A DNA stretch of 64,000 bases. It comes from Streptomyces sp. Edi2 (GTDB taxonomy: Bacteria; Actinomycetota; Actinomycetes; Streptomycetales; Streptomycetaceae). The first letter of the stretch is position 1. Every line of letters starts with the position of its first letter. The notes beneath the pieces are model-generated. The model searched no databases. It worked only from the letters and a program-made list of their open reading frames with translations, and was not told where the DNA came from. Shown here one piece after another: positions 1 through 64,000 of the stretch. The translations under genes and the position numbers were made by a program. The stretch spans positions 496,001 through 560,000 of the forward strand of contig NZ_JBEJGX010000003.1 in the NCBI RefSeq assembly GCF_040253635.1, written 5' to 3'.

Positions 1-1
1 C

Positions 2-724
2 CTGCACCCGGCGCTGCTGGACGCACTCCTTCAGTCCCTGTTGGTCGCTGATCTGAACGAGGAAGCGCGACAGATTCGGATGCCCTTCGCCTGGACAGGG
101 GTGTCGTTGTACGAGCCGGGAGCCGCCGTATTGCGGTGCAGGATCTCAAGGCAGCAGCCAGACACGCTGTCACTGAGCATTACGGAGACCACAGGCCGCC
201 CCGTGGCATCGGTGGAGTCCTTGGTACTGCGGCCGATATCCGCTGAGAAACTCGGAACTGCTGAACCGCCGGTCCGGAAAATGCGGGCTCGGCAGGCGAA
301 CACACCGGACGAAGTATCCCTCCGGGACCGTTTGGCCAGTCTCTCCGCGAACGCCAAAATCCGCGCTCTCGTGGACACTGTCCGCACATGCGCCGCTGCC
401 GTCCTGGGGTACAAGGAAGGCTCGGGAGAGATCGGCGCCAGGACGGCGTTCACCGAACTCGGCCTCGGTTCCATGGAGGCCGTACAGCTGCGCAACAAGC
501 TGAATGCGGCTACGGGGCTGCGGCTACCGACCACGTTCGCCTTCGAATACTCAACCGCTGAGGCGATGGCGCGGAAGCTATGTGACGAGCTGTTCCCGAT
601 TTCCCCGTCCACGGAACCTGAACGAGTGCCGGATGAACCTGCGGCAGCCGGTGCTGATACTGATGCCGATTCAGCTGATCTCGCCGCACTCATCGAGATG
701 GCACACCAAGTCGGCGACCTCTGA
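2..724 (+). CDS. Type I PKS, C-terminal end (DH remainder and ACP), partial
   Basis: The gene enters from the left edge in frame 2, so its start is outside the window. The visible 240 residues begin at the HPALLDA motif of the C-terminal half of a dehydratase domain. They run through the rest of DH and, after a short linker, into an acyl carrier protein domain (about residues 105-195) and a C-terminal tail that probably docks to the next PKS. No ketoreductase lies between DH and ACP, which is unusual for a DH-containing module. The ACP motif reads LGLGSM where LGFDSL is usual: the phosphopantetheine serine is kept but the preceding Asp is Gly. The next PKS gene starts 18 bp downstream, so the genes are one operon. 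The PKS call is sure; activity of this module is uncertain. Confidence 0.93.
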
Positions 725-741
725 GTCACGAGCCTGGGGTA

Positions 742-3700
742 ATGATGTCTGAACAGCAGCTCATCGACGCACTACGCGCCTCTGTGAAGGAAAGCGAACG
801 TCTACGACAACGAAATCGCGAACTTACCGAAAGCAGTCGCGAGCCGGTGGCAGTCGTGGGAATGGCATGCCATTATCCCGGCGGGGTGGCCAGCCCTGCT
901 GACTTGTGGAACCTGGTGATATCCGACGAGGACGCGGTGTCCGGGTTCCCGGAGGACCGAGGCTGGGATATCGACACCCTGTTCCACCCCGATAGCGAAA
1001 AGGCGGGGTCGAGCTATACCCGGCACGGGGGTTTCCTGCAAAATTCCAAGAACTTTGATCCGGAGTTCTTCGGTATCTCTCCGCGCGAGGCGTTGGCGAT
1101 GGACCCGCAGCAGCGATTGCTGCTGGAAACGTGCTGGGAAGCCTTCGAAGACGCAGGAATCGACCCCTTCACACTGCGGGAAAGCGACACCGGCCTGTTC
1201 ATCGGATCCAATGGGCAGGACTACGCCTCCAGGCTGAGGCGCTACCCCGCCGCGCTGGAAGCCCAGTTGGGGACCGGAAGCGCCGCCAGCGTCCTGTCAG
1301 GTCGAGTGGCGTATGCGCTGGGCTTCGAGGGGCCCGCGGTGACGGTGGACACGGCGTGTTCGTCGTCGTTGGTGGCGCTGCACTGGGCGGTGCATTCGTT
1401 GCGTTCCGGTGAGTCCTCTCTGGCGTTGGCGGGCGGTGTCACCGTCATGTCCTCACCCTCACGGTTCGTGGAGTTCAGCCGGCAGCGCGGCCTCGCCCCG
1501 GACGGCAGGTGCAAGTCCTTCGCCGAGGCGGCCGATGGGACTGGGTTTGCTGAGGGTGTGGGTGTGTTGGTGGTGGAGCGGTTGTCCGATGCCGTGCGGA
1601 ACGGGCATCGGGTACTCGCAGTGGTACGGGGATCCGCCGTCAACCAGGACGGCGCCTCGAACGGCCTGACAGCTCCCAGTGGGCGGGCACAAGAGCGGGT
1701 GGTGCGGCAGGCGTTGTCGGGTGCGGGGCTGAGGCCCGGCGATGTGGATGTCGTAGAAGGGCACGGGACAGGGACGCGGTTGGGTGATCCCATCGAAGTC
1801 GGCGCTCTGGTGGAAACGTATGGCCGGGAACGGGCCGGTGCCCCCTTGCTGCTCGGCTCGGTGAAGTCGAACCTCGGCCACACCCAAGCCGCTGCGGGTG
1901 TGGCAGGGATCATCAAAATGGTGCAGGCGATGCGCCATGGCGTGGTCCCGGCATCGCTGCACGTCGATGCTCCTTCACCGCATGTCCAGTGGGGCGACGG
2001 TGTCGAGCTGGTCACGGCCGCGCAGGCATGGCCCGAATCCGACCGACCGCGCCGTGCAGCGGTCTCGTCCTTCGGCGTCTCAGGGACCAACGCCCACGTC
2101 ATCATCGAGCAAGCCCCACCCGTACCCCCGCCCGCCCGCAAGAGCGGTGGTGTGGTGCCGTGGGTCTTGTCCGGTCGCACCGCGGACGCGCTACGGGACC
2201 AGACCGACCGTCTGCGCACTCACCTGGAGTCCCACCCCGAACTCGACCCCGTCGACGTCGGATACACCCTCGCCGTAGGACGCACCCACTTCGAGCACCG
2301 CGCCGTGGCCATGAACGGAGACCTGACGTCGTGGGTGGCCGAGGGAACAGCCGTTGCCCACCGTGAGGTGGTCTTCGTGTTCCCCGGCCAGGGAGCGCAA
2401 TGGGTGGGCATGGGACAAGACCTCATGGCCTCCTCCCCGGTATTCGCGGCTTTGATGACGGAGTGCGAGCAGGCGCTTGCTCCGTTTGTGGACTGGTCAC
2501 TGTCCGAAGTCCTCGCCGACGCCTCGATGCTGGAGCGCGTGGACGTCGTCCAGCCGGCCTCGTGGGCCGTCATGGTCTCCCTGGCAGGCCTATGGCAATC
2601 CATGGGCGTTACCCCCTCCGCAGTCGCCGGACACTCCCAGGGAGAAATCGCCGCGGCCTGCGCGGCAGGAGCACTCTCCCTGGACGACGGCGCCCGCATC
2701 GTCGCACTACGCAGCCAGCTCATCCGCGACAAACTAGCCGGCTCCGGCGCCATGGCATCAGTCTCACTCCCACTCAACGAAGTCCGCGACCACATCGCCG
2801 ACCTGAAGGGACTGTCGGTCGCCGCCGTCAACGGCCCCCGGTCAGTCGTGGTCTCCGGCGACGTCAACGCCGTCGAAAACTTCGTGGCAGCGCGCACCGC
2901 TGAGGGAGTCCACGCCCGCATGGTCGCAGTCGACTACGCCTCCCACTCCGCACACGTCGACAGCATCGAACAACAACTGACCACCTCACTCACCGGCCTC
3001 CAACCCACCACCTCACACACCCCCTTCTACTCCACAGTGACCGGCACACCCCTCGACACCACGGAACTGAACGCCGACTACTGGATCCGCAACCTGCGGC
3101 AAACAGTCCGCTTCGAAGAAACCACCCGGCACCTGCTCGACGACGGACACGACGTCTTCATCGAAATCAGCGCCCACCCCGTCCTCGGCATCGGCCTCCA
3201 AGACACCTTCGAAAACCACACCGACTCCCCCGCCATAACCCTCGGCACCCTACGACGCGACGACGGAGACATCGACCGCTTCCTCACCTCACTCGGCGAA
3301 GCCCACGTCCACGGCGTCGACATCAACTGGCACACCGCCTTCACCCACCAAGAAGCCCAACGCATCGAACTCCCCACCTACGCCTTCCAACACGACCACT
3401 ACTGGCTCGAGAACGTGTCCGCGAGGGACGCTTCGACAACCCATCCGCTGCTGACCGATGTCGTCCCGCTGGCGCAGCCCGAAGGCGGACTGGTGTTTTC
3501 CGGGACCTTGTCCGGAAGCGAGCATTCCTGGCTCAACGACCATGCCGTGCTGGGAACCGTGCTGCTGCCGGGAACCGCGTTCGTCGAGATGGCGCTCTAC
3601 GCGGCGGAGGAAGCAGGCTGCGACCGGATCGAAGAGCTGACATTCGAGACGCCGCTCGTGCTGCCCGAGGACCCCGAGAACAAGGATGTGCACATCCAGT

Positions 3701-6204
3701 TCGTGATCGGCGCGTCCGACGACGACGGGCGCCGCTCGGTCAGCTTCCATTCCCGTCGCGCCGGCATCGAGGAAGGATGGACACGGCACGCGGTCGGAAC
3801 GTTGTCGGCAGGCACGGAGAACGTCGCCGACGACAACACCGCGTGGCCGCCTCCCGGCTCGGAGCCGGTCGACATCTCCGGCGTGTACGAACAGCTGGCA
3901 GCCGACGACTTTCAGTACGGTCCCGCGTTCCAGGGGCTTCGGTCGGTGTGGAGAGACGGCGGAGCCGTCCTGGCCGAGGTGGATCTCCCTGAGCAGTGCC
4001 TGCCGGAGGCAGACGCGTACCAGTCGCACCCGGCCCTGCTCGACGCGGCGGTCCAGGCGGCGGTGGCGGGCGGGCTGCTGGCTACGGGCGCGGATTCCGG
4101 CGAGGTCATGCTTCCCTTCTCATGGAACGGCGTCTCGCTCTACACGACCGGCGCCACCTCGCTGCGCGTACAGCTGACCGCGCAGGGCGCCGACGCCGTA
4201 ACGCTGGTGGCGAGGGACGCGGCCGGGCGGTCCGTACTGTCGGTGGATTCCCTGCTGGTACGGAAGGCACCCGCCAAGCAACTCGACCTCCTGAGGTCCG
4301 CCGGCGAGCACTCACTGTTCCAGTTGGAGTGGACGAAGCTCGGTGTCCGCGAGGCGGTGCAGGACACCGGCCAATGGGTCGTCGTCGGCGGTGTGGAACC
4401 GCAGTCCAGCTCGCTGGTGGACACCGGGGTGGCAGACCGCTGCTTTGAGACGTTCGAGGACTTGGCCGAGCGCATCGGCGCGGGCCGTGCCGCACCTGGC
4501 GTCGTGGTCGTCCCTGTCCCTGCGGGGGGTCCCGATGACACGGTGGCCGCCGTGCGAGCCTCCGTACTGCACACGTTGGGCCTGCTGCAAACCTGGCTGG
4601 CCGACGATCGGTTCGCCGGTGCCAGACTGGTGCTCCTCACCGGCCGGACGTCAGCGCTCCCGGCCGCCGGCGTGTGGGGGTTGGTGCGCTCCGCCCAGTC
4701 CGAGCACGGTGACCGGATTGTCGTGGTCGAGGCCGACGACACCGACGAGGACTACAAGCACCTGCCCGCCGCGGTGAACTCTGGCGAGCCGCAGGTGGCA
4801 GTGCGCCGGGGAGAGCTGTTCGTACCCAGGCTGGTCAGGACGAGCGGGGGCGGTCAACGGACCGGCAGGGCATGGAACCCGGAGGGAACCGTGCTGATCA
4901 CCGGTGGTACCGGTGTGCTGGGCTCCGAGCTCGCACGCCACTTGGTGACGGAGTCCGGCGTCCGGCACCTGCTTCTGCTGAGCCGCGGCGGCCCGGGTGC
5001 GGCAGGCGCCGGCGAACTGAAGGCGGAGTTGCAGGAGTTGGGTGCCGAGGCAACCATCGTGGCCTGCGACGTGGCGGACCGGGACGCGGTGGCCGAGGTG
5101 CTGTCGGCGGTGCCCGGAGCGCATCCGCTGACCGCTGTCGTACACACCGCTGGTGTACTTGATGATGCGCTGATTACGGACATGACTCCCGCACAGGTGT
5201 CGGCGGTGCTGGCGCCCAAGGTGGACGGGGCACTCAACCTGCACATGCTCACGCAGGGCCTCGACCTGTCGGACTTCATCGTGTTCTCGTCCGCGTCAGC
5301 GGTGTTCGGTGGGCCAGGCCAGGGCAACTACGCCGCCGCCAACGCGGTTCTGGATGCTCTGGTACTGCGCCGACGGGAGGAGGGGCTGCCCGGAATCGCT
5401 CTGGCCTGGGGATTCTGGGCCCAGCGCACCGGCATGACCGCACACCTCGGTGACGCAGACGTACGGCGGATGGAACGTGCCGGCGTCACGGAGCTGTCCA
5501 CCGCGGAAGGTCTGGCCCTGTTCGACCTCGCGCGGGCGTTGGACGAACCGGCGGTCCTGCCGATGAAGCTGAACCTCTCGTCGCTCCGTGCCCAGGCGGG
5601 ACACATCGGTGTTCCCTCCGTGCTCCAGGCCCTGCTGCGGGTGCCCACGCGTCGCACGGCGGCCGAGCCCGACCAGCGCTGGTCAGCAGCACGGCTGGCG
5701 GCGCTTCCCGACTCCGAGCGGGCGCCGGCGCTGCACGAACTCGTCAGGGCGGAGGTGGCTGCCGTCCTGGGACATGACGATGCGGCGGCGATCGATCCGG
5801 GGCGGGCCTTCATGGATCTGGGATTCGATTCGCTGACCGCCGTAGAGCTGCGCAAACGCCTGGTCACGGCGACCGGTCTGCGCTTGCCGACCACTGTGGT
5901 CTTTGAGTACGCGACGCCGTCAGCGCTCGCCGAGCACCTGCTCGCCGGGATACTCGAAAGCCAGGACACCGGGCCCAAGAGGGACGGGCTGCTGGACGAT
6001 GTCGAAGCCGAGTTGCGGCGCACATCCCCCGGTGACGCCCGGCACGATGCCTTGGTCCGCCGCCTGCGAGAACTGGCCGCGGCCTGGCTGCCCGAACAAC
6101 TCGACGACGCCGACGCCGACCTGGACGTGTCGACCATCGACGAGATGCTCGGTCTCGCCGAGGACGAACTTGACGGCTTCTCCGCAGGAGAGGAGGCGAA
6201 ATAG
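742..6204 (+). CDS. Type I modular polyketide synthase, one module (KS-AT-DH-KR-ACP)
   Basis: Extends an ACP-bound chain by one unit and reduces and dehydrates it. The 1820 residues open with a short coiled-coil docking segment (1-32). KS follows (34-460) with catalytic Cys206, His341 and His380. AT (about 544-840) has Ser632 in GHSQG and the YASH motif at 732-735, which in cis-AT systems predicts methylmalonyl-CoA. DH (about 910-1190) has an intact HxxxGxxxxP motif starting at His934. KR (about 1384-1570) has the LDD motif at 1473-1475, typical of B-type ketoreductases, and Tyr1530. ACP has Ser1697 in GFDSL, followed by a C-terminal docking tail. All active-site residues I looked for are present. 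A second ATG lies one codon in (745). The next PKS gene begins 3 bp after the stop. The C-rich AT coding sequence differs in composition from its flanks. Confidence 0.96.
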
Positions 6205-6207
6205 CCG

Positions 6208-9200
6208 ATGGCTGACGACAAGAAAATTCTCGACACGCTCAAGCGGCTGACCACCGACCTCCGGCAGACCCGTCGCCGTCTCAAGGAGGTCGAGGACGCC
6301 CGTAACGAGCCGGTGGCCATCGTGGGGATGGCGTGCCGCTTCCCCGGCGGTGTGCAGAACCCCCAAGACCTCTGGAAGCTGCTCACTTCGGGTGGGGACG
6401 CCGTGTCCGCGTTCCCCGACGACCGTGGGTGGGACCTGGACCAGTTGTTCGGTTCGGAGGGCGTGGCAGGCACGTCGTATACCGCCGAGGGCGGATTCCT
6501 GGCCGGTGCGGGTGACTTCGACGCGGAAATGTTCGGCATTTCACCGCGGGAGGCACTGGCGATGGACCCGCAGCAGCGGCTGCTGCTGGAAGCGTCCTGG
6601 GAAGCCCTCGAAGACGCAGGGATCGATCCCCTCGCACTGCGCGGAAGCAGCACCGGCGTCTACGCCGGAGTGATGTACCACGACTACGGCTCCGGGGTGG
6701 ACACGCTGCCCGAGGAGATCGAGGGGTACCTCGGCATCGGCACAGCGGGCAGCGTGGCCTCTGGCCGGGTGTCGTATGTGCTGGGGCTCGAGGGGCCCGC
6801 GGTGACGGTGGACACGGCGTGTTCGTCGTCGTTGGTGGCGCTGCACTGGGCGGTGCAGTCATTGCGTTCAGGTGAGTGCTCCCTCGCGCTTGCGGGCGGT
6901 GTCACCGTCATGTGCAACCCGCGCATCTTCGTGGAGTTCAGCCGGCAGCGCGGCCTCGCCCCGAACGGCAGGTGCAAGTCCTTCGCCGCGGCAGCCGACG
7001 GCACCGGCTGGAGCGAGGGTGTGGGTGTGTTGGTGGTGGAGCGGTTGTCCGATGCCGTGCGGAACGGGCATCGGGTACTCGCAGTGGTACGGGGATCCGC
7101 GGTCAACCAGGACGGCGCCTCGAACGGGCTGACAGCTCCCAGCGGGCGGGCGCAGGAGCGGGTGGTGCGGCAGGCGTTGTCGGGTGCGGGGCTGAGGCCC
7201 GGCGATGTGGATGTCGTCGAAGGGCACGGCACCGGGACGCGGTTGGGCGATCCCATCGAAGTCGGCGCGCTGGTGGAAGCGTACGGCCGGGAACGGTCCG
7301 GCGCCCCCTTGCTGCTCGGCTCGGTGAAATCGAACCTCGGCCACACCCAAGCCGCCGCGGGTGTCGCAGGAATCATCAAAATGGTGCAGGCCATGCGCCA
7401 TGGCGTCGTCCCGGCATCGCAGCACGTCGACGCTCCCTCGCCGCATGTCCAGTGGGGTGAAGGCGTCGAGCTGGTCACGGCCGCGCAGGCATGGCCCGAA
7501 TCCGACCGACCGCGCCGCGCAGCGGTCTCGTCCTTCGGCGTCTCAGGAACCAACGCCCACGTCATCATCGAACAAGCCCCACCCGTACCCCCGCCCGTCC
7601 GCAAGAGCGGTGGTGTGGTGCCCTGGGTACTGTCCGGCCGCACCGCGGACGCGCTACGGGACCAGACCGACCGTCTGCGCACTCACCTGGAGTCCCACCC
7701 CGAACTCGACCCCGTCGACGTCGGATACACCCTCGCCGTAGGACGCACCCACTTCGAGCACCGCGCAATGGTGGTGGGAGAGACCCGGGATGACTTGCTG
7801 GCAGCGCTCACGACTGCCAAGACCACGAGTGTGCGTGCCGGGCGGACGGCTTTCCTGTTTCCCGGGCAGGGCAGTCAGCGGCTGGGGGCAGGAAGGCAGC
7901 TCGCGGAGGAATTCCCCGTGTTCGCCAAGGCGTTGGACGCGGTCCTCACCGAATTCGACCCCCACCTCGACGTCCCGTTGCGTCAGGTGATGTTCGCGGA
8001 ACCCGATTCGGAACGGGCGTCACTCCTCGACGAGACCGGTTACACCCAGCCGGCGCTGTTCGCGATCTCCGTGGCCCTTTTCCGGCTGGTTGAATCCTGG
8101 GGTCTCAAGCCCGACTTCCTGCTGGGCCACTCGATAGGTGAACTGGCTGCCGTCCATGTCGCCGGCTGTCTTTCGCTGCCGGACGCATGCGCACTGGTGG
8201 CGGCCCGCGGGCGACTGATGCAAGCTCTCCCCCGGGGCGGGGCGATGGTTGCCCTCCAGGCGTCCGAGGACCAGGTCGCTCCGGTCGTGGCTGCGGCCGG
8301 CGACCGGGTGTCCATCGCCGCGATCAACGGACCGTCGTCCGTGGTGATCTCCGGTGACGAGCAGACGGTGCTCGGCATCAAGGAGGAGTTCGAGCGCCGT
8401 GGCCGCAAGACCAAGCGGTTGCGTGTCTCCCACGCTTTCCACTCGGCTCATATGGATGACATGGTCGACGAGTTCCGGCGCATTGCCGCCGGTATGACGT
8501 TCCACGCACCCAGGATCCCGGTGGTCTCGGATGTGACGGGGCTTCTTGCCACTGCCGATCAGTTGTCCTCTCCGGACTACTGGGCCCGGCACGTGCGGGA
8601 AGCCGTGCGCTTCCACGACGGCATGCGCCAGCTGGCCTCCCAAGGCGTGCGCGCGTTCCTGGAACTGGGCGCGAGCGGAGCGCTTTCCGGTATGGGGCAG
8701 GACTGCCTGTACGACGTCGCGGACACGGTGTTCGCCCCCGCGCTGCGTGCGGACCGTCCGGAACCCCGGAGCATCGTCACCGCCGTTGCCCAGCTGCACA
8801 CCCATGGTGTGCGCGTCGACTGGCCCGCCTTCTGGGAGGACACGGACACGCGCAGGCAGGCACTGCCGGCCTATGCCTTCCAGCACCGGCGCTACTGGCT
8901 GGCCGACACCCCTGCCACGCCCCGCGGGGCCGACGCGCTCGGCCACCCCCTGCTCACCCACACGGTGCACCTCGCCGATGACCCGGACACGCAGGTGTTC
9001 AGCGGCAGCCTGTCGCTGCGGACGCACACCTGGCTGGCCGATCACCTCATCCACGGCACGGCCTTGCTGCCCGGAACGGCCTTCGTCGATCTTCTTCTGT
9101 ACGTAGGCGACCAGGTCGGGAGTCCCACGGTCGAGGAGCTGACCCTCGAAACGCCGCTGACCTTGCGCGATCAGGACCAGGTCGCACTCCAGGTGTCCCT

Positions 9201-12200
9201 CGGGCCGGAGGAGGCCGGGCGGCGGGACGTGCGGGTGTACGGGAGCACCGAGGACGGCGTCTGGACGCGCCACGCCAGTGGTGTCCTGACACACGCCGTC
9301 GAAGCCCGGACCGACGAGCTCGCGCAGTGGCCGCCGGCGTCGGCGACCGCAGTTGACCTGAGCGCCTTCTACGACCGGCTCGCCGATGACGGGTTCGACT
9401 ACGGTCCGGCGTTCCGCGGGCTGCGCGCGGCCTGGCGGCGAGGAGACGACCTGTTCGCCGAGGTCACTCTGCCCGAGGAGCGCCACGACGAGGCCGGCTC
9501 CTTCGGGCTGCACCCGGCTTTGTTCGACGCGGCGCTGCACATCGCGAGCGGGGAAGGGGCGCTGCCGTTCGCCTGGACGGGAGTGTCGCTGTTCGCCACG
9601 GGCGCCCGGGAGTTGCGCGTACGGGTGCGCCGCACGGGGCCGGCATCGGTATCGGTGCTGGTGACCGATGCCTCCGGACGGGCGGTGGCGGCAGCGGAGT
9701 CCCTGACGGCCCGGCCTGTCTCGACGCTGTCCAGCGGTCATGCGAACGCGCTGTTCCGTGTGGACCTGGTGCCGGAGCAGGTCACGGCGGCTCCGGTTTC
9801 CTGCGTGCAGCTCGGAGTCGGCGAACTGCCCACCGGGGCACGCTCGGTGCCCGACCTGGCCGCGCTGGTCGCGGAGATCGGATCCGGGGCGGCGGTGCCG
9901 GAGGTGGTGATCGTCGAGATACCGCGGGCGGACACCGCTCGGACCGCCCTGGGCACGACGCTGACTCTGGTCCAGGCATGGCTGGCCGACGAACGGCTCG
10001 CCGCCGCCCGCCTGGTGTTCCTCACGCGGAGCACGGACGGGTCCGGTCTCGCGGCGGCCGCGGTCCAGGGCCTGGTGCGTTCGGCCCAATCGGAGAACCC
10101 CGGCAGATTCGCCCTGGTCGACGTGGACGAGCACGATGCCTCCGCCACCGCGGTGCCGGCGGCGCTGGCCTCGGCCGAGCCGCAGTTGGTGATCCGGGCC
10201 GGTGTGACGCACGCGCCCCGGCTGGCCAAGGCAGGGCAGGACCTCGGGCAGGCCACCGCCTGGGACCGCGACGGCACGACCCTGATCACCGGAGGCAACG
10301 GCGCGCTGGCCAGGCTGCTGGCCAGGCACCTCATGGTCGAGCACGGCGTGCGTAACCTGCTGCTCGTCAGCAGAAGCGACCCGGACCGCGCGCTCGGTGA
10401 GCAACTGTCCGCACTCGGCGGCAACATCACCCAGGTGAGTTGCGACGTGGCCGATTCCGCGGCGCTGTCAGCCGTACTCCGGGCCGTTCCCGAGCACCAG
10501 CCGCTCACCGCCGTCGTGCACACCGCAGGGGTGCTGGCCGACGCTGTCATCCCGGCACTGACCGAACAGCACCTCAACCACGTTCTGCGTCCCAAGGTGG
10601 ACGGTGCGCTCAACCTGCACGAGCTGACCCGGGACCTCGACCTGTCCGCGTTCGTGATGTTCTCCTCCGCCGCGGGTGTCTTCGGCGGACCGGGCCAGGG
10701 CGCCTACGCGGCCGCCAACGCGATGCTGGACGCGCTGGCGGAGCAGCGCCACGCGTCCGGTCTCCCGGCACTGTCGCTCGCCTGGGGGCCATGGGTACAG
10801 AGCGGTGCGATGACCCGGGACCTCACGGACGTCGATGTTCACAGGATGAGTCGTTCCGGCGCGCGGCCGCTGTCCAACGAGGAGGGTCTGTCGCTGTTCG
10901 ACGCGGCACGGGCAGCGGGCGAACCGGTGATGGTGCCCATCCGGCTGGACCTGGCCGCCGTGCGACGCGCCGACGGCAGCGACGTACCGGCACCCGCCCT
11001 GCTGAGGGGGCTCGTCTCCCGTGGCCGCCGAACCGTCGCGGCCGCCCCGGGGCCGTCCCTGTCCGACCGGCTGGCCGGACAGCCGGATGACCAGCAGGAC
11101 CTGGTGCTGCTGGAACTCCTGCGCACCCACATCCGCGCGATTCTGGGACACAGCCCCACGCACGACGTCCCCGCCGACCGAGAATTCCTTGAACTGGGCT
11201 TCGATTCTCTGACCACCGTCGAACTACGGAACGGGCTGACTGCGGCAACGGGGTTGCGCCTTGCGCCGACGGCACTGTTCGACCACTCCACACCGATGGC
11301 ACTCGCCCAACACCTGCGGAACGAACTCACCCAGCGGGCGCCCACCCCCGACGCGCCGGATTTCGTGCTGGGCACATTGCTCCGGCAGGCCGCCGATGCC
11401 CGCCAGGCGGGAGAGTTCCTGGGACTGCTCACCGAGATGTCGCAGTTCAGGCCCGCCTTCCACACCGGCGTGGCGAGCAAGCCCGTTCGGCTCAGCGAAG
11501 GTGACCGTGGACCTGCCCTGATCTGCGTGCCGTCGATGCTGGCGGTATCAGGGCCGCACCAGTACGCCCGCTTGGCCGCTCCGTTCCGGGGGAACGCGAG
11601 GTGTGGGCCCTGCCCCTGCCCGGCTTCAGCCGTGATGAGCAGGTGCCGGCCACGCGGCAGGCCGTGCTGGAAGCGCTGGCCTCGGGGCTCGGAGAGGCCC
11701 GCCGCACGGAACCGTTCGTGCTGTTGGGCCATTCCACCGGTGGCATTCTGGCCCACGCCCTGGCGGCACACCTGGAGGCACAGGGAGCGGGGCCGGCAGG
11801 GGTGGTGCTGGCGGACGTGCTTGATCTGTCCGAAGGTGACGACCGGGACGCCATCGCCCCCGCCTTGATCTCGGCGGTCCTCGAGCGCGACAACGTCCAT
11901 GTGCCGGTCGACGACACCCGCCTGACCGCGATGGGCGCCTATCTGCGGTTGTTCCAAGGGTGGAAGCCCACCGTCGTCGACACACCCACCTTGTTCCTGC
12001 GGGCATCCGACTCGATGGCCCAGGAGACCAACGGAGGCCGGTGGCAGACCTCCTGGCCCCTGGAGCACGTCGCGCTGGATGTTCCCGGCAACCACTTCAC
12101 CATGCTGGAGCAGCACAGTGACATCGCAGCCGGTCTCGTCGAGGACTGGCTCCAAAAATGTTCTTCCCTAGTGATCAACAGCGATCAACACAGCAATAAG

Positions 12201-12206
12201 CGGTGA
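6208..12206 (+). CDS. Terminal type I PKS module (KS-AT-DH-KR-ACP-TE), thioesterase frameshifted
   Basis: Last elongation module and chain-release thioesterase. After an N-terminal coiled-coil docking segment come KS (Cys205), AT (about 549-840, Ser642 in GHSIG, HAFH motif at 742-745, predicting malonyl-CoA), DH (HxxxGxxxxP from His946), KR (nucleotide motif near 1360, B-type-like Asp1445, Tyr1500) and ACP (Ser1667). The thioesterase starts normally, but after the G-run at 11588-11592 the frame is wrong and the as-read product stops at 11868. Dropping back one base restores a full TE to 12206 with GHSTGG (Ser codon 11733-11735) and a GNHFTML histidine motif. As written, release would be broken; a base missing from the G-run by sequencing error or real mutation explains it. 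The restored reading overlaps the downstream HxlR gene. Confidence 0.92.
11601..12206 (+). CDS. Thioesterase portion of the terminal PKS, read in the shifted frame
   Basis: This open frame carries the bulk of a type I PKS thioesterase, an alpha/beta hydrolase that releases the chain from the last ACP by hydrolysis or cyclisation. It contains the nucleophile motif GHSTGG and the late histidine in GNHFTML. It has no ribosome site or start of its own and its N-terminal strand lies in the other frame upstream, so it is not an independent type II thioesterase. It is listed separately because a naive annotation splits it from the PKS. It ends in the first bases of the HxlR regulator gene. Confidence 0.8.
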
Positions 12207-12622
12207 TCCCAGTGACACAGTCCATCCATGAATCAGTGCCGGTACAAGAAGGTACGGAGATTCCTGTCAAGGAAATCCTCTGCACCCTTTCCGCAAGATG
12301 GTCGGTTGAGGTTATGGCCGAACTGGACGGAGGGAGGCGCCGGTTCAACGAGCTCACCCGGCGGCTCGAAGGCATAAATCACAAGGTGCTCATCGAAACG
12401 CTTCACAAGCTTCAGCGTGACGGGTATGTCAGAGGCCCCCTCACGTCGTCGAAGAATTCCACCGTCCGGTTGGTCGGATACGAACTGACCGAGCTGGGAG
12501 TGACCCTGCTCCAACTCGTCAACGGCGTCAGGGAATGGCTTGACGAGCACGAGCAGAAGATCGTCGACGCGCGAAGCGACTTCGACTGGACGAAGCGGGA
12601 GATGGAATTCATGAAAGAGTAG
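12203..12622 (+). CDS. HxlR-family winged-helix transcriptional regulator
   Basis: A 139-residue HxlR-type regulator, a dimeric winged-helix DNA-binding protein that usually senses a small molecule or redox state. Family signs are an N-terminal segment leading into LSARWSVEVMAEL, then RRRFNELTRRL and a recognition helix region with LIETLHKLQRDGYV, and a C-terminal dimerisation helix. The GTG at 12203 overlaps the PKS stop (TGA at 12204-12206), so translation is probably coupled to the PKS. An alternative in-frame GTG lies at 12212. It probably controls this cluster or responds to its product; its target is unknown. It is convergent with the LuxR gene, whose stop is 43 bp away. Confidence 0.9.
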   Translation: MIPVTQSIHESVPVQEGTEIPVKEILCTLSARWSVEVMAELDGGRRRFNELTRRLEGINHKVLIETLHKLQRDGYVRGPLTSSKNSTVRLVGYELTELGVTLLQLVNGVREWLDEHEQKIVDARSDFDWTKREMEFMKE

Positions 12623-12665
12623 GGTGCGCACGAGGGAGTGCACGAGGGAGGCCGGTCTCCGATTT

Positions 12666-13925
12666 CTATCGGCAGCTTTCCATCCAGGTCCGGGCCAGCT
12701 CGACACGAGACGTGATGCGGAGCTTCTTGAAGATACTCCGCAAGTGATGGGCAACGGTGTGCCGGGAGATGAATAACTTCTGGGCGGCCTGCGCGTTGGA
12801 CAGCCCCAGTGCGACCAGCTCGGCCACGGCGGCCTCGGTTTTCGTCAGACCCAGGATTCCCGTGCCGGGTTCCCCGGGCCGGTCCGCGTGGTCGCGAGTG
12901 CCGTCGAGCCGCTGAAGCCTGCGTTTGAGCCGGGCCACGTCCCTGGGGGACTGCGCGGTGAGATAGCCGGCCGTGGCGCGTTCCAGCACCGTGGTGGCCC
13001 GGTCCAAGGCCCCTTGTGCAGCGAGCATCACGCCAAGGTCCTCCCGTGCGGAGGCAGCGGCCCATGGATCGGGGTGATGGTCCGCGGCGAAGAGCAGATC
13101 CGCGGCGCTGCGGCGGACCAGCCCTTCGGCGTGGCGGGCGGCGGCCTCCAGCGCGGGCAGCCCCCCGCTCCGAGTGGCGAGCGTGCGGGCGGTGGCCGCG
13201 ATCCCTTCGGCGTTCTTCCAGTCGCGGTGCAGCATGAAGCGTGCCAGCCACGCTGCGGCCGCCGGGTCCGTCAGCAGGAGCCTTTCGCGGGCCTGGCCCG
13301 GTGAGATCAGCTGTTCCACCAGGGGAGCGGCCGCCTCTGCTCCGTGCTCTGCCTCCGTTGTCTGCACCACCATCCACGCACAGGCCAGGCCGTAGGTGTT
13401 CCCGAGTGCCCAGTCCATGGCCGCCTGCCGCGCATACGCGCCGGCGGTGCGCAAGTCTGCTCGTCGCAGCGCGCCCAGGGCCAGGAGAACACGGGCGTAC
13501 GGCTTCCAGCTGTTCGCCGTCTCCTCAGGGGCTTCCAAGACGGCCTGCGCCTGCTCGAGCGCTGTGGAAACCCTGCCCAGGTTCCAGTTCAAAGCGGCTC
13601 GGAGGAATGTCAGAACAGCTCGGTACTGGTGATTTCCAGCAAGTGCGGCAGAACGTTCAGCAGCCGCAATACTGCGGTCGGCTTCATTGTTTTGACGCAG
13701 GGTGGTGGTCAGTGTGGCGAGCCATATCTTGGCCTGCAGCGGGACATCCAATTCGGACGTGCAGTAAATTCCACGGCGTGCGGCTTCCCGGGCTAAATGT
13801 AAAGCGTGCTTCGGCTGGCCATTAACCCACTTCTCCATCGAGGACTGCATGTATTGCCAGGTGGGGCAATCCGCAGTCGGAGTGTGACGTGCCTCGCAAA
13901 GAATACGATGAGGGTAAACTTGCAT
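12666..13925 (-). CDS. LuxR-family transcriptional regulator, short LAL-like, two TTA codons
   Basis: A 419-residue regulator whose last 65 residues form a LuxR-type helix-turn-helix (TKTEAAVAELVALGLSNAQ, then HHLRSIFKKL). The rest is an Ala/Leu-rich TPR-like helical array. There is no P-loop ATPase domain, so it resembles only the C-terminal half of the large LAL activators common in PKS clusters. The ATG at 13925 follows an AAGGAGG site at close spacing. Codons 42 and 44 are TTA (complement 13800-13802 and 13794-13796), so translation should depend on the bldA leucyl-tRNA and developmental stage. It is likely the cluster activator. It lies beside a decayed transposase, so it could be a shortened LAL gene, although its own start signals look intact. 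Confidence 0.88.
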   Translation of the reverse strand: MQVYPHRILCEARHTPTADCPTWQYMQSSMEKWVNGQPKHALHLAREAARRGIYCTSELDVPLQAKIWLATLTTTLRQNNEADRSIAAAERSAALAGNHQYRAVLTFLRAALNWNLGRVSTALEQAQAVLEAPEETANSWKPYARVLLALGALRRADLRTAGAYARQAAMDWALGNTYGLACAWMVVQTTEAEHGAEAAAPLVEQLISPGQARERLLLTDPAAAAWLARFMLHRDWKNAEGIAATARTLATRSGGLPALEAAARHAEGLVRRSAADLLFAADHHPDPWAAASAREDLGVMLAAQGALDRATTVLERATAGYLTAQSPRDVARLKRRLQRLDGTRDHADRPGEPGTGILGLTKTEAAVAELVALGLSNAQAAQKLFISRHTVAHHLRSIFKKLRITSRVELARTWMESCR

Positions 13926-14009
13926 GACCCTCCTTCAAGTGTGACGAATCCCCCGCCCGTTCGGAACGTTATCACTTCCTTGGAGCTCGTAACACGATCA
14001 TGAGTGGGC

Positions 14010-14820
14010 TTTCTTGAGGCGTCACCGGCAGACGAGACTTCAGGCCAAAGAGAAGAAGACGTTGTGGAGTTCGGTGGGGTTCCCGGGGAGAGCGAGGCGC
14101 TTGAAGTAGTGGGGCCGGGGGCGAAGGCCTACTCGACGACGCGGCGAGTTTGCCCATGCCTTTGCCGTCCGGGGCGCCCTTGCGGGAGATGAAGGGAAGG
14201 GGCCTATGCAGGCGGAGTGCGACGCGGTGGGGGTGGAGGCGGAGAGTCGTAGCCCTGTCGCCGAGCAGGGCGACGGCCGCTTGCACGGGCGCCCCGACGG
14301 CCGGCGACGGGACGGAATGCCGCCGCGGCGACACAAGGCTGGTGAACCGGTCGGGGCAGTCGGGGCAAGAGGCTGTGAACCTGCCGCGTGTCAGACATCA
14401 CCAGCCTCATGACGCGCCATCAGGTGACGTCTACTGCACGCCTTGCGCCGGTCGACCGGCGACGGACCGGTGTCGGCACGCCCTTTTTTGCGCGGAGGTG
14501 GGAGCTGTCCACGCAGGCCCGTGACCAGTCGAGTTGGCCGGCCGCATGCAGTTCGGTGAGCAGAATGCGCTGCAGTTTGCCGAAGATGCCGGCCTGCTGC
14601 CAGCGTTCCAGGCGGCGCCAACAGGTCTGTCCGGATCCGAACCCCAGCTCCAGTGGCAGCAGTTGCCAGGAAATGTCGTTGTAGAGGACGTACAGGATGC
14701 CTTGCAGACAGAGCCGGTCCGCCACCGGTCGCGGCCCCGGCGACCGCTCGGGCCAGGGCGGCAGTAACGGCTCGATCAGCATCCATAATCTGTCGTCCAC
14801 GATCCACGGTCGAATGCTCA
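14010..14820 (-). pseudogene. Degenerate IS5-family transposase remnant
   Basis: On the minus strand, the segment from about 14815 to 14430 encodes a recognisable N-terminal half of an IS5-type transposase (VDDRLWMLIEPLLPPWPER, then DISWQLLPLELGFGSGQTCW). It then loses frame near 14460. Pieces of the C-terminal half survive in other frames: an ISRKG-like segment near 14180 and HYFKRLALPGNPTELHNVFF ending near 14040. Several frameshifts mean no active transposase. I could not define terminal inverted repeats. It sits between the regulator and the N-oxygenase operon, so it marks an old insertion in the cluster. Confidence 0.75.
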
Positions 14821-14876
14821 CACCTTCACAATGCTTCAGGTTCTTTAAAGAATGGGGCGGCCGCGATGCACGGGCT

Positions 14877-15437
14877 TCAGGCGCCGCCGGCGCCGGGACG
14901 CATATTGTCCAGCAGCGATTTGCTCTCCTCGCGCGCCGAAGCACCCCAGAACAACGGGGCCGAGTGCGCCATGAGTACGGCTGCCGCCCACCGGGGCTCC
15001 ACGATGAGGAGGCCCTGTCGACCGGCCCACGGTGTGCAGGGGTGTTCCCGCGCTTGGTCTCGGGGTTGTTCTCGCGGCTGTGGCTTTTGCGCAGCGGGCT
15101 GGTTTTGTGCAGCGGGCCGGTTCGCCACGCACATGAAATGGACAACAAAGTCACAATCGACCGGGCTGGCGCCAGGAGGAAGAGGCCTGTCGACATCGGC
15201 TGAAGTGTGGAGCACGAAGTCCGTGATGGATGCTATGGGCTGACGGATTCTCAGGCGGAGCCGTCGGTCGTCCTGATCCTGTACGGGTTCGTCGAAGCGG
15301 AAGCTGTGGTCCAATTCGGCCGCGCGCTCAAGCCACTTCCGTAAATTGTCCATCCACAACGCGGGCCGCCCATTGGTGAACTCCGTGGCGTCCGCCGGCG
15401 GTGCGGACAGCAGTGCGAGTATGTAGTCGTTGATCAC
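14877..15437 (-). CDS. Unknown protein, last gene of the N-oxygenase operon
   Basis: A 186-residue protein I do not recognise. The GTG at 15437 has an AGGAGA ribosome site about 8 bases upstream, better than longer in-frame options. The first 110 residues look like a folded domain (acidic and aromatic residues, hydrophobic stretch DFVVHFMCVAN). A Pro/Gln/Arg-rich linker (about 112-140) follows, then a C-terminal stretch ending near the IS remnant. The C-terminal third may be altered by rearrangement there, since its composition changes. It lies 92 bp downstream of the AurF-like oxygenase on the same strand, so it is probably co-transcribed and may assist that chemistry. No signal peptide or membrane helix is visible. 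Confidence 0.55.
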   Translation of the reverse strand: MINDYILALLSAPPADATEFTNGRPALWMDNLRKWLERAAELDHSFRFDEPVQDQDDRRLRLRIRQPIASITDFVLHTSADVDRPLPPGASPVDCDFVVHFMCVANRPAAQNQPAAQKPQPREQPRDQAREHPCTPWAGRQGLLIVEPRWAAAVLMAHSAPLFWGASAREESKSLLDNMRPGAGGA

Positions 15438-15529
15438 TGCGGTCTCCTGCCTTCTGCGGGTCGGGACGGCGACGCGTCTGCCGGTACGAAGGGCGGAATG
15501 CCCCACGCCCTACGCCCGCAGCCGATGGG

Positions 15530-16471
15530 TCATGCGTTCCGACGCAGACCGTGCTTGTCGAACGCTGCGGAAATCGCCGGGTCGGAGAACGCACCTTCCT
15601 GGGCCAGCATCCTCAGTGTGGGCGTCGCGTTGTCGACAAGGCTTTTGCGGACCTGCGGCAATTCCACGGTCTCGGCCACCACGCGCACCGGGTCCGCGAA
15701 GACGTCAGGGTAGCCGGCGAGCATGTGCGTCATCGCGCCTTCGTCCGGTCGCAGAAACGCCAGAATGATCTCGGGCAGAATGGCCCCGATCTTGGTCTGG
15801 AGCGGAGCCGGCATCTTCGGCCAGAGCGACTTGAACAGGCGCCGGAAGTAGGCGTGGTGCAGGCCCTCGTCAGTCGCGTGGTCGGCGGCCAGGTCCCGTA
15901 CCGCCTGCTGCACCGAGGGATCCTTCGGCAGCTTGGTCAGGCTCCCGGTGATCAACGTCTCGGATACGATGGAGAAGAACAGCTTCACCAGGGGTCGGTA
16001 CACCGGAAGTTCCGCCGCATACAGGCGAGAGAGCTCCTGCAGGAAGTACGGCCGGTGGGGAATCGGTTCCACACCGGTGTAATCCCTCACCGTCGTCAGC
16101 AAGGTGTGCGACATCTCCGCATGCGCTGCCTCGTCGGTGTAGATGCGCAGGAGGTCTTCCTTCATCTCCGCGGGCAGCCACGGGCAGAAATCCGGTGAGT
16201 GCAACAGGAGGCAGGTCTCGTTCACCGGCCCCAGTTCCAGTTGAACCGTGAACTCCAGGTAGACGTAGAGGGAGTGCACCAGGATCTCTTCCCGGACCTG
16301 TTCCGGGGCTGCCCGAACCTCCGGGTGGGCGAGCAGCGGGCACAGGTCGGGCGAAAAATAGTGCAACCCGCTCTCGAACGCTCCGTTCCTGCGCGGTTTC
16401 GATCGCACCCAGGACCGGTTATCCCACTGTTCGAAGAGCGAACGGTAGCCGGATTCTTCTGTTCGGTTCAC
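15530..16471 (-). CDS. AurF/CmlI-like diiron arylamine N-oxygenase
   Basis: A 313-residue non-haem diiron protein of the AurF (p-aminobenzoate N-oxygenase) type. Helices carry the expected carboxylate and histidine ligands: an early Glu in the YLEFTVQLELGPVNE region, DEAAHAEMSH, SETLITGS, and DEGLHHAYFRRLF. AurF converts p-aminobenzoate to p-nitrobenzoate in aureothin biosynthesis and CmlI acts similarly in the chloramphenicol pathway. Relatives also make azoxy compounds. The full PABA pathway a few kilobases away makes an arylamine substrate very likely here, but the oxidation level reached (hydroxylamine, nitroso, nitro or coupled azoxy) cannot be read from sequence. Start is GTG at 16471. 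The methyltransferase gene ends 28 bp upstream in the same operon. Confidence 0.82.
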   Translation of the reverse strand: MNRTEESGYRSLFEQWDNRSWVRSKPRRNGAFESGLHYFSPDLCPLLAHPEVRAAPEQVREEILVHSLYVYLEFTVQLELGPVNETCLLLHSPDFCPWLPAEMKEDLLRIYTDEAAHAEMSHTLLTTVRDYTGVEPIPHRPYFLQELSRLYAAELPVYRPLVKLFFSIVSETLITGSLTKLPKDPSVQQAVRDLAADHATDEGLHHAYFRRLFKSLWPKMPAPLQTKIGAILPEIILAFLRPDEGAMTHMLAGYPDVFADPVRVVAETVELPQVRKSLVDNATPTLRMLAQEGAFSDPAISAAFDKHGLRRNA

Positions 16472-16498
16472 TGGATCCGTCCCGTCTCCATTCTGTTT

Positions 16499-17200
16499 TC
16501 AGCCCGCGGGCCGATCTGCCGTATGAAACTCCAGCAACTGGTATTCGACATCGGCGAGCTGTGGGTGCGGTGCCGCGTGGATCTGCTCGAACCGCAGCCC
16601 CGCATTGCCGGCAACCTCGGTGAGGAGTGCGCGGTTTCCCATGTTGCTGTAACCGAGGAGGAGCCGGCCGCCGGGCTCGAGATGGCCGGCCGCCGACCGC
16701 AGGAACTCCTGGTGCATGACGTATCCGGGGTCGAATATCGCGTGGTGCAGGGGAGTTTCGTGCGCAAAGTCCGTCGGCGGTTCAATAAAGCTGGAGCTCC
16801 AGAACACCAGGTCGAAGCGCGTCTCGCGGTCCAGTGCGGAATACATGTCGCTGTGCAGTACGTGCACCCGGTCGGCGACGCCGTGGCGCGCCACATTCCG
16901 TCTGGTGTTCTCCACAGCGGTCTCGTTGATGTCCAGCGCGGTCACCTGAGCACAGCCGCTGAGGGCCGCGGTCACGGAGATCACGCCGGCTCCGGCTCCG
17001 ATCTCCAGGAAACTGCCGCCCGCGGGGTAGGGAAGCCACTTCGCGTAGATTTCCGTCGACGGGCAAAGGGTCGGTGAGAAAACCCCCTCCAGCAGCTCGT
17101 ATTCACGGCCGCTCAGAGTGAAGGCGGCATCACGGTTCTGGGTGTCAGCGTTCATCCGGAGCAGGTTGTAGCCCCGGGTCAGACTGAGCTTGTCGCTCAC
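16499..17200 (-). CDS. SAM-dependent methyltransferase, HemK-like fold
   Basis: A 233-residue class I methyltransferase. The SAM-binding motif FLEIGAGAGVISVTAAL is near residue 70, followed by VTALDINETAVENTRRNVA. The segment FDLVFWSSSFIEPP sits where HemK/PrmC-type enzymes carry NPPY, so the core fold is clear but the catalytic NPPY is replaced, suggesting a small-molecule rather than release-factor substrate. GTG start at 17200 follows a GGAGG site. It lies 15 bp after the asparagine-synthase-like gene and 28 bp before the N-oxygenase, so the three are co-expressed. It probably methylates an O or N of the cluster product or intermediate; the acceptor is unknown. Confidence 0.82.
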   Translation of the reverse strand: MSDKLSLTRGYNLLRMNADTQNRDAAFTLSGREYELLEGVFSPTLCPSTEIYAKWLPYPAGGSFLEIGAGAGVISVTAALSGCAQVTALDINETAVENTRRNVARHGVADRVHVLHSDMYSALDRETRFDLVFWSSSFIEPPTDFAHETPLHHAIFDPGYVMHQEFLRSAAGHLEPGGRLLLGYSNMGNRALLTEVAGNAGLRFEQIHAAPHPQLADVEYQLLEFHTADRPAG

Positions 17201-17215
17201 TGGTCCTCCGTACGG

Positions 17216-19051
17216 TCAGTACCGCAGTTCCGGGTTGCGGATCTCGAACCACACAGCCAGGTCCAGGACCTTCTCGAATGCCGCCCGCGGGGCGCCGGCG
17301 ATCTGGTGCGGCGCCAGCTCGGTCGCTTCGGCGAGCTTGCTCCGGTCGAACAGATCGAATACGGGGCTGTTCGGCTCTTTGAGCAGGATCTTGACCTGCT
17401 CTTGCAGTGCGGCGCAGTACAGCGTGTCCTGGGTGGACGGGTAGGGGCTCTTGCGGCGCTCCACCACCGACCGGGTCACCACGTCCTTGACCGAGGCGCG
17501 CAGCAGGCTCTTCTCCCTGCCGTCGAAGGTCTGCATCGTCCACGGCACGTTGTACAGGTACTGGGCCAGGCGGTAGTCGCAGAACGGCACCCGGGTCTCC
17601 AGGCCCACCGCCATCGCCATCCGGTCGACCCGGTCCTCCAGCACCCGCATGAAGTGGTTGAGCCCCAGGTGCAGCGACCGCCGGTACATCCGCTGTTCCT
17701 CGTCCTCGCCGTCCAGGTACGGCACGCGCGCGGCTGCCTCCCGGAAGCGGTCAGCGGTGTATGCGTCGGCGTCCAAAGCGGTCCTGAAGTCGCCCGTCAG
17801 GTAGGCGGAGCAGTCGACCCGCTTGAGCCAGGTGGTGTGCCACGGGAAGGTGCTGCCGTACCTCGCGGCCTTCGACTGGTGCCAGACGTGGCCGGCGAAG
17901 ATCTCGTCGGCGGCCTCGCCGCTGAGCGCCACGGTCACGTGCTCACGGACGGCCTTGAACAGCAGATACATCGAGCCGTTGATGTCGCCCATGCCCCAGG
18001 GGAGGTCCCACGCCGCCACCACGGAGCGCCGGAGGCCGGGGTCGGACAGCCGGCGGTGGTCGAGCACGATGTCGTGGTGCTCGGAACCGATGTGCGCGGC
18101 CATTTCCTTGGCGTACGGCGCGTCGGCGGAGTCGGCCATCTCATGGGGCTGGAAGTTCTCGCTCTGGCCGGGGAAGTCCACCGAGAAGGTACGGGCCCGG
18201 TCCCCCTTGGCGGTCAGGTGCTGACTGGCGAGCCCCGCCAGCGCACTGGAGTCCAGACCACCGGAGAGCAGGAGGCCCAGCGGCACATCGGCGACCAGCT
18301 CGTGCCGTACGTTGTCCTCCACCATCTGCCGTACCCGGGCCACCGTCGTGTCCAGGTCGTCGGTGTGCTCTTCGGCGGACAGCTGCCAGTAGGTGTGCTC
18401 GCGCAGCCCGTTGCGGTCGAACTCGATGACCGTACCGGGCGTCATCACCTTCATGCCGGCCCATACGGCGTTCTCGGAAGACGTGAAGAAGCTGAAGAGC
18501 TGACGCATTCCCTCCATGTCCACGGCAGGCGCGACGTCGGGATGCGCGAGAATGGCCTTGGGCTCAGATCCGAAGAGCAGGCCGTCCTTGGTCTGGTAGT
18601 AGTGCATGGGCTTCGTTCCCATGCGGTCCCTGATCAGGGTGAGCCGTTCGTAGCGGGAATCCCACACTGCGATGGCGCACATTCCCACCATGCGTTCCGC
18701 AATGGCGGAACCCCATTCGAGGTATCCGCGCAGCACGACCTCGGTGTCGCTTCTGGTGCGGAAATTGTGGCCTCGTTTGCGCAGTTCATCGCGCAGCTCG
18801 ACAAAGTTGTACGTCTCACCGCTGTAGCTCAGGGTGACGGGCCCTCCGGGCGTATCCACCGTCATGGGCTGTGTCCCACCAGGCAGATCGATGATCGACA
18901 GCCGGCGGTGCCCGAGGGCCGCGTGCCTCGACAGCCAGTGCCCGGAGGCGTCGGGGCCGCGGCAGGTCATGCAGTTGGTCATTCCCTCAAGAATGTTCTC
19001 CTCATGCGAGAGGTCCTGACGAAAACTGACCCATCCGGCGACACCGCACAT
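17216..19051 (-). CDS. asnB: Asparagine synthase-like glutamine-dependent amidotransferase
   Basis: A 611-residue AsnB-family enzyme. It starts MCGVAGW, so Cys2 can become the N-terminal nucleophile that takes ammonia from glutamine (class II glutaminase domain, about 1-210). The synthetase half has the PP-loop ATP motif LLLSGGLDSSALAGLA near residue 255, which adenylates a carboxylate. The ATG at 19051 has an AGGAGG site 7 bases upstream; an upstream extension to 19264 has no support. In secondary-metabolite clusters such enzymes make primary amides or amidate starter units and precursors. Here it heads the operon with a methyltransferase and an arylamine N-oxygenase, so it probably amidates a cluster intermediate rather than supplying asparagine, although housekeeping activity cannot be excluded. 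Confidence 0.9.
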   Translation of the reverse strand: MCGVAGWVSFRQDLSHEENILEGMTNCMTCRGPDASGHWLSRHAALGHRRLSIIDLPGGTQPMTVDTPGGPVTLSYSGETYNFVELRDELRKRGHNFRTRSDTEVVLRGYLEWGSAIAERMVGMCAIAVWDSRYERLTLIRDRMGTKPMHYYQTKDGLLFGSEPKAILAHPDVAPAVDMEGMRQLFSFFTSSENAVWAGMKVMTPGTVIEFDRNGLREHTYWQLSAEEHTDDLDTTVARVRQMVEDNVRHELVADVPLGLLLSGGLDSSALAGLASQHLTAKGDRARTFSVDFPGQSENFQPHEMADSADAPYAKEMAAHIGSEHHDIVLDHRRLSDPGLRRSVVAAWDLPWGMGDINGSMYLLFKAVREHVTVALSGEAADEIFAGHVWHQSKAARYGSTFPWHTTWLKRVDCSAYLTGDFRTALDADAYTADRFREAAARVPYLDGEDEEQRMYRRSLHLGLNHFMRVLEDRVDRMAMAVGLETRVPFCDYRLAQYLYNVPWTMQTFDGREKSLLRASVKDVVTRSVVERRKSPYPSTQDTLYCAALQEQVKILLKEPNSPVFDLFDRSKLAEATELAPHQIAGAPRAAFEKVLDLAVWFEIRNPELRY

Positions 19052-19414
19052 CTGCCGTCCTCCTGGAAAGTTCGCTGGTCGCTGGCCTCGGAACGCCATG
19101 CAAGCGGTGGCTTGCGTACGACGGGGAATTCCGCAATTGCGGACGCTATACGTGAGAAAAGTACCTTGCGTGAGCGAAGCCGCACAACTACGTACTTCAA
19201 GGTGCGTAGTGGTGACCGAACCGGTCGGCACCCGTACCTGACTGCAGGTCACCCAGCCTTTCACCGGGTGTCCGCGCCCTTAATGTGGGGCCCGCGCGTG
19301 CAGTGTCCTGCACCTTTCGCGTACCTCAAGGTACCTACTTGAATCCGGATTGAACCGGGTGTTCAAATAATCTTGGCCTGCGTCACAAGGCTCATACGCA
19401 GGAAGAGGGGAATA
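19052..19414. promoter_or_regulatory. Divergent promoter region with repeated dyad motifs
   Basis: This 363-bp gap separates the AsnB operon (minus) from the DAHP synthase/PABA operon (plus) and must hold both promoters. Two related dyad elements share the core ACyTCAAGGT: an imperfect palindrome at 19187-19210 with perfect outer arms ACTACG and CGTAGT, and GTACCTCAAGGTAC at 19321-19334. A third partial copy, GTACCTTGCG, is at 19161-19170. Such repeats fit operator sites for one of the cluster regulators (LuxR or HxlR type). This is inference from symmetry and position only. I could not assign a -10/-35 pair with confidence. Confidence 0.5.
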
Positions 19415-20668
19415 GTGGCACGCCTTATGCCGATCTCGACCCGCATCGGAGAACAACGGTCCCTTGCACGGGAAAGGGCCCCGTTAAAGACGTCGCCCAC
19501 CGCCGGCTCCCTGCCTGCCGCCCAGCAGCCCGACTGGCACGACCCGGCGACTGCTCTTGCCGTCCGCCGGCGCTTGGCGGCGCTGCCGGCCCTGGTCGGC
19601 GCCGACGAGGCCGGAGAGTTGCGCGTACGCATGGCCCAGGTGCAGCGCGGCGAGGCATTCCTGCTGCAGGCGGGGGCCTGCGCGGAACCCTTCGGCAGGC
19701 ATGCGGTGCGCAGCGCCGAGCGCGATCACCAGCTGATCAGCAGGATGGCCGACAGCGTCACCGCCCGGCTGAAGCTCCCCGCACTGACCATCGGGCGGAT
19801 GGCCGGCCAGTTCGCCAAACCCCGGTCACAGCCGGTGGAGACGGTGGACGGGACGGTGTTGCCGATCTTCCGTGGTCTGCTGGTCAACGGGTCCGAGCCG
19901 GACGCCCGGAGCAGGCGCTCCGACCCCTTCCGTATGCTCGCCGCATACCAGACCGCTCGCATGGTGCTGGACCGGTTACACCGGCTCGACGCCTCGACGG
20001 GGCGGGACCGTTTGTGGGTGAGCCACGAGGCCCTGGTACTCGACTACGAGGAGCCCCTTACCCGGTTCGACCCGGTTACCGGCGAGTGGTTCGCCGGGTC
20101 GACGCACCTGCCGTGGATCGGCGAGCGGACCAGGCAGCCCGGCGGGGCTCACGTGTCCCTGCTGTCGGCCGTGAGCAATCCTGTCGCGTGCAAGGTCGGC
20201 CCCGGCATCCGCGCCGAGGACGTGCGGGAGCTGTGCGAACGCCTCGATCCGCACCGGCGGCCCGGGCGGCTCACGTTGGTCGTCCGGCTCGGCGCGCGGC
20301 GGGTGCGGGAACGACTCCCGGAACTCATCGATGTCACACGCCGTTCAGGCCACCCGGTGACATGGATCTGCGATCCCATGCACGGCAACACGGTCGTCAC
20401 CTCCCACGGGATCAAGACCCGGCACATCAACGACATACTCGATGAACTCACCGGGTTCTTCGAGGTTCTGGGACGCGCCGGCCAGTGGCCCGGTGGCGTG
20501 CATCTCGAGGTCACCGGCGACGAGGTGACCGAGTGTGTCGGCCCTGGCGGCCCGGACGACGAAGCCGATGTGGCACTCGGCTACCGGTCGCTGTGCGACC
20601 CCCGTCTCAACGGCACACAGGCGATGCATGTGATCGAAGCGGTGGCGGATCTGGCCGCCCGTCACTGA
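19415..20668 (+). CDS. Class II 3-deoxy-D-arabino-heptulosonate-7-phosphate (DAHP) synthase
   Basis: First enzyme of the shikimate pathway, condensing phosphoenolpyruvate and erythrose 4-phosphate. The 417 residues match the plant/actinobacterial class II family: QAGACAEPF with the metal-binding Cys, GRMAGQFAKPRS, WVSHEALVLDYEEPL, KVGPGI, and ICDPMHGNT with the metal-binding His. The GTG at 19415 sits just after GGAAGAGGGG; an ATG at 19427 is the alternative. A dedicated copy at the head of a PABA operon is a known way to raise chorismate supply for secondary metabolism, and copies of this kind are often less feedback-sensitive (family knowledge, not visible here). The next gene follows after 39 bp. 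Confidence 0.93.
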   Translation: MARLMPISTRIGEQRSLARERAPLKTSPTAGSLPAAQQPDWHDPATALAVRRRLAALPALVGADEAGELRVRMAQVQRGEAFLLQAGACAEPFGRHAVRSAERDHQLISRMADSVTARLKLPALTIGRMAGQFAKPRSQPVETVDGTVLPIFRGLLVNGSEPDARSRRSDPFRMLAAYQTARMVLDRLHRLDASTGRDRLWVSHEALVLDYEEPLTRFDPVTGEWFAGSTHLPWIGERTRQPGGAHVSLLSAVSNPVACKVGPGIRAEDVRELCERLDPHRRPGRLTLVVRLGARRVRERLPELIDVTRRSGHPVTWICDPMHGNTVVTSHGIKTRHINDILDELTGFFEVLGRAGQWPGGVHLEVTGDEVTECVGPGGPDDEADVALGYRSLCDPRLNGTQAMHVIEAVADLAARH

Positions 20669-20707
20669 TCCGAACGGCGGGCACACGGCTCTGGAGGAGC
20701 AGCCTCA

Positions 20708-22855
20708 ATGAGGACTCTGCTGATCGACAACTACGACTCCTACACGTACAACCTGTTCCAGCTGCTTGCCGTCGTCAACGGCGAGGAGCCGACGGTGGTG
20801 CGCAACGACGCTCCCGGAAGCGGCGCGCTGGAATGGGACACGTTCGACAACGTGGTCATCTCCCCGGGGCCCGGACACCCCGGCAGGGAACGGGATTTCG
20901 GCATCTCCACGCGCGCTCTGGCCGAGGCGACCGTGCCGGTGCTGGGCGTGTGCCTCGGGCACCAGGGGATCGCACTCGGCTCGCAGGCCGAGGTGGTGCC
21001 CGCTCCGGCCCCCAAACACGGCCATCTGACCACCGTCCGTCACGACGGGCGGGATCTCTTCCGTGGGCTGCCGCAGCATTTCACCGCGGTGCGGTACCAC
21101 TCACTGTGCGTGCAGGAACCGTTGCCTGACGAACTCGAAGGCATGGGCTGGTCCGAGGACGGCGTGCTGATGGCGCTCAGGCACCGGCTCCGACCGCTGT
21201 GGGGGGTCCAGTTCCACCCCGAGTCGATAGCCACCGAATACGGGGCGGAGCTCGTCGCCAACTTTCGGGACCTCACGATCGAACACCGGCCGCGGCGGAC
21301 AGCACGGCCTCGGCCGGTGCCGGTCACCAGCCGGCAGCGCCCGGCCCCGGCGGACGCCGAGGTTCCGCACCACGCGAAGTACCGGCTGCACGTCAGCCTC
21401 TTCGAGTCCACCGTGGACACTGCGTCGGCCTTCTCCCAGCTGTTCGCCGGCTCCTCGCGGGCCTTCTGGCTGGACAGTGCCCAGAACGACCCCGGGCGTG
21501 GCCGTTTCTCCTTTCTCGGTGACGGCAGCGGCCCGTTGGCCGAGTTCGTGCGCTATGACAGCGCCGAGGACGTGGTGCACGTCGAACGGCAGGGCCAGCT
21601 CCCCAGCCGCATACCTGGCGACGTGTTCGACTACCTTCAGGACCAGCTCCGGCAGCGTCGGGTCGACCGGGCCGGGCTGCCGTTCGACTTCGCCTGCGGC
21701 TACGTGGGCTACTTCGGTTACGAACTCAAGGGCGGCCTTGGTTCGCCCAACCGTCACCAGGCCCGGACGCCGGACGCCAGTTGGCTGTTCGCCGACCGGC
21801 TCGTGGTCGTGGACCACCATGACTGCCTGACCTACCTGCTGTGCCTCGCCGAGAACAGCGTGGCGGGCGAGCTGTCCGCCAACCACTGGCTCGACGACAC
21901 GCTCACCTCCCTGCGCGAACTTCCGCCCGCCGAACCGGTGCGGTTGGTGACCACGGAGGCCACGAACGAGGCTCTGGTCGAACCGTGGCTGATGCGGGAC
22001 CGGAAGCAGTATCTGGACGACATCGCACGGTGCAAGGACGCGCTCGTGGCGGGAGAGAGCTACGAGATCTGCCTGACCACCGCCGCCGAGCTCCCCGCGG
22101 TCGATGACGCCCTCGACTTCTACCGGCGGCTGCGCACGTACAACCCGGCACCCTATGCCGCCTTCTTGCGGCTGGACGACGTCGAGATCGCGAGTTCGTC
22201 ACCCGAGCGGTTCCTGAAGCTGGACCGGCAGCGCATCCTCGAGTCCAAGCCGATCAAGGGCACGACCCCTCGTGATGCCGTGCCCTCGAAGGACGCCGCA
22301 CTCAAGCGCGAGCTGGCCAACAGTGCCAAGACACGGGCCGAGAATCTCATGATCGTCGACCTGCTGCGCAATGACATCGGACAGGTCTGCGAAGTGGGCA
22401 GTGTCCACGTGCCCAAGCTCATGGCGGTCGAAAGCTACCCGACGGTGCATCAGCTCGTCTCGACGGTCCGGGGCAAGCTCCGGCCGGGAGCCGACGCGGT
22501 GGACTGTGTGCGCGCCTGCTTCCCCGGCGGTTCCATGACCGGGGCTCCGAAGCACCGGACCATGGAAATCATCGACGGGCTGGAGACGCAGGCCCGCGGT
22601 GTCTACTCGGGGACGCTGGGCTACCTGTCCTGCAACGGCACGGCAGATCTGAACATCGTCATCCGCACGGTGGTCTTCGCCGACGGAAAGATGCACATCG
22701 GCGCCGGAGGAGCGATCGTGCTGGATTCCGACCCGGATGAGGAGTACGCGGAGGTACTTCTCAAGGCCGCGGCTCCGCTTCGTGCGCTGTTCTCTGTGGC
22801 CGAGCAGCCGGTGGAGCTGCCGGGCGCCGGACCGACAAGGACTGCACAATGGTGA
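20708..22855 (+). CDS. pabAB: Aminodeoxychorismate synthase, fused glutaminase-PabB type
   Basis: Makes 4-amino-4-deoxychorismate from chorismate and glutamine. The 715 residues have an N-terminal class I glutamine amidotransferase (1-195, nucleophile Cys in GVCLGHQG, FHPES with the catalytic His/Glu). A chorismate-binding PabB domain follows (about 220-700), with DLLRNDIGQV and GSMTGAPKHRTMEII. The decisive motif is PIKGT with Lys517: PabB enzymes use this Lys as nucleophile, while anthranilate synthases have PIAGT. The glutaminase-first order is that of PabAB fusions, not PhzE. ATG at 20708 follows a GGAGGAG site. The next gene overlaps its stop, and the ADC lyase lies two genes on, completing PABA synthesis. 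Confidence 0.95.
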   Translation: MRTLLIDNYDSYTYNLFQLLAVVNGEEPTVVRNDAPGSGALEWDTFDNVVISPGPGHPGRERDFGISTRALAEATVPVLGVCLGHQGIALGSQAEVVPAPAPKHGHLTTVRHDGRDLFRGLPQHFTAVRYHSLCVQEPLPDELEGMGWSEDGVLMALRHRLRPLWGVQFHPESIATEYGAELVANFRDLTIEHRPRRTARPRPVPVTSRQRPAPADAEVPHHAKYRLHVSLFESTVDTASAFSQLFAGSSRAFWLDSAQNDPGRGRFSFLGDGSGPLAEFVRYDSAEDVVHVERQGQLPSRIPGDVFDYLQDQLRQRRVDRAGLPFDFACGYVGYFGYELKGGLGSPNRHQARTPDASWLFADRLVVVDHHDCLTYLLCLAENSVAGELSANHWLDDTLTSLRELPPAEPVRLVTTEATNEALVEPWLMRDRKQYLDDIARCKDALVAGESYEICLTTAAELPAVDDALDFYRRLRTYNPAPYAAFLRLDDVEIASSSPERFLKLDRQRILESKPIKGTTPRDAVPSKDAALKRELANSAKTRAENLMIVDLLRNDIGQVCEVGSVHVPKLMAVESYPTVHQLVSTVRGKLRPGADAVDCVRACFPGGSMTGAPKHRTMEIIDGLETQARGVYSGTLGYLSCNGTADLNIVIRTVVFADGKMHIGAGGAIVLDSDPDEEYAEVLLKAAAPLRALFSVAEQPVELPGAGPTRTAQW

Positions 22856-24324
22856 ACATAGCTGCTGACCTGGCCGAGCGGGCCGCGCGATCGGGCTGGC
22901 TCGACCGCCCGGCAGTGCACACCGCCGAACGCACCTGGACTCATGGGCAGGTGCACGAGTTGGCCGCCAGGGCCTCGACGGTTCTGGCGGAGCACGGGGT
23001 CCGGCCGGGCGACCATGTGGTGGTGGCCCTTCCCGACGGGATCGGGTGGATCACCACGTTCCTCGGCACCGCTGTCCTCGGCGCGACCGCTGTCCTCGTC
23101 AATCCCGACCTGACCGCTGACGGTCACCGGTTCATCGTCGACGACTGCAAGGCAGTGCTGGCGGTGACCATGGTGGAGCGGGCGGGCGGCTTCGACGGCA
23201 CGGCCGTGCTGGATGTCGAGACGCTGATGACGGCAGCCGAAGAGGCGCCGGCCACCGAGCCCCGTTCGCTCGCGTCCGACGCACGTCTCTACGTGCAGTA
23301 CACGTCGGGCACGACAGGCGTCCCCAAGGGCGTGCCGCACCGCCACCAGGACGTGGCGGTGTATGCGAGCGCGGTGGGCGAAGAGGTCCTTCGCATCGGT
23401 CCGGACGACGTCGGTCTGTCCTTGTCGAAGCTGTTCTACGCCTACGGGTTCGGGAACGCCTTCGCCTTCCCGCTGTACACCGGTTCCTCCGTCGTGCTGC
23501 TCGGCGACCGGCAGACGCCGGGGGCGGTGCGGGAAGCGATCGCACGCCACGGCGTCACCGTGCTCTACGCCGTGCCGTCCGCCTACGCCAACCTGATCAG
23601 CAGCGGTGACCCCGCCGTGTTCGCCACCGTTCGTGCCGCGGTGTCGGCAGGCGAGAACCTGCGTCCGGGCCTGGGCCGCCGCATCTCCGAGTTCATGGCC
23701 GCGCCGGTGCTGGACCAGCTGGGCTCGACCGAGGTCGGCCACGCGATGTGCACCAACGGCGTGGACTTCTGCCTGCCCGGTACGATCGGCCGCGCGGTCC
23801 CCGGATACCGGCTCGAAGTCCGTGACAAGGCGGGCAATCCGGTTGCCGACGAGGTCGAGGGCGACCTGTGGGTCAGCGGTCCCACGGTGATGACGGAATA
23901 CCTCAACCGGCCCCAGGACACGGCTCGGACGCTGGTGGACGGCTGGCTCGCCACCCACGACCGCGTGGTGCGAGGCAAGAACGGGTCCTACCGGCACGTC
24001 GGTCGCGCTGATGACATGGAAATGGTCGGTGGCGTGACGGTCTCCCCGCTGGAAGTGGAGGCCGCGCTGGGCGATCATCCCGCGGTGACGGAAATCGGCG
24101 TGGCCGTGCTGGCGGACGCCCAGGGCATCACCCAGCTGCACGCCTTCGTCGTGCCCAGGGACCCGGCCGGCCGGCCTGATTCCCTGCCCGCCCAGCTCGT
24201 CGCGCTGGCGCGGGACAGGCTCGCGCCCCACAAGGTCCCGCGCGTCGTGCACCTGGTGGACGCACTTCCCCGCACGCCCAACGGGAAGCTGCGCAGGCAC
24301 ATCCTCAGAAACGGGACGTGGTGA
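22849..24324 (+). CDS. Benzoate-type CoA ligase (likely PABA or nitrobenzoate activation)
   Basis: A 491-residue adenylate-forming enzyme that makes an acyl-AMP and then a CoA or carrier-protein thioester. Motifs: YTSGTTGVPKGVPHRHQD (A3), QLGSTEVGHAM (A5), LWVSGPTVM, HVGRADDMEMVGG (A8), and PRTPNGKLRRH with the catalytic Lys (A10). The short length, FYAYGFGNAF and the hinge fit the benzoate:CoA ligase group. It overlaps the PabAB stop and the ADC lyase start, so the operon couples acid synthesis to its activation. It most likely activates p-aminobenzoate or its N-oxidised form as the PKS starter, comparable to the acyl-CoA ligase of aureothin-like clusters. Substrate choice is inferred. Confidence 0.88.
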   Translation: MVNIAADLAERAARSGWLDRPAVHTAERTWTHGQVHELAARASTVLAEHGVRPGDHVVVALPDGIGWITTFLGTAVLGATAVLVNPDLTADGHRFIVDDCKAVLAVTMVERAGGFDGTAVLDVETLMTAAEEAPATEPRSLASDARLYVQYTSGTTGVPKGVPHRHQDVAVYASAVGEEVLRIGPDDVGLSLSKLFYAYGFGNAFAFPLYTGSSVVLLGDRQTPGAVREAIARHGVTVLYAVPSAYANLISSGDPAVFATVRAAVSAGENLRPGLGRRISEFMAAPVLDQLGSTEVGHAMCTNGVDFCLPGTIGRAVPGYRLEVRDKAGNPVADEVEGDLWVSGPTVMTEYLNRPQDTARTLVDGWLATHDRVVRGKNGSYRHVGRADDMEMVGGVTVSPLEVEAALGDHPAVTEIGVAVLADAQGITQLHAFVVPRDPAGRPDSLPAQLVALARDRLAPHKVPRVVHLVDALPRTPNGKLRRHILRNGTW

Positions 24325-25142
24325 GCGCAGTGGGCCCGCCTCCGGGTGCGGAGCAGGTGTTCGTCTGGCGGGATGGTTCCTTGCTGCCGGACGGCCCGGC
24401 GGCCCCAGCGACCGCAACGACACGGACACGGTTGTCGCTGGCCGATTCCTGGCTGCTCAGCGACGGCCGGGTGCGCCGTATCGACCTGCACCGGCAACGC
24501 TTCCTGCGGGGCTGCGCCGCAGTGGGGAGCGTGTCCCAGGAGACCGCAGCGGCGTTCTGGCAGGCTGCCCTCGGCAAGCTCCCCATGGCCGGAGACTGGT
24601 TCCCCCGTGTGGAGCTGGCCGCTGAGGAGCCGGTCGCGTTGCGCTTGCGCATCCGGCCGTCGCCGGCCCGGAGCGGGCAGGTATCGGTGTGGGTGCCGGA
24701 CACCGCCGACCCCAGGACGGCTCCGCATCTGAAGGGCCCCGACCTCGACGTACTCGGCGCGCTGCGCGGGCGGGCGGTGGAAAGGGGCGCGCAGGAAGCG
24801 CTTCTCACCACGGAGTCGGGTGTGGTCCTGGAAGGCGGATTTGCCAGCGTGCTGTGGTGGGACGAGGACCGGCTCTGTGTTCCGTCGGCGCAACTGCCCG
24901 TACTGGGCGGAGTCACCACGGCGGTGATCCAGGAACGGGCCGCGCAGCTCGGTGTTCCGGTCGGACAGCGACAGGTACCGGTGGAAGAGCTGGAAGGAAA
25001 AGAGGTGTGGCTGGTGAACGCACTGCACGGCATCAGACCGGTGCGGTCCTGGGTGGGGACGTCGATGCGGCCGGGGCCTGCCCTCCGCGCCCCCGAATGG
25101 CAGAAATGGCTGGCCGGCGAGAGCACCGGGGTGCGGGGATGA
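24318..25142 (+). CDS. pabC: 4-amino-4-deoxychorismate lyase-like PLP enzyme (class IV aminotransferase fold)
   Basis: Converts ADC to p-aminobenzoate plus pyruvate. The 274 residues show the fold-type IV pattern: catalytic Lys in LKGPDLD near residue 140, VVLEGGFASVLWW where relatives have the E-x-x-x-S-N cofactor stretch, and LVNALHGIRPV near the C-terminus, as in ADC lyases. Start GTG codons at 24318 and 24321 overlap the ligase stop. The substituted GGFAS in place of the common xSSNL is a family-permitted variation. Its place next to ADC synthase makes lyase much more likely than a branched-chain or D-amino-acid aminotransferase. Confidence 0.85.
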   Translation: MVSAVGPPPGAEQVFVWRDGSLLPDGPAAPATATTRTRLSLADSWLLSDGRVRRIDLHRQRFLRGCAAVGSVSQETAAAFWQAALGKLPMAGDWFPRVELAAEEPVALRLRIRPSPARSGQVSVWVPDTADPRTAPHLKGPDLDVLGALRGRAVERGAQEALLTTESGVVLEGGFASVLWWDEDRLCVPSAQLPVLGGVTTAVIQERAAQLGVPVGQRQVPVEELEGKEVWLVNALHGIRPVRSWVGTSMRPGPALRAPEWQKWLAGESTGVRG

Positions 25143-25687
25143 CCGAAGTCCTGGTGGTCGTCGACATGCAGAACGGATTCATCACCGCGGAGACGGCCTC
25201 CGTCGTGCCCACCGTGGTCGACTTGGTCGAGCGCTGGGAGCGCACCGGGCGGGATGTCGTCTTCACCCGGTTTCTCAACCCGCCGGGTTCACCCTACGAA
25301 CGGCTCATGCACTGGACAGGGTTCCGGTCGCCTCCGGAGAACGAGCTGATCGGGGAACTCACGGACCACGCGGCCCGCTCCGCCGCCGTGCTGGACAAGG
25401 TGCAGTACTCCGCGTTCACCGGGGAACTGGACAAGCTGGTCCGGCTCCGCGCCTGGACGGAGTTCGTGATCTGCGGGATAGCGACCGAGATGTGTGTGCT
25501 GAAGACGGCCGTCGACGCCTTCGAACGGGGCTTCCGGCCGCAGATCGTCACGGACGCGAGTCAGACGTACGCGGGCGCCGAGGCCCATGAGGCGGGGCTC
25601 GCACTTGCCGCACGGCTGGTCGGATCGGAGCAGCTGACGACCGTGAGCAGCCTGTTGGGTTCCGATCGCCCCTCCGCAACGCTCTGA
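25139..25687 (+). CDS. Isochorismatase-fold cysteine hydrolase
   Basis: A 182-residue isochorismatase-superfamily protein whose ATG overlaps the ADC lyase stop. The triad is VVDMQNGF (Asp), LDKVQYSAF (Lys) and GIATEMCV (Cys). The Cys places it with nicotinamidase-like and other cysteine hydrolases that cleave amides or esters. True isochorismate or ADIC hydrolases such as PhzD lack this Cys. In a PABA operon the tempting call is PhzD, but the Cys and the PabAB-type synthase argue against a phenazine-like or 3-hydroxyanthranilate route. It may hydrolyse an amide intermediate or edit misprimed thioesters. Last gene of the operon. Confidence 0.85.
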   Translation: MTEVLVVVDMQNGFITAETASVVPTVVDLVERWERTGRDVVFTRFLNPPGSPYERLMHWTGFRSPPENELIGELTDHAARSAAVLDKVQYSAFTGELDKLVRLRAWTEFVICGIATEMCVLKTAVDAFERGFRPQIVTDASQTYAGAEAHEAGLALAARLVGSEQLTTVSSLLGSDRPSATL

Positions 25688-25912
25688 CGAGGACACGCGT
25701 ACTCCACCACCGTGAGGGGCAGCGGCCGGGGGCAGCGGGACGGCGCCGTCGCGTCCGGCACGGCGCTGCCGCGTCCAGCCACCACCGACCGGCCCGGGCC
25801 GCCGCATTGGCGACGCTTCGGAGCGGCGCTTAGCGTGGGAGAGGACGGCGGTTCACACAGATGATTCCGGTGGGCCCGTGCGGCCGGACCGCCCTCGATG
25901 CGGAGGACCGGG

Positions 25913-27052
25913 ATGGCATCTGTCTCCTTCCTGCTGGTGGCCGTGATCCTTACAGCCCTGGCCTTCGACTTCACCAACGGATTCCACGACACCGCCAACT
26001 CGATGGCCACCTCCATCGCCACCGGGGCACTGAGCCCCCGGGTCGCCGTCGCCGTCGCGGGCGTGCTCAATCTGGGCGGAGCCTTCCTCTCCACCGAGGT
26101 GGCCAAGACGATCTCGGGCGGCATAGTCCAGGACAGCGAAGTGTCCCTGGTGATGATCTTTGCCGGGCTGATCGGGGCCATTCTGTGGAATCTGGTCACC
26201 TGGCTCCTCGGGCTGCCGTCCAGCTCGTCCCACGCCCTGTTCGGCGGGCTGATCGGCGCGGTGTGGGTGGGGGCCGGTGGTTCCGCGGTGCGCTTCGGCA
26301 CGATCATCGAGAAGATCGTGATTCCTGCGGTGGCCTCGCCGGTGGTGGCCTGCGTGGTGGCGCTGCTGGCCACCTACCTCGCCTATGTGATCACCCGGAG
26401 GACTTCGGCACGCGCCGCCGGGAAGGGCTTCCGTGCGGGGCAGATCGGATCGGCGTCCTTGGTGGCGCTGGCTCACGGCACCAACGACGCCCAGAAGACC
26501 ATGGGCGTCATCACCCTCGCACTCATCGCGAGCGGAGTGCTCGACCACGGCGCGGGGCCGCCCTGGTGGGTGGTGCTGAGCGCGGGCCTGGCGATCTCCC
26601 TGGGCACCTACGTGGGCGGCTGGCGGATCATCCGGACCATGGGCAAGGGGCTCACCGACATCCAGGCCCCGCAGGGCTTCGCCGCCGAGACCAGCGCGAC
26701 CGCGGTGATCCTTGCCTCGTCGCACATGGGCTTCGCGCTGTCGACCACCCAGGTCTGCACGGGGAGCATCCTCGGCGCGGGGCTGGGCCGCAGGCTGGCA
26801 CATGTGCGCTGGGGTGTCGCCGGGCGGATCGCGGTGTCCTGGCTGCTGACGCTGCCGGCCGCGGCCGCCGTGGGGGGCCTGGCGGCGTGGGTGGCCGACC
26901 AGGGCAACGCGGGGGTGGCCCTGGTCGCGGGCGTCGCGCTGGCTGCCGCGGCGGGCTTCTACGTGCTCTCGCGCCGCCGCCCGGTGAGCCCGGAGAACGT
27001 CAATGAGGTGCCGGCACCCGCTGCGGAGCCCACTGTCAAGTCGGCCGCCTGA
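25913..27052 (+). CDS. Inorganic phosphate transporter, PiT family
   Basis: A low-affinity phosphate:cation symporter of 379 residues with about ten membrane helices. Both PiT signature repeats are present: DFTNGFHDTANSMA at the start and ALAHGTNDAQKTMGV in the middle, plus LPSSSSHALFGGL and SSHMGFALSTTQV. The ATG at 25913 is preceded by GGAGGA, so it is preferred over the ATG at 25898. A small membrane-protein gene follows after 88 bp, an arrangement I recall for the PitH2 pair of Streptomyces. It lies outside the PABA operon, separated by 225 bp, and marks its right edge. Confidence 0.93.
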   Translation: MASVSFLLVAVILTALAFDFTNGFHDTANSMATSIATGALSPRVAVAVAGVLNLGGAFLSTEVAKTISGGIVQDSEVSLVMIFAGLIGAILWNLVTWLLGLPSSSSHALFGGLIGAVWVGAGGSAVRFGTIIEKIVIPAVASPVVACVVALLATYLAYVITRRTSARAAGKGFRAGQIGSASLVALAHGTNDAQKTMGVITLALIASGVLDHGAGPPWWVVLSAGLAISLGTYVGGWRIIRTMGKGLTDIQAPQGFAAETSATAVILASSHMGFALSTTQVCTGSILGAGLGRRLAHVRWGVAGRIAVSWLLTLPAAAAVGGLAAWVADQGNAGVALVAGVALAAAAGFYVLSRRRPVSPENVNEVPAPAAEPTVKSAA

Positions 27053-27140
27053 GCCGAACCGTCCCGGCAGGCCGTCGTCGAGGAAGAGGCGGAGGGGAAG
27101 GGCGCAGGAGCGCAGGAAGGGCGCAGGAAGGAGAAAGACG

Positions 27141-27380
27141 ATGGGCATCGGCTGGGGCACTCTCGCCGGAGTCTTCGGTGTCAGCCTCGGGATCACCGTG
27201 GTGGTGGTCGTGATGTTCTCGCTCGGACTGGCCGCCTGGGCCCGCGCCGGACACGGAGAGCCCGCTCCCGACGTGCCCCGGGGCCGGCACCAGAAGACGG
27301 CGACCGCCACGGCCGTGCTGTGCTTCGCCGCCTGCCTCGCGGTCGCGGCCTACGGGATCGACCTGATCGTTCCCGGCTGA
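27141..27380 (+). CDS. Small two-helix membrane protein paired with PiT transporter
   Basis: A 79-residue protein with two predicted membrane helices: VFGVSLGITVVVVVMFSLGL near the N-terminus and ATAVLCFAACLAVAAYGIDL near the C-terminus. A short hydrophilic loop (GEPAPDVPRGRHQ) separates them. ATG follows AAGGAGA. Small proteins of this kind commonly follow PiT genes in Streptomyces and are probably transporter accessories; the exact role is unknown. Confidence 0.8.
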   Translation: MGIGWGTLAGVFGVSLGITVVVVVMFSLGLAAWARAGHGEPAPDVPRGRHQKTATATAVLCFAACLAVAAYGIDLIVPG

Positions 27381-27602
27381 CCCTGCCCCGGTCACTCCCC
27401 TCGCCCGAAGTCTTCTTCCCGCGCGTCGGCCTGACCCGCCTGTCTTCGGAGGGAAGTGGCCGACCGCAGTGACGAAGTAGTGACCATCGGGAGTCAACCT
27501 CGTGCCCCGCTGACGGCTCTCTCTCGGTGAAAGCACGTCAATCACGGACTCTTGAGTCCCAGTTGACGCATTGCGAACTTAGGTATCCAAGGAGACACAC
27601 AT

Positions 27603-28001
27603 ATGAAGCGTGGCCTGAAGCGGTTAGCTGTGATCGGCTCACTGGGTGCGGCCTCGGCTGCCCTGGCTACCTCACCGGCGTTCGCGAAGAGCGACATCTC
27701 GATCGAGGCCACTCCCCACACGGTGCATGTCGGCCAGGTCGTGAAGGTGCACGGCCAGGGTGGGGACGACGCCGAGCGGTACACCACGCTCGTCATACAG
27801 CAGAGGTCCGGCAAGCCCGGCCACTGGAGCAATTGGCGGACCGTGAAGCAGGACTTCGGTTTTGAGGTGAACGCGAACGTCAAGGCCACCCAGGCCGGCG
27901 AGCTGCAGTTCCGTTCGGTGCTGTACGCGACCGACGAGAACCACCAGCATGCGAAGACGGACCGCGTATCTGCGCCGCTGAACATCCACGTCGTCCGCTA
28001 G
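27603..28001 (+). CDS. Secreted small protein of unknown function
   Basis: A 132-residue protein with a clear Sec signal peptide: MKRGLKR, a hydrophobic Ala/Leu core, then SPAFAKS with likely cleavage after AFA. The mature part is about 104 residues of beta-rich sequence (VHVGQVVKVHGQGGDDAERY, TLVIQQRSGKPGHW) and resembles small Ig-like domains of secreted Streptomyces proteins. No Cys pairs or catalytic motif are visible. ATG at 27603 follows AAGGAGA. It is preceded by a 222-bp gap that should contain its own promoter and followed by a GC-rich hairpin. Confidence 0.82.
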   Translation: MKRGLKRLAVIGSLGAASAALATSPAFAKSDISIEATPHTVHVGQVVKVHGQGGDDAERYTTLVIQQRSGKPGHWSNWRTVKQDFGFEVNANVKATQAGELQFRSVLYATDENHQHAKTDRVSAPLNIHVVR

Positions 28002-28026
28002 CCGGCACAACGGCACCGCATACCTG

Positions 28027-28044
28027 GGCGGCAAAAACGCCGCC
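28027..28044 (+). terminator. Hairpin after the secreted protein gene
   Basis: GGCGGC-AAAAAC-GCCGCC forms a 6-bp perfect GC stem 25 bp after the stop codon. There is no T-run, which is common for Streptomyces terminators. Confidence 0.5.
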
Positions 28045-28054
28045 GCTGTGTCCT

Positions 28055-28107
28055 GCCCCTGCACTCTCCGCACGTGAGGGCGTCTTTACCATGGCGAGTG
28101 CAGGGGC
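28055..28107. repeat. 12-bp inverted repeat in gene-free spacer
   Basis: GCCCCTGCACTC (28055-28066) and GAGTGCAGGGGC (28096-28107) are perfect inverted arms around 29 bp. They lie in a 565-bp spacer (28002-28566) in which I see no credible gene on either strand. They could be a second terminator or an RNA structure. Confidence 0.55.
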
Positions 28108-28510
28108 GCCACTTGTGGGTGCAGTAAGTAGTCCACGCGGATTACCACTCGCCCGGGCACGATGCACACCTGCGATTGCGCGGCAAGCCGTCGACGGGAA
28201 TACTGAAGAGTACGGGCAGGGAAGACCCGGAAGCGCGCTGCGTGTGACGCTATGTGCCTCACGCAGCGTTTCCCTTGCCTGGATATTCGCAACTCGGCAC
28301 GTCGGCCGGAATTCCTGCCGGAGCATCCGCCGGAAATTCAGGGTGCTCCGTAGGCTCCATTGCGCGAGGTCGGCACAGCAAAGACCCGCCTTCGCCGACG
28401 ACGCATTCCTCATCGAGATCAGCGGGTCAAGAGGCCCCATCGGATGACGCTCCGATTCGGATGGCGCGAACGGGAATTGACACGAGGGGCACGTGCCTGT
28501 CTCGCAGCAC

Positions 28511-28550
28511 CTTCGAGGCCAGCCCTCATGGTTGGGGACCAGCCTCGAAG
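28511..28550 (-). terminator. Hairpin downstream of the Arg/Gly-rich peptide gene
   Basis: Perfect 9-bp arms CTTCGAGGC and GCCTCGAAG with partial inner pairing (CCC/GGG), starting 17 bp past the stop of the minus-strand peptide gene at 28567. It fits a factor-independent terminator for that gene. Confidence 0.6.
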
Positions 28551-28566
28551 TTAACCCGTGGGGTCG

Positions 28567-28740
28567 CTAGAAACGGCCTCCACGGCCGCCGAAACCGCGG
28601 CCTCGGCCAAAGCCTCGTCCACGACCGAAGCCGCGTCCGCGGCCCCGCCCATAGCGGCCTCCACGTCCACGACCGTATCCACGGCCGTAGTCGTCCCAAT
28701 CGTCGCCATGCCTACGGGGGAATACACTTCGGAAGCTCAT
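28567..28740 (-). CDS. 57-residue Arg/Gly/Phe-rich peptide
   Basis: The ATG at 28740 has a perfect AGGAGG 5 bases upstream, and a terminator hairpin follows the stop, so this is a real gene although very short. The N-terminal 20 residues are mixed (MSFRSVFPRRHGDDWDDYGR). The rest consists only of Gly, Arg, Phe and Tyr in a degenerate RGRGFG pattern, ending GGRGGRF. The protein is very basic, lacks Cys, and has no signal peptide. RGG/FG-rich sequences bind RNA and can phase-separate in other organisms; alternatives are a nucleoid-binding peptide or a modified-peptide precursor. No maturation enzyme lies beside it. An upstream extension to 28953 is not supported. Confidence 0.75.
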   Translation of the reverse strand: MSFRSVFPRRHGDDWDDYGRGYGRGRGGRYGRGRGRGFGRGRGFGRGRGFGGRGGRF

Positions 28741-29126
28741 CGTGCCTCCTCGGATCTCTGACTTGGATCTCTGAATGATCATCCAGCCATCCAGCTGGAC
28801 CACTCCCCACGCTACGCCGCGATACGAGTCGAAATCAAACGGGAAAAGTCTGCAGGTGAAGGGATATTCGCCGTTTCCCCATGCACCCAACGTGGCCGCT
28901 GGTTGCTCTCTGAATTCCAACTTCCCCGCCGCGCCCGGTCGGATTTCAGGCACCCCTGTCCTCTCGTCGCACCATCGGCACTCCGGTATCCCGTATCCGA
29001 GATTCCGCTATCCAGGCCAATACCGCATTCTCAGCGGAGAATTGAGCAATGATCAGGCGATGCCGCCGGGCCCGGCGTGGCAGGGAACGGTACAGAGATC
29101 GCTCCACGGCCCATGACCGACCGAGA

Positions 29127-30812
29127 CTATGCCAGGGCGGTGGGTGGGCCGGCGGCGAACTCGACGTGGCGGGACCTGCGCAGCCGTCGGACGGCCTCGC
29201 GCTGGACCTTGCCCGATTCGGTGCGGGGCAGGTCGTCCACGAACTCGACGAACCGCACCAGCTTGGGCGCGGGCAGATGTTTTTCCAGGTGCGCGAAGAG
29301 TGCTTCGGCGGTGGCGCGGCTGGCATTCCAGCCGGCGCTGAGCACGACGTACGCCTTGGGTGCCAGTGCCGTGCCCTCGGACACGGGTACCACGGACAGT
29401 TCGGCGACGGCGGGGTGCAGCACCAGCACGTGTTCCAGTTCGAGGGGAGCGATCAGCGTCCCGTCCGGTCCCTCGAACACGTCCTTGCGGCGCCCGAGAT
29501 AGACCAGGGAACCGTCGCTGTCCCACCGGGCCAGGTCACCGGTCCGGTAGAGGCCGCCCGGCGTATGGCTGGTGGCATTATCCTCCGGGTCGAGGTAGCC
29601 GCGCATCATGCCGACGGGCTCGTTGGTCAGGTCCAGGCACAGTTCGCCCTCCTGAGCCGGCTCATCGGTACCGGGCCGCACCACCACCAGCTCGTAGCCC
29701 GGCAGCGGGTAGCCCATGGATACCGGGTCCGCCGGGGAAGAGGCGGTGACCCCGGCCATGGCGGTGACCTCGGACTGTCCGAAGCCATTGCGGACGGTCA
29801 CCCCGGCCAGCCTGCGGACCTGTTCGACCACATCACCCATGAGCGGTTCACCGACACTGACGGCGTGCCTCAACCCGGGCAGGCCGTCGGGCAGCCCGGT
29901 CCGGATCAGTGCGCGCCAGATGCTGGGCGGCGCACAGAAGCTGGTGACCGTCCCGGTCCCCAGTACCTCCAGCAGCCGCTGCGGGGTCGCGTCGGCGTTG
30001 TCCATGGACACCACGGTGGCCTCGGCGTTCCAGGGCCCGAACAGCGAGCTCCACGGGTACTTCGCCCAGGCCGGGGCGGAGACGTTGAGGTGCACATCCC
30101 CCGGCTTCAGACCGTTCCAGTACATGCTCGCCAGATGCCCGATCGCGTAGCTGACGTGCGTGTGCACCACCAGCTTCGGCCGTGAGGTGGAGCCGGAGGT
30201 GAAGTAGTAGAACAGCGGCTCGTCGGCCTCGGTGGGGCCTTCCGGCACGAAGTCGCCCTCGTGCTCGGCCGAGGTGGCGAAGTCGGCCCAGCCCTCGTGC
30301 TCGCCGCCCACGATGATCCTGGTGCGGAGGCCGTCCACGGCGAGCCCCGGCACGATCCGGTGGTCGGCGATCACATGCCGGGCTCCGGCCCTGCCGATCC
30401 TGGTGCGCAGTTCCTCGGGCGAGATGGTGATGAAGGCGGGCGCGACAACGGCACGGATCTTGATCAGGGCGAGCATCAGCTCCCACAGCTCGATCCGGTT
30501 GTCCATCAGCAGCATCACCACGTCGCCGCGGCGGATGCCCTGCGACAGCAGCCAGCTTGCGGCCCGGTCGGAACGCCGGGAAAGCTCCTGGAAGGTCAGC
30601 TCCCCCTGTCCGACGATGCGCAGCGCCACCCGGTCGTTGTCCTGGGCGATCCGGTCGAACCAGTCGGTCGCCCAGTTGAACTGCCGTGGCCGCGGCCACC
30701 GGAACGCCTTGCGCGCGGCGTCCTGGTCGTTGGCGTGGTGCAAAAGGAGGTCCCGCGCGGCACGGAACTCCCGGTACGCATCGTCTTGCCCGGACAACTT
30801 GTCCCCGATCAC
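29127..30812 (-). CDS. Acyl-AMP ligase, acetyl-/medium-chain acyl-CoA synthetase-like
   Basis: A 561-residue adenylate-forming enzyme. Motifs: YYFTSGSTSRPKLVVHTH (A3), RNGFGQSEVTAM (A5), YRTGDLARWDSDG (A7), and LPRTESGKVQREAVR with the catalytic Lys (A10). The A8 hinge is unusual: GRRKDVFEGPDGTLIAPLE in place of GRxDDVIxxxGYRIxPxE. The overall pattern recalls medium-chain acyl-CoA synthetases. It is the last gene of a minus-strand operon with a free carrier protein, so it more likely loads that carrier than makes free CoA esters. GTG start at 30812 lies within the second copy of a 17-bp repeat that also contains the stop of the preceding gene. Substrate unknown. Confidence 0.85.
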   Translation of the reverse strand: MIGDKLSGQDDAYREFRAARDLLLHHANDQDAARKAFRWPRPRQFNWATDWFDRIAQDNDRVALRIVGQGELTFQELSRRSDRAASWLLSQGIRRGDVVMLLMDNRIELWELMLALIKIRAVVAPAFITISPEELRTRIGRAGARHVIADHRIVPGLAVDGLRTRIIVGGEHEGWADFATSAEHEGDFVPEGPTEADEPLFYYFTSGSTSRPKLVVHTHVSYAIGHLASMYWNGLKPGDVHLNVSAPAWAKYPWSSLFGPWNAEATVVSMDNADATPQRLLEVLGTGTVTSFCAPPSIWRALIRTGLPDGLPGLRHAVSVGEPLMGDVVEQVRRLAGVTVRNGFGQSEVTAMAGVTASSPADPVSMGYPLPGYELVVVRPGTDEPAQEGELCLDLTNEPVGMMRGYLDPEDNATSHTPGGLYRTGDLARWDSDGSLVYLGRRKDVFEGPDGTLIAPLELEHVLVLHPAVAELSVVPVSEGTALAPKAYVVLSAGWNASRATAEALFAHLEKHLPAPKLVRFVEFVDDLPRTESGKVQREAVRRLRRSRHVEFAAGPPTALA

Positions 30813-30848
30813 TGGAAGGTGTTGGACTCGGCGATCACTGGAAGGTGT
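30806..30848. repeat. 17-bp direct repeat at a gene junction
   Basis: CGATCACTGGAAGGTGT occurs at 30806-30822 and 30832-30848, a 26-bp tandem period. Read on the minus strand, one copy supplies the TGA stop of the oxidoreductase and the other the GTG start of the ligase, both from the same GTGA. Confidence 0.85.
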
Positions 30849-32748
30849 GGGGCCCGGCCCGGCGCAGCACGCTGAGGGCTATCACGTCGGCGTCCCTGGA
30901 GAAGGAGGTGTGCACGCCCGGCCGGCCGTTGCCGATCTGGGTGAACCAGCACACCCGCTCGGTCGGGATGCCCAGCGCGTACAGGGCCCGGTGCGGCCGG
31001 CCGTCGGCCGCGATCACCCGGCGTTCGGCCGGGGTGATGTGCAGCGCCCCGGTGGCAAACATCTCTTCGGTGTCGCCGTGCACGAAGTCGACGGCCATCC
31101 GCTCCTCGACCAGCTGCCGCATCAGCGGATCGGTGTTGCGGATCAGGCCGGCGGTCGGGATCCGGGAGTCGATGAGCACGTCGCAGTGCCTGCGCGAGCC
31201 CTCGACGGCCGGGGATTCCAGGAAGAACCGGCCCTGCTCGGTGTCGCATCCGTGGACCACGTCCGGCCCTGCCACGTCGAGCACCCTGGCATCGATCAAC
31301 GCCAGGAACTGCGCGGTGCGTTCCAGCGGCGGGCCGGTGAACAGCGTCGAGGTGCGTGAGACGAACCGGCCGAGGAAGTCGGCCCGATGGGATCGCGGGG
31401 TCAGGCCACCGAAGTCCACGGCGTGCCGCAGCACTTCGCGGGAGTCGCGGATGGCGTCCAGCGCGGCCTTGAGCGGACTGTCCACGTTGCCCTGGCCGGC
31501 CTCGGTGATGTCGGCGAGCAGAATGCGCCGTACCTCGGCGACCACGTCGGCACCGGAGTCGAACCGTTTGGTGTGCAACGGTCTGGACAGCTGGTCCAGG
31601 TCGACCGGTTCCACGTCGGCGAGCTCGTGGCGCAGGACCACCTCGCGCCAGCTCGCCAGGTCCGGGCCGAGTGCGCGGAGCTCGGCGCCGACCGCCTCGG
31701 CACGCTCCGGCCCGTGCTGGGTCCTCGCCTGGGTGGTGTAGTACACGTAGTTGATTTCGGCCTGCAGTAAGGACAGCACGTCGCGGTCGAAGTCCAGGGC
31801 GGGGTTGCCCCGGTGCACCGCGTTGCGCTCGCGCAGCCGGCCGATGGCGGCCGAGGTGAGGAACTTCGGCGCCGCGCGTTCGGTCACCCCTTTCTGGTTG
31901 CGGCCCCGCGAACGGATCGGCAGTCCGCTGCGCGAGCCCGCGACCACCGTGGGCTCATTGCCGCTGGGCACGTAGCACATCGCCCCGTCGCCGTTCACCT
32001 TGAACTTTCCGCCTCGGCCGACGGTGAAGGACATCAGGATGTCGTAGAAGGACAGGCCGAGCCCCACGATGCCGACCGAGGTGCCGGGCGGGATCGACCG
32101 CAGTTCCAGGTCGGCGGCCGAGTCCCCGCTGAGGTAACAAAGTCCGGACCGGTCCCGTGCGAACCGCGCCAGCTCGGACTGGTGCTCGGACAGCTCCGCC
32201 TGGGCGTGCCCGGTGGTGATGACCACGGCGCCGGCGGTCACGGTGCGCTCGTCGTCCGAGGTGGACACCCGGAGTTCGTAGCTGTTGCCGTTCTCCCGCA
32301 ACGAGGTGACCTTGCCGACCACTTCGACGACCTCGCCGAGCCCGGACATGGCACGTACCACCGCGTCGTACACGTAGCGCAGGTACCGGCCGTAGGCGTA
32401 CCTCGGTGCGTAGTCGTCATGGTCCAGTCCGGACAGCTCCGGTTCCGGCTGCGTGTGCAGCCACTGCTGGAAGGACAGGCCGGCGCCCGGCCGGCATGGC
32501 TCACCGTCAGCGACCCCGGAGAACATACTGATTTCACCGACGACGGTGTTCATCAGGAAGCTGGTCTCCTGGTCGGTTCGCCAGATCCGGCCCGCTCCCA
32601 GTTCCACCGCGTCGATCAGCCAGATCCTGACGTTCGGCGGCTCCGTCTCGGCCATCCGATTGGCCGCGATCCGCTCGAACACCGAGATCCCGCGCGGTCC
32701 GGTGCCCACGATTGCGACGTCCAGCACGCTATCGGTCAGGTGTTGCAC
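30835..32748 (-). CDS. FAD/NAD(P)-binding oxidoreductase (NAD_binding_9-like)
   Basis: A 637-residue two-dinucleotide-domain flavoprotein. The FAD motif DVAIVGTGPRGISVFERIAA is at residues 9-28, and a second Rossmann motif, GIVGLGLSFYDI, follows near 230. Between them lie YAPRYAYGRYLRYVYDAV and an ITTGHAQ segment. This matches the family labelled FAD/NAD(P)-binding protein, whose relatives include lysine/ornithine N-hydroxylase-like and other N- or C-oxidising flavoenzymes. Its length leaves a large C-terminal domain of unknown role. It lies between the TrpB-like enzyme and the acyl ligase in one operon and may oxidise a carrier-bound amino acid. Start GTG at 32748 after a GGGGG site. Reaction unknown. 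Confidence 0.78.
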   Translation of the reverse strand: MQHLTDSVLDVAIVGTGPRGISVFERIAANRMAETEPPNVRIWLIDAVELGAGRIWRTDQETSFLMNTVVGEISMFSGVADGEPCRPGAGLSFQQWLHTQPEPELSGLDHDDYAPRYAYGRYLRYVYDAVVRAMSGLGEVVEVVGKVTSLRENGNSYELRVSTSDDERTVTAGAVVITTGHAQAELSEHQSELARFARDRSGLCYLSGDSAADLELRSIPPGTSVGIVGLGLSFYDILMSFTVGRGGKFKVNGDGAMCYVPSGNEPTVVAGSRSGLPIRSRGRNQKGVTERAAPKFLTSAAIGRLRERNAVHRGNPALDFDRDVLSLLQAEINYVYYTTQARTQHGPERAEAVGAELRALGPDLASWREVVLRHELADVEPVDLDQLSRPLHTKRFDSGADVVAEVRRILLADITEAGQGNVDSPLKAALDAIRDSREVLRHAVDFGGLTPRSHRADFLGRFVSRTSTLFTGPPLERTAQFLALIDARVLDVAGPDVVHGCDTEQGRFFLESPAVEGSRRHCDVLIDSRIPTAGLIRNTDPLMRQLVEERMAVDFVHGDTEEMFATGALHITPAERRVIAADGRPHRALYALGIPTERVCWFTQIGNGRPGVHTSFSRDADVIALSVLRRAGPHTFQ

Positions 32749-32776
32749 GACCTGTCCCCCTTTCTAGGGCTCGCCT

Positions 32777-34168
32777 TCAGCGCGCAGCCGCGCCCAGGTC
32801 GTCCATGGCCGGCAGGCGTCCGAGCGAGGCGGTGATCAACTCGTCAGACGCCGCCATGTCGGTCATGTTCCCGCTGAGGAACTGCTGGTAGGCCGACAGG
32901 TCGAGCAGGCCGTGGCCGCTGAGGTTGAACAGGATGACCCTCTCCCTGCCCTCCTTCTTGGCCTGCAGCGCCTCTTCGATCGCGCCCCGGATGGCGTGCG
33001 CCGACTCGGGGGCCGGGATGATGCCCTCCTCATTGGCGAAGGTGAGACCGGCCTCGAACACCGGGCGCTGCGCGTAGGCCACCGCCTCGATCAGCTTCTG
33101 GTGGTACATCGCGCTCACCAAGGGAGCGGCGCCGTGGTAGCGCAGGCCGCCGGCGTGGATGCCCGGGGAGACGAAGGTGTGCCCCAGGGTGTACATCTTG
33201 GTCATCGGTGTGATGCCGGTGTAGTCGTTGTAGTCCCAGGCGTAACGGCCCTTGGTGAGCTTGGGGCATGCCTCCGGTTCCACCGCGACGAACCGAGTCT
33301 CCAGGCCCTCGCGCACCTTCTCGTGGAAGAACGGCAGGCAGATGCCGGAGAAGTTGCTGCCCGCGCCGACCGAGCCGATGACCACATCCGGGAAGTCGCC
33401 GATGGCGCGGAACTGCCGGACCGCTTCCTGTCCGATCACGGTCTGGTGCAGCAGGACGTGGTTCTCCCCGCTGCCCACCGAGAGGTTGCAGCGCTCCACC
33501 TGGCGCGCATGCTCGAAGGCCTCCGCGTTGGCGATGGACAGGCTGCCGTCGGTGTTCGGATCGCGGGCCAGCGCGGCGCGCCCGGCCTCGGAGTTCTCGT
33601 TGGGGCTGGAGATGACCTTGGCCCCGTTCATCTCCATCATGATCCGGCGGTAGGGCTTCTGGTCGTAGCTGACCCGGACCATGTAGACGGTGCACTCAAG
33701 GCCGAAGATGCGGCAGGCGACGGCGAGGGCCGAGCCCCACTGGCCGGCGCCGGTGCCGGTGGTCAGGCTGGTGATGCCGGCCTGCTTGTAGTAGTAGGCC
33801 TGGGCGAGGGCGGTGTTCAGCTTGTGGCTGCCGGTGGTGTTGGTGCCCTCGTACTTGTAGTAGATGCGGGCCGGGGTGTCGAGCAGCTGCTCCAGCCGGC
33901 GTGCCCGGTGGAGCGGGGTCGGCCGCCAGCGCAGGTACTCCTCGCGTACCGGCTGCGGGATCTCGACGAACCGTTCCTGGCCCATGCTCTGCCGGTACAT
34001 CGACAGCGGGATCTGCGGGGTGACCGAGCCACCGCCCTCGCGGGACTCCGGCCTGGCCTGGCGCAGCTTCGCCGCGTCCTCGACGCCGGTGAGGTCGGAC
34101 AGCACGTTGTACCAGTGAGTGGGAACGATTTCTTCAGCGGTCAGCGAGGCTTCTGCCGAATTCACCAT
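32777..34168 (-). CDS. TrpB2-like PLP enzyme with altered active site
   Basis: A 463-residue fold-type II PLP enzyme clearly of the TrpB2 type: RPTPLHRARRL, YKYEGTNTTGSHKLNTALA with PLP Lys116, GAGQWGSALAVAC, GSVGAGSNFSGI and the C-terminal LSGHGLLDLSAYQ. The glutamate that tryptophan synthases carry before TGAGQ is Gly138 here (GGC, complement 33755-33757). That Glu helps expel the serine hydroxyl and activate indole, so tryptophan synthesis is unlikely. No trpA is nearby. It sits between a carrier protein and a flavoprotein, so it probably makes or modifies a non-standard amino acid by beta-elimination or beta-replacement. Which nucleophile is used is unknown. Confidence 0.88.
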   Translation of the reverse strand: MVNSAEASLTAEEIVPTHWYNVLSDLTGVEDAAKLRQARPESREGGGSVTPQIPLSMYRQSMGQERFVEIPQPVREEYLRWRPTPLHRARRLEQLLDTPARIYYKYEGTNTTGSHKLNTALAQAYYYKQAGITSLTTGTGAGQWGSALAVACRIFGLECTVYMVRVSYDQKPYRRIMMEMNGAKVISSPNENSEAGRAALARDPNTDGSLSIANAEAFEHARQVERCNLSVGSGENHVLLHQTVIGQEAVRQFRAIGDFPDVVIGSVGAGSNFSGICLPFFHEKVREGLETRFVAVEPEACPKLTKGRYAWDYNDYTGITPMTKMYTLGHTFVSPGIHAGGLRYHGAAPLVSAMYHQKLIEAVAYAQRPVFEAGLTFANEEGIIPAPESAHAIRGAIEEALQAKKEGRERVILFNLSGHGLLDLSAYQQFLSGNMTDMAASDELITASLGRLPAMDDLGAAAR

Positions 34169-34187
34169 GCGTTTCCGATCCTCGTTT

Positions 34188-34445
34188 CTAGGAATTTTCC
34201 ACGTGCGACTGGACCAGTTTCACGAGATCTTCGACCCGACACAGCGCGGCCTCGAATATCTCGCTGTCACCGACCGTGATGCCACATTCCTTCTCGACCC
34301 GTACGACGATTTCAAGAATGGTCAACGAGTCGATTCCGATCTCGCGCAACTCGTCATCAATCTTGATTTCGGCCGGCGCGGACGATCCGAGTACGGCTGC
34401 GATGATCTCGCATACCCGGGTGTCAACCTTCACAGGAGACGTCAA
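34188..34445 (-). CDS. Free-standing acyl/peptidyl carrier protein
   Basis: An 85-residue carrier protein. The phosphopantetheine site is Ser40 in REIGIDSLTILEIVVRVE, in a four-helix acidic sequence of normal length. It lies 19 bp upstream of the TrpB2-like gene and 45 bp downstream of the LysE gene on the same strand. A discrete carrier beside an acyl-AMP ligase implies that a small acid or amino acid is processed while tethered. It is too far from the PKS (22 kb) to be assumed part of it. Confidence 0.9.
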   Translation of the reverse strand: MTSPVKVDTRVCEIIAAVLGSSAPAEIKIDDELREIGIDSLTILEIVVRVEKECGITVGDSEIFEAALCRVEDLVKLVQSHVENS

Positions 34446-34490
34446 GGCAATACCTCTTCCCTGGAGTTCTTCGCTTTTCCCGCTGTTCCG

Positions 34491-35123
34491 CTAGGCCATG
34501 GGCCCCGTCATCACTGCGGTGCGCAGCCCGAGCAGCAGCAGAACCGCCCCGCTCACCCAGGCCAGTCCCACCCGCATCGCCGGCATGGCCAGCAGCCGCC
34601 GCGCCAGGCCGACGAGGGTGACCACCACCGCGTACCAGCCGGCGCTGATCATGATCTGCACGGCGGTCAGCGTGACCACGTCGGCGGGCGAACCGCCGCC
34701 GACCGGCAGGAACTGTGGGATCAACGCCAGGTAGACGGTAGCCATTTTGGGGTTGGCGGCACTGGTGACCAGCCCCGACCGGTAGGACCGCCACAGGTCG
34801 GCGCCGCCGTGCTCGTCAGGCGCCTGTTCCGGCGGCTCGCCGAACTTCCACCGGTTGCGCACCGTCGTCACCGCGAGATAGCAGAGGTAGGCGGCGCCCA
34901 CCAGCTTGAATGCGGTGAACACCAGCGGAGAGGTCTGGGTCAGTGCGGCCAGCCCGAGGGCGGAGGCCGCCGCCCACATGAGCAGCCCGGTGCTGCTTCC
35001 GAGAATGGTCACCAACCCGGCACCGCGTCCAAAGCGGAGCGTCTCGTTCACCAACACCATGAATGACGGCCCCGGTGCGGCCACCATCGCAAAAATCGTC
35101 GCGATGAAAACCCAAGTCACCAT
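34491..35123 (-). CDS. LysE/RhtB-family amino acid exporter
   Basis: A 210-residue inner membrane exporter with about six helices. The family hallmark is the N-terminal MVAAPGPSFMVLVNETLRFG and the SAANPKMATVYLALIPQF segment. Relatives export lysine, homoserine, threonine or other amino acids and derivatives. As first gene of the carrier-protein/TrpB2/flavoprotein/ligase operon it probably exports the amino-acid-like product or gives self-protection. ATG at 35123; the promoter should lie in 35124-35700, which holds no other credible gene. Confidence 0.88.
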   Translation of the reverse strand: MVTWVFIATIFAMVAAPGPSFMVLVNETLRFGRGAGLVTILGSSTGLLMWAAASALGLAALTQTSPLVFTAFKLVGAAYLCYLAVTTVRNRWKFGEPPEQAPDEHGGADLWRSYRSGLVTSAANPKMATVYLALIPQFLPVGGGSPADVVTLTAVQIMISAGWYAVVVTLVGLARRLLAMPAMRVGLAWVSGAVLLLLGLRTAVMTGPMA

Positions 35124-35701
35124 GGAGTTTCCGCAATATTCATGGTCATTCGACCGGAGAGCACAGTTAACGCTTGTGCATCCAATCGAAACGACCCCCC
35201 TTCAAGGTCCGAAATCCCCCGGATCTTGATCACCATCATTGGAACGCTAGCCGCTGGTGATGACCTCAGGCAACAAGCTGGGAAAATAAATTCCTGAGTA
35301 TGGGAGGAAGTTACGAGGCAGTAAGAATCAATTTTGGTCACCCCGGAGTGCGACCACGAGCCCACCACGTCGGAGTACTGCTGCAGATGGTGCACATTCG
35401 GCCATGAACATGCCCTCGCCCGTGGGCCGGAGGCGTGTCCATCACCACACTTCCGCTCCCCGTGGAACCAACCGACGGGAAATGCACTGTAAGCGTGGTG
35501 GAGAAGGCCGCGATCGGGCAGAGCCGTGCGGTGGTTGCGCCCGCACCACGCGGGTGGCACCTGTGACGAGCGAAGTGGCCGGAGCATTCCTCTTGAGCCT
35601 GCGGAGTCCCGGGCAGGGACATCTCCACGGCGCGCAGGGTCACTGCCCGCTCCGACGTGAGCGGGCGGCGGGACGAAGAACTGCCGGAAAGATGCGGTGG
35701 G

Positions 35702-35840
35702 TTATGAGGTGGACTGGGGCGCGGTCCGCGCCTCCGCCTCTGCATCGCCGGCGGGCCCGGTGGCGTCGGAGTGGTCGTTGCCCGTCGGCTCCTCGGAGGT
35801 CAGGTGGAGCCCGACCACGCCGCCGATGATCGCGAGGGTT
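35702..35840 (-). pseudogene. C-terminal fragment of a membrane protein cut by the IS
   Basis: On the minus strand an open frame runs from the IS edge to a TAA at 35702-35704. It encodes a last hydrophobic helix (LTLAIIGGVVGLHLTSEE) and a hydrophilic Asp/Ala-rich tail of about 28 residues. This is typical of a multi-helix transporter C-terminus. I cannot find the rest beyond the IS, so a deletion accompanied the insertion. Confidence 0.5.
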
Positions 35841-35841
35841 A

Positions 35842-36349
35842 AGACCGTGTCCTATGTGGTGGGCGAACACGCAGGTCCCAGCCCCGTGGACCGGGGCAAG
35901 CCGGGTTCCGAGATGCACATCCTGCCGGACGCGAACGGACTGCCCCTGGTCGTCGGCATCTCCGCGGCCAACGTCCACGACAGCCGGGCATTGAAGCCGA
36001 TGGTGGCCGGCCACCAAACGAGACATGACCCCTACCGCGGCCGCCACTTCAAGCCGCAACGCCTCCACGCCGACAAGGCATACGACGTACCCGAGCTGCG
36101 CGGCTGGTTACGCGGCAAGTGCATCGGGGTGCGGATCGCGCGCAAAGGCGTCGAGTCCAGCGAACGGCTTGGCCGACGAAGGTGGGTGATAGAGCGCACC
36201 ATGTCCTGGCTGGCTGGATACCGCCGACTCAGCCCGCGCCACGAACGTAAACCACGCCACTACCTGGCATTTCTCGGTCGCGCCGCCGCCCTCTGCGGCT
36301 ACAAGCGACTCGTCCGACTCACTACATACGACAACATAGGACACGGTCT
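35842..36349 (+). mobile_element. Internally deleted IS5/IS427-like element
   Basis: Terminal inverted repeats AGACCGTGTCCTATGTGGT (35842-35860) and its near-perfect reverse complement (36331-36349, 18 of 19 matching) bound about 508 bp. Inside, an open frame encodes only the C-terminal half of an IS5-family transposase: GLPLVVGISAANVHDSR, HADKAYDVPELR, RRRWVIERTMSWLAGYRRL, ending near the right repeat. The N-terminal half is missing, so it cannot transpose by itself but might be mobilised by a complete relative. No clear target-site duplication is visible. Confidence 0.82.
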
Positions 36350-36443
36350 CAGTGTCACTTCGTACCGAACGGTGCAGGCCCGGCGGCGGTCGCGCGGCTG
36401 GAGACCGGGCCGGCCGAGGAAGCCGGCACCGGCCGACAACTGA
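35860..36443 (+). pseudogene. Truncated IS5-family transposase (C-terminal half)
   Basis: The transposase frame retains two of the DDE-region motifs: the HADKAYD aspartate and the YREK-like ERTMSW segment with the catalytic Glu. It lacks the first catalytic Asp and the DNA-binding N-terminus. The frame continues through the right inverted repeat into flanking DNA, so its last 30 residues are not transposase. Confidence 0.75.
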
Positions 36444-36496
36444 CCACCGCCTCGCCTTCTCTCGCTCGCGCTCGGGTGCGATCCAGCCGGGTCGTC

Positions 36497-37465
36497 TCAC
36501 CGAACGTCCAGTAGCACCTTCCCTTGCGCGCGGCGCTGGTCGAGTTCGAGCAGAGCCTGCGATGCCTGCGCCAGCGGGAAGCGCCGCCCGAGCACGGGCT
36601 GAAGCTTGCCAGTCCGCAGGAGCGGCAACAGCGCGGCCCACTGCTCCTGCAGATAGGAAGGCTGCTCCTCCCAGAAGGCACCCCAGCCGACCCCCAAGAC
36701 GCTGAGGTTGTTGCGCATGAGACTGTCGATCTTGACCTGGGCGACGTCGCCGCCCGTTGAGCCGATGACCAGAAGGCGGCCCTCGCGCGCGAGGCTGCGC
36801 AGCGAGCCGTGGACCCGGTCGGCGCCGACCGGGTCCACGACGATGTCAACGCCGCAATTACCGGTCAGCTCCCGCACCGTGTCCTCGTAGGCGTCAGCCA
36901 GGACGACCTCGTCGGCGCCGGCGGCCTTTGCCGTATCGACCTTGCCTGGTTCGGACACGACCGCGATCACCCTGGCACCCAGCGCGGCGGCCAACTGCAC
37001 GGCAGCGGTACCGACGCCGCCGGCGGCCCCGTGCACCAAAACCGTGTCGCCCGGATTCAGCTGCGCCCGGCGCACCAGGCCGAAGTGCATGGTCAGATAG
37101 TTCATAGGCAGGGCCGCGCCGGCGTGGAAGGACACGTTGTCGGGGAGCGGGAAGACTGCCGTCAGCGGTGCGGCCACCGTCTCGGCGTACCCGCCGACCC
37201 CGGGGAAGGCCGCGACCCGCTGTCCGGCCGTCAGGCCGCTGTCCAAGGGCGCGGACCGAACGATCCCGGCGACCTCGGCGCCCGGGATGAAGGGCAGTGT
37301 CCGCTGCAGGTGATACTCACCGCGGCTCTGCAAAACCTCCGGGAACGTCACGCCGGCAACGTGCACGTCGATGACGACCGACTCGGCACCGCCCGTCGGT
37401 TCATCGACTTCGGCGACCTCTATCGCGGTGGGGCCCTTCAGGCTCGTGATGGGGGTCGCACGCAT
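36497..37465 (-). CDS. NADPH:quinone oxidoreductase-like MDR protein
   Basis: A 322-residue medium-chain dehydrogenase/reductase without zinc ligands, of the quinone oxidoreductase class. The N-terminal GroES-like domain has FIPGAEVAGIVR; the Rossmann domain has VLVHGAAGGVGTAAVQLA near residue 145. The ATG at 37465 has an AGGAG site and is preferred to the longer frame to 37582. It is divergent from an HxlR regulator 149 bp away, a frequent pairing in which the regulator responds to quinones or other electrophiles and controls the reductase. Probably detoxification. Confidence 0.88.
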   Translation of the reverse strand: MRATPITSLKGPTAIEVAEVDEPTGGAESVVIDVHVAGVTFPEVLQSRGEYHLQRTLPFIPGAEVAGIVRSAPLDSGLTAGQRVAAFPGVGGYAETVAAPLTAVFPLPDNVSFHAGAALPMNYLTMHFGLVRRAQLNPGDTVLVHGAAGGVGTAAVQLAAALGARVIAVVSEPGKVDTAKAAGADEVVLADAYEDTVRELTGNCGVDIVVDPVGADRVHGSLRSLAREGRLLVIGSTGGDVAQVKIDSLMRNNLSVLGVGWGAFWEEQPSYLQEQWAALLPLLRTGKLQPVLGRRFPLAQASQALLELDQRRAQGKVLLDVR

Positions 37466-37507
37466 GGAGGCTCCTAGGATGGGACAACAGGCTGGTAGGA
37501 CGCAGTT

Positions 37508-37600
37508 ACTTTTCGCGTCTCGGTACTCTTTGAGAACCACGACCATCGTGGTGCACCAGCCGCACCCTGAGCAATAAGGCACTTTTCGGTGTCTCGGTTC
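37508..37600. promoter_or_regulatory. Direct-repeat operator candidates between oxidoreductase and HxlR gene
   Basis: ACTTTTCGCGTCTCGGTAC (37508-37526) and ACTTTTCGGTGTCTCGGTTC (37581-37600) are near-identical direct repeats 73 bp apart, about seven helical turns. They flank the divergent promoter region, the second lying just upstream of the HxlR ribosome site. Binding by the adjacent HxlR protein is inferred. Confidence 0.55.
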
Positions 37601-37614
37601 CCTGGAGGTAACGG

Positions 37615-38016
37615 ATGCCCTCGACGGGTAACCAGTCGCAGCAGGACGCGGGCAGGGCCCGCGTCGTCCTCGGCATGGTCGGGGACAAGTGGTCGCTCCT
37701 GGTCGTGTGCCGCCTCGATCAGGGGCCGCGCCGTTTCACCGAACTCAAGCGAGCTGTCGACGGGATCAGTCAACGCATGCTCACGGTGACCCTGCGGAGT
37801 CTGGAGCGGGACGGCATCGTGACCCGCACCGTCCACAACGTCATGCCGCCGCACGTCACCTACGAGCTCACCGCGATGGGCACAACGCTCTACGAAGCCG
37901 CCACGCCCCTCCTGAAGTGGACCACCGAGCACCTGGCGCACATCGACGACGCCCGCGCGGCTTACGACGCTCGCGCCGCTACCCCCGCCCCCGCGTCCGT
38001 CACACATCACACCTGA
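37615..38016 (+). CDS. HxlR-family transcriptional regulator
   Basis: A 133-residue winged-helix regulator: ARVVLGMVGDKWSLLVVCRL, GPRRFTELKRAVDGISQRML, TLRSLERDGIVTRTVHNVMP, and PPHVTYELTAMGTTL, all standard for HxlR. ATG at 37615 follows GGAGGT. Divergent to the quinone oxidoreductase, which it probably represses. No Cys occurs in the protein, so thiol-based sensing seems unlikely and a ligand sensor is more plausible. Confidence 0.92.
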   Translation: MPSTGNQSQQDAGRARVVLGMVGDKWSLLVVCRLDQGPRRFTELKRAVDGISQRMLTVTLRSLERDGIVTRTVHNVMPPHVTYELTAMGTTLYEAATPLLKWTTEHLAHIDDARAAYDARAATPAPASVTHHT

Positions 38017-38325
38017 CCTTTGACACCTCCCGCTCGCGCGCTGACGACTCCGAGCACACAGCGAATGACCTCCAGGAACTCGCGCGCTGACCTGCGGGTT
38101 GACCGCGGTGCTCACCCGGACCAACTCAACCACCCTCGGGCCACCTGAAGAACTCAGTCACAAGTGGCGGTAGAACGTCACGACTGCCCGACCTGTGACG
38201 CCCCCGCCTGCCGCACTCGCGGCGGTCTAAGTAGATCCAGGCCATGGTGGGAGAAAGGTCCTCTCAGAGTGGTGCAGCGCGGACCGGGGGCCTCTTCGGC
38301 CGGCGACTCGCTGCCCGCCACCGCA

Positions 38326-38430
38326 TCACGGTCGGCGAACATCCTGCGGCGTTCGGCGGCGCATCCGTTCCCGCACCGAGCCGTGGGTGGTCACGGCGCG
38401 CAGCGCACGCAGGCGATTCAGGTCGAACAT
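38326..38430 (-). pseudogene. LysR-family regulator remnant (N-terminus only)
   Basis: The minus strand from 38430 encodes MFDLNRLRALRAVTTHGSV, the standard start of a LysR regulator. It then diverges and stops at 38326 after 34 residues. The helix-turn-helix continuation is absent. A LysR gene divergent from an EamA transporter is a common pair; here only the transporter survives intact. Confidence 0.6.
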
Positions 38431-38535
38431 GAAGCGATGCTAATACCCCACCTTCAGAAACCTTCGCTGGCCCTTTCGGACGGCGACTGTTGTGATGGGA
38501 CATCCCGAAGAAGCGCGTCTCCAGGAGCAATTGGC

Positions 38536-39441
38536 ATGAAGCCCGTACACGTGGCCTTGGCGGTGGTCGTCGCCGCCGTATGGGGTGTGAACTTCGTCGT
38601 GATCGACATAGGGTTGCGCGATTTTCCCCCACTTCTCTTCTCGGCGGTGCGCTTCCTTCTCGCCGCGCTGCCGGCGATCTTCTTCGTCGGGCGGCCAAGA
38701 GTGGCCTGGCGCTGGGTGATTGCGGTCGGCGTCACGCTCGGCATCATGAAATTCGGAATGCTGTTCATCGGAATGCACGCGGGGCTCCCCCCGGGGCTCG
38801 CCTCCCTGGTTCTGCAGGGTCAGGCGGTCTTCACCGTGCTCTTCGCCGCGGTGCTGCTGAAAGAGCGCGCCCGGCGGGCGCAGATCGTCGGCATGGTCAT
38901 CGCCTCGGTGGGCATCGCGCTGGCCGGACTGGACTCGACGGCCGGCACACTGGCCGGATTCCTGCTGGTGGTGGGCGCGGCGGCCTGCTGGGGCCTGTCG
39001 AACATCGCGATGCGGAAGGCCGGGCCGCCGGACACCTTCCGGTTCATGGTCTGGGTGAGCGTCGTGCCGCCGGTCCCGCTCGCGCTCCTCTCCGTGCCCT
39101 TCGAAGGCTGGGACGCGGACCTGCGGGCACTGCAGCATCTGCATCTCAGCTCAGTGGGCGCGGCGCTCTATGTGGCCTGGGGGGCAACGCTGTTCGGATT
39201 CGCCGCATGGGGGTATCTCCTGCGCACCTATGACGCACCGACCGTCGCCCCCTTCTCGTTGCTCGTCCCGATATTCGGCCTGGCCTCCGCGTGGATTTTC
39301 CAGGGCGAGCGCATGACCGTGCTGACATTCTGCGCCACGGCTCTGGTGATCGCCGGCATCACGGTCGGAATGCTGCGCCGCACGAAACGGCCGACGCAGC
39401 ATGAAATCGACCGCGCGACGGTAACTGCCGCGGCGCCCTGA
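38536..39441 (+). CDS. EamA-family (DMT superfamily) transporter
   Basis: A 301-residue membrane protein with ten helices in two EamA repeats: first repeat from VALAVVVAAVWGVNFVVIDIGL, second from GFLLVVGAAACWGLSNIAMRKAG. Related exporters move cysteine pathway metabolites, amino acids or other small molecules. ATG at 38536 follows AGGAG; the longer frame from 38164 is not supported. Its probable divergent LysR regulator is reduced to a fragment, so expression may no longer be controlled. Between 38017 and 38325 I see no gene. Confidence 0.9.
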   Translation: MKPVHVALAVVVAAVWGVNFVVIDIGLRDFPPLLFSAVRFLLAALPAIFFVGRPRVAWRWVIAVGVTLGIMKFGMLFIGMHAGLPPGLASLVLQGQAVFTVLFAAVLLKERARRAQIVGMVIASVGIALAGLDSTAGTLAGFLLVVGAAACWGLSNIAMRKAGPPDTFRFMVWVSVVPPVPLALLSVPFEGWDADLRALQHLHLSSVGAALYVAWGATLFGFAAWGYLLRTYDAPTVAPFSLLVPIFGLASAWIFQGERMTVLTFCATALVIAGITVGMLRRTKRPTQHEIDRATVTAAAP

Positions 39442-39659
39442 GGTTTTCACACCGACGCATCGGAAAGCTGCGATGACCGCCTTGCCTCCGGGTGCGCGGA
39501 TCTCTTGGGCGCCGTTTCGGATACCCCGGCAAACGGCTCGGCGGCATGACTACCTGTCGACTCTTCAGGCATTCGTCAGGTATTCCTCCGGCAGTGCTGC
39601 ACGGAACACGTCATACGGGGGATTTCCCGCACACATCGTTAATCGAGGGGATTCCACGC

Positions 39660-40000
39660 ATGTCTGCCGAGACGCCCGAACCGCCGGTGCTGCCGGTGCC
39701 TCCGGGCCGGCCTGGCCCTGTTCGCGGCCTGCGCGGTGGTCGCCCTTTACCAGTGGCCGCAGCACAGCGGTCACCGTCGCACTGCTCCTGGCCTTCGCGG
39801 TGCTGCTCACCCTCGGCGAACTGTGGACTTCCGCGGGCGGCTTCGGCCTGAGCTTCAGCCTCGCCCCGAGTCCGCCCAGGGCCAGTACCAGGGCTTCTAC
39901 TCGCTGGGGAAGGGCTCGTCCCAGGCGGTCGACTCGATCTGAACCGTTCAACTCGCCCTGGAATAGCAGTTACTGGCGCCATGCAGGTCCGGGACAGCCC
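39660..40000 (+). pseudogene. MFS transporter C-terminal fragment with frameshifts
   Basis: Three frames in turn encode the last part of a major facilitator: LALFAACAVVALYQWPQHSG (frame of 39712), then VALLLAFAVLLTLGELWTSA (frame of 39473), then SAQGQYQGFYSLGKGSSQAV (ending 39942). The order matches the last helices of drug-exporter-like MFS proteins. Frameshifts and in-frame stops at about 39940 and 39964 show decay, and the N-terminal two thirds are absent. Confidence 0.6.
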
Positions 40001-40210
40001 CGGGTCGACAAGGGCCAGGATCTCGGCCTCGTCGACCCGGCTCAGGGCTCCAGCTCCGGGCCTCGCTCAGGGCCCCGATCCAGGGCCCCGGCTCAGGCCC
40101 CTGATGCAGCCCCGGCCCGGTTCATGCCCCGGCCGCGTCCCGTTCGGAGTGTCGCCCGGGCGCGCGCCGGGTCGGCGCAGTCGAGGGATCGGACCTGGTA
40201 GACAGGCGGA

Positions 40211-41107
40211 ATGGAGATCCGCACGATCCGGTACTTCCTCACGGTGGTCGACACCGGGTCCCTCTCGGCGGCGTCGCGCGCCCTGCACGTCGCCCAGCCC
40301 TCGCTGTCCCGGCAGGTGCGTCAGCTCGAGACGTCCCTGGGCTGCGAGCTCTTCGTACGGCACCGCGGGCGGCTGCACATCAGCCCGGCCGGAGCCCGCC
40401 TGCTGCCCGTCGCCCGCGATCTGGTCACCCGGCACGACCAGGCGGTGGCGATGATGCGCGCCCTCGCCGAGGGGCGCGAGCCGCGTCTGACGGTCGCCTG
40501 CACGGTGACCACCATCAATGACGTCCTCGCGCCCCTGGCCGCTGTCTCGCGGCACGCCGTACTCAACCTGATGGAGGTGCCCACCGCGGCCATCGCCGAC
40601 ACCGTCTCCAGCGGGCAGGCGGACCTCGGATTCTCCTCGCATCCGGGGGCGACCGACCTGGAGGCCGACCTCGTCGTGCGCTTCCCGGTGTTCGCACAGG
40701 TGCCCGCCGAGCACCCCTGGGCGGGCCGCTCCACCGTGCCGCTGACGGAGCTCGTACGCGAACCTCTCATCGTTCCCACCCTCGCCTACTCCGCGCGCCG
40801 GGTGTTCGACGACCATCTGTCGAGGATGGCCGGTCCGTTCGGCCGGCAGTCCGTACAGGAGATGGACCTGCCGCGCGCCGCCCAGGCACTGGCGGCGCGG
40901 GGAGAGGGCGTGGCGATCGTCACCGACGAACCGCAGTACGGCCTGCACCCGATAGTGATCACCGGCCCCGCACCGGGCGAACGCGTCGACCTGCCGCTGT
41001 TCGCTCTCTGGAACGCCACCCACTACGCCGCGGAACTCATCGGGCGGTGCGTGGCCGAGGTACGCGAATTCTGCCTCCGCACGTTCCCCGACGCGGGCCC
41101 TGCCTGA
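40211..41107 (+). CDS. LysR-family transcriptional regulator
   Basis: A 298-residue LysR regulator. The N-terminal winged HTH reads MEIRTIRYFLTVVDTGSLSA, then VAQPSLSRQVRQLETSLGCE and FVRHRGRLHISPAGARLL. A periplasmic-binding-protein-like effector domain follows (about 90-290). It lies upstream of a peptide transporter and an M20 amidohydrolase on the same strand, with a 468-bp gap, and may control them in response to a peptide or aminoacyl ligand. Start ATG at 40211. Confidence 0.93.
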   Translation: MEIRTIRYFLTVVDTGSLSAASRALHVAQPSLSRQVRQLETSLGCELFVRHRGRLHISPAGARLLPVARDLVTRHDQAVAMMRALAEGREPRLTVACTVTTINDVLAPLAAVSRHAVLNLMEVPTAAIADTVSSGQADLGFSSHPGATDLEADLVVRFPVFAQVPAEHPWAGRSTVPLTELVREPLIVPTLAYSARRVFDDHLSRMAGPFGRQSVQEMDLPRAAQALAARGEGVAIVTDEPQYGLHPIVITGPAPGERVDLPLFALWNATHYAAELIGRCVAEVREFCLRTFPDAGPA

Positions 41108-41575
41108 CCGGCCTCCCTGCCCGTCTCCGCCGCGCACACTCCGGCCGTCTCCCGCCGCGCACACCCCGGCCGGCTCTAGCGGCGCACACCCCAGCCGCAC
41201 CCCCCGGCCCGCCCATGCCTGCCCGCCCATACTTGCCCCCCTGCCCACCCATGCCCGTCAGGCATGGCACATAGAGGAAACAGGTCGTGGACAGCCATGG
41301 CCGTGCTGCGAAGACTGATACGGCGGAAAGGGCGCCGAGCCCCGTAGCCGAACTCCCCACGCGTTTTCTCCCTATGCACCCTGCCTGACCCATCCACCCC
41401 GCCTGCCCTTTTTGCCCTGTTGCCTGCCCGATCCGGCCACGGAGCCGGAGCCGGACCGGCCACCGGGCAGCCGGGTGCGCCGGCACCTCCTGCCGCAGTC
41501 GCGTCCCGGCCGTCCGGAGCCGGGAAGGAACCCCGCGCCGACCCAGCATCGGCCCGACACCGAAGGACGGTCCCT
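41108..41575. other. 468-bp gap with degenerate C-rich repeats
   Basis: No credible gene on either strand. It begins with three imperfect copies of a CCGCGCACAC-CCCGGCCG-like unit (41125-41200) and continues C-rich. A 6-bp dyad CATGCC-CGTCA-GGCATG lies at about 41249-41265, a possible operator or hairpin ahead of the transporter. Confidence 0.5.
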
Positions 41576-43078
41576 ATGGCCCTGACCAGCGACGAGCAAC
41601 TCGGCTCGCCGTCCGACAGCCCGCCGGCCGCGGGCGACCGCTGGTTCTTCGGCCACCCCCGGGGGCTGGTGACGCTCTTCAGCGTCGAGATGTGGGAGCG
41701 CTTCAGCTGGTACGCCCTGCAGGCGCTGCTGGTGCTCTATCTGTCCGACACGGCCGGCCACGGCGGACTGGGGATGGAGCAGGGCGCTGCCGCCTCCCTC
41801 GTCTCCGCGTACGGCACCCTCGTCTACCTGCTGTCGGTCTTCGGCGGATGGTTCGCGGACCGCCTCATCGGGGGCCGCAGGTCCGTGCTCATCGGTGGCG
41901 TGGCGATCGCCTGCGGCCACTACGCCATGGCCGTGCCCACCGCCTGGTCGACCTGGGCCGGACTCGCCCTGATCATCCTGGGCACGGGTTTCCTGAAGCC
42001 CAACGCCGCGAACGTGGTCGGCAAGCTCTACCAGCGCGACGACGTCCGACGCGACGCCGGCTTCTCCCTCTATTACATGGGCATCAACATCGGGGCGCTG
42101 CTCGGTCAGATCATCGGGGGCTGGCTCGGGCAGGGCTGGGGATACCACTGGGGCTTCTCCTGCGCCGCACTCGGCATGACGCTCGGGCTCGTCCAGTACG
42201 TTCTCGGCCGGCGCCATCTGCCGGACCGGGCCGACCGGCCCGACGCGCCGCTCCCGCCGGGCCGGGGCGCACCGCTCGCCCGGCGGGCCGGTGCCGTTGT
42301 CCTCGCGCTGGCCGCCGTCGGCTGCGCGCTCGGTCTGACCGGCACGCTGACGCTGCGGGCGGGCATCGACCTGATCTCGGTCGTCTCGGTAGCGGTGCCG
42401 GTCCTCTACTTCGTGGTCATGTTCGCCAGCCCCAGGACGGAGCCTCGGGAGAAGACCGCCCTGGCCGCCTACGTGCCGCTGTTCCTGGCGGCCGCGGTCT
42501 TCTACGTGATCTTCAACCAGTTCTCCTCGGTGCTGACCCTGTTCGCGGCCGAACGGACGGACTCCAGCCTGTTCGGGTGGCACTTCCCGTCCTCGTGGTT
42601 CTTCGCGGTCAACCCCGGCGCCGGGCTGCTCATCGCGCCGCTGCTCGCATCCGTGTGGACCAGGATGGGATCGCGGCAGCCCGCCACCTCACTGAAGTTC
42701 GGCGCTTCGCTGCTCCTCGTCGGGGCCTCGTTCCTGCTGATACCGGTGGCCGTGACCCTGACGCAGGGCGACCGCGTGGCAGCGCCCTGGCTGATCCTGG
42801 TGTACCTCGCGCAGACCGTGGCGGAACTGCTGCTCGCACCGATCGGCATGGCGGTCACCTCACGTCTCGCGCCGCGGGCCTTCCACGGGCAGACCCTGGC
42901 CGTCTGGTTCTGCGCGCCCGCGATGGGCGCGGGCCTCGGCGCCCAGCTCGTCGGGTACTACGGCAAGGTGTCCGACCTCGTGTACTTCGGTGCCACCGGT
43001 GCCGTAGCCATCCTCCTCGGCGTCGTCATCGCCGCCGCGACGCCGTGGATCCGCCGACGCGCCGGCGGTCTCGCCTGA
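41576..43078 (+). CDS. POT/PTR2-family proton-dependent peptide transporter
   Basis: A 500-residue MFS-type di/tripeptide:proton symporter with about 14 helices. The POT signature ExxERFxxY is present as EMWERFSWY in helix 1, and the PTR2 motif as GTGFLKPNAANVVGKLY. The ATG at 41576 is 7 bases after AAGGACGG. The following gene encodes an M20 amidohydrolase, so the pair may import and hydrolyse peptides or acyl-amino acids. Third member of a LysR-POT-M20 arrangement. Confidence 0.93.
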   Translation: MALTSDEQLGSPSDSPPAAGDRWFFGHPRGLVTLFSVEMWERFSWYALQALLVLYLSDTAGHGGLGMEQGAAASLVSAYGTLVYLLSVFGGWFADRLIGGRRSVLIGGVAIACGHYAMAVPTAWSTWAGLALIILGTGFLKPNAANVVGKLYQRDDVRRDAGFSLYYMGINIGALLGQIIGGWLGQGWGYHWGFSCAALGMTLGLVQYVLGRRHLPDRADRPDAPLPPGRGAPLARRAGAVVLALAAVGCALGLTGTLTLRAGIDLISVVSVAVPVLYFVVMFASPRTEPREKTALAAYVPLFLAAAVFYVIFNQFSSVLTLFAAERTDSSLFGWHFPSSWFFAVNPGAGLLIAPLLASVWTRMGSRQPATSLKFGASLLLVGASFLLIPVAVTLTQGDRVAAPWLILVYLAQTVAELLLAPIGMAVTSRLAPRAFHGQTLAVWFCAPAMGAGLGAQLVGYYGKVSDLVYFGATGAVAILLGVVIAAATPWIRRRAGGLA

Positions 43079-43141
43079 CCGCGTCCGGTCGACCGCTCGC
43101 ACCCTCAGCCCCCGAACTCCCAACTACCGAACTCCGCCCCC

Positions 43142-43177
43142 CCAACTCCCCCAACTCCCCCAACTCCCCCAACTCCC
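43142..43177. repeat. Four tandem copies of a 9-bp unit before a ribosome site
   Basis: CCAACTCCC repeated four times from 43142, ending 2 bp before the AGGAGG site of the M20 gene. Length variation here could affect translation. Confidence 0.85.
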
Positions 43178-43190
43178 CCAGGAGGAACCC

Positions 43191-44381
43191 TTGTCCACCC
43201 CCACGACCGTGCACGACCGGATCCGGCAGGCGACGGCAGAGCGGGAACCGCGGCTGTGGGACGTCGCCCAGGAGCTGCACCGGCATCCGGAACTCGCCTT
43301 CGAGGAGCACCGGTCCGCCGCCCTGCTCAGCAAGGAACTCGAAAGCGAGGGCTTCACCGTCGAGCGGGGCGTGGCCGGTATGGAGACGGCGTTCACCGCT
43401 CGTGCGGGGAATGGCAACGGGCCCTGTGTCGCGCTGCTGCTGGAGTACGACGCGCTGCCCGGCATCGGCCACGCGTGCGGCCACAACCTGATCGCCGGCG
43501 CCGGGCTGGGCGCCGCTCTGGCCCTTCGCCACGCCATACCGGAGATCGACGGCACCCTGCTCGTGGTCGGCACCCCGGCCGAAGAGGGCGGTGGCGGCAA
43601 GGCGATCGAGGTGGAGGCCGGGGTCTTCGACGGCGTGGACGCCGCGCTGATGTTCCACCCCGGGGTGCACAGCTGGTCCTCCGCCCCGCTGACCGCCCAG
43701 GTGCAGTACCGCGTCGGCTTCCACGGCCGCGCCGCCCACCCGACCGGCAACCCCACCGAGGGCCGGGACGCCCTCGCCGCGCTCATCCAGCTGTTCCACA
43801 CCCTGGCCGTCGTGGAGCGTCGGCTGCCCGAGGGGTCCCATATCCAGGGGATCATCACCGAGGGCGGCCAGGCCACGAACATCGTGCCGGAGTACGCGGA
43901 GGGCCGCTTCGGGCTCCGCGGGCTCACCGGCACCCGCCTGGACGAGCTGATCGCGGAACTCACCCGCGCCGCCGAGGGCGTCGCCCTGGCCACCGGCACC
44001 GGCGTGGACGTGGCGCAGGTCTCCACCCGCTACGCGCACTTCCGCAACAGCGATGTGCTGTCCGAGACCTTCGCCGCGCACCTCTCGCGCGCCGGCATGA
44101 CGGTGGGCGAGCCCACCCCGGGCGTCTACCTCGGCTCCTCCGACATCGGCAATGTGAGCGTCAAGGTCCCCGCGATCCACCCGTTCGTCGCGATCCTGGG
44201 CCCGGACGAGTCCGACCACACCCCACGGTTCGCGGAGGCGGCCGGCGGTCCCGCGGGCCGGAAGGCGATGCTGGCCTCCGCCGAGGCGCTGGCCTGCACC
44301 GCCGCAGACGTACTGCTGCGCCCCGAACTCGGCGCCCGCGCCTGGTCGGAGTTGCGGCGCAAGGAAGCCGCGGGTCTCTGA
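43191..44381 (+). CDS. M20-family metal amidohydrolase (AbgB/PM20D2-like)
   Basis: A 396-residue M20 peptidase-like enzyme that hydrolyses an amide bond using one or two metal ions. Metal-ligand segments: EYDALPGIGHACGHN, TPAEEGGGG (catalytic Glu pair) and MFHPGVH; the inserted dimerisation domain contains VGFHGRAAHPTGNP. The pattern fits aminoacylase/aminobenzoyl-glutamate hydrolase-like members rather than dipeptidases. TTG start at 43191 with AGGAGG 7 bases upstream. It follows the peptide transporter and is probably co-transcribed. A link to p-aminobenzoyl-glutamate and so to the PABA cluster is only a possibility. Confidence 0.88.
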   Translation: MSTPTTVHDRIRQATAEREPRLWDVAQELHRHPELAFEEHRSAALLSKELESEGFTVERGVAGMETAFTARAGNGNGPCVALLLEYDALPGIGHACGHNLIAGAGLGAALALRHAIPEIDGTLLVVGTPAEEGGGGKAIEVEAGVFDGVDAALMFHPGVHSWSSAPLTAQVQYRVGFHGRAAHPTGNPTEGRDALAALIQLFHTLAVVERRLPEGSHIQGIITEGGQATNIVPEYAEGRFGLRGLTGTRLDELIAELTRAAEGVALATGTGVDVAQVSTRYAHFRNSDVLSETFAAHLSRAGMTVGEPTPGVYLGSSDIGNVSVKVPAIHPFVAILGPDESDHTPRFAEAAGGPAGRKAMLASAEALACTAADVLLRPELGARAWSELRRKEAAGL

Positions 44382-44457
44382 CCCGGGTGCTGCAGGCCTG
44401 TGACCCGGGTGCCGCGGGCCCGTGACCCGGGTGCCGCGTGACCCGGGTGCCGCGGGC
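44379..44457. repeat. Four tandem copies of TGACCCGGGTGCCGC-like unit
   Basis: TGACCCGGGTGC recurs at about 44379, 44401, 44422 and 44438 with irregular 16-22 bp spacing, then GCGGGCGGC runs. It starts at the M20 stop and has no coding potential. Confidence 0.75.
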
Positions 44458-44669
44458 GGCGGGCGGCGGGCTGCGGGCTGCGGGCTGCGCGGGAGATCTG
44501 GTCGGCTTCGGCCCCGTCGAAGAGGCCCGGCGGCGCCCGGCCCTCACCCGGAAGCGGTCTCCCTTGAGCTCCTTCCTTCTCTCAGGAGTGATCTTCAGGA
44601 AATTGAACCGGAAGCCGTGGGGCAGGAGATCTCAACGATCTTCAACTCAAGGCTGGGAGACAAACGTTC

Positions 44670-45395
44670 ATGGTGACAGCGATACGCCGGGAGCACGCCA
44701 CCACTCGCCGTCCTCGTTTCCGCTTGCGGCAGTTGACGATTGCCTTCGGTCTCGGCGTCAGCGGTGTCCTCGGCCTCGGACTCGTCCTCAAGGCGCTCTT
44801 GCCGGGCTCGGCAATCCGCCCCGGGGCAGTCGCACTTCTCGGCCTGGTGCTCGCCGCCACGGCCCTGGTCATCATCCGGCGCAGAAATCGTGGCCGTGGC
44901 CTGCCGCGAGGGGCCGACGACGCGGGTGTTCCAGCTCCCCCGGCCGCCCCCGAACCACTCCGTTTCCGGAGCGAGGAAGACCCGGCAGGCGAGGACGTCT
45001 ATCTGGCCGACGATCCGGACGTGGACCCGGATGAATTCGAGCGCTTGGTGGCGCTCCTGTGCGAACGCGACGGGTGCCGGGAGGTCCAGGTCGTCGGCGG
45101 CGCCCATGACCTGGGTGCCGATGTTCTCGCCGTGACGCCCGGGGGACTGCGTCTCGTCATCCAGTGCAAGCAATACGTCGAAACCAACCGGGTCGGTTCC
45201 CAGGAGCTGCAACGCTTCGGCGGGACCTGCTTCACCGTCCATGAGGCCGACATCGCAGTGGTCGTCACCACCAGCACCTTCACCGAGCCCGCCCTTGCCT
45301 ACGCGGAGCGGAGCGGCATCCGGTGCCTCGACCACGACACGCTGTTCGCCTGGGAAGCAGGCACCGGCCCGGCACCGTGGCAGACCGGCAGCTGA
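44670..45395 (+). CDS. Membrane-anchored Mrr-like restriction endonuclease domain protein
   Basis: A 241-residue protein with two N-terminal membrane helices (ITIAFGLGVSGVLGLGLVLK-like segment near 25-45 and VALLGLVLAATALVII near 55-72). A PD-(D/E)xK nuclease domain follows: FERLVALLCERDGC, GGAHDLGADVLAV with the Asp, and LVIQCKQY with the QxK pair. This is the Mrr catalytic domain fold. Such proteins in Streptomyces are usually free-standing; they may cleave modified DNA or act in repair. ATG at 44670 after GGGAGA. Convergent with the sigma factor across a strong hairpin. Confidence 0.85.
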   Translation: MVTAIRREHATTRRPRFRLRQLTIAFGLGVSGVLGLGLVLKALLPGSAIRPGAVALLGLVLAATALVIIRRRNRGRGLPRGADDAGVPAPPAAPEPLRFRSEEDPAGEDVYLADDPDVDPDEFERLVALLCERDGCREVQVVGGAHDLGADVLAVTPGGLRLVIQCKQYVETNRVGSQELQRFGGTCFTVHEADIAVVVTTSTFTEPALAYAERSGIRCLDHDTLFAWEAGTGPAPWQTGS

Positions 45396-45417
45396 TCAAA
45401 GCGGCTGATCAAGACGA

Positions 45418-45453
45418 CTCGGTGCGCAGACGACAGGTCGTCTGCGCACCGAG
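45418..45453. terminator. Strong bidirectional hairpin between convergent genes
   Basis: CTCGGTGCGCAGACGAC (45418-45434) pairs perfectly with GTCGTCTGCGCACCGAG (45437-45453). It lies 23 bp from each flanking stop region, between the nuclease (plus) and sigma factor (minus) genes, so it serves both strands. Confidence 0.85.
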
Positions 45454-45475
45454 CCAGTTGCGTAAAGGTCCTCGG

Positions 45476-46360
45476 CTACGCCTCGGCGAGGAGGCTTTCG
45501 CGCAGGGTGGCGTAGGTGCGGGTGAGGAGGCGGGAGACATGCATCTGGGACAGGCCCATATGCTCGCCGATCTCGGTCTGTGTCATCTCCGAGCCGAAGC
45601 GGAGTTCGAGGAGAGTACGCGCACGCTCGTCCAGCTGGGCCAGGTGCGGCTTGAGGGCATGAAGGTCCTCGGCCAGTGCGAGAGCCGGGTCTTCGTTGCC
45701 TATCAGGTCGGCCACGAGCCCGGTCTGCTGCTTGCTGCCGCCGGCTTCGATGGGCCGGTCGAGGGAGCCGGCGTCGTAACCGTTGCAGGCGACCAGCCCC
45801 TCGATGACCTCCTCCTCCCCCAGCCCCAGGTGGGCGGCGAAGTCGGCGACCGACGGCTCGGGATTGCCGCGCCCTTCGAGCTCTTCGCGGGCGCGGGCAA
45901 GGTCCACGCGCAACTCCTGCAGACGCCGCGGGACGTGTACGGACCAGGTCGTGTCACGGAAGAACCGCTTGATCTCGCCGGTGATGTAGGGGATGGCGAA
46001 GGTGGTGAACTCGTTCTCGCGCAACACGTCGAAGCGGTCGATGGCCTTGATCAGGCCGATCGTGCCGACCTGCATGATGTCTTCCATCTCCTGCCCGCGG
46101 CTGCGGAAGCGGCGCGCCACATAGCGCACCAGCGACAGGTTCATCTCGATGAGCGTGTTGCGCGCGTACTGGTACTCCGGGGTGCCTTCCTCCAGGTCGG
46201 ACAACCGCTCGAAGAACAGCTTCGACAGGCGACGCGCGTCCTGCGGGGCGACGCGCTGAGCCTCCTCCACCTGCGGCACAGCCGACCGAGCAGCCTCACA
46301 TGCGGCGTCCCTGTCCGAGCGATTCACCGAGATATGGGCCTGCGCCGCTGCCATTGCCAT
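45476..46360 (-). CDS. RNA polymerase sigma factor, SigB/SigF/SigG subfamily
   Basis: A 294-residue group 3 sigma factor. Region 2 contains LSLVRYVARRFRSRGQEMEDI and QVGTIGLIKAIDRFDVLREN with FTTFAIPYITGEIKRFFRDT. Region 3 carries VHVPRRLQELRVDL. Region 4 contains DERARTLLELRFGSEMTQTE and the recognition helix MGLSQMHVSRLLTRTY. This is the general-stress and development group of Streptomyces, usually controlled by anti-sigma factors; none is adjacent. ATG at 46360 follows AGGAG. It would direct a stress or sporulation-stage regulon. Confidence 0.95.
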   Translation of the reverse strand: MAMAAAQAHISVNRSDRDAACEAARSAVPQVEEAQRVAPQDARRLSKLFFERLSDLEEGTPEYQYARNTLIEMNLSLVRYVARRFRSRGQEMEDIMQVGTIGLIKAIDRFDVLRENEFTTFAIPYITGEIKRFFRDTTWSVHVPRRLQELRVDLARAREELEGRGNPEPSVADFAAHLGLGEEEVIEGLVACNGYDAGSLDRPIEAGGSKQQTGLVADLIGNEDPALALAEDLHALKPHLAQLDERARTLLELRFGSEMTQTEIGEHMGLSQMHVSRLLTRTYATLRESLLAEA

Positions 46361-46529
46361 GGCTACTCCTCCCTGATCTCCCCGTCATGCCGTCACGCCC
46401 TCACCTACCCGATGACCACACGTAAAACTGCCAAGCGGCAACTATTTCCGTGCGGCAACTGTAGTGAAGGCGCCTCGGTGCCCGGCATGCGGCAAACGTC
46501 CGCCTTCCATGCAGGCCAGAGGCATGTGG

Positions 46530-47150
46530 TCACGCCGCAACCGTCTGAGGGCGTCGTGCGCACCTCTCGGCTGACCTCAGCCAGCCGGTGAGGTCGGCGC
46601 GGGCGCGGGCCACCCGGGAGCGGACCGTGCCGATGGGACAGCCCACGATCGCCGCGGCATCCGCGTACGGCATTCCGACCAACTGGGTGAGCACGAATGC
46701 CTCGCGCCGTTCGCCGTCCAGTGCTTCCAGCAGCTCGCTCAGTGCCAGACCGTCGTCGAAGCCCGGCAGTCCGCTGGGCTGGCGGTGTTCCGCGACCGCC
46801 TGCCAGTCGTCGACATCGGCGATGCGCGGACGGGCGGCGGCGGACCGGTAGCGGTCGATCACCACCCGGCGGGCGATCGACAGCAGCCAGGTACGGGCGC
46901 AGGAGCGCCCGGCGAACCTCGGCAGGCCGGTGAGGGCGCGGAGAAACGTCTCCTGAGCGAGGTCGTCGGCACTGTTCGTCTCGCCGCTCAGGTGGGCCAC
47001 GAAGCGCCACACATGGCGGTGGGAGGCGCGTATGAAACGCTCCACGGCATCGGGGTCGCCGTTCCGGGCGGCCAGCGCCAGGGCGGTCAACTGCTCGTCG
47101 TCCGCGGCGGTCCGCTTGCCACCGGCCGGATCGAAAAGGGCAGGAATCAT
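46530..47150 (-). CDS. ECF-family RNA polymerase sigma factor
   Basis: A 206-residue extracytoplasmic-function sigma factor with only regions 2 and 4. Region 2: HRHVWRFVAHLSGETNSADD, then LAQETFLRALTGLPRFAGRS and TWLLSIARRVVIDRY. Region 4: EAFVLTQLVGMPYADAAAIV and CPIGTVRSRVARARADL. The ATG at 47150 is chosen; a GTG two codons upstream (47156) is equally close to the GAAGGA site. No recognisable anti-sigma gene is adjacent; the next gene upstream is a membrane protein 449 bp away, which could belong to its regulon. That 449-bp gap shows no convincing gene. Confidence 0.9.
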   Translation of the reverse strand: MIPALFDPAGGKRTAADDEQLTALALAARNGDPDAVERFIRASHRHVWRFVAHLSGETNSADDLAQETFLRALTGLPRFAGRSCARTWLLSIARRVVIDRYRSAAARPRIADVDDWQAVAEHRQPSGLPGFDDGLALSELLEALDGERREAFVLTQLVGMPYADAAAIVGCPIGTVRSRVARARADLTGWLRSAERCARRPQTVAA

Positions 47151-47599
47151 CGCCACACGTCCTTCGAAGGGTGCGGGGCGTACCAAGGCATGGCACGGCC
47201 TCGTCGGTGAGCGGCATTCCGGAGACTCGCGCGAAGGCCGGTGACGACGTCCAGGGCGACGGTCGACGCGCGCTACGGGCAGGGGCAGGCCGGAGAGCCG
47301 CGGGGCAAGGGGCCGGCATGTGGTCCGGCTGCGCCCACGGAGGTACGAGGGCGGCAGCCGCGTGGACACGCCGGTACTCCGCCCGCCACCGGTGCAAGGA
47401 ACCTTGCAGACAAAAGGCCTTGCAGAACAGGGAAGGGAGTGGGGTTCCCGGGCTCCATCGGCAACAGCGGCAGCAGCGCGTCATTGACGGCAGTGGCGTC
47501 CATGACAGCAGTGGCGTCAGTGACGGCGTTGCGGAGTGCCGGGCACTGCCGGGGAGATTCCCGGGCGCTGCCGGGCAGAGTCCCAGGGCAGGCGGGCGG

Positions 47600-48331
47600 T
47601 CAGCAGCAGATGGACGGGTGCGGCGGGCCTCTGCGGGACAGGACGTGGTGCAGGAACACCCCGCGCAGGGGCAGGATGTGACCGCGACCGGCCACCGGAC
47701 GCGCGGCCGGCTTCCGGCCGGTCCAGCCCAGCGTCGCCAGGGCCAGCATCAGGGGCGCGAACCACACCGCGGCCGCACTGCGGGCGAGCCGGAACGCGGC
47801 CGCCTCGCCGCGCCACAGCCACAACCCGCACACCAGCGCGGCCAGCACATGGGCCAGGAACATGCCGAGGGTGCCGTGGCCGGAGTGCACCATCTGCAAC
47901 TCGCTCATCTCGCCGCGCATGGCACCGATATCACCCACGTGCGCGGTGGAGGCGGCGAGTTCGCCGGCCATACCCGCCAGATGGCTCATGCCCGTCATGT
48001 CGCCTCTTGACGCCATTGACACGGATGAGGCGGATGAGGCGGCGGTCTGCAGGTCGAGGCCGGACCGGCACGACTGCGCCAGGCCGAACAGGGAGTGCAG
48101 AGCCAGCTGGGCCACGACGGCGGAACCGGTCACGGCGAACCCGCCGCGTTCCCGTCCCGCCGACCACCAGGCCGCCGAGCCCGTTGCCCCGAGTGCGGCG
48201 GCGAGAGCCCACGAGGGCAACGGCTGCGCGGACATCAGCGCATGTCCCAGGGTCGCGGTCGTCACGCACACCACCGCGAAGATCGCGGCGCGCGCAGCTC
48301 GTGAAACCGACCCGGCAGTCATGTTGGTCAT
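47600..48331 (-). CDS. Multi-helix membrane protein with Met/His-containing loop
   Basis: A 243-residue membrane protein with about five helices and no family I can name with certainty. The central outer loop (about residues 100-150) contains clustered Met and His: MTGMSHLAGMAGE, STAHVGDIGAMRGEMSEL and MVHSGHGTLGMF. The C-terminus ends with His, Cys and Pro (PHPSICC). Such residues suggest copper or other soft-metal handling, but this is inference. Encoded on the minus strand, divergent from the MFS gene. Confidence 0.72.
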   Translation of the reverse strand: MTNMTAGSVSRAARAAIFAVVCVTTATLGHALMSAQPLPSWALAAALGATGSAAWWSAGRERGGFAVTGSAVVAQLALHSLFGLAQSCRSGLDLQTAASSASSVSMASRGDMTGMSHLAGMAGELAASTAHVGDIGAMRGEMSELQMVHSGHGTLGMFLAHVLAALVCGLWLWRGEAAAFRLARSAAAVWFAPLMLALATLGWTGRKPAARPVAGRGHILPLRGVFLHHVLSRRGPPHPSICC

Positions 48332-48470
48332 CGTGCCAGCCGGTTCATCCGTACGGGAGGGCGCATGGCGCCTGGGGCCCAGTTGTTGTCCGGATCCGCT
48401 AAACCAGCTCAGGGGCGGTCAACTGAGTGGCAGAGCACGAGAGATGGAGGCGGACGTTTCGCCTCCGCCG

Positions 48471-48556
48471 GCTCCTCCACCCTGCCCGGGCGGGTCTCCT
48501 CCGCTCGCCGGGGCTCCTCCACCCTGCCCGGGCGGGTCTCCTCCGCTCGCCGGGGC
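48471..48556. repeat. Two tandem copies of a 42-bp unit
   Basis: A GC-rich 42-bp unit starting GCTCCTCCACCCTGCCCGGG is repeated at 48471 and 48513, with a degenerate third start at 48555. It lies in the 380-bp divergent gap between the membrane protein and MFS genes, so it may affect their promoters. Confidence 0.85.
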
Positions 48557-48711
48557 TCCCCCGCCCTGTGGGTCTCCCCCGCCCTTCGAGCCTCCTCCGC
48601 TCGGCCGGTCTCCCCGCCCGGCAGGCTCACCGGGAACTGATGGCCCGGTCCGTACGACTGACTGGGCCCGGCGTCAGGAGAGGCCGGGGCCGGTGTTTCG
48701 GGAGGGCTGCG

Positions 48712-49935
48712 GTGCGGGTGAAGCGTGGGACGGAATCGGGATCCGCTGGGCCCGGCGGCGATACGGCCCGGCCGTGGCATGCGGGCCCGGCGGTGACACT
48801 GCTGCTGACGTCCGCGATGGCCTTCTCGATGATGCAGCTCTTCCTGATCGGCGCGCTCGGGCCGCGGCTGGTCGGCGAGCTGGGGATCTCCCGTACGGTG
48901 CTGGGCCTGACCACGACGGCCGGCTTCGGCGCGGCGGCCTTGCTGTCCCCGGCGGCGGGGCGCTTGGTGGACCGGGTGGGGCCACGGCGCTGTCTGGTGG
49001 CCCTGTTGCTGCTCGCCGCCGTCTCGCTGGCGCTGATCGGGGCCGCCCCGGGGGCAGCGGTGCTGCTGCTGGCGGTGGCGCTCGGCGGTCTGCCGCAGGC
49101 CCTGGCCAACCCGGCGACCAACAAGCTGATCCTGGCCGCCGTTCCGGCCGAGCGGCGGGGCGGGGTCACCGGGCTGAAGCAGTCCGGGGTCCAGTTCGGT
49201 GCCTTCGTAGCGGGACTTCCGCTGTCGCTGCTGGCCGCGGGGGTGGGCTGGCGTGGTGCGGTGTGGACGGCAGCGGGCACGGCCGCGCTGGCCGCGATGT
49301 GGGCCGCCCTCGTGCTGCCGCCCGACGCGGTCGCGGCGGCTCCGGGCAGCCGCCCTCCACGGCCCGTGCGCGGCCTGACGCGGCAGTTGGCCGTTTTCTC
49401 CCTGCTGCTCGGCTGCGGTATCGCCTCGGTCAACACCTACCTGACGTTGTTCGGTTCGCAGCGTCTGGGCCTCTCCCCGACCACGGCCGCCGCCCTGGTG
49501 GCCGTCCTGGGCGTGGCCGGCATCGGCGGGCGCCTGGGATGGTCGCGGGTGGCAGGGAGGCCGGGACGAGCCGAGGCGCTGCCCGCCGTGCTGGCGGCCG
49601 GGGCGGTGGGCGCGGCGCTGCTTCTCGCCGTCGCGGTCCTGGCGCCTCCGCTGGTGTGGGTGGCCGCGATCGCCGTCGGATCGTTCGCGGTGTCGGCGAA
49701 CGCGGTGTCCATGGTCCTGGTGCTGCAACGAGCGGCGCCGGGGCGTGCCGGGCAGGATTCGGCGCTGGTGTCGGCGGGCTTCTTCGCGGGGTTCGCGGTG
49801 GGCCCGCCGTTGTTCGGCGCGCTGGTCTCGGCCGCCGGCTATGGGCCGGGATGGCTGCTGGTGGCAGCCGAGTTCGCCGGGGCCGCAGTGGTTGCCGTGC
49901 CACTGTGGTCGCGTCGCCAGGAGGAGGCGGAATGA
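48712..49935 (+). CDS. MFS transporter
   Basis: A 407-residue major facilitator with 12 predicted helices from AVTLLLTSAMAFSMMQLFLI. The A-like loop 2-3 motif is AAGRLVDRVGPRRCL, and loop 4-5 has NPATNKLILAAVPAERRGG. The GTG at 48712 follows GGAGGG at 7 bases, and the upstream frame from 48427 is made of the tandem repeats, so it is rejected. Its stop overlaps the next gene (ATGA), which encodes a GH88/105-like hydrolase, so it may import an oligosaccharide or unsaturated sugar acid. Substrate not determinable. Confidence 0.87.
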   Translation: MRVKRGTESGSAGPGGDTARPWHAGPAVTLLLTSAMAFSMMQLFLIGALGPRLVGELGISRTVLGLTTTAGFGAAALLSPAAGRLVDRVGPRRCLVALLLLAAVSLALIGAAPGAAVLLLAVALGGLPQALANPATNKLILAAVPAERRGGVTGLKQSGVQFGAFVAGLPLSLLAAGVGWRGAVWTAAGTAALAAMWAALVLPPDAVAAAPGSRPPRPVRGLTRQLAVFSLLLGCGIASVNTYLTLFGSQRLGLSPTTAAALVAVLGVAGIGGRLGWSRVAGRPGRAEALPAVLAAGAVGAALLLAVAVLAPPLVWVAAIAVGSFAVSANAVSMVLVLQRAAPGRAGQDSALVSAGFFAGFAVGPPLFGALVSAAGYGPGWLLVAAEFAGAAVVAVPLWSRRQEEAE

Positions 49936-51116
49936 ATACGCCCTCAAAAACGGTGGGTTGGACCGACTCGGAAAAGCGGGGTTGGACCGACTCGGAAACG
50001 GCGGAGTGGGCCGGCCAGGCGCTCGCCTCCCTGCTGGAGCGGGTGTCGGTGACGGCCGAAGAGGTCGGTCCGCGCTTCCCGCTGTACGCGGACCGGGACA
50101 GCGGCTCGTGGAAGTCCACCTCCCGGGGGTCGTGGACCGGAGGGTTCTGGGCGGGGCTGTTGTGGTTGCGTGGGCTGTCCTCGGGCGACTCGGCACACCG
50201 TGCGGCGGCAAGCGACTGCACCCAGCGGTTGCGGTACTGGGTCCGGCAGGACACCGCTACCCGCGGGCTGGTGCTCTGGTACGGCACTGCCCTGGCCGCC
50301 GGTCCGGGTGGCGACGAGGCGGCGGTCCGGCTGAGGGAGGAGGCGGCGCGGGTCTGCCTGGCCGCGTACGAGGGCGAGTTGGGGCTGTTGCCGTGGGGCG
50401 ATGCCTTCGGCGGGCCGCGGCTGCTGGCGCGCGCGGACGGGGTACCGGGTCTCGTGCCGCTGCTGGCCCACGCACCGGGCAGTGGGGGCCGAGGGGGCGG
50501 TGGGGGCAGGAGGAGCAGGAGGGGCGCCAAGGGCAGTGGTCGGGCTGCCGCGTACGGCCATCTCGCCCGGCATCTTGAACTCTGCCTTTCCGAGGACCCG
50601 CCGCGCCCCGCCTGGCAGGCCCGGCCGCACGGTACGTGGACGGCCTGCTCCGAGCCCGCGCCCGGCTGGAGCCGTACGGCGGCGTGGCTGCTGCTGGGTG
50701 CCGCCGATGGGCTCCACTGGCTCGGGGACGACGACCGGCTGCGGGAGGCGGCACGGCGGCTCGCCGCGCTGCGCCTCGCGCCGGGGGCGCGGATCGTCCC
50801 TCCGGCTCAGGACGGCTCTCCGCTCGGCCCCGTGGACACCTCCGCCGCGGCGATCGAGGCGGTGGCCGCGCTGAAGCTGGCCACGCTGGCGCGGGCAGCG
50901 GGCGACGGGCAGGAAGGCGACCGCCTGGCGGCCCGAGGGCGGCTGGTCCTGCGCCAGTTGACCGAGGCGCACCAGTCGGACTCGGGCGCCTTGCTGGACG
51001 GCTGCTACGACGCCGGGCGCGGCCTCGCCACACACCATGAGCTGGTCTGGGGAGACTTCTTCCTCGCCTGGGGGCTGGCGCTACTCACCGGGCTGACGGA
51101 GCCGTTCACGATGTGA
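49932..51116 (+). CDS. GH88/GH105-like unsaturated glucuronyl hydrolase
   Basis: A 394-residue alpha/alpha-barrel protein. Patterns matching unsaturated glucuronyl/rhamnogalacturonyl hydrolases include SRGSWTGGFWAGLLWLRG, GWSRTAAWLLLGAADGLHW and PVDTSAAAIEAVAALKL, plus the late NHELVWGDFF-like segment THHELVWGDFFLAWGL. These enzymes open the 4,5-unsaturated uronic acid left by polysaccharide lyases. A Gly/Arg-rich low-complexity insert (about 180-200) interrupts the barrel. ATG overlaps the MFS stop. No signal peptide, so it acts in the cytoplasm after uptake by the partner transporter. Family call moderately sure. Confidence 0.75.
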   Translation: MNTPSKTVGWTDSEKRGWTDSETAEWAGQALASLLERVSVTAEEVGPRFPLYADRDSGSWKSTSRGSWTGGFWAGLLWLRGLSSGDSAHRAAASDCTQRLRYWVRQDTATRGLVLWYGTALAAGPGGDEAAVRLREEAARVCLAAYEGELGLLPWGDAFGGPRLLARADGVPGLVPLLAHAPGSGGRGGGGGRRSRRGAKGSGRAAAYGHLARHLELCLSEDPPRPAWQARPHGTWTACSEPAPGWSRTAAWLLLGAADGLHWLGDDDRLREAARRLAALRLAPGARIVPPAQDGSPLGPVDTSAAAIEAVAALKLATLARAAGDGQEGDRLAARGRLVLRQLTEAHQSDSGALLDGCYDAGRGLATHHELVWGDFFLAWGLALLTGLTEPFTM

Positions 51117-51127
51117 CCGGAGCGGAG

Positions 51128-51203
51128 GTCACCTCGTGACCCGGGGAAGTCACCTCGTGACCCGCGAACATCACCTCGTGACCGGCGAACGTCACGGCGT
51201 GCC
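51128..51203. repeat. Four 21-bp tandem repeats, each with a GTCACctcGTGAC dyad
   Basis: Copies begin at 51128, 51149, 51170 and 51191; the last is degenerate. Each holds a 13-bp palindrome and the period is exactly 21 bp, two DNA helical turns. They lie in the 95-bp gap between two convergent genes. Confidence 0.88.
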
Positions 51204-51211
51204 GACGGCAT

Positions 51212-52438
51212 TCACGAGGTGCCGTTGTCCTCCCGCAGGACACGCCGGGCCACCGCAGCAATGTGCAGCTCGTCCGGGCCGTCCAGCAGCCGGGCCGCAC
51301 GGCCCATACGGAACAGCCCCGGCAGCGCGGTGTCCGGCCCGAGGCCTGCCGCGCCGTACACCTGGATCGCGGCGTCGGCGACCTGTTGCAGCATCCGGGC
51401 CGCCGCGACCTTGGCGAGCCCGGTCTCCACCCGGGCATCGTCGCCCGCCTCCAGGCGGGCCACCGCCTCGTACACCAGCGGCCTGGTCGTGCGGATCGCC
51501 AGCAATGCGTCGAAGACGAGCTGCTGGACGAGCTGGCGGTCGGCCAGTGGGCCGGAGGACTGGCTCCGCGACCGGGCGCGGACACACATCAGGTCAAAGG
51601 CCCGTTCGGCCTGTCCGAGCCAGCGCAGACACCGCAGGACGCGGCCGAGTCGCAGCCGCTCCCCGGCGATCCGCAGCGCCTTGCCCCGCTCGCCGACCAG
51701 GTGGTCCGAGGGCACGGTGACGCCGTCGAGTTCGATCTCCCACTGGCCGCCAACGCCGAGCACCGGCAGCTCGCGCACCACCCGGAATCCGGGTGGTGAC
51801 GTGGGCACCAGGACCAGCGACAGGTCGTCGCCGGTCCGGGCCAGCACGGTCACCAGGTCGGCGTCGCCCGCTCCGGTGATGAACCACTTGCGGCCGTGCA
51901 GGGTCCACGTCCCGTCGGGGCCGGCTTCGGCGCGGGTCGCGGTCAGCGCGGGGTCGGTGCCGGGCGTGTCGGGCTCGGTCATCGCGTAGCAGGTGCGCAG
52001 CTCACCCGCCGCGATGCGCCGCAGAAGGCGCTCGCGAACGGGCTCGGCGGCGTGGCGGCTGAGCATCAGCACATCCAGCAGGGAGCCCGACCCGAGGGCG
52101 GCGGGACCGTGGTCGCTCGCCCCCTCCGCCTCGGCCAGATGCGCGTAGCGGGACAGCGGCAGCCCCTGTCCGCCCCACTCCACGGGCAACGGCAGCGCCC
52201 ACAATCCGGCGTCCTTCGCCTCCGTACGGAGCCTGCGCAACGCGTCGTTGGCTGCCGGTCCGCCAGCGTCGAGCACCGCCTCGGCGGGCATCACCCGCTC
52301 CCGTACGAACGCCGCTACGCGCCCGCGCAGCCCGGCGGCCTCGGGCGGACAGTCCGGCAGTCCGAACGGGGCAGGGCCGAGGGCCGCGTCCGCACCCGGA
52401 AGCCTGGGGGTGCCCTGCGCACGATCCATTGAGCTCAC
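51212..52438 (-). CDS. Acyl-CoA dehydrogenase
   Basis: A 408-residue FAD-dependent acyl-CoA dehydrogenase: N-terminal helical domain, CYAMTEPDTPGTDPALTATR (flavin and substrate region), GRKWFITGAGDADLV, and C-terminal helices with VYGAAGLGPDTALPGLFRMG. The expected catalytic Glu position in this subgroup cannot be fixed by eye. GTG at 52438 has GGAGG 6 bases upstream; ATG at 52429 is the alternative. It diverges from a CoA-transferase/CoA-ligase pair, an arrangement that recalls the carnitine-type caiA-caiB-caiC set, so it probably oxidises an acyl-CoA made by that pair. Confidence 0.93.
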   Translation of the reverse strand: MSSMDRAQGTPRLPGADAALGPAPFGLPDCPPEAAGLRGRVAAFVRERVMPAEAVLDAGGPAANDALRRLRTEAKDAGLWALPLPVEWGGQGLPLSRYAHLAEAEGASDHGPAALGSGSLLDVLMLSRHAAEPVRERLLRRIAAGELRTCYAMTEPDTPGTDPALTATRAEAGPDGTWTLHGRKWFITGAGDADLVTVLARTGDDLSLVLVPTSPPGFRVVRELPVLGVGGQWEIELDGVTVPSDHLVGERGKALRIAGERLRLGRVLRCLRWLGQAERAFDLMCVRARSRSQSSGPLADRQLVQQLVFDALLAIRTTRPLVYEAVARLEAGDDARVETGLAKVAAARMLQQVADAAIQVYGAAGLGPDTALPGLFRMGRAARLLDGPDELHIAAVARRVLREDNGTS

Positions 52439-52534
52439 CGCTTTCCTCCGTATCCACCGGGAACTCGGTGAACCGGCAGTCCGACTTACTGGCCGTGGAG
52501 TTGGTCGGCCCCGGTCGTCGTCTGGTTCCCGTAT

Positions 52535-52631
52535 GTCCACGCCCATACGTCCGCGCCCATACGTCCACACCCGTACGTCCACACCCGTACGTCCACACCC
52601 GTACGTCCACACCCGTACGTCCACGCCGCAC
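52535..52631. repeat. Seven tandem copies of a 14-bp unit in a divergent promoter gap
   Basis: GTCCACACCCGTAC and close variants repeat from 52535 to about 52631 with a 14-bp period. The gap separates the acyl-CoA dehydrogenase and CoA-transferase genes, so both promoters must lie around the array. Confidence 0.9.
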
Positions 52632-52672
52632 GAGACACGCGGCGCACACTGCCGTCGCCCGAGAGGAACGCC

Positions 52673-54565
52673 GTGAATGCCGTGAATACCGTGGGAAGCC
52701 CCACCGTCATCGGTGCGCACCGGCCGCTGGAGGAGGTGGACATACAGGTCTCGGGGCCTGCCGCACTCACCGCCCCGGCACTGGCCCACCTGCGGTCGCT
52801 GGGTGCAAGCGCACCGGAGACCCCGGCGGCGCGGACCGGCCCCGCGTGCTTCACCGCAACCAGCCGTGGACCGGGTGAGGTGACCGCGTACACCGGCTGG
52901 GCGGACGTCCTGCCGGAAGCGGACGCCACCGACGAGGCAACCGTCCAGGCGGCCACCGGGATGATGCATGTACACGGCAGACGCGACGGCGCGCCCCGCG
53001 GTCTCGCCGTCGACTACGCAGCCACCTGTGCGTCGGTCCTCACCGTGCAGGGCCTGCTCGCCGCGCTCCTCGGCCAGGCGCGAGGCGGAGGCGGTGCCAC
53101 GGCCGTCGCCACCGGGGCCGACCGGGCAGCACTGCTGGCGGTCTCCCAGTACGCCGCGGCGGCGAACGCGCCCGAGGCGGAAGCGGTCACCCCGGCTCCC
53201 GGCGGCCCGCCGTTCACCGCCGCGGGTGGCACCCGTTTCGAGCTGGAGGCGCTGGAGCCCGCCCCCTGGGCCCGGTTCTGGCGCGCCCTCGGCGCGCCCG
53301 AGGCGGCGATCCGCGCCGGCTGGCCCGCCTTCCAGTTCCGTTACGCCACCGCCTGCGCACCCCTGCCCGAGGAGCTGCACCGGACTGCGCGCACTGTCTC
53401 CTGGACGCGCATACGGGAGGCCGCCGCCGCGTCGGGGGCCGAGGTGTGCGCCCTGCATACGCTGGCCGAGCGGGCGGCGGAGGCGGCCCCTGCCACCGCA
53501 CCATGGACCCTCGCAACCCTTCCCGGGGCAGGGGCCCCGCCCGCCTCCGGATCCCTGTCGTCCGGCGCCCGCTCCTCCCGTTTGCTTCACGCAGGCGCCC
53601 TGCCTTCCGGAGCCCTGTCCTCCAGTGCCCTGTCCTCCTGCGCCCTTCCGCTCTCCGGCCTGACCGTGCTGGAAGCGGGCCGCCGCATCCAGGCCCCGCT
53701 CGCCGCCCATCTGCTCGGCCTGCTCGGCGCGGATGTCGTACGGATAGAACCGCCCGGCGGGGACCCGCTGCGCGGCATGCCGCCCTGCGCCTCGGGGGTC
53801 TCCGCACGCTGGCTCGCCCTCAACCGTGGCAAGCGCGCCGTGGAGGTCGACATCAAGTCGGCCGCCGGGCAGGCAGAGTTGCGGGAGCTGGCCGCCGACG
53901 CGGACGTTTTCCTTCACAACTGGGCTCCGGGCAAAGCGGAACAGTTCGGGCTGGGCGCCGGCCATCTCGCGCCCGTCAACCCGCGCCTGGTGTACGCCTA
54001 TACCAGCGGCTGGGCGGGCCGCCTGCCCGATGCCCCCATGGGCACCGACTTCATGGTGCAGGCCCGTACTGCCGTCGGCGAAGCGGCCCGGCCGGCCGAC
54101 GAGCCGCCCGCCCCTTCCCTCATGACCCTGATCGACGTGCTCGGCGGACTCGTCGGCGCCGAGGCCGTGCTCGCCGGTCTGCTGCTCCGTGAGCGCAGCG
54201 GGCGCGGCGTACGGGTGGAGTCCTCACTGCTCGGTGCCGCGGAAACGCTCACCGCACCCGCGGTGCGACGGGCCGCGGCGGGCCGGGACCCCCGCCGCCC
54301 GGCCGGATTCCGCCGTCCGCCGGCGACCGCCGACGGATGGATGGCGCCGGCCGACGCCTCCTCCCGTATGGCACAAGCCGAGTCGGCGCGCCTGCGAGAG
54401 CTGTCATCCGAGCAGGCAGTCGCGGCCCTGCGCGAGCAGGGCGAATCTGCCACCAGCGTCACCACCGACCTCGGCGCTCTTCCTGAGGACCCGTGTCTGC
54501 GCGGGGCCTTGACCCGCGATTCCCACGGTTCCCTCGTCGTCCCCTCGCCCTGGAGGTTCGCATGA
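52673..54565 (+). CDS. CaiB/BaiF family III CoA-transferase, long form
   Basis: A 630-residue protein ending in a full family III CoA-transferase: LTVLEAGRRIQAPLAAHLLG, LGADVVRIEPPGGDPLRG, LNRGKRAVEVDIKSAAGQ and GTDFMVQARTAVGEAARP. The first 280 residues resemble a partial second copy of the fold with ATGMMHVHGRRDGAPRGL, so this looks like a tandem or extended form; standard members are about 400 residues. An Ala/Ser-rich repetitive linker (about 290-325, LSSGAL-type repeats) joins them. GTG start at 52673. The stop overlaps the ATG of the CoA ligase. It probably moves CoA between carboxylic acids in the adjacent pathway. Confidence 0.85.
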   Translation: MNAVNTVGSPTVIGAHRPLEEVDIQVSGPAALTAPALAHLRSLGASAPETPAARTGPACFTATSRGPGEVTAYTGWADVLPEADATDEATVQAATGMMHVHGRRDGAPRGLAVDYAATCASVLTVQGLLAALLGQARGGGGATAVATGADRAALLAVSQYAAAANAPEAEAVTPAPGGPPFTAAGGTRFELEALEPAPWARFWRALGAPEAAIRAGWPAFQFRYATACAPLPEELHRTARTVSWTRIREAAAASGAEVCALHTLAERAAEAAPATAPWTLATLPGAGAPPASGSLSSGARSSRLLHAGALPSGALSSSALSSCALPLSGLTVLEAGRRIQAPLAAHLLGLLGADVVRIEPPGGDPLRGMPPCASGVSARWLALNRGKRAVEVDIKSAAGQAELRELAADADVFLHNWAPGKAEQFGLGAGHLAPVNPRLVYAYTSGWAGRLPDAPMGTDFMVQARTAVGEAARPADEPPAPSLMTLIDVLGGLVGAEAVLAGLLLRERSGRGVRVESSLLGAAETLTAPAVRRAAAGRDPRRPAGFRRPPATADGWMAPADASSRMAQAESARLRELSSEQAVAALREQGESATSVTTDLGALPEDPCLRGALTRDSHGSLVVPSPWRFA

Positions 54566-56367
54566 CAGCCCCGCTCCCCTCCCGGTTCCACGATCTGGTC
54601 CCCGCCACGCTGCGGCGCGCCTGGGCCGCCGAGGGCCACTGCCCCGACCTGGACCTGTACGCACTGTTCCGGGCCCGCAGGACCGCCGACCCGCACGCCA
54701 CAGCCGTGATCGACGCCCGAGGCGAGGTCAGTTACGCGGAACTGGACCACCAGGCTCGATGTCTGGCCACCGGGCTCGCCGAGGCAGGCGTCTGTCCCGG
54801 GGACGTGGTGGGCGTCCAACTCCCCAACACCGGAGAGGCGGTCGCGGCCGACCTCGCCGTGGCCGCGCTGGGCGCTGTCGTCCTGCCCTTCCCAGTCGGA
54901 CGGGGCGGGCGGGAGGCCGTGTCGCTGCTCGGCCGCTCCGGGGCCCGCGCGGTCATCGCCGCCTCCGAGCACCGCGGCGCCCAGCATGCACGGGAGCTGG
55001 CCGGACTGTCCGGCGAACTTCCCGCCCTGCGTGCCGTGATCGCCGCCGGCCCCGGTCCGGTCCCCGACGGCTGCCTGTCGCTGGCCGATCTGCTGCGCGC
55101 CGACGCGACCGCGTTCACTCCCGCGCGCCCCGACCCCGACACGGCGGCACGGATCCTGGTCTCCTCCGGGTCCGAGGCCGAGCCCAAGATGGTGGCGTAC
55201 TCACACAATGCGCTCGCGGGCGGCCGTGGCAACACGCTCGCGCCGCTGCTCCGCGACGGCATGCGGCCCCGCTGCCTCTTCCTGGTGCCGCTCGCTTCGG
55301 CCTTCGGCAGCAGCGGAACCGCCGTCACCCTCGCCCGGCACGGCGGCTCCCTTGTCCTGCTCGACCGCTTCACGCCCGACGCGGCCCTGGAAGCGATCCT
55401 CGCCCACCGGCCCACCCACGTACTGGGCGTGCCCACCATGGTGCGCATGATGCTCGACCGGCTGCCCGATGCCCGCGAGACGCCGGCCGGGCTGACCGCC
55501 CTGATACTCGGCGGCTCCGCGCTCGACGCGGCCACCCGCGACGAAGCCCGCCGGGCCTTCGGCTGCGCGGTGGTCAACCTCTACGGTTCCGCCGACGGCG
55601 TCAACTGCCACGGCGGCCTGACCGGGCAGAGCGCCCGCGATGACCACAGCGCGGCCGGTGACCACCGCACCGTCGAAGACCACGGCTCTCCCGATGGCCA
55701 CAGCGCCGTCGATGACCACAGCGCTCCCGATGGCCACAGCGCCGTCGATGACCACCGCACCGTCGATGACCACCCGGACGACGGCCCGGGGATCAAGGTC
55801 GGCCGCCCCGTCCCCGGCGTGTGTGAGATCCGTATCGCCCCGCTGCCCGGGGGCACCGACGGTGAACCGGGGGAGATCGTCGCGCGCGGCCCGATGACCC
55901 CGCTCTGCTACGTCGGCGCACCCGAGCTGAACATGCGGTACCGCACCGCCGACGGCTGGGTCCGTACCGGGGATCTCGGCATGCTGGACGCCGACGGCAC
56001 CCTGCGGGTCGTCGGCCGCCTGAAGGACATCGTGATCCGCGGCGGTGCGAACATCAGCCCCGCCGAGGTCGAAGGCGAACTCTCCTCCCATCCGGACATC
56101 CGCGAGGTGATGTGCGTCGGCGTCCCCGATCCCCTGATGGGCGAACGGCTCGCGGCGTGTGTGGTGCCAAGGGCCGGACGGAAGCCGGGACTTGAGAGCC
56201 TGTGCGGCCACCTGGACGCACGTGGCCTGGAACGCCGCAAACACCCGGAGCGTCTGTTGCTGGTGACCGACGAGCTGCCCCTCACCCCGGCGGGTAAGCC
56301 CGATCGCGCCGCACTACGGGAGAGGGCGGCCGCCGAGTTCCCCACCGCCCACGCCCAAGCCGGCTGA
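54562..56367 (+). CDS. Acyl-CoA ligase with His/Asp-rich insertion
   Basis: A 601-residue class I adenylate-forming enzyme. Motifs: ILVSSGSEAEPKMVAYSHN (A3, with the Gly/Thr core altered), VVNLYGSADGVNCHGG (A5), VRTGDLGMLDADG (A7), VVGRLKDIVIRGGANISPAE (A8) and LPLTPAGKPDRAALRER (A10 Lys). Between A5 and A6 (about residues 360-409) lies a repetitive hydrophilic insertion of Asp-Asp-His and Gly-His units with about eight His, encoded by imperfect tandem DNA repeats; other family members have a short loop there. Translationally coupled to the CoA-transferase. Probably activates a carboxylic acid for the acyl-CoA dehydrogenase. Effect of the insertion unknown. Confidence 0.87.
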   Translation: MTAPLPSRFHDLVPATLRRAWAAEGHCPDLDLYALFRARRTADPHATAVIDARGEVSYAELDHQARCLATGLAEAGVCPGDVVGVQLPNTGEAVAADLAVAALGAVVLPFPVGRGGREAVSLLGRSGARAVIAASEHRGAQHARELAGLSGELPALRAVIAAGPGPVPDGCLSLADLLRADATAFTPARPDPDTAARILVSSGSEAEPKMVAYSHNALAGGRGNTLAPLLRDGMRPRCLFLVPLASAFGSSGTAVTLARHGGSLVLLDRFTPDAALEAILAHRPTHVLGVPTMVRMMLDRLPDARETPAGLTALILGGSALDAATRDEARRAFGCAVVNLYGSADGVNCHGGLTGQSARDDHSAAGDHRTVEDHGSPDGHSAVDDHSAPDGHSAVDDHRTVDDHPDDGPGIKVGRPVPGVCEIRIAPLPGGTDGEPGEIVARGPMTPLCYVGAPELNMRYRTADGWVRTGDLGMLDADGTLRVVGRLKDIVIRGGANISPAEVEGELSSHPDIREVMCVGVPDPLMGERLAACVVPRAGRKPGLESLCGHLDARGLERRKHPERLLLVTDELPLTPAGKPDRAALRERAAAEFPTAHAQAG

Positions 56368-56508
56368 GGCCAGGAGGGAGGGGCCGCACCCGGCGGCCCC
56401 TCCCCCACTCGTACGAGCTCTCGCGCAGGTTCTCGTACGACCTCCCGTACGAGTTTCCCTGCGAGCCTCCGCGCAAGCTCGCGTGCAAGCCGACCGGCCA
56501 GGAGCCGG

Positions 56509-57330
56509 TCAGGACCCGGAGAACGCCTTCTTCATCTGGCCGGCCGCCTTGCGGTAGACCCCGAGCAGGTCGAGGTCCGCGCCCGGATAGTTCACGATGT
56601 TCAGCTGCTTGGCGCCCGAGCCGGGCAGCACGGTCCCGGTCGACATGTTCTCGTTGTCCAGCACAAAGGCGGGCTTCTTCGCCGACAGTGCGGACAGCTG
56701 GGCCGGTGTGACCGCCTCCGGGCCGTAGGTACCGACCACCTTCGCCCCGGCCAGCCCGGCCACCCACGTCGTGAACTTCTGTGCCGCCACCGCGGGAGCC
56801 TTGCCACCGGGCCAGGTGGCCTTCACCTGCTTGGCAAGGGAGGCCCACTCCGCCGTGAACCTGCTGTTCCACTTGGCCGCGGTCCGCTCCGTCCCGAACT
56901 TCTTGCCCAGCTTCGTCACCTCGCCCTTGGTGGTCGCGGGCGCGTTGTCCAGATTGACCTCGATCAGCTTCGCCTTGGAGCCCGCGGCTTCCTTGATGCG
57001 GCCCGCGAAGGGCTCGAACGAGGCGTAGAGGACGTAATCGGCCCCGGCAACCGCTGCCAGGTCGGACGGCTTCAGGTCGTAGTCGGGCGCATGCCGGACC
57101 GAGGCGGGAACCAGGGACTTGACGTTCTTGGCCCCGGCCGCCTTGGCCAGCGCCGCCTCCCAGCTGGAGGTGGCGACCACCACGGGACCGGACGACGCCG
57201 ACCCCGACTCGCCGGCCCGGTCCGTACCGGCCTTGCCGGAGCCGTCGCCGCAGCCGGTCAGCAGGAGCAGCACCGCACTCAGTGCGGTGACTGCGGCGAG
57301 GGGGCGGAAGAGGACGCGGACGTGCGCCAT
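56509..57330 (-). CDS. Metal ABC transporter substrate-binding lipoprotein (zinc/manganese type)
   Basis: A 273-residue lipoprotein. The signal peptide ends in the lipobox LLTGC, giving a lipid-anchored Cys. The mature domain resembles ZnuA/cluster 9 metal-binding proteins: VVVATSSWEAALAKAAGAKN, SLVPASVRHAPDYDLKPSDL with a metal-ligand His, AGADYVLYASFEPF and AFVLDNENMSTGTVL. The usual His-rich loop of zinc-specific members is absent. ATG at 57330 lies inside the end of the permease gene (52-bp overlap), so the two are coupled. Third gene of an ATPase-permease-binding protein operon. Confidence 0.88.
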   Translation of the reverse strand: MAHVRVLFRPLAAVTALSAVLLLLTGCGDGSGKAGTDRAGESGSASSGPVVVATSSWEAALAKAAGAKNVKSLVPASVRHAPDYDLKPSDLAAVAGADYVLYASFEPFAGRIKEAAGSKAKLIEVNLDNAPATTKGEVTKLGKKFGTERTAAKWNSRFTAEWASLAKQVKATWPGGKAPAVAAQKFTTWVAGLAGAKVVGTYGPEAVTPAQLSALSAKKPAFVLDNENMSTGTVLPGSGAKQLNIVNYPGADLDLLGVYRKAAGQMKKAFSGS

Positions 57331-58151
57331 GATGAAGTTCTCCGTTCGGGTATGAGATGAGCGGCAAGGGCGACCGCCCCCGCGGCGAGGACGAGAACCG
57401 GACCGGGCGGCAGATCCCAGGCCAGCGAGATCAGGAAGCCGACGACGTTCACGACGACGCCGATGCCGATCGCCCAGAGCGTGATCGACACCAGCGAACG
57501 GCCGAGACGGCGGGCGGCCAGGGCCGGCAGCAAGGTCAGCGCGTCCACCAGCAGCGCGCCCGTCAGACGGATGGCACCGGCCACCGCGACCGCCACCAAC
57601 ACCAGCAGCACCACGGTCAGCCGCTGCACCGCCACGCCGGAGGACAACGCCAGCTCCCGGTCGTGCAGCAGCAGCGCCAGATCGCGGCGGCGCCAGAGGA
57701 ACAGCCCCGGTACGGCCACGGCCAGCACACCCAGCACGACGAGATCGGCCGGCCGCACCGCAAGGATCGACCCCCACAACAGCGCGAACGCCCCATTGGC
57801 ATTCACCCCGGAGAGCGCCAGCATCAACAAGGCGGCAGCAATGGCCAGGCTCATCAGCAGGCCCATCGCCCCGGACAGGCCCTCGGCGGTGCGGGCCAGC
57901 GGCGCCACCCCCGCCCCGGCCAGCGCACACGCCACCAGCGCACACAACACCGGGTCCAGACCCACCAGTTGGCCCACGGCGATGCCCAGCAGCGCCACAT
58001 GCATCATCGCGAAGCGCACCGGCATGATGTCCAGCCCGACGATCACCACACCGACGACCGGCAGCCCGAAGGCGGCCAGCAGCAGCCCCGCCCCGGCCCG
58101 CTGCACCGGGACCAGTTGCCACAGGTCACCGACCTGCCCCCACGCGCTCAC
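57279..58151 (-). CDS. Metal ABC transporter permease (ABC-3 family)
   Basis: A 290-residue permease with about eight helices, including DIMPVRFAMMHVALLGIAVG, GVNANGAFALLWGSILAV and AVAVAGAIRLTGALLVDALT followed by LLPALAARRLGRSL. This is the ZnuB/MntB-type ABC-3 pattern. It overlaps the ATPase gene upstream by 4 bp and the lipoprotein gene downstream. The overlapped C-terminal tail is Ser/Pro-rich and may be dispensable. It forms the membrane channel for the metal bound by the lipoprotein. Confidence 0.9.
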   Translation of the reverse strand: MSAWGQVGDLWQLVPVQRAGAGLLLAAFGLPVVGVVIVGLDIMPVRFAMMHVALLGIAVGQLVGLDPVLCALVACALAGAGVAPLARTAEGLSGAMGLLMSLAIAAALLMLALSGVNANGAFALLWGSILAVRPADLVVLGVLAVAVPGLFLWRRRDLALLLHDRELALSSGVAVQRLTVVLLVLVAVAVAGAIRLTGALLVDALTLLPALAARRLGRSLVSITLWAIGIGVVVNVVGFLISLAWDLPPGPVLVLAAGAVALAAHLIPERRTSSWRTSASSSAPSPQSPH

Positions 58152-58837
58152 GACACCTCCCGCAGCTGTCCGGCGGCCATCTCCAGCGTCCGGTCACAGC
58201 GCGCGGCCATGGCCCGGTCGTGGGTCACCACGAGCAGCGTCACCGGCAGCGTGGTCAGCACCTCGGCGGCCTCCTCCTGGCCCGCGAAGTCCAGCGCCGC
58301 GGTCGGCTCGTCCGCGAGCAGCACGCCCGCTCCGGCCGCCACGCACCCCACCGCCCGCGCCAGGTGCATACGCTGCAACTGACCACCCGAGAGACTGCCC
58401 ACCGGCCGGTCCGCCAGGCCGCCCATGCCCAGGCGTTCGGCCGCCCGTTCCGCCTCCGTCAGGTCACCGCTGCTCGCCAGCAACTCCCGTGCGAGCAACG
58501 GAAAGCGCCCAGGTGCCGGCCGCTGCGGAATCCACCCGCACGCTCTTCTCCGCCACGCCCACTCGGCAGCGCTGCGGCAGCCCCGGCCACCGACCACGAT
58601 CTCCCCGTCGACCTGCCGGTGCAGACCGAGCACCGCCCGCAACAGCGTCGTCTTCCCCGACCCGTTCGTGCCGGTCAGAGCAATCCGCTCACCGGCCCCG
58701 ACCTCCAGATCGACCCCGGTCACCGCTTCCAGGCGGCCATGGCGACACACCACCCCCCGAAGCCGCACCTCAAGGCCGCCCGCACCGCCCGGCTGCCGCT
58801 CCGCTGGGGCCCCTGACCTCTCCTCGCTCCGTTCCAC
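58148..58837 (-). CDS. Metal ABC transporter ATP-binding protein
   Basis: A 229-residue ABC ATPase. Walker A is GTNGSGKTTLLRAVLGL, signature LSGGQLQRMHLARAV, Walker B GVLLADEPTAALD, and the switch His is in LLVVTHDRAMAARC. First gene of a three-gene metal uptake operon (ATPase, permease, lipoprotein). A Zur or manganese-regulator box would be expected upstream, but I did not find a convincing one in 58838-58900. Confidence 0.93.
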   Translation of the reverse strand: MERSEERSGAPAERQPGGAGGLEVRLRGVVCRHGRLEAVTGVDLEVGAGERIALTGTNGSGKTTLLRAVLGLHRQVDGEIVVGGRGCRSAAEWAWRRRACGWIPQRPAPGRFPLLARELLASSGDLTEAERAAERLGMGGLADRPVGSLSGGQLQRMHLARAVGCVAAGAGVLLADEPTAALDFAGQEEAAEVLTTLPVTLLVVTHDRAMAARCDRTLEMAAGQLREVS

Positions 58838-59009
58838 AGCCCACTAGTCGGACCAACGGCGTACCGAGTTCCCGCGGGGCCGGTGGCTTTTCTGCCGACG
58901 ACCTCCCGGGAACGTCCTGCGCACGGCCTGGCCGCCACCTCCTGCCTACGGCCCGTCCCGCCACGACCGGCCTACGGCTCCTCCCGCCACACCGGCGTCC
59001 GCCCCTCAA

Positions 59010-59382
59010 CCGCTACGCAACGGCCGAGCAGGTCACCTACATCGACCCCACCGAACTGGTCGAGATCTCTATCCGGACAGTGGCTCCCGCGGGCCCCAAC
59101 CCGGTGTCCCACTTCGCGGACAGGGAGACGAACACGAAGGTGAACTACCCCGTCTACCGCAGGCTGCGTCTGCAGCAGACCTCCTTCCGGGGCCGGCCGG
59201 CGGCGGTGTGGGAGTACGCCTTCCAGGGACGGGAACGCGGCTTTTGCGCCGTCGAACTCGGCTTCGGCCGCGAAGGCGGCCGGGAGTACGACATCTCCGT
59301 CTCGGCACCGGAACGGAAGTGGGACACCTACCGCCCCGTCTTCGACAAGGGCAGGGACAGCTTCCTCCCGGCCGGCTCCTGA
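59010..59382 (+). pseudogene. C-terminal extracellular fragment of a Ser/Thr protein kinase-like gene
   Basis: The plus-strand frame ending at 59382 encodes about 120 residues (VEISIRTVAPAGPNPVSHFA, then VWEYAFQGRERGFCAVELGF and KWDTYRPVFDKGRDSFLPAG). These resemble the extracellular tail of Streptomyces membrane Ser/Thr kinases. The kinase domain, membrane helix and a start codon with ribosome site are missing upstream, where the metal ABC operon lies. It appears to be a truncated remnant. Confidence 0.5.
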
Positions 59383-59443
59383 GCCCCCGGCCGGTTCCTT
59401 GCTCATCACCCCCGAACTGGCGGCACAGCTCCCCGCAGATGCC

Positions 59444-59956
59444 TCAGTCGAGGGGGTGGGACCGCTGACGCCGATCAGGCGGGGCGAAGCTCAGCCCGTT
59501 CTCGTCGAGAGCATTGAAGACGGTCACCCGACTCGCTCCGAAGACGAAGCTGAGGTCGACGTTCCGGGCCAGATCCCTGCCGTCCAAGCCTGTCCAGTCG
59601 AGCAGTTCGACCCTGGTGAGGGACAGGCCCCGCAGTGCGTGCAGTCCGGGAAGAGGCTCGGTACGCCACCGCAGGTCGAAGCCGGGCCACCGGACCTGGC
59701 CGGCGGGGTCGATCGTGTTCCACGTGAGGGAGAGGTCGTCGAACTTCTGGTGATTGATCTCGACCTGCTCGCCCTCGAAGTCGAACAGAACCGGGCAATC
59801 ACAGAACCACTCGTCGTCCTGACGGTCCCAGACCATCCAGACGCCCGTCAGAGTCCGGCCGGCAAGGCCACGCAAGCGCTGCGCGTGCTCGCGCACAACG
59901 TCGCTGCGGCGGTTCAACCACAACGGCTGGTATCCCGCGATGCCAAAATCGAACAT
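59444..59956 (-). CDS. Conserved-looking hypothetical protein
   Basis: A 170-residue soluble protein of unknown function. It is rich in aromatic residues and acidic stretches (MVWDRQDDEWFCDCPVLFDF, then GEQVEINHQKFDDLSLTWN), with a beta-rich pattern and no signal peptide or catalytic motif. Translation start is ATG at 59956 without a strong ribosome site. Coding bias at third positions is typical for the organism, so it is likely real. A small membrane-protein gene ends 18 bp upstream on the same strand. Confidence 0.75.
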   Translation of the reverse strand: MFDFGIAGYQPLWLNRRSDVVREHAQRLRGLAGRTLTGVWMVWDRQDDEWFCDCPVLFDFEGEQVEINHQKFDDLSLTWNTIDPAGQVRWPGFDLRWRTEPLPGLHALRGLSLTRVELLDWTGLDGRDLARNVDLSFVFGASRVTVFNALDENGLSFAPPDRRQRSHPLD

Positions 59957-59974
59957 CGCGTCATCTTGTCAGAG

Positions 59975-60190
59975 CTACCTCATGCCGGCTCGACGCGGCA
60001 GAGCCGCCCCGGCCAGGGCCGGAAACGCGATCACACCGACCAAGCCGGGAACGAATCCCGGATCGCGTGCTCCCGACTGCAGCAGGGTCGCCAAGAGCTG
60101 GGTACCGGCCAGCACCGCCAGCCCGAGGTAGAGCCACCCTGCCCAGACGGGGCCTGCCGACGGTGTCCTGCTTGCGCTGCGTTGGTCCAT
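59975..60190 (-). CDS. Small two-helix membrane protein
   Basis: A 71-residue protein with two hydrophobic segments (VWAGWLYLGLAVLAGTQLLA and FVPGLVGVIAFPALAGAALP) and a basic C-terminus (PRRAGMR). Start ATG at 60190. It directly precedes the hypothetical gene at 59444 and may be co-transcribed. Function unknown. Confidence 0.65.
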   Translation of the reverse strand: MDQRSASRTPSAGPVWAGWLYLGLAVLAGTQLLATLLQSGARDPGFVPGLVGVIAFPALAGAALPRRAGMR

Positions 60191-60458
60191 TGCACACGTA
60201 TGCCCGGCGCATACCGTTCCAGGCATTGGGGCCAGACTTCAGGCTGCAGGTGCGCCCTCCGCCCTTCCACGGGACATGGGTGCGCAAGTGCCGGATACCG
60301 GCTTACTCCCGCTCGCGGCCCGCGGCCCGCGGCCCGCTGCCACTGCCCGCGCCCGCCACCGACGCCTGCGCCTGCGCCTGCGCCGCTCACGCTGATGCCG
60401 AACAGGGGCAAACCGGGTAAAAATCACACTATCGAACACAGTGATTCGGAGGAGACAC

Positions 60459-61643
60459 ATGAGGGCTTTGACGTGGCATGGCAAGCGCGACGTTCGCATC
60501 GACACGGTTCCCGATCCCAAGATCGTGGACCCGACCGACATCATCGTCCGGATCACGTCGACCGGGATCTGCGGGTCTGACCTGCACCTTTACGAGGTGC
60601 TCGGGCCGTACCTCGATCCCGGTGACATCCTCGGCCATGAGCCGATGGGCGTCGTCGAGGAGGTCGGGCCGGAGGTCACCGCCGTGTCGGTCGGGGACCG
60701 GGTCGTCGTGCCCTTCAACGTCTCCTGCGGCACCTGCTGGATGTGCACCCAAGGGCTTCACTCACAGTGCGAGACGACCCAGGTCACCGAGCGAGGGATG
60801 GGCGCCGCGCTCTTCGGCTTCTCCAAGCTCTACGGGCAAGTCCCCGGCGGGCAAGCCGAGTTGCTTCGCGTACCCTTCGGTAACACTCTCCCTGTCAAGG
60901 TGCCCCACGGTCCGCCGGACCAGCGTTACGTCTACCTCTCCGACGTCCTCCCGACCGCGTGGCAGTCCGTCGCTTACGCCGACATCCCGCAGGGCGGGAC
61001 CGTCACGGTCCTGGGGCTGGGCCCGATCGGCGACATGGCCGCCCGCATCGCCCTCCACCAGGGCGCCGCCATGGTCATCGGGGTGGATCTTGTCCCCGAG
61101 CGTCTGGAGCGGGCACGCTCCCGGGGTGTGCACGTCCTGGACTTGCAGGAACACGGAAAGAACGTCGGCGAGGAAATCCGCGCCCTCACCCAGGGCCGCG
61201 GCACCGACGCCGTCATCGACGCGGTGGGCATGGAGGCACACGGCGCGCCATTGGCCAAGGCAGCCCAGCAGTTCGCCAGTCTGCTGCCCGACGCCCTGGG
61301 CGAGAGGCTGATGGGCCGAGCCGGCGTGGACAGCATGGCTGCCATCACCACGGCGGTTGACGTCGTACGCCGCGGCGGCACCATCTCGCTCATCGGTGTC
61401 TACGGTGGCGCCGTCGACCCCATGCCGATGCTGACGCTGTTCGACAAGCAGATCCAGCTGCGCATGGGCCAGGCCAACGTCAAGCGATGGGTGCCCGACA
61501 TCCTCCCGCTCCTCACCGATGCCGACGTCCTCGGTGTCGACGACTTCGCCACCCACACGCTGCCCCTCGAAGAAGGGCCGGAAGCCTACAAGACCTTCCA
61601 GGCCAAGGAAGACGGCATGATCAAGACCGTTCTCACGCCCTGA
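60459..61643 (+). CDS. Zinc-dependent alcohol/formaldehyde dehydrogenase
   Basis: A 394-residue zinc MDR enzyme. Catalytic zinc ligands are in GICGSDLHLYE and GHEPMG; the structural-zinc cysteine cluster is CGTCWMCTQGLHSQC. The Rossmann motif is VLGLGPIGDMAARIAL. The length and insert fit the glutathione-independent formaldehyde dehydrogenase-like subgroup. ATG at 60459 follows GGAGGA; the upstream GTG at 60441 would include that ribosome site in the coding region. The gene precedes a frameshifted SDR by 152 bp. Confidence 0.92.
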   Translation: MRALTWHGKRDVRIDTVPDPKIVDPTDIIVRITSTGICGSDLHLYEVLGPYLDPGDILGHEPMGVVEEVGPEVTAVSVGDRVVVPFNVSCGTCWMCTQGLHSQCETTQVTERGMGAALFGFSKLYGQVPGGQAELLRVPFGNTLPVKVPHGPPDQRYVYLSDVLPTAWQSVAYADIPQGGTVTVLGLGPIGDMAARIALHQGAAMVIGVDLVPERLERARSRGVHVLDLQEHGKNVGEEIRALTQGRGTDAVIDAVGMEAHGAPLAKAAQQFASLLPDALGERLMGRAGVDSMAAITTAVDVVRRGGTISLIGVYGGAVDPMPMLTLFDKQIQLRMGQANVKRWVPDILPLLTDADVLGVDDFATHTLPLEEGPEAYKTFQAKEDGMIKTVLTP

Positions 61644-61795
61644 ACTGCCAGGTGCCGGCCGGAGCGGCAGCCTTACCAGCCCCGCAAGGCGATGGGCTGA
61701 GCTCTTGCAGGTCCCTCTTTCTCCGCCCGATCCCGGCCCGTCCTGGTCCCGCACCGGGGCGCCTCACCTTTCTCATTCGATGAAGGAGCCCTGAA

Positions 61796-62685
61796 GTGGC
61801 AGGCGACAACCGAGCCGACCAGAACCCGGTCACGAAGCATCCTCAGCCGGAGTTCGAGCAGCAAGACCAGGCCCACCCGGGCTGGACCGGGCCCATGGAC
61901 CCTCCCCCGACCACGGGGAGGACTCCTACCGGGGCAGCGGCCTTCTGGAAGGGCGCAAGGCCGTGGTGACCGGCGGGGACTCCGGTATCGGGCGGGCCGT
62001 CTGCCTGGCCTTCGCACGCGAGGGCGCGGACGTCCTGTTCACCTATCTGCCGGAAGAAGGCACGGAAGCTCGTGAGACCTCCCGCCACGTCGAGGAGGCC
62101 GGGCGTACCGCGGTGGCGGTGCCCTGCGACGTCCGCGAGGAACAGCAGTGCGAACGGTTGATCGAACGCGCGGTGACGGAGTTCGGCAGGATCGACATCC
62201 TCGTCAACAACGCCGCTTACCAGATGTCGCAGCCCGACGGCATCAGCGCCATCACCACCGAACAGTTCGACCGCGTGGTCCGCACCAATCTCTACGGCAT
62301 GTTCTGGCTTTCGAAGAAGGCCCTGCCGCACATTCCGCACGGCGGTTCGATCATCAACTCCGCCTCTGTGCAGGCCTACAAGCCCAGCCCGCACCTGCTC
62401 GACTATGCGATGACCAAGGGCGCCATCGTCACCTTTACCCAGGGGCTCGCCCAGATGCTGGCCTCCGACGGTATCCGCGTCAACGCGGTCGCCCCCGGGC
62501 CGGTGTGGACTCCTCTGATCCCGGCGACGCTCCCGGACACCACCACCTTCGGCAAGCAATCACCCCTGGGACGGCCGGCTCAGCCCGCGGAGATGGCTCC
62601 GGCCTACGTCTTTCTCGCCTCACCGCAGGCGAGCTACATCACGGCGGAGATCCTCAATGCCACCGGCGGTACACCGCTTCCTTAG
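61796..62685 (+). pseudogene. SDR-family oxidoreductase with an N-terminal frameshift
   Basis: The GTG at 61796 follows AAGGAG and starts the Pro/Gln-rich N-terminal extension typical of this SDR group (NPVTKHPQPEFEQQDQ, ending in MDPPP). After the C-run at 61904-61908 the frame fails. One base lower, it continues as DHGEDSYRGSGLLEGRKAV and VTGGDSGIGRAVCLAFAREG, with the active site LVNNAAYQMSQ, SASVQAYKPSPHLLDYAMTK (Tyr-x-x-x-Lys) and the end at 62685. The enzyme core from about 61910 is intact. A missing C by sequencing error or real mutation explains it. If the core is translated alone, ATG/GTG starts near 61963 would remove the first strand. Confidence 0.82.
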
Positions 62686-62839
62686 GGAGCCGGTGCCCCG
62701 GGCACGGCGAGCTCGCTGCCCTCGCCGTCTCCACCTGCCACAGCGGGCCGGCTTCGCGATCTCATGTCACAGTACGAAAGTCGGCCGCGCCTGAGCCGGC
62801 CGCGGCTCGGGCTCTCCGTTGCAGCCAAGGAGTTCTCGT

Positions 62840-63910
62840 ATGAATGAGCTGACCACTCCGCCGGCCGCCGGTCTCGCCAGCCCCGCTGACCTGGACCTGG
62901 ACCTGGACCTCGACCTGGACGAGGATTCAGGTCTCAGGCCCGGGCAGGCCCGGCGCGAAACCGCGCAACGGTTCGTGTCCACCGTCGCGGACATCGCCTC
63001 CGGGGCCCTGGAATTCCCGCTGCCCGGCTCCGGGCACACAGTGCAACGCCTCGCCGCCCTGCGGGCCGTCGCGCAGCGTGATCTCTGCCTGGCACGACTC
63101 GTCGAGGGGCATGTCGACGCCACCGCGATCCTCGCGGAACTACGCGGTCCCACTCCTGGGCCGGCGGAACGGTGGGGAGTATGGGCGGCGGAACCGCCCG
63201 GCGAAGGTGTCACCGCGACCCGCACCGAAGCGGGCTGGCGCCTGGCGGGCCTCAAGCGGTACTGCTCGGGCGCACACAGCTGCACCCATGCCTTGATCAC
63301 GGCCACCGCCGAAGACGGCCGCCGGCTGTTCGCCGTCCGCACCGGCGGCCCCGGCTGCCAACCCGTGCCGGGAACCTGGCAGGCCATCGGTATGGCCGGC
63401 AGCGACACCCCCGACGTGCGGATCACGGATCTGCCTGCCGTACCCGTGGGAGGCGTGGAGGACTACGTACGGCGCCCGGGCTTTCAGCACGGCGGTATAG
63501 GCGTGGCAGCCTGCTGGTACGGCGGAGCCCTCGCGGTCACCGAACCGCTGCGGAGCGCCGCGCACCGCAACCCGCATCCCCACACCGACGCTCACCTCGG
63601 CGCTGTCGATATGCACCTCCACGCCGCGGGCGCGCTCCTGGAACGGACGGCAGCCGAGATCGACCAGGATCCGCACGACAACAGCGGAGCGGCCAGGCTG
63701 CGCAGTCTCCGCGTGCGCGCCTTCGTCGAACAGGCGTGCAGCGCCACGCTGTCCCACGTGGGCCGGGCCACGGGCGCCGGGCCCCTGTGCCACGACCTGC
63801 GCCATGCGCGCAACGTCGCCGATCTGAGCGTCTATCTCCTCCAGCACCATGCCGAACGCGACCTCGCAGAGCTCGGTCGCCTGATCACCCGCCCGGAGGT
63901 CGGCCGATGA
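62840..63910 (+). CDS. Acyl-CoA dehydrogenase-like protein
   Basis: A 356-residue protein related to the acyl-CoA dehydrogenase superfamily, shorter than usual. Recognisable parts are the helical N-terminal half, the WAAEPPGEGVTATRTEAGWR and LAGLKRYCSGAHSCTHALIT beta-domain segments, and C-terminal helices with AVDMHLHAAGALLERTAAEI. The N-terminus carries a repeated Leu-Asp run (LDLDLDLDLD) from a short GACCTG repeat. ATG at 62840 follows AAGGAG. Its stop overlaps the ATG of the next gene, which leaves the window. Substrate unknown. Confidence 0.83.
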   Translation: MNELTTPPAAGLASPADLDLDLDLDLDEDSGLRPGQARRETAQRFVSTVADIASGALEFPLPGSGHTVQRLAALRAVAQRDLCLARLVEGHVDATAILAELRGPTPGPAERWGVWAAEPPGEGVTATRTEAGWRLAGLKRYCSGAHSCTHALITATAEDGRRLFAVRTGGPGCQPVPGTWQAIGMAGSDTPDVRITDLPAVPVGGVEDYVRRPGFQHGGIGVAACWYGGALAVTEPLRSAAHRNPHPHTDAHLGAVDMHLHAAGALLERTAAEIDQDPHDNSGAARLRSLRVRAFVEQACSATLSHVGRATGAGPLCHDLRHARNVADLSVYLLQHHAERDLAELGRLITRPEVGR

Positions 63911-64000
63911 CGACACCGGGCCAGGAGGAGCCGGCCGCCGACCCGATCCAGGCCCGCGGAACCGATGAGAGCGAGTGGCGGAACTGGGCCGGGTGGGACG
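63907..64000 (+). CDS. Start of an unidentified protein, partial
   Basis: An ATG at 63907 overlaps the preceding stop (ATGA), and the frame stays open to the window edge, giving 31 residues (MTTPGQEEPAADPIQ, ending in SEWRNWAGWD). From memory, genes after such dehydrogenase-like proteins in Streptomyces often encode PIG-L-type deacetylases, but the visible residues cannot confirm this. Confidence 0.6.
   Translation, partial: MTTPGQEEPAADPIQARGTDESEWRNWAGWD

Follow-up and report, generated by a model that had tools for sequence, protein, structure and literature searches.

A conserved five-gene operon

What might be made by a short Streptomyces operon in which a free-standing carrier protein lies between an amino-acid-type exporter and a PLP enzyme? 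The locus occupies positions 29127-35123 of a 64,000-nucleotide stretch of Streptomyces sp. Edi2 DNA (the window), where five minus-strand ORFs encode, in order, a LysE exporter, an acyl/peptidyl carrier protein (ACP), a TrpB2, a FAD/NAD(P) protein and an acyl-AMP ligase:

34491..35123, minus strand, LysE-family amino-acid exporter, 210 aa, first gene of the operon (PF01810)
34188..34445, minus strand, free-standing acyl/peptidyl carrier protein, 85 aa, TTG start as listed (PF00550)
32777..34168, minus strand, TrpB2-like PLP enzyme, 463 aa (TIGR01415, PRK12391)
30835..32748, minus strand, FAD/NADPH N-oxygenase of the CreE/FzmM family, 637 aa (PF13454; PDB match 8cp2/8cp5)
29127..30812, minus strand, acyl-AMP ligase of the ANL family, 561 aa, last gene of the operon (PF00501 and PF13193)

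The five tightly spaced genes described by the first-pass annotation were confirmed, with gaps of 19-45 bp (45, 19, 28 and 22 bp from LysE to the ligase) and families assigned by Pfam and NCBIfam. A rough gene selection from codon-position GC content accepted four of these ORFs but passed over that of the ACP, whose reading as a gene rests on its Pfam match and its conservation. A 156-aa ORF at 35117-35587, which overlaps the LysE start, has no family match and was set aside. The exporter matches PF01810 at 104.3 bits (gathering cut-off 25.6) and the homoserine/threonine-efflux model TIGR00949 at 110 bits, below that model's cut-off of 183.95.

Absence of synteny outside this strain had been named beforehand as one outcome that would refute the annotation, and the result went in its favour. 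We found all five genes, in the same order, in eight other loci examined (L005-L010, L098 and L156; LysE orthologues 83-97% identical), and four of the five at the OK074 locus (L011), beside which no LysE gene was found; these gene contexts are based on tblastn and HMM tests and not on ORF calling, which was rough and missed or merged genes. Since the order is kept in the eight loci, the arrangement is not a matter of chance, and there is support for viewing the operon as a self-contained, conserved carrier cassette that includes an oxidising flavoprotein and an exporter of the amino-acid type. Among the papers listed by full-text literature searches there was no published match to the five genes, in agreement with the annotation, which could not assign them to a known pathway, and we found no account of an N-oxygenase combined with a Glu-lacking TrpB2 and a dedicated carrier. 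The label 'orphan' has to be narrowed, as there are other cassettes that contain the flavoprotein-ligase pair and others that contain the ACP-TrpB2 pair.

None of the five genes encodes a PKS or NRPS, as the annotation remarked, yet the left of the window (742-25687) is taken up by a modular PKS cluster of the PABA/AurF type. The cassette might supply an amino acid for attachment to the PABA-started polyketide next door, with an AsnB-like enzyme perhaps making the link. In the window and in S. angustmyceticus (L156) the operon lies next to the PABA/AurF/AsnB block; the same PABA-side neighbours are present in S. coffeae (L009) as far as its contig shows, and AurF-like (37%) and AsnB-like (27%) genes, both distant, stand next to the OK074 version of the operon. 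However, the block-bearing strains are the nearest relatives, and six loci with all five genes, LysE included (L005-L008, L010 and L098), gave no match to the block in the flanks examined. We consider such a supply role improbable.

An N-oxygenase-family flavoprotein with an altered substrate chamber

The flavoprotein, first read as a FAD/NAD(P) oxidoreductase, is one, and can be placed more narrowly in an N-oxygenase family. Its only PDB match is L-aspartate N-hydroxylase (8cp2/8cp5; 276 bits by sequence and 412 bits by profile), the profile match to 8cp2 spanning residues 9-631 (E=4e-122). Besides this full-length homology, it has the FAD, NADPH and Arg-cluster residues of CreE, FzmM and 8cp2: the Asn413 site apart, 10 of 12 mapped 8cp2 residues are identical, among them Trp51, Asn62 and Arg13, 266, 276, 409, 412, 416 and 577. 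The substrate chamber differs. Entry-chamber Asn413 is replaced by Glu438, Val571 by Phe602 and Arg593 by Leu, whereas the other flavoprotein copy in the genome (L002/L095) retains the 8cp2 residues, namely Asn, Val and the two Arg. In L-aspartate N-hydroxylase, the N413E substitution abolishes aspartate hydroxylation and hardly changes NADPH oxidase activity (PMC10404684). Because of Glu438 we rejected a plain aspartate N-hydroxylase as the simplest reading, and we infer that the enzyme would N-oxygenate a substrate other than aspartate; compensating changes could still permit aspartate.

The changed site follows gene context. Within the best 80 of the 104 relatives found, it is Glu or Asp in 7/7 TrpB2-linked loci and in 0/73 others; in 30 loci of the genus, a set that includes the window and overlaps the other sets, it is acidic in 3/3 TrpB2-linked loci and 0/27 others. 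The change is not exclusive to TrpB2 contexts, since 32 of 120 database proteins, most with their context unseen, also carry an acidic residue there; database protein P0103, acidic at this site, is fused to a glutamate mutase domain.

A ligase closest to the short-chain acyl type

The best NCBIfam match of the ligase is MbcS (254 bits, below the cut-off of 850), and its best PDB matches are 8biq, a 4-hydroxybutyrate-CoA ligase (280 bits), and 3etc (249 bits), which by sequence comparison places it closest to short-chain acyl-CoA synthetases. When aligned with seven comparison domains, all distant sequences, it has Lys where they have the Asp235 that marks NRPS-type adenylation of alpha-amino acids. 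Lacking an Asp235 equivalent, it seems not to be an adenylation domain for amino acids, and the earlier suggestion that an amino acid is loaded on the carrier finds no support in this ligase.

The flavoprotein-ligase pair also has a life apart from TrpB2. Among the same best 80 of 104 relatives, it occurs without TrpB2 in 50 of the 73 other loci (41 of glutamate-mutase type and 9 unassigned); of the 42 mutase-type loci, 41 have a ligase relative after the flavoprotein. These glutamate-mutase/N-oxygenase/ligase cassettes (L014, L050 and others) share the pair with the window at about 40-50% identity, but have mutase genes where the window operon has TrpB2 and ACP, and their Asn413 site is non-acidic in 42/42 loci of this set.

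A further reading is that flavoprotein and ligase act as CreE and CreM do, with nitrite released from an amino acid and activated for N-N bond formation. According to PMC11705231, CreE is an N-oxygenase of the flavoprotein's family and CreM an ANL ligase, and we kept a CreM-like diazotase as a weak rival identity for the ligase. Yet the Asn413 site is changed, and ACP and TrpB2 would go unexplained. Nor did we find the CreD-type lyase that stands beside the N-oxygenase in the aspartate-nitrosuccinate pathway, either among the 33 window ORFs (Pfam scan) or among the 26 features in the table for the surroundings of the S. angustmyceticus operon, a table that may be incomplete. We regard a nitrite route as very improbable.

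Loss of the catalytic Glu in TrpB2

The PLP enzyme scores above the cut-offs of both TrpB2 models (TIGR01415, 551.8 bits against 518.85; PRK12391, 632 bits against 366), and has the PLP Lys (Lys116) and the carboxylate-binding loop TGAGQ in common with solved TrpB2 enzymes (6hul, 4qys and 6hte). Residue alignment with these, however, puts Gly138 at the catalytic Glu of (T)ETGAGQ, and an ACP gene stands immediately upstream. The family of the PLP beta-substitution enzyme first proposed thus stands, but this is not an ordinary member: it is a Glu-lacking form tied to an ACP. The catalytic Glu of TrpB is the residue that activates indole. Tryptophan supply was rejected on account of the missing Glu and of a separate TrpB relative (33% identity) in the genome.

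Gly occupies the site in the aligned operon orthologues, and the best 120 database matches have 115 Gly and 5 Ala. In a phylum sample with a match in 233 of 396 genomes, the 28 best other loci read all keep Glu (28/28). TrpB2 relatives at E<=1e-100 occur in 22 of 295 genomes of the genus, and the 21 loci read there, the window apart, comprise 13 Glu-lacking, 7 Glu and 1 Asp form; a class-wide sample at a strict E<=1e-172 matched the own genome alone (1/394). A single branch with 100/99 support separates Glu-lacking from Glu/Asp rows in a tree that is unrooted (the TrpB1 outgroup did not enter), that keeps the trait column itself and in which one Asp row is counted with Glu.

Pairing of the carrier protein with Glu-lacking TrpB2

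The ACP matches PF00550 above the cut-off (48.9 bits), with attachment residue Ser40 in G-I-D-S-L, and its S. angustmyceticus orthologue is annotated as an acyl carrier protein. We rejected the cispentacin ACP (AmcB) as its identity; this best NCBIfam ACP match reaches 34.7 bits, far below the cut-off of 80.

An ACP gene lies immediately upstream on the same strand, at 15-201 bp, in 22/22 Glu-lacking TrpB2 loci examined (the window not included; about 21 are distinct, since L011 and L097 seem to come from one strain) and in 0/9 loci whose TrpB2 retains Glu or Asp. These ACPs made up part of the training set of both ACP HMMs, and orthologous loci do not count as independent events; nine of the 22 (L098, L156 and L167-L173) lie outside the training set. 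The subfamily HMM missed divergent ACPs, and a broader one revealed ACP-like genes near Glu-type TrpB2 in two of the nine loci, L162 and L163. There TrpB2 lies in a cluster with an ACAD and a ligase, and the ACP-like gene, of a different kind, is about 2.3 kb upstream, so that carrier pathways are not the preserve of Glu-lacking TrpB2. On the flavoprotein side, an ACP is present in 7/7 TrpB2-type loci of the best 80 of 104 relatives, while the subfamily HMM found none in the other 73 and the broader HMM one weak, distant match there (L084, 5.6 kb, E=0.003). Judged by gene context, the ACP goes with TrpB2.

Sister cassettes and the order of events

Four sister cassettes (L132 and L157-L159) bear on what the carrier holds. 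They combine ACP, TrpB2, prolyl-carrier-type dehydrogenase, proline-type ligase and esterase, and like the window operon have the ACP immediately before a Glu-lacking TrpB2 (59-73% identity), with a LysE-family gene in L132. They differ in their unrelated flavoenzyme (an ACAD), amino-acid adenylation domain and esterase; the window ligase lacks the proline-type code, and no ACAD is among the five genes. The sister ligase codes are DLLYLALVCK, DLFYLALVCK (twice) and DLLYSALVCK, which we take to mean proline. The best single-enzyme PDB match of the L132 ligase is the L-prolyl-carrier-protein ligase 6o6e (343.8 bits), and the best models for its ACAD are the prolyl-carrier dehydrogenases RedW and PigA (406 and 404 bits, below cut-offs of 650 and 500), so that the putative proline and ACAD assignments draw on family resemblance below cut-offs and on this reading of the code. 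With a ligase of the proline type and a dehydrogenase of the prolyl-carrier type acting on their ACP, the amino acid loaded in these cassettes is unlikely to be a product of TrpB2, for which the group on the carrier probably serves as the nucleophile. For the earlier idea of an amino acid made or oxidised on a carrier, the sister cassettes argue that TrpB2 acts after carrier loading.

In the window operon, the ACP could equally carry a TrpB2-made amino acid, because the ligase there is not of the proline type. TrpB2 might then act first, making a basic beta-substituted alanine such as 2,3-diaminopropionate (from phosphoserine and ammonia), which the ligase would load on the ACP; the N-oxygenase would hydroxylate the amine there, and LysE would export the product. 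The scheme somewhat resembles that proposed for L-alanosine, in which hydroxylation happens on a carrier. Amino acids are handled by LysE exporters, and an acidic group in place of Asn413 would fit a substrate whose amine takes the position of the aspartate carboxylate. For L-alanosine, PMC11705231 hypothesises hydroxylation of L-diaminopropionate by a flavin ACAD; flavin N-hydroxylation of an amino acid, there a proposal, would be common to both systems. The alanosine cluster described in that review has an ACAD-type hydroxylase and a cupin, which, like diaminopropionate synthases, are absent from the five genes; the SbnA model reaches only 23 bits on the window TrpB2. Against a TrpB2-first order, the ligase resembles short-chain acyl ligases and lacks Asp235, the apparently proline-loaded sister carrier means that loading of a TrpB2 product does not explain the ACP-TrpB2 pairing, and the flavoprotein-ligase pair commonly occurs without TrpB2 at all. 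This order seems unlikely, if less so than the supply role.

A proposed carrier-dependent amino-acid synthase

Our preferred reading, held tentatively and at a little short of even confidence, is that the cassette is a hybrid route to an exported N-oxygenated non-protein amino acid. It builds on the enzyme families, the Asn413-site change, the lost TrpB2 Glu, the ACP pairing and the conserved operon; the substrates, the order of ligation and oxidation, the bond formed, the release step and the product are inferred. The acyl-AMP ligase and the NADPH/FAD N-oxygenase would load the dedicated ACP with an acyl group that is N-oxygenated (hydroxylamino or nitro). The Glu-lacking TrpB2 would make the PLP aminoacrylate from serine or phosphoserine and join to it the ACP-presented nucleophile, for example a nitronate carbon or a hydroxylamine N or O; with a nucleophile other than indole, TrpB2 would need no Glu to activate the indole NH. 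The product would be released and then exported by LysE, although the five genes include no thioesterase, which leaves the release step unexplained.

More tentatively still, the genomic pairing suggests that Glu-lacking TrpB2 enzymes form a class of carrier-protein-dependent amino-acid synthases, which would join a phosphopantetheine-tethered nucleophile to the PLP aminoacrylate. That nucleophile would be pyrrole-type in the proline cassettes and an N-oxygenated acyl group such as a nitronate in the window operon, and the products would be natural amino acids with new C-C, C-N or C-O bonds. Loss of Glu and gain of the ACP would then be one switch, from free indole to carrier-bound nucleophiles.

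Engineers have removed the catalytic Glu of TrpB to admit other partners: PMC12135140 describes E104G as taking away a side chain that the native reaction requires, and PMC12909874 uses an E105G variant for phenol and naphthol. Actinobacteria are suggested to have made the same change and to have tied it to a carrier. The Glu-loss/ACP pairing makes this idea directly testable with a few purified proteins. If it is true, these enzymes would be a natural family of amino-acid synthases that form C-C and C-heteroatom bonds, the flavoprotein would bring a new specificity to an N-oxygenase family in which those members that the cited papers name oxidise aspartate, and the operon would be a short pathway with an exported product, perhaps an antimetabolite-like amino acid.

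A conserved five-gene operon

The first-pass annotation described five tightly spaced minus-strand genes, and these are real and placed as it described:

34491–35123, minus strand, LysE-family exporter
34188–34445, minus strand, carrier protein (ACP)
32777–34168, minus strand, TrpB2
30835–32748, minus strand, FAD/NAD(P) protein (the flavoprotein)
29127–30812, minus strand, acyl-AMP ligase

From LysE to the ligase the intergenic gaps are 45, 19, 28 and 22 bp (range 19–45 bp), in a host genome of 9.8 Mb. An EamA-type exporter (38164–39441; PRK11453, 205.7 bits, below the cut-off of 472) and a LysR regulator (40211–41107) lie nearby. A flavoprotein profile run against the species-genome collection gave 104 relatives, of which we kept the best 80; 7 of these have TrpB2 beside the flavoprotein. 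All five genes occur in S. celluloflavus, S. zagrosensis, Streptomyces sp. NBC_01306, S. diastatochromogenes, S. coffeae and Streptomyces sp. SID10853, with per-protein identities of 68–98%; OK074 has four, and LysE was not found at that locus. Further five-gene copies are present in genome G259 (locus L098) and on a 616-kb plasmid of S. angustmyceticus (L156), the latter with 91.9% DNA identity. In a genus sample of 295 genomes, five genes were found in the strain's own genome and G259, and four in G014. The gene set is thus kept outside this strain, with five-gene copies in six relatives, G259 and S. angustmyceticus.

One further feature lies to the left of the operon:

742–25687, PABA-type biosynthetic cluster

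It contains two PKS modules, an AurF-like oxygenase, a methyltransferase, an AsnB-like enzyme, a DAHP synthase, a PabA/B-like enzyme, an AMP ligase, a class IV aminotransferase and an isochorismatase-family protein. S. angustmyceticus has the PABA/AurF/AsnB block next to the operon too, as does S. coffeae (L009) to the extent that its contig shows. Since the block had no match in the flanks examined of other loci (L005–L008, L010 and L098), the five genes are a cassette separable from this block.

TrpB2 lacks its catalytic Glu and is paired with an ACP

In alignment, solved TrpB2 chains read TETGAGQWG, whereas the window protein reads TGTGAGQWG, with Gly in place of the catalytic Glu and the rest of the motif unchanged. 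Aligned operon orthologues also have Gly here, and the best 120 database matches to the window TrpB2 have Gly or Ala (120/120); Glu was present in all 28 other actinobacterial TrpB2 loci read, out of 233 genomes with a match. A single branch of an unrooted tree (support 100/99; trait column kept in the alignment, 13 database rows left out of the count) parts Glu-lacking from Glu/Asp rows. E104G is described as losing a side chain essential to native TrpB reactivity (PMC12135140), and an E105G variant is reported in use with phenol and naphthol (PMC12909874).

We then compared TrpB2 loci from genus and phylum samples. An ACP gene lies 15–201 bp upstream on the same strand in 22/22 Glu-lacking loci tested, but an adjacent upstream ACP was found in 0/9 Glu/Asp loci; L098, L156 and L167–L173 were absent from the ACP model's training set. 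With a broader ACP model, L162 and L163, both of Glu type, also showed ACP-like genes, different ones and lying 2.29 and 2.35 kb upstream of TrpB2; this makes the contrast in kind weaker but leaves the adjacency result as it is. Both of these loci also carry ACAD and ligase genes, and L162 (8430–14012) has, by eye, a small cupin-like ORF and a transglutaminase-like ORF. Among flavoprotein loci (best 80 of 104), the subfamily model placed an ACP within 6 kb in 7/7 TrpB2-type and 0/73 others, to which the broader model added one weak match 5.6 kb off (L084). A ligase accompanies the flavoprotein without TrpB2 in 41/42 mutase-type, 9/12 unassigned and 0/19 LeuA/aminotransferase-type loci of the same set. 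We conclude that the ACP goes with TrpB2, and that a ligase accompanies the flavoprotein even without TrpB2.

An altered N-oxygenase

The sole solved relative of the flavoprotein is the CreE/FzmM-type L-aspartate N-hydroxylase 8cp2/8cp5. We mapped the residues named in PMC10404684. The window enzyme keeps Arg13, Trp51, Asn62, Arg266, Arg276, Arg409, Arg412, Arg416, Arg577 and Arg597 of 8cp2, but Asn413 is replaced by Glu438, Val571 by Phe602 and Arg593 by Leu; Phe at position 571 is frequent in the wider family. The same paper reports that N413E loses aspartate hydroxylation and keeps NADPH oxidase activity. Among the best 80 of 104 relatives, the Asn413 site is Glu in 6/7 and Asp in 1/7 TrpB2-type loci, and acidic in none of the glutamate-mutase-type (0/42), LeuA/aminotransferase-type (0/19) or other (0/12) loci; in 30 flavoprotein loci of a genus sample it is acidic in 3/3 TrpB2-linked versus 0/27 others. 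An acidic residue here is a strong marker of TrpB2 context, although not an exclusive one, because 32/120 database flavoproteins (genomic context mostly unseen) are acidic, one of them (P0103, with Asp) being fused to a glutamate mutase domain.

The strain has a second N-oxygenase (L095, G000:C3:2630934-2632811), probably a true aspartate N-hydroxylase given that 13/13 checked residues match 8cp2. Elsewhere in the family, 42 of the best 80 loci (for example L050:8082-13605) have B12-dependent glutamate mutase subunits next to the N-oxygenase or fused to it, and 41 of them an acyl ligase downstream, which suggests N-oxygenation of 3-methylaspartate. Another 19 (L032 of Vibrio hepatarius, L041 of Photobacterium, L012 and others) lack the ligase and have some of an aminotransferase, 2-oxoglutarate oxygenase, isochorismatase-family hydrolase, cupin-like and LeuA/aconitase-like partners.

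Sister cassettes and a proposed mechanism

Four loci with Glu-lacking TrpB2 (L132, L157, L158 and L159) share the order ACP, TrpB2, ACAD, adenylation enzyme, esterase. Their adenylation codes are DLLYLALVCK, DLFYLALVCK, DLFYLALVCK and DLLYSALVCK, respectively, the first of which we take to specify proline. The best single-enzyme solved match of the L132 adenylation enzyme is the L-prolyl-carrier-protein ligase 6o6e, two multi-domain synthetases being higher in total score, and the top models for the L132 and L158 ACADs are the prolyl-carrier dehydrogenases RedW and PigA, below their cut-offs. If these enzymes act like their relatives, the carrier would bear a pyrrole-2-carboxyl group and TrpB2 would not be the source of the loaded group; its most natural role would be to use the indole-like pyrrole as nucleophile. 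The L132 cassette (6553–14357, genome G380) also holds a LysE-family gene, a stand-alone B3/4-domain protein and what looks by eye like an Lrp-like regulator, which suggests export of an unusual amino acid and perhaps protection from it; the N-terminal part of its TrpB2 is in another frame (9183–9320 versus 9329–10540). A second Glu-lacking clade (L166–L173 and L176, NZ_CP109002.1) also has an adjacent ACP. Its conserved gene cluster includes a glutamate-5-semialdehyde-dehydrogenase-like enzyme, ligases, ACADs and further ACPs, plus a PLP decarboxylase in L166–L169 and a flavin reductase and phosphopantetheinyl transferase in L176.

The pyrrole-type group that the sister-cassette carriers would bear is our main argument that the operon's TrpB2 would use a carrier-bound nucleophile. 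Where those cassettes have an ACAD and a proline-code adenylation enzyme, the operon has an N-oxygenase and a ligase without Asp235. We propose that the ligase and N-oxygenase would generate an ACP-bound N-oxygenated acyl group, that TrpB2 would join it to aminoacrylate from serine or phosphoserine, and that LysE would export the resulting amino acid. The choice of nucleophile is a guess, as is whether oxidation precedes loading. In the main rival scheme, which is also plausible, TrpB2 would act first and a basic amino acid would then be oxidised on the carrier. By its matches to the MbcS model and to the 4-hydroxybutyrate and 3etc structures, the ligase is similar to short-chain acyl ligases, and in alignment it lacks the amino-acid Asp235; these traits suit a small acid, for instance a nitro acid, more than they do an α-amino acid.

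Full-text searches of open-licence literature gave no paper whose title or abstract opening describes the five-gene operon, a carrier-linked TrpB or glutamate-mutase/N-oxygenase cassettes; they covered few subscription papers, and a description may exist elsewhere in print. The earlier interpretation, a self-contained route to an exported unusual amino acid made or oxidised on a carrier, was right in outline and is sharpened here. Each part belongs to a known family; what appears new is that a TrpB2 without its catalytic Glu is paired with an ACP, and that this pair is joined to an altered N-oxygenase.
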